Shown piece by piece: positions 1-64,000 of a stretch of 64,000 nt of DNA. Each line of letters starts with the position of its first letter. Within the stretch, counting starts at the first letter, position 1. The stretch comes from Diphasiastrum complanatum (Eukaryota > Streptophyta > Lycopodiopsida > Lycopodiales > Lycopodiaceae), in assembly GCA_029204225.1 (NCBI GenBank), contig CM055092.1, forward strand, positions 21,975,669-22,039,668, read 5' to 3'. A program made the translations under genes and the position numbers. Below the pieces are notes generated by a model. The model saw only the letters and a program-made list of their open reading frames with translations, did not search any database and was not told the DNA's origin.

Positions 1-3820
<3,820 letters not shown>

Positions 3821-3829
3821 GATTGGGTT

Positions 3830-4385
3830 GTTAGTGTAGTTAACAATTGTTATGTACTAATTTTGTTAGTAGGCTTTAGTCAAGAAGCCTGCCCAGGGGC
3901 TTGTCTCGGGCCGACGATGGGAGTTTACTTGTATATAGGCTAAAATGCCACGTAGAGGCCAACAATGAAATTCATGCATTTATTAGGTCTATGCCACGTG
4001 GAATCACCATGCAAAGGGGACCTAGAGAAAAGCTCTTTGTAAGAAAGATAAACTAGGGCTTAAGGGAGAGTGTTAGAATAAGTAAGCCCGAGTTTCTCTC
4101 ACAGTTCATGACTTTCCGTATTCAACAGTGATTTCGAGTTTTTTATTGTCTTTGTGATAGTATGCATGTGTGCCAGTTTGACGGTACACGTAGTGTAAGT
4201 TGGGACACGCGTCCCGTAACGGGGACCGAACTGCCATGCAACGGTACCCCACAAAAAATAGACTGTGTATATATATCTTTCAGTCTCTTTGTAAATATAG
4301 TTTTGAAGTGTTCTCTTGGGTTTGTGTGTGATCTCTCTTTACTGTTAATCAGATTGATGTCAGATTGCTTGCAAATTAGCTAACT
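3830..4385 (+). mobile_element. Possible LTR-like segment
   Basis: A TATA-like motif (gtatatag, 3931-3938) is followed by a purine-rich stretch and TGTTAG near 4068-4076, which looks like a polypurine tract running into an LTR start. The next recognisable sequence is a copia RT fragment on the opposite strand. No matching second LTR or target duplication was found, so this is a weak call from motif appearance only. Confidence 0.22.
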
Positions 4386-4389
4386 ATAC

Positions 4390-4720
4390 TGCCAGTAAGA
4401 TCCTTGACAGATCTACCATATCAAGACTACTCCAAATCCTCTGAGCTAGATATGGCCATAACATATGTAAGCAATCCAATTGTCTTTGTAACCCCTCTCT
4501 AGTTGGGGAGACTAGTACCACATCATCGACATAAAGAAGAATGACAATTAGAGAGTCGCCAAGTCTATAATCAGATCCATCGCATTGAGAGAGAGAACCA
4601 AGTTCTTTTCCAAGTCATTCCATGTGAAAGCCCCTTTTGATTTGGAGGACAAAACATTTATTGTCTAAATTCAAATTAGATAAGGTATTTATGGTTTTTA
4701 TTGTAGGAGAGAGAGAAGCG
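4390..4720 (-). pseudogene. Ty1/copia reverse-transcriptase fragment
   Basis: Reverse-strand translation gives a copia RT core around 4440-4600, with the catalytic signature VILLYVDDVVLVSPT (the YVDD codons lie near 4518-4530). An upstream stretch on the same strand (QIKRGFHME, then a stop) suggests the preceding finger region. Only about 100 codons remain and they carry a stop, so this is a dead fragment. The family is clear from YVDD and its context; the parent element cannot be named. Confidence 0.75.
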
Positions 4721-4746
4721 CCCACCACTTACCGCCCAATACTTCA

Positions 4747-4856
4747 AGAGGTCCAAGATACTCCCCTGTATCTTGACTTACCAAACATGGCACCTTTCAA
4801 TGCCACCTAGGGGCAACTCTCACTCTTTGTGAAATGGGAGGAGGCCTCTTTAATTG
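4747..4856 (+). repeat. 110-bp repeat, copy 1
   Basis: This segment begins caagaggtccaag and ends ctttaattgg. A diverged copy in the same orientation is at 22443-22556. Before element 1 inserted, the two copies would have flanked the truncated LTR now at 21498-22442. Its origin is not recognised. Confidence 0.75.
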
Positions 4857-4872
4857 GAGGAGAGAGAGAAAT

Positions 4873-6118
4873 TGTAGCGCAGGCATCCCAAAGGGAGCCG
4901 GGAACCACGACTTAGCTTCCCAGCCTTCAACTCTTGCCATCCGAACCCACTTGACATACAAGCAGCCAACTCGCCAACAACGATCAGACTTAACCAACTT
5001 GAAGTTCCGAGGACCAACATTGAGATCCAACCTGGCGCCATGCCAGATCGGGGGTCCCGATGTGGGTGACTTCCCTCCAAGCAAGCCGCCCGACATACAT
5101 CAAACTTAACCAACTCGAAGCTTCGTTACAAACGAGTAACATCCATTCCAAGCAAGCGGTCTGACTTACATCAGACTTAACCAACTGAAAGCTTCGTCAC
5201 GAGCGCTGGAAGCCAACCTGGCGCCACGCCAGACTGGACAGCCATAAACAGGTAACTTCCACCCAAGCAAGCCATCCAACTCAGCCGACATGTTAGAGCC
5301 CGTTCCCCAAGAGCTTAACCCATTCACGTTCATGCAAGGAACACTCGGAACCACAAGCCGCGACAGATATGGAGACAACCAGTTCCTGGACCAAATGGTC
5401 CCGACAGCATGCCGCTGGCGCCACGGACCGAATGGTCCCGACGGCATACCGCTGGCGTCCCGGGATACGACCCTCAGCTATGTGCCGAGTTAAAAATTTT
5501 GAAAGCGGCCTTACAACTGGCGCTTTTACCGAACACTGAAACCCAGAAGGTAATCAGAGTCAGTTTGAGGAAAATCCCACTTTATTGATAAATCTGAGAA
5601 GGTTACATTTCAAGTGTGTGACCGACCCTAGTCTCCGGGGCGCTAGCATGCCAAGGCGAGAGCCATGACAACATTCCAGCAAGGGAGGCTGAGACTTGGT
5701 TGGAGCTCGCCCTGAGTCGCAACCCGCACTCCCCTATAGTATTGGTGTGATTCGGCACCCCCCCCTCATACCAAGCACTCTACCCAAGCTGGTAAAGCAC
5801 GTTTTTCTCTCTCTAGGATTTTCTCTTTCTAGAAAGTCATTTTCTCTCTCTAGATTTTATTGATCCCCAGGCTTCCTTTAATCATGCCTAGATCGTGTGA
5901 GGTGATTGCACATCGATCTGAGCTCTCTGGACTTCGCTAGAACCGATCAAAGATTTTCGGCCATAGGAACTTGGCGCCGGCTGGATTCTGGTCACAGTGG
6001 CGCCGGGAGCGACGCCGGCGCCATTGGCGCCGGGAGCAGCAGGGGCGCTGCTGGCGCCGGGGACATAGCTGGCGCCGATGGCGCCGGAAGTAAAGCTTGT
6101 AAAGGTAGCTTTACAACA
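4873..6118 (-). repeat. 3' LTR of element 1
   Basis: This matches 20240-21485 with a constant offset of 15367 bp. The two differences seen are near 5200 (c versus a) and 5484 (g versus a). On the minus strand U3 starts at 6118 with TGTTGTAAAGC, then a CpG-rich stretch with many GGCGCC sites (about 5970-6092). Short repeats of the type aacttaaccaact recur at 4985-5190. Open frames across it are low-complexity and not genes. Confidence 0.93.
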
Positions 6119-6986
6119 TCCACCCCACCTTTATAAAATTTGATGTCCTCATCAGATGTCAGATTAAAGTAAAGGTGTCTCCCAATTAAAATAACTATAC
6201 ATTTAAGCTACTTGGCACAGTACTCAATTTACTGGCCACTTTTTATTAACATTGAAGCTGGCACACCACAAGTCGGAGGCTCAACTCTTTGTACTGAAAA
6301 ATTACATAACTTGAAAATATATCTTTGTCTGGGAAAAGCGTAGATTTGATATCGCTTTCGTAAAACCCGAGAACCTTATTAACTGGTGACAGAGGCCTTT
6401 CTTTGAAATGTTCGCCCCTGTCGCTTCTGACTTTCGACTTTGGAACTCCTTTGAGATCCTGATTTGTCCTTGATGCACTTTATGTTGAGCTCCCTGAGCT
6501 CCAGATTTGTTCAGTTCCGCACAGGTATCAAGGCTCCCTGAGCCGAAGGATTCATCGTTTGATTGCCCACTTTATGGTCCACTCCGTGCCTTGTTGCTTC
6601 TGCACCTTGATTTCTCTCCTTGTCCAAGCCTGATCTTGATACTTTTCCATCTTGGCTCTTTAAGGTAGGCAAAGATTGAGTACTCCACAATGCACCTCTC
6701 ACTTAGCTTGAAGTAGCTCTTTGAATCAGCCCAAATGTAACCATTGACCTCGTGGAAAGCCAAAGGGTCGCACCAGTTTGATCCGCATCCGAACTATCTC
6801 TTCGCGTTTGTTTGAAGCACCATGTCCGTCGCGCAAAACTTGACTTTCACAATTCCATCACTGGTTAGTTGTCTCACAGTCAAAACAAGAAGTGTACATC
6901 GAGCTTGGCTTCAAGTAGCTCTCTTTGAATCAGAAACATGCACCCAGAGTTTGCACTAATCCGATCTCAACGCGAACTGTCCCTTA
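6119..6986 (-). mobile_element. Element 1 internal region, 3' part, with polypurine tract
   Basis: On the minus strand this ends with the conserved TGATGAGGACATCA hairpin (6141-6154) and a purine tract (aaaggtggggtgga) abutting the 3' LTR. The rest is non-coding, with diverged direct repeats: 'gtagctctttgaatcag' occurs near 6713 and again with small changes near 6925. The repeat pattern appears to resume at 18520 beyond the nested insertion, supporting one original region. The last five bases (CTTAG, 6982-6986) are the target duplication of element 2. Confidence 0.8.
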
Positions 6987-7907
6987 GTGTTGTAAAGCTG
7001 ACTTGGGTGCACCCAGCGTGCCCTGTAAGACTCAAAGGGGTGACACTCCCTAAGGTCCCAGAGCAAGTTAGAATGTCAAGGACTGAGCCTCCGACCTGTG
7101 GTGAGCCAGTCAAGTAGTCACAAAGTCATGAGCTAGCTCTGGAGCTCGAGTCATGGCCTAGTCAGGAAAGCAGGTTGATTCGGCCGCCGGGACGGCTCCC
7201 GGGACCCATGTCCGGGAGCCAGACTGATTCTGCCAGGCTTGCCAGGCTTAATCAGCAAAATAAAAACTAAGTCCTAAAAAGCGTGCTTTACCAGAAAGCA
7301 CTATGTTTCAAACCAGAGGGGGTGCGCCGAATCACAGCAGAACTATAGGGGGAGTCCGGCAGACAGAAACTTGGGCACCTCAACCAGCGCCAGGAATCCA
7401 GTCGCCAGGTCTCAGCTCCCTCTACCAGCACGAGCCAGGCACAATGCCCAGCACGTGTTGGTGGCCCCGAGACCGGTCAGTCTATGTATGAATGTAACCT
7501 CTTCCAAATCTAATAAAGTTGATCCTTGGGGATGATTACCATTTCGGTTTCGCCTCCGGGACTGGTCCAAGTGGAAGGACCCTTACTACAACCTTTTTGC
7601 GTCGCTGGCGCCTAAGGGTCCCTGTCATCGACATGGGGCTTGTCGCTATGCCAATTGGTCAGTTTGGCGACCACTATGCCTTGGGTTTCATGTGTGGCTT
7701 GTCTTTGCCTTTGGTTACCTTTTGGGGACGGATTCTGAGTTGGCTTTCGGGTTGGTTGGGATTCCAGTTTTCTTAAGTCTGAATGGTTAAGCTTGTTACG
7801 ATTCTGAGTTGGCTTTTACGTAAGTGCATGATGGATGAATGTTAGACTTAAGCGCGTGTTGGGGAAACCGCTCAAGTCCCAGCGCCCTTTGAGACGCCGG
7901 CGCAACA
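6987..7907 (+). repeat. 5' LTR of element 2
   Basis: The 921-bp LTR runs from TGTTGTAAAGC to GGCGCAACA. A polyadenylation signal AATAAA lies near 7511. A consensus splice donor (ACGTAAGT, cut before 7820) lies near the 3' end. Against the split 3' LTR I saw about five substitutions and one 6-bp indel (ttggtg near 7459). Confidence 0.93.
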
Positions 7908-8740
7908 TGTGGTATCAGAGCCGACTAGCCGGTCAGCTACGCAAGTCTCACAGGGATGGCCACGTTTTTGGGATTTGTCAGGACAACCGTTGCGCAAGGT
8001 GCTGCCCACAGTGTAAGCACGGGTGCGTCCACGGTCGGGGTGGTCGGCAGAACGGGGGACTTGATGAGTCAAAGTGCTGCCCTCGAGGTGTAAGCACGGT
8101 CAGTTCTCGCGGTTCGGGCCTGGCGCTGTTTGCACGTAGGACGGATGAGGCAAAGTGCTGCCTAGGTAGGTGAAAGCACGGTCTGTACCTTGTGGGGTGC
8201 GGGGCGACATATTCGAACTGTACGGGTTAACCATTGATACAGAGATGCTGCTCGAATTCGGGTGTAAAGCACGGGTGGTTAGCTGCCGGTGCGGGATAGC
8301 TGCCGATCGTTTAGCTATAAGGGCTATCGACCAAAAAGTGGTGGGGCGTGACTGAGGCAATGTGCTGCTTAATGGTGAAAGCACGGATGGTTGGATGGAT
8401 GTTTTCCCGTGGGCTAATTCTGTGATAGATTTGTGTGGGCGCGGCTAGGCAAAGGTCCTACGTCCGGTCTCAAGGGGGGTTTGTGGCTTGAGAGGGATCC
8501 TCTATGTTTGCTTTGGTTGGTATGTTCCGTTTGTCGTGTGCTTGCTTGGACACAAATGACCTGGTTCCTACTTGGCTCTCAGGTGATGTGGGCGTGCTAA
8601 GTTTGAGGAAGGTATATTTTCATTGAAGCTGATTTAATAAAGAAGAAAAGAGAGCTGTGGGGCCCGGCTGACAGAAGGGAGAGCTTCAAATATAAAAAGG
8701 ATTGAGGCGATAATCTGTTGGAAGTACACCTCTGACTATA
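7908..8740 (+). promoter_or_regulatory. Element 2 leader: primer-binding site and five hairpin-like units
   Basis: TGGTATCAGAGCC at 7910-7922, two bases after the LTR, is the usual complement of the initiator Met tRNA 3' end. Five spaced units of the form GTGCT...AGCAC follow: 7999-8020, 8074-8097, 8155-8179, 8245-8272 (first base changed) and 8362-8384. Most arms are flanked by a shared context (tgctgcc ... aagcacgg). The same array occurs in elements 1 and 3 although their coding content differs, which suggests a packaging or dimerisation signal (inference). A possible splice acceptor (tctcag) lies at 8577-8582. Short open frames here are not supported as genes. Confidence 0.8.
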
Positions 8741-10954
8741 ATGGAGGACCATCTTGAAGAGTTACGAGCACTGACGGACGGAGAAGAGCTGACTCGAGAA
8801 TACAGCTCTCGCATGCATCGAGATGGCACCAGATCCAAGTTGAGAAAGAAAGAGCGTATGCACTCCACAGTGGCGCCCCTCCATGAAGAGATGGGTGGCC
8901 CTTCTGAACCTACACCAAGAGATGAACCCTTGCCAGAGGCACAACATGACCTCTTTGAAGTGAAGATGCGGCAATACTTATCAAGCGCAATGACGGCTAT
9001 GCTTAGCGAGGTGAAGAAGGATAGAGAAACCGAAAGGAAAGAATGGCAAACATCCTTGCGAGCCATGAATCTTACCCAAATTAACCTTGCTAGAGAAATG
9101 AGAGACGGGCTAACACAGCTCGAAGCCAGGTTTGAAGAGTTGGAAGCAACTAGGGAGAATGCAGTGGCGCCTCCTCCACAGATACCAAGAGAACCACGAG
9201 CGCGAACCACGGAGGGCCCAAGAAAGACTGCCAAAGTGAAAGCACCACCTACTTTCAAAGGAGAGCGTGATATTCGAGTTGTGGAAGATTGGTTGTTTCA
9301 CATGGACCATTACTTCCGTCTAATGAACACTCCTGAGGAAGAAAGAACTGACTTGGCATTAGCATATTTTGAGGGCTACACTACAAATTGGTACCGGATG
9401 GCAGGAATGCATTTTCAAACATGGGACGCATTCAAAGCCGCGTTACGAGAGGAGTTCATACCGAAGGATTCACACATGAGATTGAGGACAGAATTATCGG
9501 GGCTCAAACAGAAAGGGTCATTGCGAGAGTACCTCAATAGATTCAGACAGAGTGTATGGGTTATTGAAGATATGTCCAAGGCGGACAAAACTCATTACCT
9601 ATTGTCTGGAATGCAATCCTGGACCCGACGTGCGATAGACAGCTACATGCCCCATGATTTCAATTCAACTATTCGAGCGGCTGAAATGGTTTGTGATTAT
9701 GAGAGCACATTGGCACCAGCTGCTCCCGCAACCTCAACAAGAGTATTTAGTGGATCCAGACCGAGTCCGAGCTTCTTTTCAAGAGGGGACTCAGCTCCAA
9801 ATGGCAACCAAGCCTCGAGTAGCGTGAATAAATTCCCAACAAAAACAGGGTTTGGCAACCAAGGCAACAATGGAGGGAACATGTTCCAGAGAAGAAACAA
9901 TGTTGGACCTTCGACTAGTCACAGCAACAGCTCACCAACAGTGGGCAGTTCCATGCGTTGCTTCAACTGTCATCAGCAAGGTCACTCTTGGAGATCATGC
10001 CCCAAACCATTGAATAAGCAAATCATGGCTGCCATTGAAGGATTTGATAGGATGGAGAGAGAGGCATTTGATCAAGAAGATGGTGAACAAGATGATGAAG
10101 AGGACCCAGAAACGGATTTGACGGAGTCTGACCTGAATGCCTTGCAACAGATAGGGGCACTTGCGGCTTATCGTGAACATCTTATGGCGACTCCTGCGAG
10201 AGGATCCAAGTTATTGTACCTGAAAGGCTGTATTCAAGGCAGGATCATTTACTTCATGGTAGACCTGGGGGCGTCTCATAACTACTTGTCAGAAAAACTG
10301 ACAGGAGAATTAGACATCCAATGTGAAGAAAATGTGACTCCTATTTGTGTGGAGACCGCGAAAGGTACAATGACCACTTGTAGATTGGCAACCAACTTAC
10401 CAATCTCTCTGGGAGCCTGGAAGAATCGACTAACGTTCACAATCTTGAAGATGGATGCCTTCGACGCTATTTTGGGATTAAGTTGGTTTAACGAACATGT
10501 GGTGGCCTTCTTGGCAAAAGGGGTTAACCTTGTGTTATTATATAATGGCAGGAGACCTTGTGTCGTCAGAGCTGTGCCAGGGGACCAACTAGAAAAGAAC
10601 GACACAAATGAACCTAAGCCAACCATTCCTCCCAATCTCATTCACCTATTTAACGAAGGACAACCAACAGTGACAGACCAGCTGGCACGGGAACAAATGG
10701 AGCCAAAATTGCCTATAGTCTCTACATCAAAGGTGAATTCAAGTGCCGATGCAGAGCTCAAGGAGCTCACCTTGTGTGACCAAGCGAAAACTCACCTTTT
10801 TAATGAAAGACATCCAACAGTGACAAACCAGTTGACGCGAGGTCAAATGGAGCCAACATTGCCTGCAGTTTCTACGTCAAAGGTGAATCTAAGTGCCGAT
10901 GCAGAGCTCAAGGAGCTCAACCTGGACGACCAAACGAAATATCTAGAGTCCTAG
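8741..10954 (+). CDS. gag: Gag polyprotein with inactive-looking protease domain (element 2)
   Basis: This is an intact 737-codon ORF from the first ATG after the leader. Residues about 65-145 are charged and helical. Residues about 170-320 form a retrotransposon gag (capsid) domain (EDWLFHMDHYF, FEGYTTNWYRMAG, FRQSVWVIEDMSKADK). A Ser/Asn-rich linker leads to a CCHC zinc knuckle at 407-420 (CFNCHQQGHSWRSC), then an acidic stretch (EDGEQDDEEDPETD). A retropepsin-like domain starts near 490, but its catalytic triad reads D508-L-G instead of D-S/T-G; the flap-distal ILGLSWF motif is kept. The C-terminus is two tandem 50-residue repeats (10643-10938). The family role is the virus-like particle core that binds genomic RNA. 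No pol follows, which is unusual for a chromovirus-type element; the protease is about half identical by eye to that of element 3, so it is not a simple deletion copy. Confidence 0.93.
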   Translation: MEDHLEELRALTDGEELTREYSSRMHRDGTRSKLRKKERMHSTVAPLHEEMGGPSEPTPRDEPLPEAQHDLFEVKMRQYLSSAMTAMLSEVKKDRETERKEWQTSLRAMNLTQINLAREMRDGLTQLEARFEELEATRENAVAPPPQIPREPRARTTEGPRKTAKVKAPPTFKGERDIRVVEDWLFHMDHYFRLMNTPEEERTDLALAYFEGYTTNWYRMAGMHFQTWDAFKAALREEFIPKDSHMRLRTELSGLKQKGSLREYLNRFRQSVWVIEDMSKADKTHYLLSGMQSWTRRAIDSYMPHDFNSTIRAAEMVCDYESTLAPAAPATSTRVFSGSRPSPSFFSRGDSAPNGNQASSSVNKFPTKTGFGNQGNNGGNMFQRRNNVGPSTSHSNSSPTVGSSMRCFNCHQQGHSWRSCPKPLNKQIMAAIEGFDRMEREAFDQEDGEQDDEEDPETDLTESDLNALQQIGALAAYREHLMATPARGSKLLYLKGCIQGRIIYFMVDLGASHNYLSEKLTGELDIQCEENVTPICVETAKGTMTTCRLATNLPISLGAWKNRLTFTILKMDAFDAILGLSWFNEHVVAFLAKGVNLVLLYNGRRPCVVRAVPGDQLEKNDTNEPKPTIPPNLIHLFNEGQPTVTDQLAREQMEPKLPIVSTSKVNSSADAELKELTLCDQAKTHLFNERHPTVTNQLTRGQMEPTLPAVSTSKVNLSADAELKELNLDDQTKYLES

Positions 10955-11321
10955 GGGACTCATCCAGATGTGCGACGACAACGACATATCTGAGGCTTAA
11001 GGGAGCCGTGAGTACCTTTTTCTTTCATGCTAATAAAGTAAACCGCATTTCTCATTGAGGAGTGAGCTTCAGTTTGATGTCTAAGTGCAGCAGCTTCACA
11101 CAGGTTTTACGTAAGTGAACTAGATCCACACTTTTTCTGTGCTGGGTGTAAAACACAATATCATTACTCTGCTTTACAGTTGGTTTCCTTTGGCCGGTGA
11201 ATCAAGCCCGTGCCCTTGTATATGTGACTAAAGTCTGGCCGGTGAATTAAGCCCGTGCCATGAGTCTTAGGTTCTAGTTTGGCCCTGATGAGGACATCAG
11301 CTTTCTCAAACGAGGGGAGGA
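10955..11321 (+). promoter_or_regulatory. Element 2 3' region and polypurine tract
   Basis: This is a non-coding stretch. A motif ggccggtgaat(c/t)aagcccgtgcc occurs twice (about 11193-11215 and 11238-11260); element 3 has one copy. The hairpin TGATGAGGACATCA is at 11286-11299 and the polypurine tract cgaggggagga at 11311-11321 directly precedes the LTR. A second ACGTAAGT sequence (about 11108-11115) repeats the LTR splice-donor-like motif. Confidence 0.8.
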
Positions 11322-11863
11322 TGTTGTAAAGCTGACTTGGGTGCACCCAGCGTGCCTTGTAAGACTCAAAGGGGTGACACTCCCTAAGGTCCCAGAGCAA
11401 GTTAGAAAGTCAAGGACTGAGCCTCCGACCTGTGGTGAGCCAGTCAAGTAGTCACAAAGTCATGAGCTAGCTCTGGAGCTCGAGTCATGGCCTAGTCAGG
11501 AAAGCAGGTTGATTCGGCCGCCGGGACGGCTCCCGGGACCCATGTCCGGGAGCCAGACTGATTCTGCCAGGCTTGCCAGGCTTAATCAGCAAAATAAAAA
11601 CTAAGTCCTAAAAAGCGTGCTTTACCAGAAAGCACTATGTTTCAAACCAGAGGGGGTGCGCCGAATCACAGCAGAACTATAGGGGGAGTCCGGCAGACAG
11701 AAACTTGGGCACCTCAACCAGCGCTAGGAATCCAGTCGCCAGGTCTCAGCTCCCTCTACCAGCACGAGCCAGGCACAATGCCCAGCACGTGGCCCCGAGA
11801 CCGGTCAGTCTATGTATGAATGTAACCTCTTCCAAATCTAATAAAGTTGATCCTTGGGGATGA
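11322..11863 (+). repeat. 3' LTR of element 2, first part
   Basis: This matches 6987-7534 of the 5' LTR apart from a missing ttggtg. It stops at ...gggGATGA where element 3 begins; the LTR resumes at 18138 with GATGA, the target duplication of element 3. Confidence 0.93.
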
Positions 11864-12780
11864 TGTTGTAAAGCTGACTCAGGTGCACCCAACGTGCCCT
11901 GTAAGACTCTAAGGGGTGACACTCCCTAAAGTCCCAGAGCAAGTTAGAACGTCAAGGACTGAGCCTCCAACCTGTGGTGAGCCGGTCAAGTAGTCACAAG
12001 TCATGAGCTAGCTCTGGAGCTCGAGTCATGGCCTAGTCAGGAAGCAAGTTGATTCTGCCACCAGAACGGCTCCCGGGACCCATGTTCGGGAGCCAGACTG
12101 ATTCTGCCAGGTTGCCAGGCTTAATCAGCAAAATAAAAACTAAGTCCCAAAAAGCGTGCTTTACCAGAAAGCACTATGTTTCAGAACAGAGGGGGTGCGC
12201 CGAATCACAGCAGAACTATAGGGGGAGTCCGGCAGACAGAAACTTGGGCAGCTCAACCAGCGCCAGGAATCCAGTCGCCAGGTCTCAGCTCCCTCTACCA
12301 GCACGAGCCAGGCACAATGCCCAGCACGTGTTGGTGGCCCCGAGACCGGTCAGTCTATGTATGAATGTAACCTCTTCCAAATCTAATAAAGTTGATCCTT
12401 GGGGATGATTACCATTTCGGTTTCGCCTCCGGGACTGGTCCAAGTGGAAGGACCCTTACTACAACCTTTTTGCGTCGCTGGCGCCTAAGGGTCCCTGTCA
12501 TCGACATGGGGCTTGCCGCTATGCCAATTGGTCAGTTTGGCGACCACTATGCCTTGGGTTTCATGTGTGGCTTGTCTTTGCCTTTGGTTACCTTTTGGGG
12601 ACGGATTCTGAGTTGGCTTTCGGGTTGGTTGGGATTCCAGTTTTCTTAAGTCTGAATGGTTAAGCTTGTTACGATTCTGAGTTGGTTTTTACGTAAGTGC
12701 ATGATGGATGAATGTTAGACTTAAGCGCGTGTTGGGGAAACCGCTCAAGTCCCAGCGCCCTTTGAGGCGCCGGCGCAACA
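11864..12780 (+). repeat. 5' LTR of element 3
   Basis: TGTTGTAAAGC ... GGCGCAACA, 917 bp. It has the same polyadenylation-signal block and ACGTAAGT motif (donor at 12693) as the LTR of element 2. Confidence 0.94.
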
Positions 12781-13495
12781 TGTGGTATCAGAGCCGACTA
12801 GCCGGTCAGCTACGCAAGTCTCACAGGGATGGCCACGTTTTTGGGATTTGTCAGGACAACCGTTGCGCAAGGTGCTGCCCACAGTGTAAGCACGGGTGCG
12901 TCCACGGTCGGGGTGGTCGGCAGAACGGGGGACTTGATGAGTCAAAGTGCTGCCCTCGAGGTGTAAGCACGGTCAGTTCTCGCGGTTCGGGCCTGGCGCT
13001 GTCTGCACGTAGGACGGATGAGGCAAAGTGCTGCCTAGGTAGGTGAAAGCACGGTCTGTACCTTGTGGGGTGCGGGGCGACATATTCGAACTGTACGGGT
13101 TAACCATTGATACAGAGATGCTGCTCGAATTCGGGTGTAAAGCACGGGTGGTTAGCTGCCGGTGCGGGATAGCTGCCGATCGTTTAGCTATAAGGGCTAT
13201 CGACCAAAAAGTGGTGGGGCGTGACTGAGGCAATGTGCTGCTTAATGGTGAAAGCACGGATGGTTGGATGGATGTTTCCCCGTGGGCTAATTCTGTGATA
13301 GATTTGTGTGGGCGCGGCTAGGCAAAGATCCTACGTCCGGTCTCAAGGGGAATGTGACTTGAGAGGGATCCTCTGTTTAGCTTTGGTTGGTATGTTCGTT
13401 TGTGGTGTGCTTGCCTGGACCTGAATTATCCCTGACTACTTCTTTTGATCCAGGTGATCTGATCTAGTTGGGAGTTGTGAGAGGAGCTTACATTT
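12781..13495 (+). promoter_or_regulatory. Element 3 leader with primer site and hairpin array
   Basis: The primer site TGGTATCAGAGCC is at 12783-12795. The five GTGCT...AGCAC units sit at the same spacing as in element 2 (offset +4873, first unit 12872-12893). Similarity to the element 2 leader holds to about 13455 (a shared caggtgat block) and then ends just before the Pol start. The block may be a splice acceptor (ag 13452-13453). Confidence 0.8.
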
Positions 13496-16400
13496 ATGAG
13501 TGGACGACGCACAAGTATGGAAAGGAACTTCGATGGGGCAACCCCCAAGATTGGTTCAAGATTGTTATTCTTATCAGGAAAGATCGCGGGGAGGAAGTCA
13601 GATTTCATGATCGACTCCGGAGCTTCACATAACTATATCTCAAGGAGCGTAGTGGAACAATTCAGCTTGCCGACCAGGAATGTTACATCTACTCTCAAGG
13701 TAGAAACAGCGAAGGGAGCACTAGATGCAGACAAAGCGACATTGAACATCCCGGTGCAGATTGGAAGATGGAAGGCTAAACTTAGCTTTGTGATTTTAGA
13801 GATGGATGCCTTTGATGTGATTTTGGGCCTCCCTTGGTTAAATGAACACTGTATCGCAGTTTTGGGTAGGAGCTCAAACTTGGTCCTCTTGGATTATAAG
13901 GGACAAATCTGCGTGACAAAAGCCCTGCCCGGAGGAAATGCTAAGGATACCGATATTGAACAAAATCTGGTTGCAGCATTAGTGATGAAAAGAATGGCGA
14001 AAGGGAAAAGGTCAAAGTGCTTTCTTTGCATCTGTCGAGAAGTCCCAGAAGGGAAAAGCGTGCGACAAGAAAACTTGCCAAAAGAAGTGGCAGATCTGTT
14101 AGAAGAATTTAGCGATGTGTTCCCGGAGGAACTCCCAGCTAAGCTACCTCCTCGAAGACCAGTGGACCATAAAATTGAGTTGGTACCAGGAACAGAGCCA
14201 ACTTCACGAGCACCCTACAGAATGTCACAAGAAGAGTTGGCGGAACTGAAACGACAACTTGGTGAATTGATAGACAAAGGTTTTATTAGACCTAGCGCTT
14301 CACCTTTTGGAGCCCCAGTGTTGTTCGTGGAAAAGGCAGACAAAACTCTTCGAATGTGTGTGGATTATCGCATGCTTAACAAGAGTACCATCAAGAACAA
14401 GTACCCCATGCCTAGAATTGATGACCTATTCGACCAACTCAAACATGCCAAATACTTTAGCCGAATAGATCTCAGATCTGGATATCATCAAATTCGAATA
14501 GCTAAAGGTGATGAGCACAAAACGGCGTTTCGAACGCGGTACGGAAGTCACGAGTTCCTAGTGATGCCATTCGGTCTAACAAACGCACCAGCCACTTTTT
14601 GCACGTTGATGAACAATATATTTCAAGACTGCCTGGATGAATTTGTCATTGTGTACATTGATGACATATTAGTATTTAGCCGGAACCTTAAAGATCACAT
14701 TCAACATTTAAGGACAGTTCTCCAACGACTGAGGAGGAACTGCTTGTTCGCGAAAAGAGAGAAATGTGAGTTTGTGGTGGAGGAAGTTGACTTCCTTGGA
14801 CATGTTATAGGCCACGGACGGATTCGAATGGATCCTAAGAAGATCAAGGCTATCTTGGATTGGCTAGCACCTAAAACTGTTCATGGCATCAAATCCTTTG
14901 TGGGCTTATGTAACTTTTACAGGAGATTCATTGAGGCATTTAGCAAAATTGTGGCACCACTGTTGGAGCAGACCAAGACTCATCTGAAGATGACATGGAC
15001 ACCGGAATGTGAAGCAGCGTTCCAGGAACTAAAACGACGGATCACTCAAGAACCCATCCTTGCCTTACCGGACTTTAGCAAACCTTTTGAAATACATACA
15101 GATGCGTCGAACTTTGCTATTGGGGCCGTGCTGATGCAAGACGGAAAACCTGTTGCATATTTTTCAAAGAAATTGAGTGACGTAGAGCGACGATGGCCAA
15201 CTCATGAAAAAGAAATGGTCGCAGTAGTCCAAGCAGTGGAGCATTGGAGACATTATGTGGCAGGAAAACCCTTTAAGGCGTTCACTGATAATGTATCACT
15301 CAAGTACTTCTCATCCCAAGGTATGCTCACGCCAAAGCAAATGCGATGGCAAAACTTTCTCTCAAAATTCAATATAGACATTTTACACACGGCGGGAAAG
15401 AACAATGTGGTGGCGGACGCACTAAGTAGACAAGAACACTTGATGGCAACAGTGACAACTCAGGTGACTGACCTACTCCAAGAAATCAGAGAGAATTATG
15501 GTGTGGATGCGTTGGCGAAGGACTTAATGATCGAATTCCAGCTGGGAAAGCCTCATAAACATTTCACTTGGAAAGATCAAATGGTTGTTTATAAACAACG
15601 CAGAGTATATGTCCCAGACAGCATCAACCTGAGGAAGAAAGTCTTGCGAGAACATCATGACGTACTAGCCGCCGGGCATCCAGGGGTGAATCGCATGTAT
15701 GAACTTCTCAAAAGAGGCTTCTATTGGCCAAGTATGTGGGCAGACGTTGAATCTTATGTACAAACATGCCCGACATGTCAACAAGTGAAGGTGGAACCGC
15801 TAGCTCCGGCTGGACTACTCCAACCATTACCGGTACCAGCATACCCATGGGATTCGGTGAGCATGGATTTTATTGTTCAACTACCACGATGCCAAGGATT
15901 CGACTCAATTTATGTGGTGGTTGACCGCTTTTCAAAGCAAGTTCATCTAGTACCAACTAAAAGTTCAGTGACAGCTGAAGAAGTGGCAAGGTTATTTTTC
16001 AAATGTGTTTTCAAATACCACGGCCTGCCTAGAACGATTATTTCTGACCGAGACACCAAGTTCGTCGGAAAGTTTTGGACTTGTCTATTTCGCCTCGTGG
16101 GAACCGGATTGAATTTCAGTACTGCATATCATCCTCAGACAGATGGGCAAACGGAGCGAGTCAATCGACAGATTGAACAATATTTACGAAATTATGTCGC
16201 TTGGGACCAATCCGATTGGGTCAACTACTTGGATATTCTCGAGTTTGCACATAACAACCAAGTGAACAGATCTACTGGAAGGGCACCCTTCGAGATAAGC
16301 AATGGTCGGCTACCGATTGTTCCAAGCTCTTTTCTTACAGGCGTGCAGGAAACACCAGTACCCACTGTGGAGGAATTCATCAATGAGTGGCACACAAAGT

Positions 16401-16978
16401 TGACCGAGGTGAAGGCGTTTTTAGAGCAGTCACAAAGGAGTATGGCAGCTGACGTAAACCCACATCGACGAGAACTGGAATTTGAGGAAGGTGATCAAGT
16501 ATGGCTGAACACAAAGAACATTGCGCTACCAAAAGGTTTTTCTCATAAGTTTGCTCGACCTTATGCGGGACCATATTATGTCACCAAGAAGATCAACCCA
16601 GTGGCTTATCGATTAGCGTTGCCATCCAGCTTGGATATACACAATGTGTTCCATATCTCATTACTCAAACGGTACAAACCAGATGAGCGATTTGATCGGC
16701 AACACGAACTCCGTCACCCACCAACGACACTTGATGATACGAAGAGGCAGCTTGTACCAGAACAAATATTGACACATAGAAAGCGAACTGGCGTTCAACG
16801 TGAATATCTAGTGAAGTGGCTACGGGCTCCACTTATTGAGGCTTCTTGGGAGTACGAAGACAAACTTAAGGAGGGAGCCCCTGAAGTACTAGCAGATTAT
16901 CTGCAGAAGAACCAACGCAATAGCCGTTTTCCCAGATCGGCACACAAAGCACTACCTGGCGGCATGCCTCTTACATAA
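13496..16978 (+). CDS. pol: Pol polyprotein: protease, RT, RNase H, integrase, chromodomain (element 3)
   Basis: This is an uninterrupted 1160-codon ORF with its own ATG shortly after the leader. Retropepsin: [13 protein letters not shown] with catalytic D40. Reverse transcriptase: about 225-440, with YIDD at 387-390. RNase H: about 530-650, with D536 in the HTDAS motif and VADALSR at its end. Integrase: an HHCC zinc module from about 720 ([19 protein letters not shown], then CPTCQQVK), and a DDE core with D791, D851 and E887. The C-terminal chromodomain (about 1080-1130) includes [16 protein letters not shown]. The domain order PR-RT-RH-IN-chromo is that of plant chromoviruses, which normally fuse Gag upstream in the same ORF. 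Here Gag is absent and Pol starts independently. All catalytic residues I can check are present, so it could encode working enzymes if supplied with Gag. Confidence 0.96.
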
Positions 16979-17219
16979 ACATTCATGGCCATTCTGAAGT
17001 TCAAGGAACTTTCCGGTATTTTTCTTAAGTTTGCCAATAAATCACTTGCAGCTTTACACAGGTTTTACGTAAGTGAACTTTATCTACACTTTTCCTGTGC
17101 TACTGCCAATGTATTTTGTAATTCAAAGTTGCTAAGGCCGGTGAATTAAGCCCGTGCCATACGTCCTAGGTCTAGTTTGGCCCTGATGAGGACATCAGCT
17201 TTTTCAAACGAGGGGAGGA
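16979..17219 (+). promoter_or_regulatory. Element 3 3' region and polypurine tract
   Basis: It resembles the 3' region of element 2: acaggttttACGTAAGTgaac near 17055, one ggccggtgaattaagcccg block, TGATGAGGACATCA at 17184-17197, and the purine tract cgaggggagga immediately before the LTR at 17220. Confidence 0.8.
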
Positions 17220-18137
17220 TGTTGTAAAGCTGACTCAGGTGCACCCAACGTGCCCTGTAAGACTCTAAGGGGTGACACTCCCTAAAGTCCCAGAGCAAGT
17301 TAGAACGTCAAGGACTGAGCCTCCAACCTGTGGTGAGCCGGTCAAGTAGTCACAAGTCATGAGCTAGCTCTGGAGCTCGAGTCATGGCCTAGTCAGGAAG
17401 CAAGTTGATTCTGCCACCGGAACGGCTCCCGGGACCCATGTTCGGGAGCCAGACTGATTCTGCCAGGCTTGCCAGGCTTAATCAGCAAAATAAAAACTAA
17501 GTCCCAAAAAGCGTGCTTTACCAGAAAGCACTATGTTTCAGAACAGAGGGGGTGCGCCGAATCACAGCAGAACTATAGGGGGAGTCCGGCAGACAGAAAC
17601 TTGGGCAGCTCAACCAGCGCCAGGAATCCAGTCGCCAGGTCTCAGCTCCCTCTACCAGCACGAGCCAGGCACAATGCCCAGCACGTGTTGGTGGCCCCGA
17701 GACCGGTCAGTCTATGTATGAATGTAACCTCTTCCAAATCTAATAAAGTTGATCCTTGGGGATGATTACCATTTCGGTTTCGCCTCCGGGACTGGTCCAA
17801 GTGGAAGGACCCTTACTACAACCTTTTTGCGTCGCTGGCGCCTAAGGGTCCCTGTCATCGACATGGGGCTTGCCGCTATGCCAATTGGTCAGTTTGGCGA
17901 CCACTATGCCTTGGGTTTCATGTGTGGCTTGTCTTTGCCTTTGGTTACCTTTTGGGGACGGATTCTGAGTTGGCTTTCGGGTTGGTTGGGATTCCAGTTT
18001 TCTTAAGTCTGAATGGTTAAGCTTGTTACGATTCTGAGTTGGTTTTTACGTAAGTGCATGATGGATGAATGTTAGACTTAAGCGCGTGTTGGGAAAACCG
18101 CTCAAGTCCCAGCGCCCTTTGAGGCGCCGGCGCAACA
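17220..18137 (+). repeat. 3' LTR of element 3
   Basis: A 918-bp partner of 11864-12780. Differences seen are one base in the ccaccRgaacgg block, one extra c in the ccaggcttgcc block, and one base in gttggg(g/a)aaacc. Confidence 0.94.
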
Positions 18138-18514
18138 GATGATTACCATTTCGGTTTCGCCTCCAGGACTGGTCCAAGTGGAAGGACCCTTACTACAACC
18201 TTTTTGCGTCGCTGGCGCCTAAGGGTCCCTGTCATCGACATGGGGCTTGCCGCTATGCCAATTGGTCAGTTTGGCGACCACTATGCCTTGGGTTTCATGT
18301 GTGGCTTGTCTTTGCCTTTGGTTACCTTTTGGGGACGGATTCTGAGTTGGCTTTCGGGTTGGTTGGGATTCCAGTTTTCTTAAGTCTGAATGGTTAAGCT
18401 TGTTACGATTCTGAGTTGGCTTTTACGTAAGTGCATGATGGATGAATGTTAGACTTAAGCGCGTGTTGGGGAAACCGCTCAAGTCCCAGCGCCCTTTGAG
18501 GCGCCGGCGCAACA
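18138..18514 (+). repeat. 3' LTR of element 2, second part
   Basis: This matches 7531-7907 and completes the LTR interrupted at 11863. Its first five bases are the GATGA duplication. It ends GGCGCAACA and is followed by CTTAG, the right-hand target duplication of element 2. Confidence 0.93.
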
Positions 18515-19760
18515 CTTAGCGTCCGTTCGAAATACCAAGTCTCTCATGCAAGACTCAACTTTCTCAGTTCCTTCATTGATCAGCTGCCTTACGCGTAACA
18601 CAAGCCAGCGTACTCATATGTTTCCTCATCATTGCTGGTCTAGAGAAAGCCTATAACAAACTTTCCTTTCCACAACAAAAACTTGTCAACTTATTAGGTC
18701 CAAAGTTCGCCAGTCTCCTCGTGTGAGTATGGCTAGGTCACCTTGAATTTGCCCCCATTTTGATCAACTTTAATTCAAAATTTGCCCCAAGAGAGAGGTG
18801 TGTGTGATAGTTCCCCTCCACTTAATAAATCAGCTGATCGGACTTTAGAGTAGAGTTCTTCGGACAAAAGCCTTTCCAACACTTTGCTTCCCATCTGCTA
18901 GGATTATGGCTCGATCCAACTTGTTGCCAATCTCTGAAGAGGATCCTAGTCTTTTCCCCTTTGAGGAAAAACCCAACTGATACTGGATATCACCCATGCT
19001 CAGTGAGTTTCAGTTCCGAAGGTGGCCGTCCCAAAATGAAGACCAACTGCTATAGAAGATCTCCCCTGAAATGGCCCTTTCCAACTTTTGACTTCCTGCT
19101 TGCGTCTGGTGGGCGTTGTCGCAAATGAAACTAACCTAAGAAACAGGCTAGTCATCCATCCTTTGCAAACATTGAGTCATTTCGTTGTCGTTCACGTGCG
19201 AGTACTTGAACTGCAAATCCGCCGCACAGATTCTGGATATCGCCCATGCTCAGTGAGTTTCAGTTCCGAAGGTGGCCGTCCCAAAATGAAGACCAACTGC
19301 TCCATAGAAGATCTCCCCTGAAATGGCCCTTTCCAACTTTTGACTTCCTGCTTGCGTCTGGTGGGCGTTGTCGCAAATGAAACTAACCCAAGAAACAGGC
19401 TAGCCATCCATCCTTTGCAAACATTGAGTCGTTTCGTTGTCGTTCACGTGTGAGTACTTGAACTGCAAATCCGCCCCACAGATTCTGTAGTCCTCTTTGT
19501 TTGATGGTATCAGCCTTCAAAAGAAAAGGTTCCTTCTCGAGCCATCAGCTCCTTGTATCACAAGCAATCATGCAAACCAGGCAAAGCACGAGTACTAAGA
19601 CTCACCACGAATACGTACAAGTAAGACACTCAGGCAGGTTTACTAACAAGTAACAAAGACAAGGTCCCCCTTTGAGATGGTCCTGCCAACGGACCTTTGC
19701 CTAGCCGCGCCCATACAAATCAATCACGGAATCAGCCCACATAGGACACCTCTCCAACCA
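18515..19760 (-). mobile_element. Element 1 internal region, 5' part (non-coding)
   Basis: This continues element 1 after the nested insertion. No gag or pol similarity is visible on either strand. It contains the 250-bp tandem duplication listed separately. Open frames are under 80 codons and duplicated with the repeat, so they are not called as genes. Confidence 0.75.
18983..19482. repeat. Tandem duplication, about 250 bp x 2, inside element 1
   Basis: The unit starting ctggatatc(a/g)cccatgctcag at about 18983 repeats from about 19233 with a few substitutions and a 2-bp indel (gctat versus gctccat). Confidence 0.9.
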
Positions 19761-20239
19761 TCCGTGCTTTCATCATTAAGCAGCACATTGCCTCAGTCAC
19801 GCCCCACCACTTTTTGGTCGATAGCCCTTATAGCTAAACGATCGGCAGCTATCCCGCACCGGCAGCTAACCACCCGTGCTTTACACCCGAATTCGAGCAG
19901 CATCTCTGTATCAATGGTTAACCCGTACAGTTCGAATATGTCGCCCCACACCCCACAAGGTACGGACCGTGCTTTCATCTCCCTAGGCAGCACTTTGCCT
20001 CATCCGTCCTACGTGCAGACAACGCCAGGCCCGAACTGCGAGAACTGACCGTGCTTACACCTCAAGGGCAGCACCTTGACTCATCAAGTCCCCCGTTCTG
20101 CCGACCACCCCGACCGTGGACGCACCCGTGCTTACACTGTGGGCAGCACCTTGCACAACAGTTGTCTTGATGAACCCCAAACCATGGCCATTTCCGTGAG
20201 ATCCGCATAGCTGACCGGCCAGTCGGCTCTGATACCACA
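19761..20239 (-). promoter_or_regulatory. Element 1 leader: primer site and hairpin array
   Basis: On the minus strand the 5' LTR (ending at 20240) is followed by TGGTATCAGAGCC (20225-20237). The GTGCT...AGCAC units then follow as in elements 2 and 3: about 20130-20151, 20051-20074, 19969-19992, 19876-19903 and 19764-19786. Similarity to the other leaders is high across this block and stops near its end, where the unrelated non-coding internal sequence begins. The leader is therefore the main internal sequence common to all three elements. Confidence 0.85.
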
Positions 20240-21485
20240 TGTAGCGCAGGCATCCCAAAGGGAGCCGGGAACCACGACTTAGCTTCCCAGCCTTCAACTC
20301 TTGCCATCCGAACCCACTTGACATACAAGCAGCCAACTCGCCAACAACGATCAGACTTAACCAACTTGAAGTTCCGAGGACCAACATTGAGATCCAACCT
20401 GGCGCCATGCCAGATCGGGGGTCCCGATGTGGGTGACTTCCCTCCAAGCAAGCCGCCCGACATACATCAAACTTAACCAACTCGAAGCTTCGTTACAAAC
20501 GAGTAACATCCATTCCAAGCAAGCGGTCTGACTTACATCAGACTTAACCAACTGAAAGCTTCGTCAAGAGCGCTGGAAGCCAACCTGGCGCCACGCCAGA
20601 CTGGACAGCCATAAACAGGTAACTTCCACCCAAGCAAGCCATCCAACTCAGCCGACATGTTAGAGCCCGTTCCCCAAGAGCTTAACCCATTCACGTTCAT
20701 GCAAGGAACACTCGGAACCACAAGCCGCGACAGATATGGAGACAACCAGTTCCTGGACCAAATGGTCCCGACAGCATGCCGCTGGCGCCACGGACCGAAT
20801 GGTCCCGACGGCATACCGCTGGCGTCCCGGGATACGACCCTCAGCTATGTGCCAAGTTAAAAATTTTGAAAGCGGCCTTACAACTGGCGCTTTTACCGAA
20901 CACTGAAACCCAGAAGGTAATCAGAGTCAGTTTGAGGAAAATCCCACTTTATTGATAAATCTGAGAAGGTTACATTTCAAGTGTGTGACCGACCCTAGTC
21001 TCCGGGGCGCTAGCATGCCAAGGCGAGAGCCATGACAACATTCCAGCAAGGGAGGCTGAGACTTGGTTGGAGCTCGCCCTGAGTCGCAACCCGCACTCCC
21101 CTATAGTATTGGTGTGATTCGGCACCCCCCCCTCATACCAAGCACTCTACCCAAGCTGGTAAAGCACGTTTTTCTCTCTCTAGGATTTTCTCTTTCTAGA
21201 AAGTCATTTTCTCTCTCTAGATTTTATTGATCCCCAGGCTTCCTTTAATCATGCCTAGATCGTGTGAGGTGATTGCACATCGATCTGAGCTCTCTGGACT
21301 TCGCTAGAACCGATCAAAGATTTTCGGCCATAGGAACTTGGCGCCGGCTGGATTCTGGTCACAGTGGCGCCGGGAGCGACGCCGGCGCCATTGGCGCCGG
21401 GAGCAGCAGGGGCGCTGCTGGCGCCGGGGACATAGCTGGCGCCGATGGCGCCGGAAGTAAAGCTTGTAAAGGTAGCTTTACAACA
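20240..21485 (-). repeat. 5' LTR of element 1
   Basis: A 1246-bp copy of 4873-6118. It is flanked on the outside by GAAAT (21486-21490) and on the inside by the primer site. It contains the GGCGCC-rich U3 block at about 21337-21459. Confidence 0.94.
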
Positions 21486-21526
21486 GAAATGCCCACATGT
21501 TGTAAAGCTACCTTTACAAGCTTTAC
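21459..21526. repeat. Near-perfect inverted repeat at a head-to-head LTR junction
   Basis: The end of element 1 (21485) and the start of an opposite-orientation LTR (21498) are only 12 bp apart. Their first ~36 bases are nearly identical, giving a long palindrome. Each arm also holds its own small palindrome (TTGTAAAG ... CTTTACAA). Confidence 0.9.
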
Positions 21527-22442
21527 TTCCGGTGCCACTGGCGCCAGCATTTTCCCCGACGCCAGCAGCGCCACTGCTGCTCCTGGTGCCACCGGCGTCG
21601 GCGCCGCTCCAGGTGCCACTCCCGGCGCCACTGTGACCAGAATCCAGCTGGTGCCAAGTTCCTATGGCTGAAAATCTTTGATCGGTTCTAGCGAAGTCCA
21701 GAAAGCTCGAATCGATGTGCAATCACCTCACACGATCTAGGCATGTTAAAGGAAGCTTGGGGATCAATAAATTTTAGAGAGAGAAAAGGATTTCCTAGAG
21801 AGAGAAAATTCTAGAGAGAGAAAACATGCTCTACCAGCCTGGGCAGAGCACTTGGTATGAGGGGAGGTGGCGAATCCCACCAATACTATAGGGGAATGCG
21901 GGTTGCGACTCAGGGCGACAAGTCTCAGCTTCCCTTGCTGGAATGTTGTCTTGGCGTCCCGCCTTGGCATGCCAGCGCCCCGGAGACTAGGGTCGCTCAC
22001 ACACTTGAAATGTAACCTTCTCAGGTTTATTAATAAAATGGGATTTTCCTCAAACTGACTCTAATTACCTTTTGGGTTTCAGTGTTTGGTAAAAGCGCCA
22101 GTTGTAAGGCCGCTTCAAATCTTTTTGATCTACCACATAGCTGAGGGTTGTATCCCGGGATGCCATCAATATGCCGTCGGGACCATTCGGTCTTGGACGC
22201 CAGCGGTATGCTGTCAGGACCATTCGGTCCATGAACTGGTTGTCTTCATATCTGTTGCGGCTTGTGGTTCTGAGTGTTCCTTGCGTGAACGTGAACGGAT
22301 TAAGCTTTTGGGGAACGGCTCTAACCTGTCGGCTGAGTTGAATGGCTTGCTTGGGTGAAAGTTACTTGTTTATGGCTGTCCAGTCTGGCGTGGTGCTAGG
22401 TTGGCTTCCAACGCTTGTGACGAAGCTTTGAGTTGGTTAAGT
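21498..22442 (+). mobile_element. Truncated LTR related to element 1, opposite orientation
   Basis: It starts TGTTGTAAAGCTACC and follows the element 1 LTR for about 945 bp with many differences and indels, including a polyadenylation signal (aataaaatggg near 22029). It ends inside the sequence gttggttaagt, about 300 bp short of the LTR 3' end. No internal region follows. It is more diverged than the element 1 LTR pair and predates that insertion. Confidence 0.85.
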
Positions 22443-22556
22443 CAAGAGGTCCAAGACACTCCCCTCGTATCTTGAATTACCCTATGATGGCAGTTTTCAA
22501 TGCCACCTGGGGGCAACTCTCACTCCTTGTAAAATGGGAGAGAGTACTCTTTAATT
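22443..22556 (+). repeat. 110-bp repeat, copy 2
   Basis: A diverged direct copy of 4747-4856 (caagaggtccaag ... ctttaattgg) lying immediately after the truncated LTR. Confidence 0.75.
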
Positions 22557-23493
22557 GGCTCCACCAATCATAGTAAAGTATTTGGGCCTTTTGGTCTTAA
22601 CTCTCACTCCATGTTGCATTCACTTATTTTCAGCACGGTGCTTAGATTAAGCAAAGCCATTGGTGGACATCCCATTCTCAAGGGAGGCAAGATGGAGTAG
22701 GTTGTATTCACATACGCCTTACCGACAGGTGTAGGGGGCTCTTGTCTTATCCGCCTTGCAAGCAGGTACAAATTAGCGTGACAACTTACAAGCTTCGCCG
22801 TCGCTCTTCTGCTTTTTTCTCTCTTTCATTTCTGTTCCATAAGAAGAAGTGGGAAGAAAGCGAGGCCCAGAAGACACGGAGCTGCTGCTTCTGCCTCTTC
22901 TTATTGTTATTATCGCGGAGGAGGAGCTTTGCTGCCACATGCGATGTATTGCTCGATCCTCCCTTACGTGTCATTTGTGCAGGATTTGAATTTTTGTGGT
23001 TTGATCGGCAGTTGCAGAGAAGATCGCCATTTCTCACAATCATCATCTTTTGATTTGATGGCCAACTCGAGCAGTTTGGGATTCTCTCGCTGCAATTAGT
23101 TTTTGTTTCGGGCTTCGAAATGGTTTTGGATATGGATGGCATCAGAGTTTTTTGGAACGCACTTACACTTTCGTTGGCTTAAGTTTTGCTCTGTTGAAGC
23201 AGCAGAGCTTATGATTTACGATAATGAGGTGCCCATTTGCATGCTTTTGCCAGATTAGGGCTTAATTTTCATCTGTATTTTGATATTGTGCTGCCTAGCG
23301 AACGCCGCAGCAGCGGAAAATCAGATAGTTAAGTTGGTAATGTTTCAGCAGGGTTTGGCAGGCTGAGGCCTTATTGCGTGTTGACTTTACCCGTCACGTA
23401 TAATCCCCTACTTCCGACTTCATCAATTTGGAGCACTATCATATTTTCGCCCTGACGTATTTTCTCCAACTTCCGATTTCATCAGTTTGGAGC
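22557..23493 (+). promoter_or_regulatory. Upstream region and probable 5' UTR of the VMP1/KMS1-type gene
   Basis: This is the only non-repeat sequence before the first coding exon. It is CT-rich at 22790-22920 (cttctgcctcttcttattg and similar), as plant 5' UTRs often are. No clear TATA box was fixed and a 5' UTR intron cannot be excluded. A 103-codon open frame at 22742-23053 resembles nothing known and was not called. Confidence 0.4.
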
Positions 23494-26400
23494 ATGCAAG
23501 ACGAAGCAGGCATGGACGGTGCGCATCCATCTTCCCCTACTTCTAGTTCCATCGTCAGGGAACCCCGTTCATCTAGCGATCCCCTAGGTACATCTTTCCT
23601 CATTTTATGCTTTATGATTCGTAAATTTTTTTTTCGGTTCAACTCGATTTTTGAATGCTACTGAATGCACAGACTGGAAAGGAAGTTAAACATCACTATT
23701 GCTGAAGGTGTATTTACAATTAACAAGCTAATGCTAAGGTTTTTTTTTTCACGTTTGGCACTTACAAATGTTCTTCAATTTAGTGAGCCTTGTAGCTATT
23801 AGAGCTGAACTGGATGAAGCCCTTGCTGCATTGAGAAGTTAGTTAGCATGCAATAGACAAATGTGGATAGTTAGGCAAGTGCAGCTGAAAGAATCTACAA
23901 TTAATTTGGAATAGTGTGACGATGCCACTTTTTGCCTTATAGTTTGTTGTACTTTACATTTGAGTTTATCAATGTTGTCAAAGTGATGCTGACAAGAGGA
24001 AATTCTGCACTGTGGTTGTCTTGCCATGTAATAATCTTCTTTCACAAACTTTTAAACAAGGTTTAAGAAAATCATGAGAAAAGTTCCAACTGTTTTAGAC
24101 TCTTTTAGTTTTATCTTTGGTATTTCAGCTTATGGTATGTTTACGATGATTAATAATAGAGTCCAAAAAAGTGGGGTGCCCGCTTTGTTTCTAGTATTTT
24201 GTCTTTGTTTCAGTAACTCGTATACATATTATGATCCTTGTTCTTAATTTTGATTTCTTTCTATTTGAATTATTATCATTATTGTTATTTTTTCTTTTTG
24301 CTTAACTGGTTGTCTTTTGCTTCTTACTACTTAGTCAACACTGGGTCTACCCAAGAGAATCCAGATTCTTTTGAAACCCCGTTAGCAACTTATGCTTGGG
24401 TTTTGATGAGACATAAGCAATGTTGTTTGGCTAAGATTTTTTGTTTATTGAATTTTATATTATTGTTTTGACTTAGATCCTTTGACTTTTTGAGTTGCTC
24501 GTATATTGTTTCTAAGCTTTACCGTATGACATCACTGACTTCTCTATATAAATTTGTGAAATTGGATATATTCTAATTTCATGAATAGATATATATAAGG
24601 TTATGGATGTCGCTTTTCTGAGAAAAGCATCTACAACTAGATTTGCAACATGTGATTAGTACAAGCCTTCAACAAAAATTGTTTGGCTATGTTACTTTTT
24701 TCAAGTAGTGTGAGAATTAAGTTATCTTCTCAGGGTCTCTTCTGGTGAAGTTATGTTCAAATCAAAAGCCTGATATAAATGCATGATGAGGTTGTAATTT
24801 AAACTTTAAAGTAATAAGATCAAAAAGTCTCTTCTACCTACATTTTCCAACAAAAACCTTGATAGAAGTAGCCAAGAAAAGCTGCTTATCTATGGTGTTA
24901 TTTTCTATTTTTATTATTAGATTTTAGATCTTCATGCATAGATGCATAGCTTCCCCAAACACTGCGTTCCAGAAATTTGGAGTGTTTCGGAGCAAAATGT
25001 CGTGCCTTTTAAATTTTTTTTCCTTTCCCTAGTTCTTGTTTCATGTATGTGTTAGGGTGGAAAAAAAAACACATATAGGTTATTCAAAACATTGTGAACT
25101 ATGAATTGGACTATCTAGTATCAGTGTTGAGTGATCATTGATGCATGTTGTTTGGTTTTCTTATAGTTTAGACTCCAATTTATTGTTTACAATCATACAT
25201 GGTAGCGAGTTATGAAGGAGTTCGTTTACCAACCTTCTGTCACTATCACAATTATTGTGGGATTCAAATCTATAGTTTGATTGAGTGAGTGGCAAGAGCA
25301 ATAGTGTCTCGGGTGGATTTACCCACCCCACCCCACCATGTGACTAGCAAAAACTCGTCTTACTCACCTTGAGATTCAATGAAATATCCCTGTTTGCGCT
25401 CAAAATCCAACACCTGTCTCTCGATCTTGCGCAACAAGGGGCCATGACCTGCACAAAGACAAAGGACGTTGTTAGATTTTAGGAAACATCAGAGTCAAAA
25501 GCACACAAAAAGTGTTGATGATTACACGAGTGATGAAAACAAGATGGGTTAAATAGCCCTATTGGGGGACAGCCCTAACTTGGATACACATTTTGAGTGT
25601 ATGTCCTCTAGTTGTCGACACTCCGCATCTGTCGTATGGCTTTAGTAGCCCACATAGGGTGAAGCAAATGACCAATTGCGTGTATGGGCTTGTGGAAGAA
25701 ATTCCCCAAACTGACTCCTTTGATGGAAATGCCTCTCTTGTAGATGATGGTGTCAGAAATAAATGACTATGCTAAAGTTAATCCATAGTTTACTTTGACC
25801 CAAAAGGTCGAGATTTGTGTAACCACGGGTATTTAGTTATTTAGGCCATGTTAAGTTTGTCTTAACTTCAGTTTGACCCAATTTTGGTCATGTGTGACTC
25901 GTGGGTCCTTAGGGGTCTAATTTTGTTTAAGGGCCCTATCTTGACTAGCATTATTGTAGTTCATTGAAGGACACGGTTTCAGTACAAGCGTTTTGGTTGT
26001 TGACAAGTCACAATGTGAAGTCGGTCTTGCCAAAGCTACTGTTCTGTTCATTTGAGGAAATTATGCTACGTTACGATTCAAGACTAGAATTGTAATAGCT
26101 AGGATCAAAACTGCTTGGAGATGAAAGTGACTGACATAGCAAGCCTTGTTTAGTATTGAGCTTACTTTTGAAGACTAAAACTGTGCTATGTTTTCAACCT
26201 GGCTAATCACAGAGCAACTAAAGAAGACACACATAAGAGAAAGGGAGCAGCTTGTCTTGACCAAGTCTCCAGTTACAACTATGAAGTTCTTCACACTCGC
26301 AATACTAAAATACTTAGCACGCTTTTGGGCCTATGCTGCTACTCACAACGTGGCACTTGGTTTGGTTGCTCTCTTATGTCCTATTTCTTGGCTAACCCTT

Positions 26401-28778
26401 TTTTCGCTTGATGGACCTCATGAGAAGGTACTTATATGTTTACTTTGTATGCAACACCTGAATTTACTATTTACTTTTGTTTAATGAGCTTATTCCTTAT
26501 ATTTATTGTAGATGTATGCATGTGCACTTTGAGGTTGAGATTATCATGACTGACAACCTTCCAGTTTTTAAAGACGAGTTACTGTTTAGTGGTTAGGACA
26601 GGACAGTTAGTTACTTATACACTTTTAATTTGGCAGTTCTTGGAAGAATGTCTAGCTTATTTCCGATTCGCACTGTGGTGGGTTGGGCTTGGCGTTGCTT
26701 CCTCCATAGGACTTGGTACATTTCTTTGTGTGTATTCGCTATGATGTCTTTCATCACTACAAGTTTGATAGTTTAGTATCCTGACACATACCTTTTATAT
26801 TTCCAACTTAAGTTGAGGAGCATTGTTATTCTTATCCTTATAGAATCCTAACAAAATTGTTTCTGCTTTCAGGTTCTGGATTACATACGTTTGTTCTTTA
26901 TTTAGGCCCTCACATTGCAATGTTCACATTAAAAGCTACATTATGTGGAAGAGAGGATCTAAAAAAGGCACCATATGATACTCCTCAATATGGTATTAGC
27001 TCTACATGGGCTGATAGAGATTGCGCAGACATAGGCTCACCCAAGTATCCCCGTTTAGCCACTGACTATGATTGTTACATGGTTCCCCTGCACAGAATTT
27101 TGGTGCAAGTGCAACCAGAGGCAATATTATGGGGTATTGGAACGGCACTTGGGGAGCTCCCTCCATACTTTATATCAAGAGCAGGTATGGAGAATTCGAA
27201 CCTTACGAATGCTGTCAACTGTAGACAGCTCAGTGAGAGTCATCACACCCTGAACTGTCTATGGTTACCTTATCTGGTACCAGTACCTGCCATTTTTTCA
27301 TATTAAGATTCTTATATATGTACTATTATCTATGCTTGTAAAGTACAAGCTCGACATTATTTAGGCTCTCAAAGTGCAGATGAATTTTTGAGTGTTTTGT
27401 GTACTTATGTTGCTTTGAGGTTTCTACATCAAGCTCCATGAAAGTTGTGTGTCAACTGCTATAAGCGACTGTGCTGTCTAAAGAAGTTGCATATCTTTCA
27501 GAAAGTTGTTTGTGTGACTGTCTCACCGACTTAAAGCAGGCCAGTTGTTTGTTGCATATTGAGTTTAAGGCATTCTTGTTTGTGGAATTGTAAGAAACAA
27601 AGTGTTTTTTATGTACAAATTTGGAAATTAGAACTTTTACAATCCAAAATCTTACTTGGTGGTTTAAATTTTGATTCAGCAAGACAGTCTGGAGAAAGGC
27701 TGAAAGAATTGGAGGATAATACCAATGAAGAAGGTCCTTCTCACAGCAATAGCTCTGATTACCTGAAAAAGTTAAAGCGCTGGATGTTTGCGCACAGTCA
27801 ACAACTTGGGTTCTTTACCGTTCTTATTTTTGCATCTGTAAGTTAACCATCAATGGTATAACATTCTCTGTTAGTACATCTTGTGATGTGTGAGGGAAAG
27901 TGGAGGATGGGGTGTTGCTAAATTATTCAGCAATTTACTGGTTTCAGTGTGATGAGAAGGTGAAACCAAAAGAATAATCATCAAGAAGATATTTTTTCAA
28001 CAACTTGGGTTCTTTACCGTTCTTATTTTTGCATCTGTAAGTTAACCATCAATGGTAGAACATTCTCTGTTAGTACATCTTGTGATGTGTGAGGGAAAGC
28101 GGAGGATGGGGTGTTGCTGAATTATTCAGCAATTTACTGGTTTCAGTGTGATGAGAAGGTGAAACCAAAAGAATAATCATCAAGAAGATATTTTATATAT
28201 ATATATATTTTTCAAGAGGACACTATTCCAAACCCATTTGCGTCTTTGTAGTTAGACTTCTATTGAGCAACAACACCTTTGCAATCAACCTCTGGAGGTT
28301 GGAACTGTATCCACCTTAGATATACTTTTTTCTGTATTTTAAAGTGCTTTCGGTTGCTTCGACAATTTTTGAATAAAGAATACTTCTGAACTGAAATTCT
28401 AATGAACTCTTGTATCAGATTTCATTGCATTGAATTGTGAAATATCACTTCAGGGTCTAAGAGCTGGAAAAGAGTTTGATTTCATGAATAGTTTGAGATC
28501 CTAGTGTATGCAGTGACTCCCCTGAGCTAGGGTCCATTGTGGATTTATCCACATTTAACATGAGTCTTCTGATTCATTTGAACCTAAGTCTTTTTACTTA
28601 ATCAAACAAGTCACACTCTCCAATGATCAACCATACAATGTGGAAGTAGGTAGCATTATAACATTAACACCCAAGTGAGCCTAATAACCATGCCTATCAT
28701 GTGGGTAAGTGCACTAGAAGCCATCAAAAACACATATGACCACCAATCAAATAAACATCAAGCTATTTGAAGGGACAA

Positions 28779-28862
<84 letters not shown>

Positions 28863-31800
28863 TATTAATGTCTTTTCCATGCCAAAGGCATAAAAGACTA
28901 ATGAAGTACATGTCAAGTGTGTGGTAACCATGGGCCCGAAGAAGAACTGAAGAGAAGGTCAATAAGACGTCTCCCTTCAGCATCATCGTAAGAACGCTTC
29001 TTACGACGGAGAACACGGTGGTAGGAGCGTCAGGAAGATCGAAGCAGATGTGGAGCGTGGATACGTGAATAAGTAATTGACTGGTGAAGGGAACGACACT
29101 CGGCATCATACCAAGGAGGGTGTGCGTCGAGTCTTTTGGGAATGGGGTTTTGTGGGAAGAGTTAGTGATGCAGAGAGGTGGTGAGAAAAGCAGCCTCGAC
29201 TGGACCGTCATGAGGAAAGGAGTGTAAAAGTGAAGCCAAGGATTGCCGGTATAGTGGCATGTAAATGGGATCAAATGTGTACATGGGTGCTCGGGTAATT
29301 ATGGGTAGTGTAGATGAATGAGTGGGTGGGGGGTGGCCGATATCGAAGGAGAGAAATGAGTGATCAGAAAGGGTGGTGGGAGAAACGCGGAAGTCAGAGA
29401 CTATGGGTACAAAGGATGGTGACCCCATGAGATAGTCAACGACACTATACTCCACTGTGAGGATGGCATGTATAGTTGTCTGAATGTGGCCAGCAGGGTA
29501 AGCTGTAATCTCTTGGATTCCGCCTCTGAGCTCACTGTAGACTGAAGTATGGTGCCATAGAGCTTCGCAAGAACATGCCCAATCATGATAGTGTGGTAGT
29601 TATTGTTAGGAACAACATAACAATATGAAGGCAAAGCTAGTCTGATCCACCCTGCCGATGCACTCTCTTATAGAATGCCCCTCCTAGCCCAATGTGAGTT
29701 TGCACGGGAACGATAGGTGGGAGTTACTGCCAACACCCAGTGTTCATGCTGCATGGACTAGATTACTGTTGCATGTGTGGTCCCAGTCCATCACCGATGG
29801 ATTACATGGCGCCAGACTGTCATGCATGCGTCTGCATGTGTCCGCATGGTCATTACTGGCCCTCATACCAACTGCATGGTATGCCTGACTCACACTGTCC
29901 TCTGCCCTCTGGTGGTTAGCTGTTTCCAGATGTTGGGTCGGTACTATTACGGTCTTGTAATACTCCCTCCCCCTTAAGAACAGTCTTCGTCCTCTAAGAC
30001 AAAATCTGGATTAGTGCCTCTTTCTCAAGTGGCATTCTCAACTGGCTGATCCTTCCACTTGATCAAATATTCTTGATATAGTGTATGACGAGTCTGTGTC
30101 TCCCTAACAGTGAGAATACTTTCTGGCTCATGTGGAAGTTGCTGAGAATCTTTGAGGGGAACTAGAACACTGTCCTTGACTAGATTATCTGATCTAGTTA
30201 AAGCCCTTCGTAACCGACTGACATGGAAAACTGGATGGACTTTAGCTCATAGGAAACTTTGTCTATTCTCCTAATAATGGTAAACGAACCACAATACCTA
30301 GGAGACAACTTAGCACACACTCCTGTTTTGAGCGTTTTAGTGTCATCTGAGACTCGAAGAAAGATTTTCTCACTAGGAGAGAATTGTACATCCCGTCTGT
30401 GTGGATCTGCACACTGCTTAGCTCGATCTTGGGCTTGCCTAATGCTACGCTTAGCATGTTTTACCATCTGGTTTAGGTTTTCTAAAAAGTTTTTGTTGCT
30501 TCAACTTTTTCCTGTTTAAACTCCACTGTTGTGGCTGAGCGTGGCTGAAAACCATACATCAGCATGAAGGGGCTGTATACCGTAGCTAAATGTTTGGTAT
30601 TCTTATAAGCAAACTCTAATATTGAGAGATATTCCTCCCAATTTGTCTGCTTTTTCCTGACGTATGCACGAAGCATATCCTCCAGCACATGATTTGCTCT
30701 TTCTGTTTGACCGTCCGTTTGTGGATGGTATGTAGTACTCATGTTTAGTTTAGTATGGAGATGATGGAATACTGCCCTCCAAAAATTTCCATTAAACTTA
30801 CTGTCCTGGTCACTGACTATGCCGGAAGGGAGACCATATAATTTAATAGTCCGTCTATAAACAACCTTGCTAATTCTGGAGCTCTAACGGTTGTTTTGGT
30901 CGGAATAAAGTGAGCCATTTTGGTCAAACGGTCAACTGCAACCCATATCGCATCATGACCCTTCTAGGTCGTATACTTGGATGAATCTTTCCCAGGCCTA
31001 GGAACTGGTTCAGAAGTATGCACGTCTCTGTTCTGGACTGTCTTCCAGATTATGGAGAAATACGAATCACTTTTACATTTACCCCTCAAGGACAAGAGTA
31101 ACTCATTACGAAACTGGGTAAAACTCAACTCGTTTATCATTGGCATTCTGCTAAGAGCATCTCCCACTATATTGAACTTTCCTTGTTTATATCTGAAATA
31201 CAAGTCAAATTCATGCATTAGCTCAGCCCATCGAGCTTTCTGACCTCCTCAATATGAAATGGAGTTTCAGTGATCTTATGCATACCTATGTTTAATGTAT
31301 CTCTCTCTTTCTTCAAGTGATATGTCCTAGGGATTGGGACTTTTCTAATTTGAACTTGCTTAAAAGCTTCTCTAATTAGTTTAAATGTTGTTGCATATGC
31401 TTCTCTGCTAATACCCACAAAATCACAAGCACCCTGAACTATAGTCTTATCTAAATTTTTTTGAATGTCCACCATCAAAGACTCTGCTATTTTACACTTT
31501 ACATTTGAAATCATATTGTTCATCACGATACGCTCAGTGGATTTGCAAGTCAATATTGTGCCCAATGACATTCCTAGTGAAGCATTGTCTTTAATATTCC
31601 GAGAGCTCAGGCTGGTTACACAAATATCTAAGGCTTTCATGGTCAGTCAGGACCTCAAAGCTAGCACCATACAAATAATGCCGCCAAGTCTTAAGGTCAT
31701 GAATAATAGAAAAAAATTCCTTCTCATAAGCACTATATCTGGTTTGAGTGGGTTCAAGCTTCTTACTTTCGAACGCTATTGGTCGTCCGTTTTGGTTCAA

Positions 31801-34800
31801 CACCGCACCTACTGCAAAGTCGCTAGCATTTGTTTCAACCACAAAAGGCTGATTGGGTCTACGACTTTCGGTATTGGTGCTGTAACCAAGGCTGACTTGA
31901 GAGCATGAAAACTCTCTTGTTGCTTTGGCCCCCAAACAAACTCTTTTCCCTTCCTTTTAAGAAGATTTGTCATGGGAATTGCTATCTGAGCATAATCCTT
32001 GACAAATCGTCTGTAATATCCTGAAATTCCAAGAAAGATTTGAAGATCTGTTATACTGTTTGGTCTAGGCCATTTGAATATGGCTTTGACCGTATTTAGA
32101 TTTATTTTAATCCCATCTTTGGAAATAATATGGCCCAAATATGCTATTTCTTCGGTAAAAAACTCACATTTAGGTCTCTTTGCGAATAGCTTATGCTTTT
32201 TGAGCAAGCGGAACACCGTTCTGAGGTGAGCCAAATGCTCTTTCTTAGTTTACTGTAGACTAAGATATCATCTAGAAAAACTACTATAAATTTTTCTAAA
32301 TATGGTCGAAGAACACTATTCATCAGAGTCATAAAAGTTGCCGGAGCGTTGGTGAGTCCAAAGGGCATCACCTTAAACTCATAATGACTGTGACGAGTTC
32401 TGAAAGTTGTTTTCGAGATATCTTCCGCCTTAATACGGACTTGATGATACCCGGAACGAAGATCTATTTTACTGAAATATTTGGCCTCGTCGAGCTGATC
32501 AAACAACTCGTTTACCTGAGGCATAGGGTAATTGTTCTTTATTGTGACTTTATTTAATGCTCTGTAGTCTACGCATAAATGCATAGACCTTTCTTTCTAA
32601 CTAAAAGGACAGGTGTTGCCTAAGGGGAACTGCTTGGTTTTATCTCTCCTTTACTTAGATATTCTGTTAATTGTCTAGTTATTTCCTTATCCTTTGACTG
32701 ACTAACCTGATAGGGTGGCTTAGCTATGGGTGTTGTACCAGGTACTAAGTTAATAGCATGATCAACTTCTCTACTGGGTGGTAAACCACTAGGCAAGTCA
32801 TCAGGAAAAACATAATTTTGTTATACTTAACAGAGCATCTAACTTTTTCTTTTTAAGAAAATATTACTGCAAACAAATTCATCAGAAATAAACTGCAAGT
32901 CACAAAGAAGTACCTCATGTTGATCATCCTCCATAAGCTGAACAAGCTTTGAGCTGCACACCAAGGGACTGTTGGGGACTCCATGCTCCCCATGCAGTTG
33001 AACTTCTTGACCATTTTGCTGAAAACTAAAAGGATTTTCTTGATAATTCCGTTGGAGAGTGGGGCCCAAACTGTAGAGCCAATCCCTTCCTAGTACTAGG
33101 TCGGTATGGTCCAAATGCCTGACCTGAAAATTCAGGTTGTCCTGATAACCTTGAATTTCCAGACCTAAATTACTGACCATGGTTTTCCACACTTTCTTAT
33201 CCTGACCCTTCGCCAAAGAAACTATATACCTACGCTGACTAGGTGTTTTTGGAAGCTGTAGTTTCTTGACTCTGGTGTAATTGATGAAATTATGGGTTGC
33301 CCCATCATCCACCATTACTCTTACTGACTGATTGCCAGTTTTCCCATGCATGCGTACTAGGTCGTGAGGCCCAAAACTGGAGGGTCCCCTAGCATAGTAG
33401 TGGTCAATTGACAATGGTGCTCATGGTCTTCATGGAACACCTCTATTTCGGTAGCTGCCGAATCAGTGGGGAAACTTACGGTTTGGACTAGGTGTTATCT
33501 TTCTTTTTATTGAAGGATCCTTTAGGGCATTGTCTAACTGTATGTCCCTTACCCATACAAACAAAACACAACCTTTCTTGTTTTGCTTTTTCATAATTTT
33601 CAATTTTCAATGGCTATATAATTGTAGGGCGTTTCTGAGGACCTTCATTAGATTTATCAAATTTTTTTCTTTTAAAGAATTTTTTCTTAAAGGAGGAAGT
33701 TGACTGAGAAGCTGCTCAGTACTAGATTGTTTGGCCTTTTGCTTGCCCACTGGATCAAGGTTACACCCTGATTCGAACCGGCCGATTCGAACCGCCAGGC
33801 CAGGTTCGAATCGGAAAACAGTTTGAACTAAAAAACAAAAAAAATTTCAAAACGATTTTTTTGGCTTTTTGGGGTTTTTGTTAACGTTTCGAACCCGCTC
33901 CAAATGGTTTTAACCGCGGTTCAATGCAACTATGCACTGAATCATCATAGATTTGAGCAAACTTAATAGCCTATTCTAGAGTAGTAGGTGAGTTACGCTG
34001 AACTTCCACCTTATACTCATCTCGGAGCCCACGGACAAAGCTTCTGACTTTTTGATAGTCATCAACGTTCTTAAGTTTAAGGATAGCTTCCCTATACCGT
34101 GATATGTAGTGGATTAGGGATTTGTCCATGCCCAATTTTTCCCAGCCTTTCAAGCCCTATCAAGTTCATTGGTCAGCAAAAACTCTTGTGGGAAGGCTTC
34201 CTTGAAAGCCTTCCATGACTGGGGGGTCTGCCCAGTCTCCTGAAGGTTCAGCCACCACTGGTACTGTTGCATGTGGGGTCCCAGTCCATCATTGATGGAT
34301 TGCATGGCCCTAGAATATCATGCATGCGTCCACATGTGTTTGCATGTGTCCGCATGGGCATTACTGGCCCTCATACCAACTGCATGGTATGCATGCATGC
34401 CTGACTCACATTGTCCTCTGCCCTCTGGTGGTTAGCTATTCTCAAATGTTGGGTCGGTATTGTTACGGTCTCGTAACAGTTGCCAGGAACCATGGGGTCA
34501 CTATTTTTATGGATAGGGTGGATGATGCCGCATGGACTAGGAGTTCATATTCGAGGTCTTCGATGTCTCTTGCCTTATGGGATTTCATTCTCTTGATGGC
34601 TGCAAGTACCATGTCAGAGATGAAGAAGGTGAACTCAGAAGGGCGTGGAGAGATAGAGATGGGTGCATCAGTGTGGATGGTATATAGACTGGTAGCATAG
34701 TTGGCCCATATGTGGAAATCATCCAGGAGAGGTGGTGGAGCATGAGGGATAAACTCACGCCAAAAGGCACCCGAAGAAGAACTGAAGAGAAGGTCAACAA

Positions 34801-37800
34801 GCCGCTTTCTTTCAGAGTCAGCATAGGCACGCTTTTTACGGCGGAGTGTATGGTGTAAATAGCGTCGGGCAGAGCGGAGGTGTGGGGAGCATGATTACGT
34901 GCGTGGGTGACAAGTTGATGAAGAGAATTCGACATCATACCATGGGGGACGGAGCAATGAGGAATGTGTGCATTTACCTTTATGGGGATTAGACGGAAAG
35001 GCTAGAGAAGCGGCGGTATGAAGAGAGGTGGTAAGGAAGGCGGCTTGTGTCTCAATTGTACTGTCATGGGGAAAGGAGTGGAGTAAGGAAGACTCTTGGT
35101 AGACTGGCGTATACTTTTAGTCTTTTCCATCTTAGGCTTCAGGGCCGTTTGGTTGTGCGTGCTTTTTTTCGAGGCAACCACAGTGCTATCATAGGCCTTG
35201 GCCACACGGATAGCATCTTAAAAAAATTGGAGGATATTTCGTTTTAATAATTGGCTGGCAATTTATGAATGAACTGTTATTGTGCCAATTTTCTTCTAAA
35301 AAGCGGCACCTTGGCCATTGTTCGTAATATAGCATCTGTCTAAAAACTTAGTTTAAAAAAACTTGGTTTTAACATACCCAATTGCCAATTAAAATTATAC
35401 CAATGAATTCTGCAAATGGTGTCCAAGCAATAACAATGCTGAAAAACCATGTCGATGCAATGAAATTTAGTTTACACAATTTTGTAAGCCATTACAACTC
35501 ATCGTAGGGCCTCAACTTACATGCAGGTTGGGTGTGGAGGCGCGCCCACATAGAGCGCGGTCAGGAGCCAATTAGGAGGCTGTGTTGCTGGTTTTTTTAA
35601 GATGTTTTTTCCAGATTTACAAAACCAAAACTAGTTTTTTTTCTGTTGCTTGAAGCTTATGTCTTTTGAATGTTTTGTCTGCTATTGCTTTGCACCCTTG
35701 CAGACAGGGCGCATTCAATGTTTATTAACATGCAGTGTCTTGCAGTTTATAGATGTATTTAGGGCGATTTTCAATTGGCTTAGCCTTACTTTGCTTTCAC
35801 AAATGCTTAAGCAATCATGCATTTATAGTTTAGCATGCCTAGATTGCATTATGACTGAGAAACAAGGTAGATGCTGCCCAAATTTTCCCTGAAACTAATA
35901 TTTGCAGGTCGCCTTCCCTATTACACAGAATAGGTCTTGTTGTGAACCAAACCATTCCAATAATGGCCTTAGTGGCTCAAAACCCTGCAAACCACTGTTA
36001 GTTTGCTGGAAAATGCAACAAAAACCTGCAACTCCATAAAAAATCGCCATGCCAAACCTGTAAATAAACAACCAACACTCACAGCAATTGGTTAGTCCAT
36101 TTTTGCATCAATTCTTGCCTTTCTCACCAATTTTAAAGCAAAACCGGTTCCACAAAAAGCAATAGACAGCAACCAAAATCTCACAAACCACTGTTGCAAG
36201 AACAAGAAGCCATAAGAAAAAATCCAGCATAGCTTCAAATTGAAACCGTTGCTTTCCCAAAACTGCTCATAGCCAAGTAATTGACAACGTAAAGGAATTA
36301 AAAACCGGAATTGCTTCCAAAAACCAATTTGAAGTGTTTAAAAATCGAACCGATTGTATACCTGGTAGTGCACGTACCACACAACTGATTACACTTAAAA
36401 AAGGAAATCGACGGGAAGAGCAATCCGAAATTTCCTCTCTTTGTTGCTTACTCCACCGAATTCTCGAAAATCGTCGAGATTCCTTCTCAAGCACTTTCGT
36501 TGGCAATACCTGCTTAGAATGGCTCTGATACCAATATAAAGTTCTAATGCAAGGATCCTACTCTAAGCATGCCAAACAAGCAACCACACAGAGAACGGAT
36601 GGTGGACAAACCAACCCAATCGTAGATCGAACGGATCTAGCCCCCAAGCTATGGATCAATATCAAAGAGGAATGAGGATTCACACCAGCAGCATACTGCT
36701 ACCATTCATGCAATCAAGCATACACTAGTGAGAGCCCAATAGGTATACTTATACCCTCCAAGGCCCATGCACCACTAGTAGTGCACTGTGACACCTCACT
36801 GGACACCTCTGCAGCCTATCTGGGCCATGTCATCCAGTTCCCCAATGTATAAGGGCCCCAATTCCCTTATAGTCATAACTAACTTACGAGTTGTTGGTCT
36901 ACTGATCTCTAGCGTGGACACGCTACCCGAGACCAGTTGTGGGCATGACAAGCGGTGTCTCATCAAGAGGAAGGACAATGAAGTAGTAGTTGAGGGCATA
37001 CTTGCTAGAAGGTTGTACAAACTTCAAGCTCAGGTGGTGGGTCATCATGCGAGTGTTGCAGATATTGGATCAGTGAGTAAGTTGTTGCACGAGAGGTTTG
37101 GACATTTGAATTACAAACGTCTACAAGACTTGAGAAAATTCAATATGGTTACAGGTTTACCTCTAGTTGTTTCTGATCACAAGGTTTGTGAGGGATGTGT
37201 CTTAGGGAAACATCATATGAAGAAATTTCCGTCTAGTACATTTAGGGCGAGAAATGTTCTAGAACTTGTTCATATAAACTTGTGTGGTCCTATGAGAACT
37301 TAGTGTTACGATCCTATTCAGTTAAGGACATGGAATAGTCCTAATATTCTCGTGATTGTTGGTCACGTTGAGATTAAATTCCATGTCAAGGCCAGCTTGT
37401 GACTAAGAACCTTGAGAGGACCCAGACACTCTTTATTGAGACATATGGAGTAATGCATGTACATGTGACTATTGTATGCACGTGGACCGCATGAGAGCTG
37501 TGACCTATTTATAATTGGACTGCATGGGGATTGCATTAGTTCATGCACATGATTCTACTCTCTATATAATGGCGTAGAGATTCTCCCGTCGCCAACTTTT
37601 GGTTCCAGGTTTCCAGGTGCTCATGGAATTGGTTAGACGTGTGGATCACATGACTTGTTGTATGGATTTGCACAATATAGAGATTTTGATAGTTTGCAAT
37701 GGTTCATAATGTTTTTGGAAGATTTGATTAATGCATGACTAATTTAGTTTATTGACAGATTGAGTTCAATTTATCCGATGGAATAATCTTTTAGTGATGC

Positions 37801-39455
37801 TGTTATGTGAAGCTAATCATTGCCTGAAGAGGATTGAAGTTTTTTCTCTAAATTTGATCCTCATGTGAATCATGCAAACCAAAGACATAGAATGAAATTG
37901 CAAAGTTGTCAATTCTCAAGTATGATGCTATCTATAAGCAAGGCAAAAGCCGTGTACGTTAATAATAAATATGCATGCACTAAAAAAAATGCCTTCAGAG
38001 GTTTTTCTGAAGTGAGAGTCTTCTCAAAAGAAGAGAATAGTAACCCTGTTTGAACTTCTGGAATTTTAGATTGATGCCATAGACCATTGTCAACTATCTG
38101 ACTGTGGTGGGAATAGAGTGGTAGCAACCTGTTTGTTGCTCTTCCACTGTCCTTTGGGCCATTTGGATGTCTTTCAACTCTCAAAAAAACCAGATTTCTG
38201 GTAGCTCACCTGTTTTTCGCCTCAATCAACTGTGTTTGATTGCTTGAAAGGGACAGTTGATTCTGAAACTACTCCTGGACAGCTGTGTTGTCTGAGGTTT
38301 AGTCTGTCGGCTATTTTAAGAGGCCGTGAAGCTGCTGAAGACCTGGTTAATTCAATGATTTATAAACACAGTTACATGATTCAAACCAACAAGGTTCCTG
38401 GGGGACCGTGACTCGTTGATGCCTGGAAAGCGCTTTTTCTTGGATGCTGCGTGTTGCATGTCTGCAGCCATGGATTCGATTTCCCAGCAATGGCAGCAGC
38501 AGAAATGGAGTTGAACCATTACGTTTACTTGGCTCCAGCGATGGTGGTTGTTGAAGAGTACTAAAACCATGAGAAAAAGAGGTGGAGGTAGTAGTACTTC
38601 TTGCTTCCTCTTATTCCTTATGGCAGCCATGGACAATACCATTTGGATTGTGAAAAGCCAGCAAGATTGCTCTTGAGATATGGATCCTAATCCTACACAC
38701 AGCCTATGTCTCCTGCTCGTGAGGTACCGACATCTACCTCTACCATGCATTCCGATGCCTTGTTGCTTGCAATTAACAATCTACAGCAACAGATTGTTGA
38801 CTTGCAATTCAAACACTCTCGGGATCAGCATGATTTGAAGGAGTTGACGCAGTTAAGGCAGCTATTGCATCAACCCTTGTTCACCCCTGAGATTTTTGCT
38901 GGGGAAAAGAAGGATAGAACCCTGGAGGTGGTCTTGCCGTGGATCGATCGATGGAGTTCGCACTTTTCCATGCATGATTCATTAAACGACAACAAGATCA
39001 ATCTAGCCGTCATGTACCTGTGAGGTAAAGCATTCACGTGGTGGCAAGATTTGAGGGGTAAGCCTGAAGTTCCTAAGAATTGGGAAGATTTTAGTAAGGC
39101 CTTTAAGGCGGCCTTCCTTCCTATTCTTGATATCGTCAATATGCAATGATCCATATGGGGAATCGGCGCTTGGATCAGTATTTACAAGAATTTCAGGAAG
39201 TCTATTCTCGTTTTGCAACTAGAATAGATTCTTTATTAGTAAAGTTGCATTTTATACTTGGGTTGCCAAGAGACTATCAGGTAGAGGTCAGGAGGAACCA
39301 GCTTCTTACCCTCAAGGATGCTGTTCGCTTCGCTAGGATATACGATGATACTCGTATAGTGGCCAACTCTAGACAAAAATTCATTTAGTGTTGCTAAATC
39401 AGCGTGGAGAAAATATTCCATGCTACCATGGAAGTACCAGGAGAAAATCAATTCA

Positions 39456-39489
<34 letters not shown>

Positions 39490-42400
39490 AACGAGATATC
39501 ACATAGTTCCTCTTGACAAATCAAGATTGAACCCTTTGAAGCCTTTATTCATATTCCAACAAGGTTAAATAAAGCTGAAAAGTATATAGTTTAGTTATCG
39601 ACTTATTAGGGAATGCAAAGATTTTTTACCAAGGTATTAGGGCAGATCCGTGCTATTCTAATCCTTCTGTAAAAAGTTACGTATCTTATGCATGTCCTTG
39701 CTGTCTAAGAACGTTTTGTTGAAAACCCTAATTTTGGATTTGGGTATATATGCTTAAAAACGGTGTAGGGTAGTACAAGCAAACCTAATTACGTTTCCAA
39801 AGTTTGAAAGTGTAGTTAAATGGTAAGGTATATGATAATCCATCAACATTCCCGCAGTGTATAAACGAACCATTATTTAAACAGAGTAAATATAGAAAAG
39901 GATAAATCCTCTTCTTGAATGATTGCCACAAAGCGTATATGTAACATCCGTGGCTTATGCGTGAATTGAATTCATTGAAAATACCCATACTTAGATTATT
40001 GTCGACGTTGCTATGCTATTCCCACGAAGTGTGTGTTCTTTAAGAAAAATCAATACATAATGCTCTCATTATATACCATAAAGCAAGCTTACTTCCGAAT
40101 CGTAATTAAAACGACTCGTCCTGTTTTGAATGCTTTATCTGTGACCTCTTCTCTTTGCATGTGCATTAGTCCTTATAAAAGTAATCTATTTTCCTGTGTG
40201 GGGGAATTTTTTTTCCAACTAGCTTGGGTTTGGATTATGAATGAGAAGACATTAATCATTGATATCAAGATCCTGGCAATGTCTACCTGCACGGCAGTAC
40301 ATGCACATCGAATATTGAATTTTTCGTTATGCAAGCATGGCAGATTATAGAGATGTTTCTGAATTGAGTTGTTTCAAGTACTCTGCTACAGATTTCCTCG
40401 GAGATGTGAACGTTGGAAGTTCAACTCTTAGCTTGCTCTTATAAATGTTGATGCTCCAAATATCTTGAATTTAATCAATGCTTCTTGATGCAGGTACCAA
40501 ACCCATTATTTGACCTCGCTGGCATTATGTGTGGTCAGTTCTTAGTTCCTTTCTGGAAGTTTTTTTCTGCAACCCTGATTGGCAAGGCTGTCTTCAAGAC
40601 TCATATACAGGTACTCATCTTTAAGTGAATCCTGACCTCAGAAACTTGTTCCGACCAAAATGGGCCGGAATGTACTGCTTTAGAACGTGTTAAATTTTTC
40701 TTCAAGACAACCTAAAAATTATCTAAAAGTAGTACGTACCAAAAACAAAAAAGAGCCAACCTCGTGAGCACCATGAGCACTATTTGCACGAATGGAAGAT
40801 GTACTGTTGGCTTCGTGGATCCAACAACATTGATCTGAAATCTGCTATTGATTTATCCTGGTTTGTTGAAAGCATATGTTTGCAGCAGTCTTCAACCCCA
40901 CTGTTTGATTGGTGTTGACTTCACACGAAATGCACGTGCACTTTGGATACATTCAAATAGTAAACACATTATTTAATCATTTGATCAATGTTAAAAGAAC
41001 ACTTTTGTTGTGTAAGCAATGAGATTCGCTTTTCAAGGGATTCAAATATGCTGACTGCAGTTTTACTAAGATCCTCCAGTTCAGTGCCCCCAAATGCCAT
41101 TGCCATTTCTCTTTTTTTTTTCCTACTTAAGTCTCTTTGCTTCTGTACAAAATAAGTTGGAGTTATTCAGCAAGCATTTGCTACTGTTCAGTAGGGTTAG
41201 ATATGGCTCAATAAAATTTCTTGTGGTTTGCTAAGGTTTCAGTATTAGGTTTTGATGTCAATTGGGTCATGATTTTTGCATTCAGGTTTACACAAGCTGA
41301 TGCCTGTTGGGTCAAGTTAATGGCATACGTAGTTCATTTTATATAAACGAGATCTCACCTAACTGCCCGGAATTGGACCTAAAACTATTGGAAATCTGTT
41401 TGATTTTAATCCTACATTTTTTCTCTAGACTCTTTCTCCTGATACTTATATTGCATGTATTCACCAATTTATTATTATTATTATTTTTTTGTGAATCGTG
41501 AATCTAGAATCGCCGGTCCATCTTTGACGTAGAGCAAAGCATATATATATATATATATATTTATATGTCCAACATCACATTTTTATGGATGGAGTATGTA
41601 CTTTTGGCCTCAAAATCTGATTAAAAAAAAAATGTCAATTTAATTTTTTTCCTCGCTTCATTCCAGAATGGGGAGCTATGATCCTGACCATCATATGCTA
41701 AGTTTTTCTTTGGCTTTTGAGCTGTGTTTGTCTAAGCAAGAAGCTAGAAAATGGACTGCAGTGAAAGTGGTATAAACAATATTAATTGATAGAACTTGTT
41801 AGTCCGTTCTGATGGCTTGTTTACAGGAAGATGTAAAGAGGAACAATTGGCCAAAGCAAATCTTGTTCAGAAATCAATTTTTCATTGATGTAGTGGAAAT
41901 TAGTTCTCATAGCATCTTCTTACCTTTTATCTGGACTAATCAAGGCCCAACAAGAGATGATACTCCAATCATCAGTTCTGCGTGTTTAGCATTAGGAGGC
42001 CAGTTTGTGTATTTCATTTAATTTACTTGCAACCAACTATGCATAGTTGCAAAGCAATTGCTTTGTTCCAGAGAGAGTATCGCCACAAGAGTCTCCAATT
42101 CACAATAGCTAGAATGATGAAGAAGATACATTATGAAGAGTTATGAGACTCAATAAAACTAACTAATCTAGGCTATCACATAACTCTAAAATATCAAGGG
42201 GTCTTGTATGTCAAAGTTCAATAAATATATATAAAAGAAATGTGCCAGGCACAAACTAGTCATTATTCCTAGGGAAGCATCCCCTTGCTCACCATCTTGC
42301 GCATGCTTGCTTTCATCTGGGATTACCCCTGTGAGCTTTGAAGTGTGTGGCTGATGAATAAAGTCAAGAACATAGTGAAATTGTTCCAGTGAAATATTAG

Positions 42401-43073
42401 CATTGTGTAACGACATGGAAGACCAATTTTGCTATTTCATTCCTTAAGCTTTCTGTCCTGTTCTCTTCTTTCTTGTGTTTCCCAGCTTATAGGAGTGTGG
42501 AGTCTGGAAACTTTCTAGCACTTGTCAGCTACCAATGTTTTACTCAAAGAAATATATGACACTGCAGATAAGCACTTGCCTGGGTATTGTGGAAGTCTGT
42601 GATAGTGAGTAGCACTGATTAGCTTGTAGACTACTATTATGGTTCCCGCTGGTCCTAGTTTTTATTTTATTTTTATTCCCTAAATTTGTCGACCTTTGTA
42701 TTTACTATTCTTGATTCTGACATCATGTGGTAAGTTTGTAAGAGGCTCATGTGATTTGTATTCAGATTAGAATTTTGTAGAAGATTGTAAGATCGATGTT
42801 CAGTCTTTTTTCAGGCTTGACGATGTACCACTCTATGCTATGATTAACGGTTCTGTTCAGTATTGTAATTGACATGCCTCCAATCATAACCTGGCGTTTC
42901 AGACTGTCTTCATCATTTTGGTCTGCAATGCCCATACATTGGACATCATTGAAGCTGGTTTGGGTTGGCTGCTTCAGCAAATTCCTGGCTTTGCCTATGT
43001 TTTACCTCAGATTATGTCGGTGCTAAATAATGCAAAGGATAAGTTTCGCCATGGAAAGCATGTTGTCTCAAAG

Positions 43074-43129
<56 letters not shown>

Positions 43130-43373
43130 GACTGTGTTTTTGTTCTTGCAGCCTGGAAATTTTTCAGTTGCATTCATATGGAACACACTGGTTTTGCTCA
43201 TGTTAGCTGGATACTTAGGTTCTATCATAACCTCAACTGCTCAAGGTTATCTCATAGAAAAGCAAAAGATTGAAGTAAAAGCTTTACAAGCAAAGCAGGA
43301 GCTTTTACATGGAAGCTGTGCAGAATATGGTGAAAAGAAAAAGAGAAATCAAATGACCGACGAATACAACTGA
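23494..43373 (+). CDS. KMS1: VMP1/KMS1-type ER membrane protein (nine coding exons)
   Basis: Exons: 23494-23587, 23784-23837, 26213-26427, 26637-26715, 26873-27184, 27680-27837, 40494-40610, 42903-43073, 43152-43373. All introns are GT-AG, all phases agree, and the total is 473 codons plus TGA. Recognisable parts are [67 protein letters not shown] and [16 protein letters not shown], which belong to the VTT (SNARE-associated/DedA-like) domain of vacuole membrane protein 1. About six hydrophobic segments and a Lys-rich tail are visible. Plant members (KMS1/KMS2) act at the ER in early secretory traffic; VMP1 relatives have lipid-scramblase and autophagy roles. The first two exons (coiled-coil-like N-terminus) are less certain than the rest. 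I cannot tell KMS1 from KMS2. Introns are very unequal, the sixth being 12.7 kb. Confidence 0.9.
23838..26212 (+). other. Intron 2 of the VMP1/KMS1-type gene
   Basis: A 2375-bp AT- and T-rich intron between donor gttagt (23838) and acceptor acag (26209-26212). No transposon domain or other gene was recognised in it. Confidence 0.7.
26213..27837 (+). other. Exons 3-6 cluster of the VMP1/KMS1-type gene
   Basis: Exon 3 (215 bp) encodes the first membrane segment and the DGPHEK signature. Exon 4 (79 bp) encodes [18 protein letters not shown]. Exon 5 (312 bp) holds the LYLGPHIA and [12 protein letters not shown] motifs. Exon 6 (158 bp) holds an acidic loop and [10 protein letters not shown]. Short introns of 209, 157 and 495 bp separate them. 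These four exons give the strongest protein evidence for the gene. Confidence 0.92.
27798..28195 (+). repeat. Tandem duplication (199 bp x 2) spanning the exon 6 end and its donor
   Basis: 27798-27996 and 27997-28195 match with three or four differences. Each copy holds the last ~40 bases of exon 6, the donor gtaagt and about 155 bases of intron. The second donor is at 28037. Confidence 0.93.
28196..28784. other. Intron 6, no element recognised
   Basis: A short (AT)n run at 28196-28208 followed by AT-rich sequence without domains, LTR ends or RNA genes. Confidence 0.5.
28785..28859. repeat. Microsatellite (GA)37
   Basis: An uninterrupted GA tract adjoining the downstream end of a minus-strand LINE fragment. 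Confidence 0.97.
28860..29455 (-). pseudogene. LINE ORF2 fragment B: endonuclease C-terminus and linker
   Basis: The minus strand reads SVVDYLMGS, then [13 protein letters not shown], which is the C-terminal part of a LINE apurinic-type endonuclease (SDH is its conserved end motif). A basic linker follows ([15 protein letters not shown]) and [10 protein letters not shown]. Frames are broken by several stops. A related copy is at 34479-35215. Confidence 0.7.
29456..29603 (-). pseudogene. LINE ORF2 fragment A, reverse-transcriptase part
   Basis: The minus strand reads [19 protein letters not shown], typical of the non-LTR RT region before the fingers/palm. This is the continuation of the fragment at 34479-35215, cut by the chromovirus between them. 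It runs directly into fragment B, which starts again from the endonuclease. Confidence 0.65.
29604..29962 (-). repeat. 3' LTR of element 5
   Basis: On the minus strand it begins TATTACAAGACCG (the 5' copy has TGTTACGAGACCG) directly after the polypurine tract aagggggaggga, and ends near gttcctaaca. The part 29767-29962 matches 34267-34478. Confidence 0.75.
29975..30960 (-). pseudogene. Element 5 integrase and chromodomain remnants
   Basis: The minus strand shows the integrase core end ([21 protein letters not shown], 30482-30742), the integrase C-terminal region (30198-30467, [16 protein letters not shown]) and a chromodomain (about 30000-30190: [18 protein letters not shown]) whose next codon region carries a stop. 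An upstream piece ([12 protein letters not shown]) lies near 30890-30950. The pieces are in different frames. The chromodomain places the element among chromoviruses. Confidence 0.82.
30961..31250 (-). pseudogene. Element 5 end of RNase H
   Basis: The minus strand reads [14 protein letters not shown], then [17 protein letters not shown], the usual end of gypsy RNase H. It is separated from the rest of RNase H by an unrelated insertion at about 31250-31610. Confidence 0.8.
31250..31610 (-). other. Unrecognised open insertion within element 5 RNase H
   Basis: A stretch of about 360 bp separates CNQPELS and [10 protein letters not shown], which are adjacent in related RNase H domains. It is open for about 125 codons on the minus strand (for example [20 protein letters not shown]), while surrounding pol frames are broken. 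I recognise no family. It could be a captured host exon, another transposon piece or a diverged sequence open by chance. Confidence 0.55.
31591..32584 (-). pseudogene. Element 5 reverse transcriptase and RNase H start
   Basis: 32144-32584 encodes the RT core from [18 protein letters not shown] to [12 protein letters not shown] (FLDD catalytic box, with two Asp kept). 31809-32234 encodes the thumb and connection ([12 protein letters not shown]). 31591-31935 encodes RNase H ([15 protein letters not shown], where the usual catalytic TDAS reads TNAS). Frames overlap through small indels. Confidence 0.87.
32839..33414 (-). pseudogene. Element 5 retropepsin-like protease
   Basis: The minus strand reads [19 protein letters not shown], a gypsy aspartic protease in which the active-site D-S/T-G reads D-D-G. 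The [14 protein letters not shown] motif follows. Upstream DNA (33420-33720, minus) shows remnants of the zinc-knuckle region ([12 protein letters not shown]-like, broken). Confidence 0.75.
33782..33814. repeat. 12-bp-arm inverted repeat with B-box-like core
   Basis: CCGATTCGAACC and GGTTCGAATCGG lie 9 bp apart and form a perfect hairpin. A third GATTCGAACC is at 33770-33779. The core resembles the tRNA B box (GGTTCGANTCC), but no full tRNA fold was found. Confidence 0.6.
33955..34262 (-). pseudogene. Element 5 Gag fragment
   Basis: The minus strand reads [16 protein letters not shown], then a capsid-type stretch with [29 protein letters not shown]. It is the C-terminal half of a retrotransposon gag domain and abuts the LTR remnant, showing that the leader and Gag N-terminus were deleted. 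Confidence 0.75.
34267..34478 (-). repeat. 5' LTR remnant of element 5
   Basis: About 212 bp similar to 29767-29962; on the minus strand it starts TGTTACGAGACCG at 34478. The 3' part of this LTR is missing. Confidence 0.75.
34479..35215 (-). pseudogene. LINE ORF2 fragment A: endonuclease end, linker and RT start
   Basis: The minus strand, read from 35215, gives a stretch similar to fragment B ([33 protein letters not shown]) and then [17 protein letters not shown], typical of the start of a LINE RT region. It stops at 34479 where element 5 begins; the frame resumes at 29603 ([10 protein letters not shown]). Several stops are present. Confidence 0.72.
35216..36520. other. Intron 6, no gene recognised
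   Basis: AT-rich sequence with short open frames only. A GC-richer patch at 35530-35585 and a ccttgcag near 35696 were checked, but no neighbouring coding similarity to the host gene was found. Confidence 0.5.
36521..36835 (-). mobile_element. Possible minus-strand LTR end with Met-tRNA primer site
   Basis: On the minus strand TGGTATCAGAGCC (36521-36533) is a standard primer site, and the sequence at higher coordinates would be the LTR. A TATA-like stretch (gtataagtata, minus strand) is near 36750. The LTR bounds are not fixed and no internal coding region follows downstream on this strand. Confidence 0.4.
36895..37303 (+). pseudogene. Ty1/copia GAG-pre-integrase fragment
   Basis: The plus-strand frame reads [10 protein letters not shown], then [31 protein letters not shown] and [11 protein letters not shown]. 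This is the HHCC zinc-binding pre-integrase domain and the start of a copia integrase core. The copia polyprotein stops at 37303, where unrelated DNA starting TGTTACGATCC begins. Confidence 0.82.
37304..38690. other. Intron 6, unassigned sequence, possibly LTR-derived
   Basis: It begins TGTTACGATCC and has a TATA-like tctatataat near 37559, which could be an LTR cutting the copia fragment. No matching second copy was found. No gene is recognised. Confidence 0.35.
38700..39388 (+). pseudogene. Ty3/gypsy gag fragment
   Basis: The plus strand reads a coiled-coil N-terminus ([17 protein letters not shown]), then a capsid domain: LAVMYL[14 protein letters not shown], [15 protein letters not shown], and after a frameshift [32 protein letters not shown]. 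Stops at about 39021 and 39147 and the frameshift make it a pseudogene. Confidence 0.83.
39389..40493. other. Intron 6, 3' end
   Basis: It contains a (GA)n microsatellite at 39458-39487 and AT-rich DNA. It ends at the acceptor gatgcag (40487-40493) of exon 7. No gene is recognised. Confidence 0.6.
40494..40610 (+). other. Exon 7 of the VMP1/KMS1-type gene
   Basis: A 39-codon exon with [16 protein letters not shown] and [14 protein letters not shown], flanked by tgcag and gtactc. It is the conserved C-terminal half of the VTT domain. It lies 12.7 kb from exon 6, and the reading phase is kept. Confidence 0.93.
40611..42902 (+). other. Intron 7 of the VMP1/KMS1-type gene
   Basis: A 2292-bp AT-rich intron with an (AT)n run at about 41540-41561. 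No transposon domain was recognised in it. Confidence 0.7.
42903..43373 (+). other. Exons 8-9 of the VMP1/KMS1-type gene with 78-bp intron
   Basis: Exon 8 (42903-43073) encodes [20 protein letters not shown] and an amphipathic stretch. Exon 9 (43152-43373) encodes the last membrane segment ([19 protein letters not shown]) and a Lys-rich tail ending DEYN. The intron between them is 78 bp, a multiple of three, and open in frame. Confidence 0.88.
43076..43123 (+). repeat. (TC)24 microsatellite inside intron 8
   Basis: It begins two bases after the donor GT (43074-43075) and fills more than half of the intron. Confidence 0.96.
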
Positions 43374-43745
43374 GTTTATAAAATTCATCCGCTCCAGTGG
43401 GGACACTCTTCAGTGGGCACAAGACAGATCAAATGCTAATCATAAATCATTGATCATACACTCAGTGCTCTCATTCCAAAAGGCAGCTATGTGCCATGGC
43501 AGAGAAGCATGAAATGGGCTCATCCTGCGGGTGATTTTATTTCTTTTGAAGTGCCTATACAAATATGGCACCACTAATGTTCCAAATGGTGTCAAAGGAC
43601 ATGTTGCATTTAGTCCTAATTTCATTCACCCAAACCCTAGCAGATCTTGGGTTACAAATTAATATGAGCAGTGACATCATTTTTCTTTGTGGTGTTGTTT
43701 GAATGTAACGAAAACCAGAAATAAAGATCGATCATTTTGCCACTC
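43374..43745 (+). terminator. Probable 3' UTR and polyadenylation signal of the VMP1/KMS1-type gene
   Basis: AATAAA at 43720-43725 lies about 350 bp after the stop codon, followed by a T-rich stretch. The cleavage site itself cannot be read from sequence. Confidence 0.55.
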
Positions 43746-44540
43746 TATTTTGTCAGCTTCATTATTTGAAGTAAAATAATCTTGTAGAACAGCAGAAAAG
43801 ACCATTCAAGAGTTCCTGGTTCTTTACGAATGGGTTGGTTAAGACTGGTGGCCACATGTTTGGCCTGCCAAAACCATAACTAATAGCTAGTTTCTTGTAC
43901 TAGATGCAAACATTGTTTTCTTTCGCAAGTAGCACAGGCCGACCAACTAGTACTGCCTTAAATCTAGTTTTGACAGATGCTAGTTGGAGACATGTCCGGT
44001 CAGATAACAAGCAGGCTCGCTTTCCAAGAGGAATGGTTTCCGTGATTTGAGGCTTAGGTGTGCACCAAATGGAAAATGAAAAGTGGGCTAAGAACATTTA
44101 GAAAACCGAAAAACTAAAGAGCTACTATAGACTAGATAACATGTTATACGATTTTAAGGGAATAAATTATTGGGAAATTAGGCACTCAGAAGATTTTGAT
44201 GCTTCAAGACATTAGCGAGTACTCTGTTGAACATGCTTGCTCTCACATCTCTCTCTCTCTCTCTCCCTCCATTGCTATCCAACTCGGCCACAGTAAGGGG
44301 CTTTCACTATTGAACTGAAGCACCACTTGCTGACATAAGGCAGGTGCTCTGGGTACAAAGCCTAGAGTTTCAACCAAATGTCCACAAATATGATATCATC
44401 CTCAAACATATTCATTGTAAGAAAAGGGTAAGGACATGCATGGTCAAATCTTGATTATCAACATTGTTTAAGCAATATGCACTTACAAATCATTCTCCAG
44501 CCCGAGTATAACAACCTAACTCCACCTTGTGGAACTCGCA
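43746..44540. other. Intergenic DNA, no gene recognised
   Basis: It contains a short (CT)n run at about 44249-44266. No supported ORF or repeat family. Confidence 0.5.
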
Positions 44541-44542
44541 AG

Positions 44543-45230
44543 AATCCATATGCCCTATTTAAAGAAAAGAAGGTTATATCTTCTCTAGATATGATGGCCT
44601 GTTCAGCTTCATCTGGCAATCTTAGACAGATAGATAGAAAGCAAAGAATACTTGAGTGCGATCTCTGTTTTGACATGCATGGTCAAAGAAACACCAAAGA
44701 AAAGAATCCACATGTCCTATCTAAAGAAAGGAACTTATGTCTTCTCTAGATATGATGGCCTGTTCAGCTTCATCTGGCAATCTTAGACAGATAGATAGAA
44801 AGCAAAGAATACTTGAGTGCGATCTCTGTTTTGACATGCGCGGTGGTCGAAGAAACACCAAAAACAAAATCTATGAGGTAAGAATTACATTTTCAAAGTA
44901 AGAGGGATCAAGAAAGAGATGGACTAGTGCTTCCAATGGCAAAATCAAGAAAAATCTAGTTCAAAGAGTCTGTGTGAAGGTGTGGCTGTCTATTGACACG
45001 TTTTCACATCTACTCCAACCTTTTCAAGCTAGTTTGATGTAATTTAACGACGAGGACCAAGTAGATGTAATAGCTTCCAAGTTAAGAAAAGAACTTTGTC
45101 TTTCTAGATGTGTTGACCTCTGAAGCCTCATTTGACAGATAGAAAGCAGAGAATATGTGAGCACATTGGAGTGTAATCTTGGCTTTGACATGCATGCCCA
45201 AAGAAATACCAAAAAACAAGATCCATAAGG
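44543..45230. repeat. Tandem repeat, 161-bp unit, two close copies and one diverged copy
   Basis: 44543-44703 and 44704-44864 share a nearly identical core (tctctagatatgatggcc through gatctctgttttgacatgc). A third, diverged copy lies at about 45100-45230. No coding function is apparent. Confidence 0.85.
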
Positions 45231-45499
45231 TCAGAATGACATCCAAGTTCCCCGAAGTAAGAGGCTTCAAAAAGAGAGAAAAGCAAACTAGCCTTTCTAG
45301 AGGCAAAATAAAAAAAAAATCCAATTAAGAGAGTCTACATGAAGTTGTGGTTCTTCACTGACATGTACTCCAATCTCTTGAAGCTAATTTGATGTGAATT
45401 AATAATGAGGACTTGCATAGGTGTAAGAGCTCCTAAGTATGCAACAAAAAGTTTTGATTGCTAGAAAAGTGCAGCATGTGCTAAACAATCCATGGTTCT

Positions 45500-47756
45500 T
45501 AATCTTGACTATCCTTTTGGTAAGGTCGATCTCCCTGTCTGTCATAGCTGCATCTTTGGAAAGCAGACTAGGATTCCTTTTAGATCAAATCATATGCATG
45601 CAGCAAAAAGTCTGTTAGATGTTGTTCATACGGATATATGTGGACACTCCCTCATTGCTAGATGAGAAGTATTTCATCACCTTTATTGACGAATTCTCCA
45701 GAAGAATTGCTATCTATTTCATTAAACAGAAATCAGAGGCTTTCATCAAATTCAGACAATTCAAAGAGCATGCTGAGAATCAGACAAACAAATCAAAGCA
45801 TTGAGGTCAGATAAGGGGGGAGAATACATCTCCAATGAATTCAAGGACTACTGCCTTAACGACGACATTGAGCAACAATACATCATCTCCTATTCACCTC
45901 AGTCAAATGGTCTTGCTAAGAGAAAGAACAGAACCTTAGTTGAATCGACAAAGTGCATGTTTTCACATGCTACACTTTCGAAGTGATTCTGGGCTGAAGC
46001 TGTTTCAACAACAACCTATATTCAGAACAGATGTCCTACTAAAGGCCTCTCATACAAAACACCATTCGAAGTTTGGACATGTACCAAACCTTCTTTATCA
46101 AACTTATGAGTTTTTGAATGTACTGCTTTTGCGCAGATACCTCGTGATCTCAGGAAGAAGCTCAACTTCCAGAGTTTCAAATGTGTTTTTGTCAACTACA
46201 CTACTTTAGATCAAGCCTACAAGTTGTTCGATCCCATCGAGTCGAAGATATTCACTAGTCGGGATGTCATCTTCATCGAAGATCAGTTTCAAGACCTCAA
46301 AGGAAAGGGCAGTCCCCATGTAGCCGACCTGTCAGATTCTCCCGCAACTTTCCAGTTCCGCAGGTGACTATTTCCATTAAAGTCCAAGCTCTCCTACTTT
46401 TGATGAACAACAAATCAATGGCGGATCAGAAGATGATGATGTTGCAGTTCAGCAACTATAGTATGATGGAAATGATCAACTTCTTCCATTACCCAGAAGA
46501 TCATCAAGGACTAGCCGACCACCTGAAAGGTATATCAATGTGTTTGCAGCCTATCTTGTTCAGGAACTGACGTCTGTCCAAGAGGCACTCAGTCAACCTA
46601 ATTCTGATCTCTGAAAAGAAGCTATAGATAAAGAGAATTCATCTATTATCAAGAACCAGACATGGACAGTTGTCGAATTACTTGCCAGCAGAAACGTAGT
46701 TGATTGCAAATGGATTTTCAAAGTCAAGTACAATGCAGATGAAAGCATCAACAGAAGAAAGACACGACTTGTCGTCAGAGGATTTTCTCAGATATAAAAT
46801 GTCGATTACACTGAAACTTTCAGTCCAGTAGTCAAGCATTCTTCTATTAGACTTTTGCTATCATTTGTTACTGTAGCAAATTTGGAAATACATCAAATGG
46901 ATGTATAGACATCATATCTCAATGGAGTTATTGAAGAAGACATTTACATGGTGCAACCAAAGGTTATATTATCGAGGGTAAACACAATCATGTGTGTAAA
47001 CCATAAGGCACTTTATGGCTTGAAGCAATCTGCTCGAGCATGGTTTCAAAGGATCACTACTTTCCTTATTGATCACAACTATACACCTAGCTCTTCAGAT
47101 TCAAACGTTTACTTCAAAGCAGTGCAACAGTCTTTTATCATTATCACTTTATACGTGGATGATACATTGTTTTTTAGCAACAATACCGATCCGATAAAAG
47201 AGGCCAAGACAATGCTATCTTCCGAATTCGACATGACTAGAGCTATTATGGACTTTTGCATTTGTTATGGAACAGTCAGCAATGACAAACTCAATTTACT
47301 CAAGGTTTATACAGATGCAAGTTGTGCAGGAGATGTAGACACTCGTAAATCCACTTCCGGATTTATATTCTTCCTCAACAACCGTCCAGTTTCTTGGAAC
47401 AGTCGCAAGCAATCTTCGATAGCTCTATCTTCCATTGAATCAGAGTATATCACAGCCTCTCAAGCTACAAAGGAAGCAATTTGGTTGAGAAATTTACTCT
47501 CAGATATCGGTCTGAATCAATATGCTCTGACGACATTATTATTATTACTTTATACGCCATTGCTTTATCAGCCAACCCTAGATTTCATTCCAGGAGTAAG
47601 CACATTGAACTGAAGTATAATTTCGTCAGAAGCAAAGTTCTCAACGAAGAGGTTAGATTACAGTACTGTAGAACGCATGATATGACAATGTATGTTTTTA
47701 CCAAAGCATTAAGTTTGGAGTCACACAGAAGATTCTATGTAGAACTAAGTTAAGGT
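45500..47756 (+). pseudogene. Ty1/copia pol relic: integrase, RT, RNase H
   Basis: In order: end of the pre-integrase domain (CHSCIFGKQTRIPFRSN, about 45540); integrase core (FITFIDEFSRR, RSDKGGEYISNEFKDY, SYSPQSNGLAKRKNRT, where the usual catalytic Glu of the GxAERKN motif is Lys); RT (NQTWTVVELLASRNVVDCKW near 46650, LYVDDTLFFSN near 47150); RNase H (VYTDASCAGDVDTRKSTSGF, SIESEYITAS). A deletion joins the RT thumb to RNase H near 47250. Stops and frameshifts are numerous. Confidence 0.9.
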
Positions 47757-47788
47757 CAAGGCCTTCAAGGATTCAGATTAAGAGAGAG

Positions 47789-49005
47789 TGTTGGATTATT
47801 CTCCTTCTTTCTAATCGACTAATCAGTTTTAATCTTCATCCATTGTTTATCCAATTTTGCGGATTTTTTCGTGTTTTTATACAGTTTGCAAAATTACAAG
47901 TGTTTTTACATAGTCTGCAGAAATACACGGAGTTTGACAACAGTGTCGCATTTTTCGCCTGTCAAGAATTACAAGTAAAACTACAGTGTCGCATTCTTTG
48001 CATTTTAGCGACATTGTTGCCTGTTAGGAATCTCGTGTAAATATGCAGTGTCGCATTTTTCGCTTTTTCTCCAAAGTGCCTCAAATGTTAAGAACACGAC
48101 TCTGGCAAAGTGTGGGGCAACCCTAAATGAGATTTAAGGGCACCTTCGGGTTTTTCACATTTTTTGCAAAATCTCCACACTGTCGCCTTTTTGCGACAGT
48201 GTCGCCTGGGGTTGCTTTGGTTCATTTCCGTAGAGCTACAATTTTGGTTCATTTATGCAAACAAAATGTTTACGGACAATTTCACCGCTTATCAGCAATC
48301 AATGACAAGGAGCCGGATGGATGCCAGCGGACGGCGATCACAATTCACGACTTAATTTCTTAGTATATATAGTTGTTTATATTCATACAGTTTGATCATT
48401 ATCAGAATCAATCAGAAGAATCATTTGAATAGTTAGCTCTCTCTTTCTCAAGCCTGCGAGCTTGAACATTCCTGAGCATTCTAGCTTACTTCTTAGAGTT
48501 GTTTTAGAGATTGCTATTGCGCTATTGCTTATCAGCATAGCTGCTTATTATCAGACTTATTCTCAGTTACTCGGAGACAACTTAGAGTGCGCGGTTTCTA
48601 TCCACTATTGTCTTGCGCTCATTAGCATCTGATTTTGGTTTTCTAAATCAATACTATCTTCTATTGCGTTCAGTTTATGTCAGAATGCGTGCATCTCTAT
48701 ATTGCTTTCGTAATTGATAGAAATTGTTTGAGAATTCAATACTTCATGTTTGGCTACACAATCACTTACTTTCTAGCGATTTCAAAGTTAGTAGCTAAAG
48801 ATTGAACGTGATTTCTATCACTATTGCTTTGTTCAATTTTTGATAGGCGTAGTCTTGCACTTAAAATAGAAAGTTTCCACATTATATTATCTATTCTATT
48901 TTCGAGATTCATTTGTTCATGGGGCATGCAAACTACTACTGGATTTTTCTTCTCTTATTTGCGAATTTCTCACGCTCTATTTACAAGTTGACAATTGATC
49001 CGACA
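47789..49005 (+). mobile_element. 3' LTR of the copia relic, end not fixed
   Basis: The purine tract agattaagagagag (47775-47788) is followed by TGTTGGATTATTC at 47789, a classic polypurine-to-LTR junction 30 bp after the RNase H frame. A TATA-like agtatatatag is near 48361. Internal cttttt/gtgtcgc motifs recur. The right end lies somewhere before 49010, where gypsy pol sequence starts. Confidence 0.6.
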
Positions 49006-49009
49006 TTGA

Positions 49010-49330
49010 CCAAAGGAAGCCTTACAAGCATTTGAGAAGCTGAATGATACACTGATATTTGCACCTGTCTTATGGCCTCCCAATTGGACAATTGAATTCC
49101 ATGTGCATACGGATGCATGGGCAAGCAACACTATATGGTAGATCATGTGTTTCGTATTAGATTGACTCAGAAGGATCTTCCAATTGATGATGACAAATGT
49201 AGCACTATTTTACGTGGATGCAATACCAAATCGGGCGACATATATAGTTGAGTATTTGATGCATGGCCAACCTGACCCATCCTTATCCAAGGTGCGATAG
49301 CGAAAGCTTGTTCTCAAAACTAGACCATAT
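49010..49330 (+). pseudogene. Ty3/gypsy RNase H fragment
   Basis: The plus strand (after one extra g) reads EALQAFEKLNDTLIFAPVLW, then IEFHVHTDA, the connection and RNase H start of gypsy pol. Another piece, ATYIVEYLMHGQPD (about 49240), is similar to the region between RNase H and integrase. The fragment is short and frameshifted. Confidence 0.65.
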
Positions 49331-49836
49331 CAACTAATTGTCAGCTATTTATATCAACGAAAGACAAATGTGGGACCCGCCACTAAAGTTTTGTACAACT
49401 AGCCTTACTAAGTGGGTCCCACCACAGCCCACTATACAATATCATCCTCCATGTATAGAAATGCAAACCCAATGAGCACAAGTAGCAAGTTGTAATTCCA
49501 AGGCATAAGAGACTTGGAGCATAAAATAATTAAAAATATCAAAGTCAAGTTTGATATGGTTCTATGTTTGGAGGAACTCACATGATTCATGTGAGAACCC
49601 TCTCTCTCTCAAAGGAATTCACACGAATAATGTAAAGGACATCCTTCTCATTTTAGAACCATTGAATTTTACATGATGAGCTTGGATTAGAATCCTTGTC
49701 ATTTTAAAGTAGCCAATAAAAAAAAAGAGACAGAGCCTTCACCAAGAACAAAAAGGCACCAGGCACCTCTTGTCATTTTTCATGTTCATAGAGGAGGTGG
49801 AGACTACGGTTGTTGGATGTCCTGAACATCCTTGCA

Positions 49837-49838
<2 letters not shown>
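49331..49838. other. Intergenic DNA, no gene recognised
   Basis: No domain, LTR end or RNA gene seen. Confidence 0.5.

Positions 49839-49893
<55 letters not shown>
49839..49893. repeat. (CT)n microsatellite
   Basis: An uninterrupted CT tract of about 27 units. Confidence 0.96.
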
Positions 49894-49897
<4 letters not shown>

Positions 49898-49936
49898 TAT
49901 TTTCTAATGCTCTCTGCTCAACTGCTTTTGCTCTCT

Positions 49937-50062
49937 TCTTGTATTTTTAGTGAGGTGAAAGAGGGGAAGGTGTAAGAGGCTTCCCTTGCATTATTCATGC
50001 TTGTATTTTTAGTGATGTGAGAGAGGGGAAGGTGTAAGAGGCCTCCCTTGCTTTATTCATGC
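49937..50062. repeat. Tandem duplication, 63 bp x 2
   Basis: The unit cttgtatttttagtga... repeats from 50000 with a few substitutions. Confidence 0.88.
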
Positions 50063-51770
50063 TCGTGGTTAGATACATAGTTAAGAGTGGAGAGTAGGGA
50101 AACTGAGAGTTTAAACTAACTTAGCAAGGTGAAGCACTATTCCCTTTGGAACAAAATACTCACGTGATAGTACTCTAAGGCCACTACACCCTCCTTAACT
50201 CCTTGTGTCTAAAAACAACCAAAAAATAACAACTTTTCTCATCTAGTTTATTCCTAAATATTAAATGTTCCTACTTTCCATTATGGTTTCTTTTTAAGTA
50301 GTGCCACCTAAAGGTAAGTCTCACCTACTAGTCTAAAAGGGGAGGCGGCCACCTGGAGAATGCCTAAAGCATTCAACAAAAAGTGATTTGAGACCGTCTT
50401 TACTTGACCCTTGTGTTTGAAAACCTCCCACATATAGCGCTTAACCTTTGTGTCTAGTAAGTCCCTAGACATTATTTGTTTCTACCTTTCATATGGTCTC
50501 TTTATAAATAATTATACTAAACTATGGTTGATTGATTACTACAAACTAGCTATCAACCATATAAAATAGTGTTAGTAGGTAAAATCAAGTAGGCATGACA
50601 CTTATTCCTTATCTCTAAAAACCACCCAAATATAGCAACTTTTCTTCTCTAGTTTGTTCCTAAACATTATTTGTCCCCACATTTCAAAATGGTCTCATTA
50701 TAAGCAATTACACTAAACTGCAATTAATGGTTAAAAGCGAACTAGCTACCAACAAGATACAATAGCATTAGTAGGTAAAATCAAGTAGGATGATCTCTTA
50801 CTATCTAAGTTTACAAGATATTGTATACAGCATGCCTGCATAAGTATGCCAAAAGTTTATTGGAATAAGGCAACAACTAAGCTATTGATCATGTGTATGT
50901 TGTTATACAAATAAAAATAACAAAATTTAAGAATATTCTTACTTTAGGTTGATCTATTCAAAGGTGAATACATGCTTAGCAAGACTTTGTGATACTAACT
51001 CAAAAGCTATGTTAGCATTTGAATCAAATAGAAACTGCAATTAATGTACATCCCTACTAGTCCTATTTTTTCTATGGCAAAATATTGGGATCCATAAGTA
51101 GATTTAGTATAAAAACTTTCTTAAAAAAGTGGATCACAATACATCGATGTCAAGGTCATATGATGTGATGCCAAAATCTATTGAGCTACAATGTAGCCAC
51201 CCAAGAAAGGAAATCAAATTTTATCTACATCATGCTTTTTCACCACTACTGTAATTTCCCCCCTGTCCAAAGCTTCATAGAACCATTCTGTGTGCCTTTT
51301 CATACTCATGTGATAGCTCTTCCAAACAAGTCCACCTGCACATCAAACCCAGCATGAAAGCTTTAAGAACCAAGTTCCCGACATGATTATTCGTGATAAG
51401 TAGCTTGGGTTGCAAAACTTGGAACCAAGCTAGTGCTGCTTCACAGATTGCCATATTGCCCTTGGGTTGCTCAGGCACGCAGACGCTCGCTAATGTGAAG
51501 GACGTCGACCAGACCAGAATATGACTTCGGAAAAAATCAAGGGAATGCAGGTAATGCGCTGCTGGAGATGAAGACTTTCACATAAAAAATTTGGGTAAAT
51601 ATAGCTTTGGAACAATATAAGGACGAGATAAGGTTAGAGAGTAGCAAGATAACTCTGTAAAGTTGAGGCATGTAAAATCGCTCTCAGCTCAAACTTACAG
51701 CCTACAGCCACAAGCAATGAGGCTGTGCAGCCAGGCGATTCAACACAACCCAATATCAAGAAGCAAGTAT
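50063..51770. other. Intergenic DNA with diverged direct repeats
   Basis: Three diverged blocks (about 50230-50310, 50455-50540, 50635-50730) share cctaaa(c/t)att...ttggtctc-type sequence. No gene was recognised; a 67-codon open frame at 51275-51478 on the minus strand has no known relatives that I can name. Confidence 0.45.
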
Positions 51771-51948
51771 AGATCAAATATTTGGTGCGGTATAGTAAGT
51801 AGACTGGCGATTTGCCTATTAAACATTACTTCCTCAACCAAAAGGATCAACATATTGTCAGATCAAATATCTGGTGTGGTGTATTAAGTAGATTAACGAT
51901 TAGTAAATTGAACATTACTTCCTCAACCAAAAGGGTTGACATCTTGTT
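51771..51948. repeat. Tandem duplication, 89 bp x 2
   Basis: The unit starting agatcaaatat(t/c)tggtg repeats at 51860 with about ten differences. Confidence 0.85.
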
Positions 51949-52509
51949 ATACGCTTCCATATCTTTGTCTCCTCCGAACATGCTGCCAAACACAACAGAC
52001 ACCGCGACTAACAACCATAAACAGAAAATTGGAACTGAAAAATTGGATGTACTCGCAACTTGGATCATACGTAACTCACCTGAAAAGAGCGGTGCAGATG
52101 ATAAATTGGTTGACAAGATATTATGACCACTTAATTAACCCAAAGATACAATCTGTAGATAATAGGCTTAGGCTTTCTGTAATTTGACGATTCGGAATCT
52201 GCTTTACAGGAGACTGTCTACAAAACATACTGAAAAATTCAACTCAACCAGGTCTGCATCATCAAAAATAGCATCCATAAAGACGCGAATTCATACTCTA
52301 AGATACGACTAGTCCAGAAAAAATATGAAAGGTGCTAGGGGACTATATGCTGAGTGCAATCCAAGAGATAATCCAGTTAAAGTATAAGAGCCATTACCCA
52401 AGATTCCTACAGACAGTCCATAAAATATTTCCTTAAGCAAACTGGGTTTCTTTCTGACTGTGGAGGCAACAATTTTTGCAGCTTCAACTTGAGAATTAGC
52501 TCCCACCAT
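51915..52509 (-). CDS. Candidate small two-exon gene, weak resemblance to COX5C
   Basis: On the minus strand an ATG at 52509 opens a frame (RKKPSLLKEIFYGLSVGILG) that resembles the N-terminal membrane-anchor region of plant cytochrome c oxidase subunit 5C, a ~64-residue inner-membrane protein. A donor-like ggtaatgg follows near 52396. The acceptor gtttggcag at 51983-51991 could open a second exon ending in TAA at 51915-51917, but that exon does not show the expected conserved C-terminus. The upstream DNA (52510-52620) looks like a plant 5' UTR. It could be a diverged gene, a processed or truncated copy, or chance similarity. Confidence 0.25.
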
Positions 52510-52619
52510 ATTTGCTTGATCTTCTAACTTTTCGCTCGCTCCTAGCTATGGCGTTCAGCTACAACGCACACATTCCTCTCGCTGCTTTCGCCTAGCAACA
52601 TCGATGATCTTCGAGAAAT

Positions 52620-53115
52620 TTCTTCACCTCAAGCACACTTTATTTCTTCTTGTTCTTTTAGGCTGCCTCAAATTTTGACAAGTGTATAACTCACTATTTG
52701 TCATCTCCCACTCCATCACTTATCACTTTTGTTGTATTACCTTTTTTGCCCACGGTAATTAATCTATTGTGACTATTTGCTAAAAGATGAGGTGTTGCGT
52801 GAACATTTGCTAAAAGATGAGGTGTTGCTTTAGCTTTCAAGTGAGATCAACATATAAATGAATTTTTTGTTTACTTTTGAATTCTTTCAATATGCAATCT
52901 TTATTTTTTTTGATTTTTTAACCATGTGAATGTCATAAAGCAAAGCTTGTTCTTCTTGTGATGTATTGTTCACCTTGTCCTTTACTCGTTATTTGGGAAC
53001 CAATGACTACCAAGTCGTGTTGAGATATGTTGTTCTGATGAGGGTATTCCTAATTCTGACTAAAGATCATGTAGCATGGCATTCATAGCCGACATCATTG
53101 TGGAGGCCTAAGAGA

Positions 53116-53117
<2 letters not shown>
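52620..53117. other. Intergenic DNA, no gene recognised
   Basis: AT-rich; a short direct repeat (gctaaaagatgaggtgttgc) occurs at 52777 and 52807. Confidence 0.5.

Positions 53118-53179
<62 letters not shown>
53118..53179. repeat. (CT)n microsatellite touching the LTR of element 4
   Basis: A CT tract of about 31 units runs straight into the LTR start; the LTR terminus reads TCTTGTAAAG instead of TGTTGTAAAG. Confidence 0.95.
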
Positions 53180-53185
<6 letters not shown>

Positions 53186-54020
53186 AAAGCTAACTCAAAG
53201 TGCCCTATAAGACTCTAAGGGGTGACACTCCTTAAAGGTCCCAGAGCGAGTTAGGAAGTCAAGGACTAAGCCTCCGACCTGTGGTGAGCCAGCCAAGTAG
53301 GACGGCTCCCGGGACCCATGTCCAGGAGCCAGACTGATTCAGCCAGGCTTGTCAGGCTTAATCAGCAAAATAAAAACTAAGTCCTGAAAAGCGTGCTTTA
53401 CCAAAAAGAACTATATTCCAGGACAACGGAGACGCGCTGAATCACACCAGAACTATAGGGGGAGTCTGGCAGACAGAAAGTTGGACAGCTCAAACCAGCG
53501 CCAGGATCCAGTCGCCAAGTCTCAGCTCCCTCTACCAGCACGAGCCAGGCACAATGCCCAGCACATGTTGGTGGCCCCGAGACCAGTCAGTCTATGTATG
53601 AATGTAACCTCTTCCAAATTTAATAAAGTTGATCCTTGGGGATGATTACCATTTCGGTTTTGCCTCCGGGACTGGTCCAAGTGGAAGGACCCTTACTACA
53701 ACTTTTTTGCGTCGTCGGCTCCTAAGGGTCCACGTCACCGACGTGTGGCTCGCCGCTATGCCATTTGGTCAGTTTGGTGACCACTATGCCTTGGGTTTCA
53801 TGTGTGGCTTGTCTTTGCCTTTGGTTACCTTTTGGGGACGGATTCTGAGTTGGCTTTCGGGTTGGTTGGGATTCTAGTTTTCTTAAGTCTGAATGGTTAA
53901 GCTTGTTATGTTTCTAAGTTGGCTTTTACGTAAGTGCTACATGATGGATGAATGTTAGACTTAAGCACGTGTTGGGGAAACCGCTCAAGTCCCAGCGCCC
54001 TTTGAGGCGTTGGCGCAACA
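53180..54020 (+). repeat. 5' LTR of element 4
   Basis: It ends GGCGCAACA at 54020. Against element 3 it lacks about 80 bp between agccaagtag and gacggctcc and has scattered substitutions. Confidence 0.9.
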
Positions 54021-54173
54021 TGTGGTATCAGAGCCGACTAGCCGGTAAGTCTCACAAGGAAGGCCACTTTTTGAGATTTGTCAGGACAGCCGTTGTGCAA
54101 GGTGCTGCCCACAGTGTAAGCACGGGTGCGTCCACGGTCGGGGGTCATGGGAGACTTGATGAGTCAATGTGAT

Positions 54174-55890
54174 GTTGCCAAAAGAAGTGGCAGATCTGCT
54201 AAAGGAATTAAGCGATGTGTTTCCGGAGGAACTTCCAACTAAGCTACCTCCTCGAAGACCAGTGGACCATGAAGTTGAGTTGGTACCAAGAACAGAACCA
54301 ACTTCACAAGCACCCTACAGGATGTCACAAGAGGAGTTGGCGGAACTGAAATGACAACTTGGTGAATTGCGCACTAGCCATTTTTTGCACATTGATGAAC
54401 AACATTTTTCAAGACTGCTTGGATGAATTTGTCATTGTATACATTGATGACATCTTAGTATATAGCCGGAGCCTCAAAGATCACATTAAACATTTAAGGA
54501 CGGTTCTCCAATGATTGAGGAGGAACTGCTTGTTCGCGAAAAGAGAGAAATGTGAGTTTGTGGTAGAGGAAGTTGATTTCCTTGGACATGTTATAGGCTA
54601 CGGACGGATTGGAATGGATCCTCAGAAGATCAAGACTATCTTGGATTGGCTAGCACCTAAAACTGTTCATGGCATCAAATCCTTTATGGGGCTATGTAAT
54701 CAGGAGATTCATTGAGGCATTTAGTAAAATTGTGGCACCGTTGTTGGAGCAGACAAAAACTCATCTAAAGATGACATGGACACCAGAATGTGAAGCAGTG
54801 TTTCAAGAACTAAAACGACGAATCACTCAAGAACCCATTCTTGCTCTACCGGACTTAGCAAACCTTTCAAAATACATACAGATGCGTCAAAATTTGCTAT
54901 TGGGGCCGTGTTGATGCAAGAAGGAAAACCAGTTGCATATTTTTCAAAGAAATTGAGTGATCTAGAGCGACGATGGTCGACTCATGAAAAAGAAATGGTT
55001 GTGGTCGTACAAACAGTGGAGCATTGGAGATATTATGTGACATGAAAGCCTTTTAAGACATTCACTGACAATGTATCACTCAAGTACTTCTCATCCCAAG
55101 GTATGCTCACGCCAAAGCAGATGCGATGGCAAAACTTTCTCTGTAAATTCAATATAGACATCCAACATATGGCGGGAAAGAAATAATGTGGTAGCAGATG
55201 CACTCAATAGATAGGAGCACTTGATGGCAACGGTGTCAACTTAGGTGACTGGTCTACTCCAAGAAATCAAAGAGAACTATGGTGCTGATGCGTTGGTTAA
55301 GGACTTAATGATCGAATTCCAGCTGAGAAAGCCTTGTAAACATTTTACTTGGAAAGATCAAACGGTTGTTTATAAACAATGCAGAGTATACATCCCAGAC
55401 AACACCAACCTGAGGAAGCAAATCTTGAGGGAACATGATGACGTACTAGCCGCCGGACATCCAGGGGCGAATCGCATGTATGAATATGTGGGCAGACATT
55501 GAATCCTACGTGCAAACCTATCCTACATGTCAACAAGTGAAAGTGGAACTGCAACTACCACGTTGTCAGGGTTTCAACTCGATTTATGTAGTGGTTGACC
55601 GTTTTTCAAAACAAGCTCACCTTGTACCAACTAAGAGTTCAGTGACAGCTGAAGAAGTGGCAAGGTTATTTTTCAAATGTGTCTTCAAATACCATGGCCT
55701 ACCTAGAACGACGTGAATATCTAGTGAAGTGGCTATGAGCTCCACTCATTGAGGCTTCTTGGGAGTACGAAGACAAACTTAAGGAGGGAGCCCCTAAAGT
55801 ACTGACAGATTACTTGCAGAAAAATCAACGCAACAACCGTTTTCCCATATTGGCACACAAAGCACTACCTAGTGTCATGCCTCCTGTATG
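54174..55890 (+). pseudogene. pol: Element 4 pol remnants
   Basis: 54174-54368 matches the region before the element 3 RT ([20 protein letters not shown]). After a deletion, 54369-54715 resumes in RT ([12 protein letters not shown], then [20 protein letters not shown]). RNase H, the zinc module and part of the integrase core follow to about 55709. A jump then reaches the chromodomain (EYLVKWL, followed by a stop) and the C-terminus. The protease and all of Gag are absent. Stops and frameshifts are numerous; the element cannot make Pol. Confidence 0.9.
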
Positions 55891-56131
55891 AACACTCACG
55901 ACCATTCTAAAGTTCAAGGAACTTCCATGTATCTTTCTTAAGTTTGTCAATAAATCACTTGCAGCTTTCCATAGATTTTACGTAAGTGAACTTGATCTAC
56001 ACTTTTCATGTGTTGCTGCCCATGTATTTTTAATTTAAAGTTGTTAAGACCGGTGAATTAAGCTCATGCCATGCGTCCTAGGTCTAGTTTGGCCCTGATG
56101 AGGACATCAGCTTTTTCAAACGAGGGGAGGA

Positions 56132-57050
56132 TGTTGTGAAGCCGACTCAGGTGCACCACGGTGCCTTATAAGACTCTAAGGGGTGACACTCCCTAAAGGT
56201 CCCAGAGCGAGTTAGGAAGTCAAGGACTGAGCCTCCGACCTGTGGTGAGCCAGCCAAGTAGTTACAAATCATAAACAAGCTCTGGAGCTTGAGTCATGGC
56301 TTAATCAGAAGCCAAGTTGAATCTGCCGTCGGGACGGCTCCTGGGACCCATGTCCGGGAGCCAGACTGATTCTGCCAGGCTTGCTAAGCTTAATCAGCAA
56401 AATAAAACTAAGTCTTGAAAAGCGTGCTTTACCAGAAAGCACTATATTTCAAGACAGAGGGGGGGCGCCGAATCACACCAAAACTATAGGGGGAGTCCGG
56501 CAGATAGAAAGTTGAGCAGCTCAACCAGTGCCAGGAATCCAATTGTCAGGTCTCAGCTCCCTCTGCCAGCATGAGCCTAGCACAATGCCCAGCACGTGTT
56601 GGTGGCCCCGAGACTAGTCAGTCTATGTATGAATGTAACCTCTTCCAAATTAATAAAGTTGATCTTTGGAGATGATTACCATTTCGGTTTCGCCTCCGGG
56701 ACTGGTCCAAGTGGAAGGACCCTTACTACAACCTTTTTGCGTCGTCGGCACCTAAGGGTCCACGTCACCGATGTGTGGCTCGCCGTTATGCCATTTGGTC
56801 AGTTTGGTGACCACTATGCCTTGGGTTTCATGTGTGGCTTGTCTTTGTCTTTGGTTACCTTTTGGGGATGGATTCTGAGTTGGCTTTCGGGTTGGTTGGA
56901 ATTCCAGTTTTCTTAAGTCTGAATGGTTAAGCTTGTTACATTTCTAAGTTGACTTTTACGTAAGTGCTACATGATGGATGAATGTTAGACTTAAGCGAGT
57001 GTTGGGGAAACCGCTCAAGTCTCAACGCCCTTTGAGGGGCCGGCGCAACA
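56132..57050 (+). repeat. 3' LTR of element 4
   Basis: 919 bp, starting TGTTGTGAAGCC and ending GGCGCAACA, followed directly by a (CA)n run (57048-57066). Confidence 0.92.
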
Positions 57051-57186
57051 CACACACACACACACATTGAATTTTGAATTTCCAAGCTCCACTTGGCAAC
57101 CAGCCAAACAGGAATTGATAAAAATCGAGAATTGAGCCCTGGATTGGCAGCTAAATATTCCAAATTATGCTTGGCAATCAATTGAG

Positions 57187-57800
57187 TTGTCTTTCAAACG
57201 AAAATCACATCGACTTTCAAACATACTAGAAAGTATCTCAATGGATTTTGTAATTGGACTTTCTAGAACTAGGAAGGCCATTTGGGTGGTGGTTGATAGG
57301 TTAACTAAATTGGCGCAAATTATTCCAACTAAATCTATTGTCAAAACATCTGAACTAGCCCAGCTTTTTGTTGAGAAGTTGTTCATAATGTATGGCTTAC
57401 CAAATGATATTGTTAGTGATCGAGACTCCAAATTCATTGGCAAATTCTAGCAGCCAGTTTTTGAAAAACTTGAAATAACCCTTAATCTAAGTTCTTCGGA
57501 TCACCCCTGGGCAAACAAAACGCATCAACAAGACTATGGAGGATATGCTTCAGACATGTGTTTCCCATAGGCAATCTGATTGGAGAAAGTATATCCCAAT
57601 GGTTAAGTTCATGAACAATAGTGCAAAGCATTCTACCACTGGTTTTAATCTTTTGAAGCTGATGTATGGCTTTCACCCACGTTCACCGCATTCTATCAGA
57701 CTCAAAGGTCTTAAGGTACAAGTTGTTGATTTTTGTGTAGGGAATGATGCAGGTGGCCCTATTAGATTTCTTATGCTCAGCCTGAACAAATCGTTCAAGT
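57187..57800 (+). pseudogene. Ty3/gypsy integrase fragment of another family
   Basis: The plus strand reads ESISMDFVIGLSRTRKAIWV, then DRLTKLAQIIPTKS, VSDRDSKFIGKF-stop, giving the first two Asp of the DDE triad. The frame continues beyond the stop (CVSHRQSDWRKYIPMVKF, about 57550-57800). Its sequence differs from the integrase of element 3, so it comes from a different gypsy lineage. Confidence 0.85.
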
Positions 57801-57834
57801 AATGAGCATCCTAAAAATCGAAGGCCGACTACAT

Positions 57835-58498
57835 GTTTCGGACCTTCGCATTTTTACCTTTGAGATTTTTTGTGCCTTAACCAGTTTTAGGCACCTTCGC
57901 CTTTTTCGCACCTTTGCAAAAAATGCAACCCAGTGGCCAAAATACCTTAGAATCAATTTCAGCCGCACCTTCGCATTTTTCGCATTTTTCCCTACCTTCG
58001 CTTTAAGGGCACCTTTGGGTTTTTCAAGTTTTCTCCATAGTGGCGTATCGACATTGCCAACTTATCATCAACCCTAAAAATAGCTGGACAATCAAATATC
58101 CCATGGGCGGTTACCAACTTTGTACATATACAAAGACTGGCGTGATTAGCATTGAATGCTCGTAAGATATTTTTTTAAAGACACTTGTAAATTTATACTA
58201 GCTGAATCAAGCTATGTATGAGTTAATAATCAAAGTGTTGTCTTAACACAATTAGAGTTATCGATAGCCAACGTTATCACGCTCAACAAGCTGAAATTAT
58301 TACTTCAAGCCATTGTACTCACTGTTGATATTAATCAGAGTGCAATTTTAGTCTCACTACTGTAATGTCCATTTGTGCAATTCTGTATGAATAATTCTTC
58401 TTGAATATTTCTGCTGCTAATTGTTGTGTTTCCGTTCCTACACGCCTACGCTCAAAGCCTCGAGCTTCCGCTGCCGGTTATTACCACGTTCTATGACA
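57835..58498 (+). mobile_element. Copia 5' LTR, left end not fixed
   Basis: It ends ttctatgaca at 58498, immediately followed by a Met-tRNA primer-type sequence TGGTGTCAGAGC (58499-58510). Blocks such as aagggcacct(t/c)tgggtttttc resemble the copia LTR at 48135-48160, suggesting related families. Confidence 0.6.
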
Positions 58499-58641
58499 TG
58501 GTGTCAGAGCAGGCATTTCAGTAATATGCATTTCTACTGTGGATTATCACTCTTGTTTCTACCAAGATGACTCTCTAGCAAATGTGCAGCCAACAATATT
58601 CCGACAATCGTTGTTTCTACCAACAATCTTGTTCAACCAGA

Positions 58642-59540
58642 ATGGATCCATCATCTAGTTCATCTCTCATTAACAAACTCGATGGAGATAACTACCATCT
58701 CTGAAAATTCAAGATGAAGGTTATACTTCTAGCCAAAGAATTGTGGGACATCGTTGATGGAACAGGGCTCAAACCAGAAGGAGATGTAGCCAGCATCACC
58801 AAGTGGAGACTGAGAGATGGCAAAGCATTTGCCATGATCACCCTCAATAAAGGATACTCAGATCAGCCACATACGTGCTACTCAGACTGCTAAGGATGCA
58901 TGGGACATCCTAGCAACTCTCTACAATATCAGAGATGTTACTTCTGAGTTACACTTGAGGAAGAAATTGTTCACCTTGAGGATGTCTGACATAGAAAGTG
59001 TTTCGAGTCAACTCAACATGTTCAAAAATATTATGGAGCAGATGACTGCAACTGGCTCAGTCATAGAAGATTCAAATGCACTCATGACTCTATTATCGAG
59101 TTTACTTGAAGCCTACGAAAATTGGGCAACGAAAATTTCTACCCAGGAGCACCTCACTCTGTCAAGAGTAATTTCGCTGCCCCTACAAGAGGAGATAAGA
59201 AGATTAGCATCCTCCTCAGGCTGAGGATCAGATCCTCAAGCTCTATATTCGAAAAATCAGAAGTTTAGATCCAAGAGATCTACAAAGTCAGGTTATACTG
59301 ACAAGAATAGCAACATGCAGAGTGAACCAAATTTCGGTTCAGGATCGAATTCAAGCACTCCATCATTCCAACTAATGCAGAAACTCTTCTGCAAATACTA
59401 TAAGAGGACTGGCCCTGAAATCAAGGACTACCGAACTTTGAAATACAACAATGAAAAGAAGAAGTAGTTCCAACAACAAGCACATAGTACTACAACAAGT
59501 CACTCAAATCAATAACAAAAAGAAGACGAAGTAGCTTTCA
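58642..59540 (+). pseudogene. Ty1/copia gag relic
   Basis: It starts MDPSSSSSLINKLDGDNYHL-stop, typical of the copia gag N-terminus. The UBN2-type gag region (ITKWRLRDGKAFAMITL; SSQLNMFKNIMEQMTATG; LLSSLLEAYENW) continues through stops and frameshifts. A broken zinc-knuckle region lies near 59390-59440. Confidence 0.85.
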
Positions 59541-60030
59541 TGACCAAAGTAGGAGAACAATAGGATATCGAATCCTAGTATCTAGATTCTGGAGCAACTC
59601 AACACATGACTCACCATCGCTACTGGTTCAAAGACTATAAGTCATTCACCCACTCTCGAGTTGTGCAACTTGGAGACAGCTCATCACAAAGCTACTGATA
59701 GATCAAACCCAAGGATCGAGCAACCAAATTTTGATCCAGGGATTCAACTGTAGAATATCGACACTGACTTAGACAATCAGTCAGAGCCTCAATGAGTCAG
59801 CCCACATCAAAAAACTGAAGTTCGACCGAGAAGGTCGAACAGGTCCAGACAACCTCCATCACAATTTATGGATGATCCAACTGTGAAGGATTTCAGATCA
59901 TTCAAGATCCAATCCATGTCCCAAATCTTTGGTTACAATAAGGAGCAAACCAACAATCCTGCCAATGTAGAAAAGTCAGCATCTACACACAAAATGAGAT
60001 GCAAACTCTAAAGAATATTGATCAAACATG
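59541..60030 (+). pseudogene. Copia protease start and pol linker remnants
   Basis: The plus strand reads YLDSGATQHMTHHRYWFKDY (protease active site D-S-G, about 59580-59640). It then jumps to a basic linker normally found between integrase and RT (EVRPRRSNRSRQPPSQF, about 59820-59870), so most of the protease and the integrase are deleted. It ends at the neighbouring minus-strand LTR. Confidence 0.7.
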
Positions 60031-60033
60031 AAC

Positions 60034-60513
60034 CAAAACATAAAATATGTTTGATGTCCATACAATTATAGTACCCTATTGTATTTCACACGTGTGGAAC
60101 CGAAAATAGCAATAAATGAGCATTTTACACACAAGATTGCAAGATAACACCAAGATGATAAGGCACCAATGAGTAGTAGAACCCAAAGGGAACCATGTAT
60201 AATGATGAAATGAGAGATAGAAGAGAGAAGATGTGTCTCTCCACGAGTTCCTATTTGGCCACTTGGCTTTCCCTCCAAAATGTAAACCCTACTATTTTTG
60301 GGTCTAGATTCAATGTACCCAAAGTTCAAATTTGAATCTCTCTCAAACTCGACTACCAACTTTCCCACACTTTCAAAAAGTATTTATTGAATGTATTTTA
60401 AACTAATATAACTTCAAAAATTTTATCTCTAAGTCTAAAATGAGTTTTGGCCTCTTATTGACAATTTACCAAAATGTGACTAAACTAGACTAAACTAGTT
60501 GAAATCTCTCACA
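60034..60513 (-). repeat. 3' LTR of a minus-strand copia-like element (element 7)
   Basis: On the minus strand the purine tract gaagagggag is followed by TGTGAGAGATTTC at 60513. The right part (60035-60138) is repeated at 63210-63313. The exact 3' end near 60034 is inferred from where the two copies stop matching. Confidence 0.7.
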
Positions 60514-62629
60514 CTCCCTCTTCAACTAGTTTTGGCATAGTTTTGACAATCGAACTTTGATCCAACTTTAGAATGATCTCCATCCTAAGTATAGATCTCC
60601 TTTCTAAGGTTCTAAAGTATCTTTCATAATTGATATAGAGAATAGTGTCCAAATTGGATGCTTCACTATTTCTTACATCAATTTTACACATCAAGATATA
60701 ACTAGAACATGAAGAACCAAATAGAATGTGAATGAAATGATTCCTCCATGCTTCAAACTTTGAACTCTCTGGAAAATTACAGCAACCAAACAATAAATGT
60801 GAGTGATGACCATTTGCTTGCTTGTGTCCTCCAACTTTGTCCTTTCTTGATATGTCTCCACCATAAAACTCCATGAATGAGCCTCCATTTCCATCTTGCC
60901 ACAAGAAACCATCAAACCTTGAAAATACATGAGTAGGTGAGTACATTAATGATGCAAATCCAGCACCAAATGACTCCATAAACCAAGTAGGTTGCACTAG
61001 TCCATCTTCAAGATCTACTTGACACAAGAAAATGACCATGAATTCACCAAAAATTGACAATCTCCAAGTATTGGCACCAAGTAGCTCAACACTTGAGAAC
61101 TTGATCATGGATGAGTGATATAATGAGCCTCCATTAGCCTCATTTCCATCAGCAAAACCAGCCAAGAATGCTAGTACAACTCCAATGATAAGATATTGCA
61201 AGACAATGTAGCTAGTTTGTCCATATCTTGACAATTTGCACACATCCACATGAAATAGCTCAAACATGAGATAAAACAAGTAAAGAAAACTTGAACGACA
61301 CTTCCTTGCTGCTCCTTTGACCTTACTTGACTCTTCAACAAGCTGCAAAAACAGATCCAAAACATCTTTGCCAAATACCCTTCCTTTGATGCTCTTGACT
61401 AGCTCTAAATTGCCACCTTCCCTTTTGACTAGTTGAAGCGCTTTGAGACCAACCTCTTGATCTTCCTCTTGACCATCAAAGTCATTGAGCAAACTTTGTT
61501 TTTCAGATCCATTACTTGATTTTCTAGTATGAAAACCATGAGAAGCAATATCCACTTGCATAGCATCATCTACACAAGAAGATTCTCCAAAACATGTGAG
61601 TAAAGCAAAAATGAGTCGCTTCTACTTGCTTACCTTTCTCTTGATCATCAAAGATATGAATATCTTCAGACCTGAACCTCTGGAAATACTCCCTCTTAAA
61701 CATATGATCTAGATCAAACAATATCTCGTCAATGCTTGATCTCAAATTTCCACAAAGGTTAGTGAAAACAATGTCATCAATGTCACCATCATAAATCAAA
61801 AGATAGATTCCAAAGTTTCCATCCAACATGAAGTAAGTAGGTGAAGATGAGTATCAAAACTAATACATCTAGCCTTCTCGAGTCCATAACAAACCTCAAT
61901 AAGCTCACCAATGAGATCTCCCTTTCCTTGAAGAAATTGCCTCTCAATTTGCTCCATGTAGTCTTCTCCAACCAACCTTTTGCCATCTTGATCATGAATG
62001 ATCAATTCATAATCATAGAATCCTTTGAGTTGATGAAGAGATGTGAGATCCATGCCTTGGATCTTCCCAAGAACCAATATTCCATTGCTCTTTCCTTCAT
62101 AAGACCCCCTCTTAATGATTGCATCATAAGAAGTAGAAAGCTCAAAGACATTAGAAGCCATGAAAAAAATGATTCGTACCTTCAACATAAGGATGATTGA
62201 AGTAATCTCTTTTTTCAAACAAGAACTTCTACTCAATGTTTTAGGTAATGAATCATATGATAATGATTCTTCCTCACTATCATTCACAATGACATCATTC
62301 AAAGTACATCCTACTTTGAACTCTTCACATACTTCTCTTCTTCTTGACTTGTGACTATCTTCCTCACCAAGTCTCTTGATAGAACCATTTGATCTACTCT
62401 CTTTATGAAGACATGTGACTCCACTTGTTGGAAAAATGACTTTTTTGGAATCATAATAAAAGAATGTAGAAGAACCACCTCCTTCATGCATGCACCTAGC
62501 AATATCCTTTTCCATATGATCAAAGAAATCATTAACAACAATCTTTTCCAAGGAAGAACCTTCACCTCCATTGATGAAGTTAGCTCTTTCCTTACCTTTT
62601 GCATGCTTGCACTTGCCATGAAGAACCAT
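60509..62629 (-). CDS. Unrecognised coding region of element 7 (350- and 277-codon ORFs)
   Basis: Two long minus-strand ORFs (61796-62629 and 60509-61561) are bridged by a third frame (61566-61829), as if one long reading frame had taken two frameshifts. The upper part is rich in Lys, Glu and Ser. The lower part holds a likely membrane helix (YIVLQYLIIGVVLAFLAGFA) and ends MPKLVEEGV just before the polypurine tract. They occupy the place of integrase, RT and RNase H, but I see no YVDD, DDE or RNase H motif. It may be a captured or lineage-specific ORF of a non-autonomous element. Function unknown. Confidence 0.45.
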
Positions 62630-63205
62630 TTAAACACCATCATTATCCTCAAGACTAGCCAAGTTAGCACAAAGATGAACATCTCCAAGAAGCATATTAG
62701 ATCTTGACCTAGATCTAGCATAAGAAAGCTTTTTAGACTTTGCATAAGATCCACCAATCTTATTGATGCTAAAAGGTAACTTTGGGAAGTTGAGACCAAT
62801 CTCCTTTTCCATTCCATCCTTTTTGTTAGCCATAACAAAGGCATCAAGCTTGAAAAGTCTACCTTGTCTATTGCCCCTAGCAACCAAGATTTCTTTCTTT
62901 GTAATGAAACAAGCATCACCACCAAACTTTACCATGTATCCTTTCTCTATCATTTTGACCAACACTTAGCAAATTTTTTGAAAGTGAAGGAATGTAAAGA
63001 ACACCATCAAGTCTTGCTTTCCTATTAGTACAGATACAAATTGGAATTGAACCAATACCTTCAATCACACACTCACCACCATTGGCCATGTGAATTGCTT
63101 TCTTGGCTCCATCATAAGTGAACAAAGAAGTAAAGAACTCCATTATGTGTGAACTAGCTCCACTATCAATCCACCATGAATCTTTGTCACCTTCACTTGA
63201 TAGAA
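62630..63205 (-). pseudogene. Element 7 copia-type protease and pre-integrase region
   Basis: 62916-63209 on the minus strand reads KDSWWIDSGASSHIMEFFTS (retropepsin D-S-G) and GVLYIPSLSKNLLSVGQ. After a frameshift 62630-62965 continues (VKFGGDACFITKKEILVARG). A single in-frame TAA at 62630-62632 separates it from the next 277-codon frame. The family is clear from the IDSGASSH and LSKNLLSVGQ motifs. Confidence 0.82.
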
Positions 63206-63313
63206 CCAAAACATAAAATATGTTTGATGTCCGTACAATTACAGTACCCTACTGTATTTCACACGTGTGAAACCAAAAATAGCAATAAATGAGCATTCTA
63301 CACACAAGATTGT
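63206..63313 (-). repeat. 5' LTR remnant of element 7
   Basis: It matches 60031-60138 with few differences. The outer part of this LTR, the primer site and gag are missing: the remnant joins the protease directly. Confidence 0.75.
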
Positions 63314-63521
63314 TACCATTGCTAGATGCTTAATTGAAAATGTGCCAATAGATTCTGGTTCAAGTGTGAACATAATAATAGAAGACATAGCTCATGCTTT
63401 GGGGCTGATTGACATTCGACCAACACAGCGAAATATCAAGTTAGCAGATTCGACTCGACAAAAACCTGCCGGAAAATTGAAGGATGTCACTGTATATATT
63501 GAAGAAATAAAATGTTTCTAG
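63314..63521 (+). pseudogene. Ty3/gypsy protease fragment
   Basis: The plus strand reads IARCLIENVPIDSGSSVNII, then IKLADSTRQKPAGKLKDVTV, a gypsy retropepsin with D-S-G intact and the conserved ladder of the second half. It is cut off on the left by the element 7 LTR remnant and ends at a stop at 63519. Confidence 0.78.
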
Positions 63522-64000
63522 TGCCAAAGCCTTGCTAGCTCTCCACTCTGATTCTGACAGAAAAGACACAAGAAACGAAATTGTTTATGAACAATTGCAT
63601 GACACATGACATGAAATTGTTTCACGACACAAAATCATTCTTGCTCCATGAACGGCCAAGAAGATCAGCAAGTACCAAGGGGTACAAATATTTGATCAGA
63701 TATCATGACATCAGTAGAAGTACTCTAGATCATGGCTAATCTGCCACTCTTGTAATTCGCAATTAGTTGTAGATGTTTAATCTTTCTAATCTAGAAGTTA
63801 CACGACGCGACACAAAAAAGCTTGCGAACTATATACTTTCTGTTTGATGCATAGTACAAGAAGAAAAGAAAGACGAAAAATATAGAATACATGTCTGCCT
63901 GTGATTCGTAGATCCAAAAGTCCACTAGTAAGCGAGACATTATTCGTGAGAGAACTGTATTTCTCTCACGCCAATGCACTGCGTGGTCTTTCACACAATG
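63522..64000. other. No gene recognised
   Basis: AT-rich sequence to the window end; no domain, LTR end or RNA gene could be supported. Confidence 0.5.

What the first reader, a model, noticed from the sequence alone, without database searches (positions are those of the whole stretch)
6987..18137. Split retrotransposon system: Gag-only and Pol-only elements with the same LTRs and leader
Element 2 encodes one intact 737-codon Gag and no enzymes; element 3 encodes one intact 1160-codon Pol and no Gag. Both have nearly identical LTRs, primer sites, leaders, 3' hairpins and polypurine tracts. Chromoviruses normally encode Gag and Pol in one ORF. Neither element looks like a deletion of one recent parent, because each carries a protease domain and the two are only about half identical by eye. 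Both are young by LTR comparison and both ORFs are open. This suggests a two-component system in which each genome supplies what the other lacks, and the Gag:Pol ratio is set by separate transcripts instead of frameshifting or readthrough.
Basis: partly seen in the sequence, partly recalled or inferred. Interest (0 to 1): 0.92.

Follow-up and report, generated by a model that had tools for sequence, protein, structure and literature searches.

The report
Retrotransposon split into Gag and Pol
A plant-type jumping gene appears to live as two separate partners, one coding only for the particle shell and the other only for the enzymes, which share start signals and seem to swap pieces, so that each probably depends on the other.

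Summary
Element 2 (E2) is Gag-only and element 3 (E3) Pol-only; E3 sits inside E2's 3' LTR, and both sit inside a non-coding relative (E1). In the 1.74-Gb source genome the best-scoring copies of each kind are near-identical and mostly open: 58 of 61 Gag and 37 of 40 Pol copies have no stop. Of 44 E2/E3-type leaders listed on contig C1, 20 are Gag-type, 17 Pol-type and 7 neither; of 12 Gag-type copies read at the gag end none shows pol. Both ORFs show purifying selection against older copies. Between 19 Gag and 19 Pol copies, R-U5, primer site and leader (1137 sites) hold no fixed difference, while U3 and the leader's end do, as expected if the two RNAs share particles and recombine. The Gag-borne protease reads DLG where Pol's reads DSG. 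Wheat Fatima is a published precedent, so this is a new variant of a known kind. Complementation in trans, the Gag:Pol ratio and the absence of a helper are inferred.

The parts
6988..18514 (+). E2, Gag-only LTR element, interrupted by E3 (11864-18142 including the duplicated target)
   Evidence: LTR ends TGTTG...CAACA, TSD CTTAG on both sides
6988..7907 (+). E2 5' LTR (920 bp)
7910..7922 (+). E2 primer-binding site TGGTATCAGAGCC
   Evidence: sequence; that this is a tRNA primer site is recalled
7999..8384 (+). E2 leader core with five [AG]TGCTGC...AGCAC hairpins, candidate packaging signal
   Evidence: the E3 leader also has 5, against a mean of 0.001 in 2000 shuffles
8741..10954 (+). gag ORF, 737 aa: capsid domain, CCHC knuckle, protease-like domain, tail of unknown function
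9959..10000 (+). CCHC zinc knuckle (nucleocapsid)
   Evidence: position; motif recognised by eye
10223..10498 (+). protease-like domain in Gag; active-site triplet DLG at 10262-10270
   Evidence: Pfam; DLG in 20 of 20 further Gag copies and in two older copies
11285..11300 (+). E2 3' hairpin CTGATGAGGACATCAG
   Evidence: aligned
11312..11321 (+). E2 polypurine tract GAGGGGAGGA
11322..11863 (+). E2 3' LTR, first part (ends with target GATGA)
18143..18514 (+). E2 3' LTR, second part, after E3
11864..18137 (+). E3, Pol-only LTR element; TSD GATGA at 11859-11863 and 18138-18142
   Evidence: empty site on contig C694
11864..12780 (+). E3 5' LTR (917 bp)
12783..12795 (+). E3 primer-binding site
12872..13257 (+). 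E3 leader core with five hairpins
13496..16978 (+). pol ORF, 1160 aa; starts about 15 residues before the part that matches Gag's protease-like domain; no gag
13574..13843 (+). Pol protease, active-site DSG
14327..15370 (+). reverse transcriptase and RNase H
   Evidence: YIDD present
15626..16135 (+). integrase zinc-binding and core domains
16754..16909 (+). chromodomain
   Evidence: PF00385, E=1e-9
17183..17198 (+). E3 3' hairpin CTGATGAGGACATCAG
   Evidence: aligned
17210..17219 (+). E3 polypurine tract
17220..18137 (+). E3 3' LTR (918 bp)
4873..21485 (-). E1, non-coding relative enclosing E2 and E3; LTRs 4873-6118 and 20240-21485, TSD GAAAT; leader about 20239-19691
53300..57050 (+). E4, decayed Pol-type relative with LTRs of the same family

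Best explanation
E2 and E3 are the two coding halves of a split chromovirus-type retrotransposon. The Gag-only RNA makes the shell protein; the Pol-only RNA makes protease, RT, RNase H and integrase with a chromodomain. Both RNAs begin with the same R-U5, primer site and five-hairpin leader, so both (and the non-coding E1 RNA) are packed into particles of E2-type Gag and copied by E3-type enzymes. Shown by sequence: the split, its recurrence, recent insertion of both kinds, purifying selection on both ORFs, and a 5' block common to both classes beside class-specific parts. Inferred: complementation in trans, co-packaging and template switching as the cause of the common block, and cutting of Gag by E3's protease because Gag's own protease-like domain has lost its catalytic motif.
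For: Recurrence: 61 scored Gag hits at 99-100% identity, open frame 746 aa in all, no stop in 58; 40 scored Pol hits at 99-100%, open frame 1165 (39) or 1171 aa (1), no stop in 37 (best-scoring copies only). Leader-to-gag junction: 556 places, control 0. C1 census: 44 E2/E3-type leaders = 20 Gag-type, 17 Pol-type, 7 neither; of 12 Gag-type copies read at the gag end, 0 show pol. Recent movement: exact 5-bp TSDs in 7 of 8 copies, whose LTR pairs differ by 0-3 mismatches; reciprocal empty sites. Selection: dN/dS 0.31 and 0.32 for gag (two closely related older copies), 0.11-0.30 for pol (five older copies). Common block: 19 v 19 copies; LTR 1-325, 8 fixed differences in 326 sites, dxy 0.049; R-U5 to leader nt 545, 0 in 1137, dxy 0.0051 against within-class 0.0065 and 0.0035; leader end, 32 in 151. 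LTR 326-917 of E2 is 4/592 from E3 but 32-34/587 from the older Gag copies; E1's leader nt 81-480 is 11/400 from E3 while older Pol and Gag copies are 14-33/400, though E1's flanking leader is far off (14/79, 12/64). Division of labour: DLG in E2, in 20 of 20 young and both older Gag copies; DSG in Pol.
Against: No RNA, protein or particle data. The Gag and Pol hit lists rank by similarity to the window, so intactness there is biased. The Pol-start count did not complete. Seven of 44 leaders were not Gag- or Pol-type in the stretch read, and 1 of 12 gag ends had no match and 1 was rearranged. The two older Gag copies are near-identical to each other, so they are one lineage. U3 is class-specific only among the young copies: E2's U3 is 12/317 from one older Pol copy but 19-22/324 from the older Gag copies, so LTR parts moved between classes earlier too. 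Only 5 polymorphic sites are shared between classes, mostly in single copies. The C694 copy of E2 has a stop and 4 amino-acid to 1 silent changes. R and the transcription start are not mapped; 'U3' labels LTR nt 1-325.
Confidence: 0.74

Rival explanations
1. Both are non-autonomous or semi-autonomous partners of a complete gag-pol chromovirus elsewhere in the genome, as proposed for wheat Wilma/Sabrina/WHAM and Cereba/Quinta.
For: This is the published pattern for several Gag-only gypsy elements of wheat. Another decayed gypsy element lies in the window at 30.5-33.6 kb. The searches score only the copies most like the query, so diverged gag-pol copies would not be listed.
Against: A complete helper would make Pol (or Gag) redundant, yet pol shows dN/dS down to 0.11 and gag 0.31, and 58 of 61 Gag and 37 of 40 Pol top copies have no stop. 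No gag-pol copy in the C1 sample.
Confidence: 0.2
2. Ordinary deletion derivatives of one recent gag-pol parent.
For: Shared LTRs and leader.
Against: The protease domains are 44% identical; older copies at dS about 0.24-0.34 already have the same split layout; no parent was seen.
Confidence: 0.03
3. The common R-U5-leader block reflects functional constraint, not exchange, and says nothing about co-packaging.
For: The block holds a polyadenylation-signal word, the primer site and the hairpins, all plausible targets of constraint.
Against: Within-class diversity in the block (0.0065, 0.0035) is like that in U3 (0.0045, 0.0079), so it is not frozen. Older copies differ from E2 and E3 in leader nt 81-480 by 14-34 per 400, part of which is decay after insertion.
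Confidence: 0.1

Closest known systems
Wheat Fatima (TREP3189 and TREP3198)
   Same: Gag plus protease on one variant; RT, RNase H, integrase and protease on another; LTRs 91% identical, protease region 65% (PMC3129301, passages). PMC6097303 suggests that one subfamily gives RT and integrase and others give protease and Gag (passages).
   Different: The Fatima Pol polyprotein shows weak gag similarity; here Pol starts near the protease and gag is absent. Here there is a chromodomain, a DLG protease in Gag, and a mapped common block. The passages read do not give Fatima's protease motif.
Cereba/Quinta centromeric retrotransposons of wheat
   Same: A Gag-only partner with conserved LTR parts and primer site, thought to contribute Gag (PMC11302176, abstract and passages).
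   Different: Cereba encodes a complete gag-pol, so the relation is one-sided.
Wilma/Sabrina/WHAM complex of wheat
   Same: High-copy elements coding for Gag and protease only; Sabrina_SA and WHAM are called semi-autonomous (PMC9744471, passages).
BARE2 of barley
   Same: Cannot make Gag; its RNA is packed in BARE1 particles (PMC3735527, passages).
   Different: A Copia element; BARE2 has lost the gag start codon by an 8-bp deletion, and BARE1 is complete.
TR-GAG elements
   Same: LTR elements with a gag gene only, like E2 (definition recalled; name seen in a listing).
   Different: The defining paper was not held; I recall no Pol-only partner.
Foamy viruses
   [quoted passage not shown] packaging involves bridging RNA (start of abstracts in a listing).
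   Different: One viral genome with a spliced pol RNA (recalled); here two separate elements.

Membership tests
Chromovirus (Ty3/gypsy) | Chromodomain at the C-terminus of integrase | tested here: met
   PF00385 at residues 1087-1138 of E3 Pol, E=1e-9
Chromovirus (Ty3/gypsy) | RT falls among chromovirus RTs in a tree | tested here: inconclusive
   E3 RT-RNase H is 57-60% identical to its ten best of 120 listed relatives, many of which list gag and chromodomain; no tree was built
Chromovirus (Ty3/gypsy) | Gag and Pol in one polyprotein (usual layout, not strictly defining) | tested here: not met
   E2 and E3 each lack the other part; in-frame stop 6 codons before E3's pol start
Fatima-like split pair | Gag+protease and protease+RT/integrase on separate variants with shared LTRs | tested here: met
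Fatima-like split pair | Common descent with wheat Fatima | not tested
   no Fatima sequence was compared
Cereba/Quinta-type pair | The partner of the Gag-only element encodes complete gag-pol | tested here: not met
   in the samples only: no gag in 20 of 20 fetched Pol 5' ends nor at the 16 newly read Pol-type sites on C1
TR-GAG | Two LTRs, primer site, polypurine tract and gag only | tested here: met
   E2; definition recalled
BARE2-type Gag-less element | Cannot make Gag but keeps pol | tested here: met
   E3
BARE2-type Gag-less element | Its RNA is packed in particles of a partner's Gag | not testable with these tools
   needs particle RNA
LARD (large non-coding LTR element) | LTRs and priming sites, no coding interior | tested here: met
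   E1: no match to E2 Gag or E3 Pol inside and no ORF of 150 aa or more in its interior; definition recalled

The most novel reading that the evidence does not exclude
A segmented retroelement: a Gag RNA, a Pol RNA and a non-coding satellite RNA with no complete parent, packed together by a shared five-hairpin signal, in which the protease-like domain kept inside Gag without its catalytic motif is the docking partner of the live protease at the front of Pol, and so replaces the Gag-Pol fusion as the way to bring Pol into the particle.
Probability: 0.2. Interest if true: 0.9.

Novelty: new variant of a known kind. Interest (0 to 1): 0.72.

Why it matters
Retroelements commonly secure Pol packaging and the Gag:Pol ratio by making Pol as a Gag fusion. 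A lineage in which Gag and Pol replicate as separate elements that exchange parts would be a multipartite life-cycle for a retroelement and a natural test of how Pol can be recruited without fusion. The protease-like domain in Gag, kept under selection without its catalytic motif, is a concrete and testable candidate for that recruitment.

Tried and rejected
Deletion-derivative reading: rejected on protease divergence and on older copies with the same layout. Constraint as the only cause of leader identity: held unlikely on within-class diversity and on the E1 mosaic. AlphaFold of the Gag protease-like domain (3-row alignment): mean pLDDT 34.5, not used. Homologue search with Gag: the 7996 candidates sharing most words were scored, none at E 0.001 or better. 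DNA search with a 300-bp LTR piece: 14 places only; that search skips very common words, so it is no copy count. Paper search for gag-only with pol-only: 1 paper, unrelated. E1-type leaders (53 of 100 listed) were not sampled for coding content. The hairpin count against shuffles used a motif I had first seen in the same leader, so it is descriptive.

Full report
What is there. The window holds three nested elements of one family. E1 (4873-21485, minus strand) has 1246-bp LTRs 99.84% alike, a leader, and no match to Gag or Pol inside. E2 (6988-18514, plus) lies in E1 and encodes one 737-aa Gag with a CCHC knuckle and a protease-like domain. E3 (11864-18137, plus) lies in E2's 3' LTR and encodes one 1160-aa Pol from protease to chromodomain. 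Each has a 5-bp target duplication (GAAAT, CTTAG, GATGA). Apart from the protease domains (44% identical over 142 residues) BLASTP finds no significant match between the two proteins.

Is it recurrent? The source genome (G000, 1.74 Gb, unnamed) was searched. With Gag, 61 places were scored of 18,441 first-look candidates: all 99-100% identical, open frame 746 aa in all, 58 without a stop and 3 with one TAG. With Pol, 40 of 107,449 were scored: all 99-100%, open frame 1165 aa in 39 and 1171 in one, 37 without a stop and 3 with one TGA. Only the best candidates are scored, so these lists are biased to copies like the window's. The primer site with the leader start (33 bases) has 2036 exact matches, control 0; the leader-to-gag junction with up to 3 mismatches has 556, control 0. 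The matching Pol count was asked for many times and never answered.

A less biased census. Of the first 100 leader starts listed (C1, 0.6-64.1 Mb), 44 are of the E2/E3 type, 3 intermediate and 53 of the E1 type (counted by hand). Of the 44, 10 (E2 among them) have the gag junction at the expected distance (matched by hand), E3 is one, and the other 33 were read for 161 bases each: 10 Gag-type, 16 Pol-type, 2 LTR sequence, 5 without a match. In all 16 Pol-type sites the match (84-99%) runs across the leader-pol junction in one piece. Of the 10 Gag-type sites, 8 were recognised by the Gag-type end of the leader and 2 by gag itself. Total: 20 Gag-type, 17 Pol-type, 7 neither. Ten run cleanly from gag into the Gag element's own 3' UTR, 1 is rearranged but still holds that junction, 1 has no match; none shows pol.

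Recent movement. Of 20 Gag and 20 Pol 5' ends fetched, 18 and 18 have a recognisable LTR start and primer site. L046 aligns throughout but has an altered primer-site word; L048 and L067 have internal deletions; L068 aligns at 98% from LTR position 154 on but lacks the LTR start. No gag was found upstream of pol in the 20 Pol copies: 18 have a leader of 681-717 nt up to the pol start, and the two odd ones align to leader and pol without a Gag match. Of 8 copies with both ends read, 7 have exact TSDs and LTR pairs with 0-3 mismatches; in L034 the 3' end was not resolved. Contig C694 matches the window at 99.2-99.8% and carries the same E1 and E2, but E2's 3' LTR is uninterrupted, and a Pol-only copy lies 516 bp beyond that LTR with TSD CCGTC; the window is empty there. 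So Pol-only elements moved after these two versions of the locus separated. The C694 Gag ORF has one stop.

Selection. Pairwise counting of the Nei-Gojobori kind against older copies: gag 607 codons, dN 0.080, dS 0.256 (ratio 0.31), and 545 codons, 0.085, 0.270 (0.32); pol 1152 codons, 0.026, 0.240 (0.11), 575 codons (0.15), 803 and 817 codons (0.27 each), 467 codons of E4 (0.30). The two older Gag copies are near-identical to each other, as are the two C7 Pol copies, so they count as one lineage each. Decay after insertion should push the ratios up. The near-identical C694 copies tell little (gag 4 amino-acid to 1 silent change, pol 1 to 5). Two older Gag and three older Pol copies already have the split layout.

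A common 5' block. Among 19 Gag and 19 Pol 5' ends (18 fetched plus the window's, each; L046, L048, L067, L068 left out), near-fixed differences sit at LTR positions 17-323 and from 1465 on, none in between. Strict counts without gaps: LTR 1-325, 8 fixed of 326 sites, dxy 0.049; 326-1462, 0 of 1137, dxy 0.0051 against within-class 0.0065 (Gag) and 0.0035 (Pol); 1463 on, 32 of 151. Polymorphisms shared by both classes are few: 4 sites in the block, 1 in U3, mostly single copies. In LTR 326-917, E2 and E3 differ at 4/592 sites, E2 and older Gag copies at 32-34/587. E1 is alike: its leader nt 81-480 is 11/400 from E3, closer than older Pol (14-18) or Gag (32-33) copies, while its leader nt 1-80 and 481-545 are 14/79 and 12/64 off and its LTR barely aligns. 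Template switching between co-packed RNAs would leave such mosaics. Against a tidy picture: E2's U3 is 12/317 from one older Pol copy and 19-22/324 from the older Gag copies, so U3 is class-specific only among young copies.

The leader. Five [AG]TGCTGC...AGCAC hairpins lie between leader nt 92 and 477 in E2 and E3, and at nearly the same places in E1; 2000 dinucleotide shuffles of the E3 leader give a mean of 0.001, for a motif chosen after seeing it. I take them as a candidate packaging signal; that is inference.

Division of labour. The triplet at the protease active site is DLG in E2, in 20 of 20 further young Gag copies and in both older Gag copies, and DSG in the C694 Pol copy and three older Pol copies and in E3. 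In the 120 listed Pol relatives a D[STAL]GA[ST] scan gave DTGAT 22, DSGAS 16, DTGAS 11, DSGAT 9 and no DLG; the rest gave no match to that pattern. That DLG is inactive is recalled knowledge of aspartic proteases and was not tested.

Comparison. Typical near relatives of Pol are plant gag-pol polyproteins of 1450-1560 aa, 46-48% identical over about 95% of the query. E2's capsid-nucleocapsid part matches 44 of those 120 relatives, the best ten at 24-28%. Wheat Fatima is the closest precedent for the split (PMC3129301, PMC6097303; passages); Cereba/Quinta, Wilma/Sabrina/WHAM and BARE1/BARE2 are one-sided cases. Foamy viruses make Pol without a Gag fusion (abstracts in a listing). In ten searches of the held library I saw no report of a chromovirus split with a Gag-free Pol partner; most subscription papers are not held, and only parts of six papers were read.

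Host. Contig lengths seen fall from 42.5 Mb (C23) to 10.9 Mb (C24), which suggests 23 chromosomes; with 1.74 Gb this would fit the clubmoss Diphasiastrum complanatum from memory. That is a guess and was not tested.

Noticed in passing
window 4873-6118, 20240-21485 and 6988-18514: E1 must be older than E2, which lies in it, yet E1's LTRs are 99.84% alike and E2's differ by 6 mismatches and a 6-base gap. Gene conversion of E1's LTRs, or E2 LTRs unequal at birth after template switching, could explain it.
   Followed up: no
window 21498-22443: A related E1-type LTR lies in inverted orientation about 12 bp from E1's right LTR (88% alike).
   Followed up: no
L108/L109 and L110/L114/L116 (C1): Five leader sites lead into two recurring unmatched interiors, perhaps further types that use the same leader.
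   Followed up: no
L027 (C22:29219800-29223000): A Gag-only copy ends in a full LTR joined directly to leader (from nt 215) and pol of a Pol copy: perhaps a Gag element inserted in a Pol element's leader.
   Followed up: partly
window 10642-10939: Two 148-bp imperfect tandem copies (84%) in the gag tail, also seen in three other Gag copies; function unknown.
   Followed up: no
window 30542-33568 (-): A decayed gypsy element with knuckle (weak), protease, RT and integrase matches in gag-pol order.
   Followed up: no
window 46948-47613: ORF with a Copia-type RT fragment (RVT_2).
   Followed up: no
window 60509-62925 (-): ORFs of 350, 277 and 204 aa; the two longer were scanned and have no Pfam match.
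   Followed up: no
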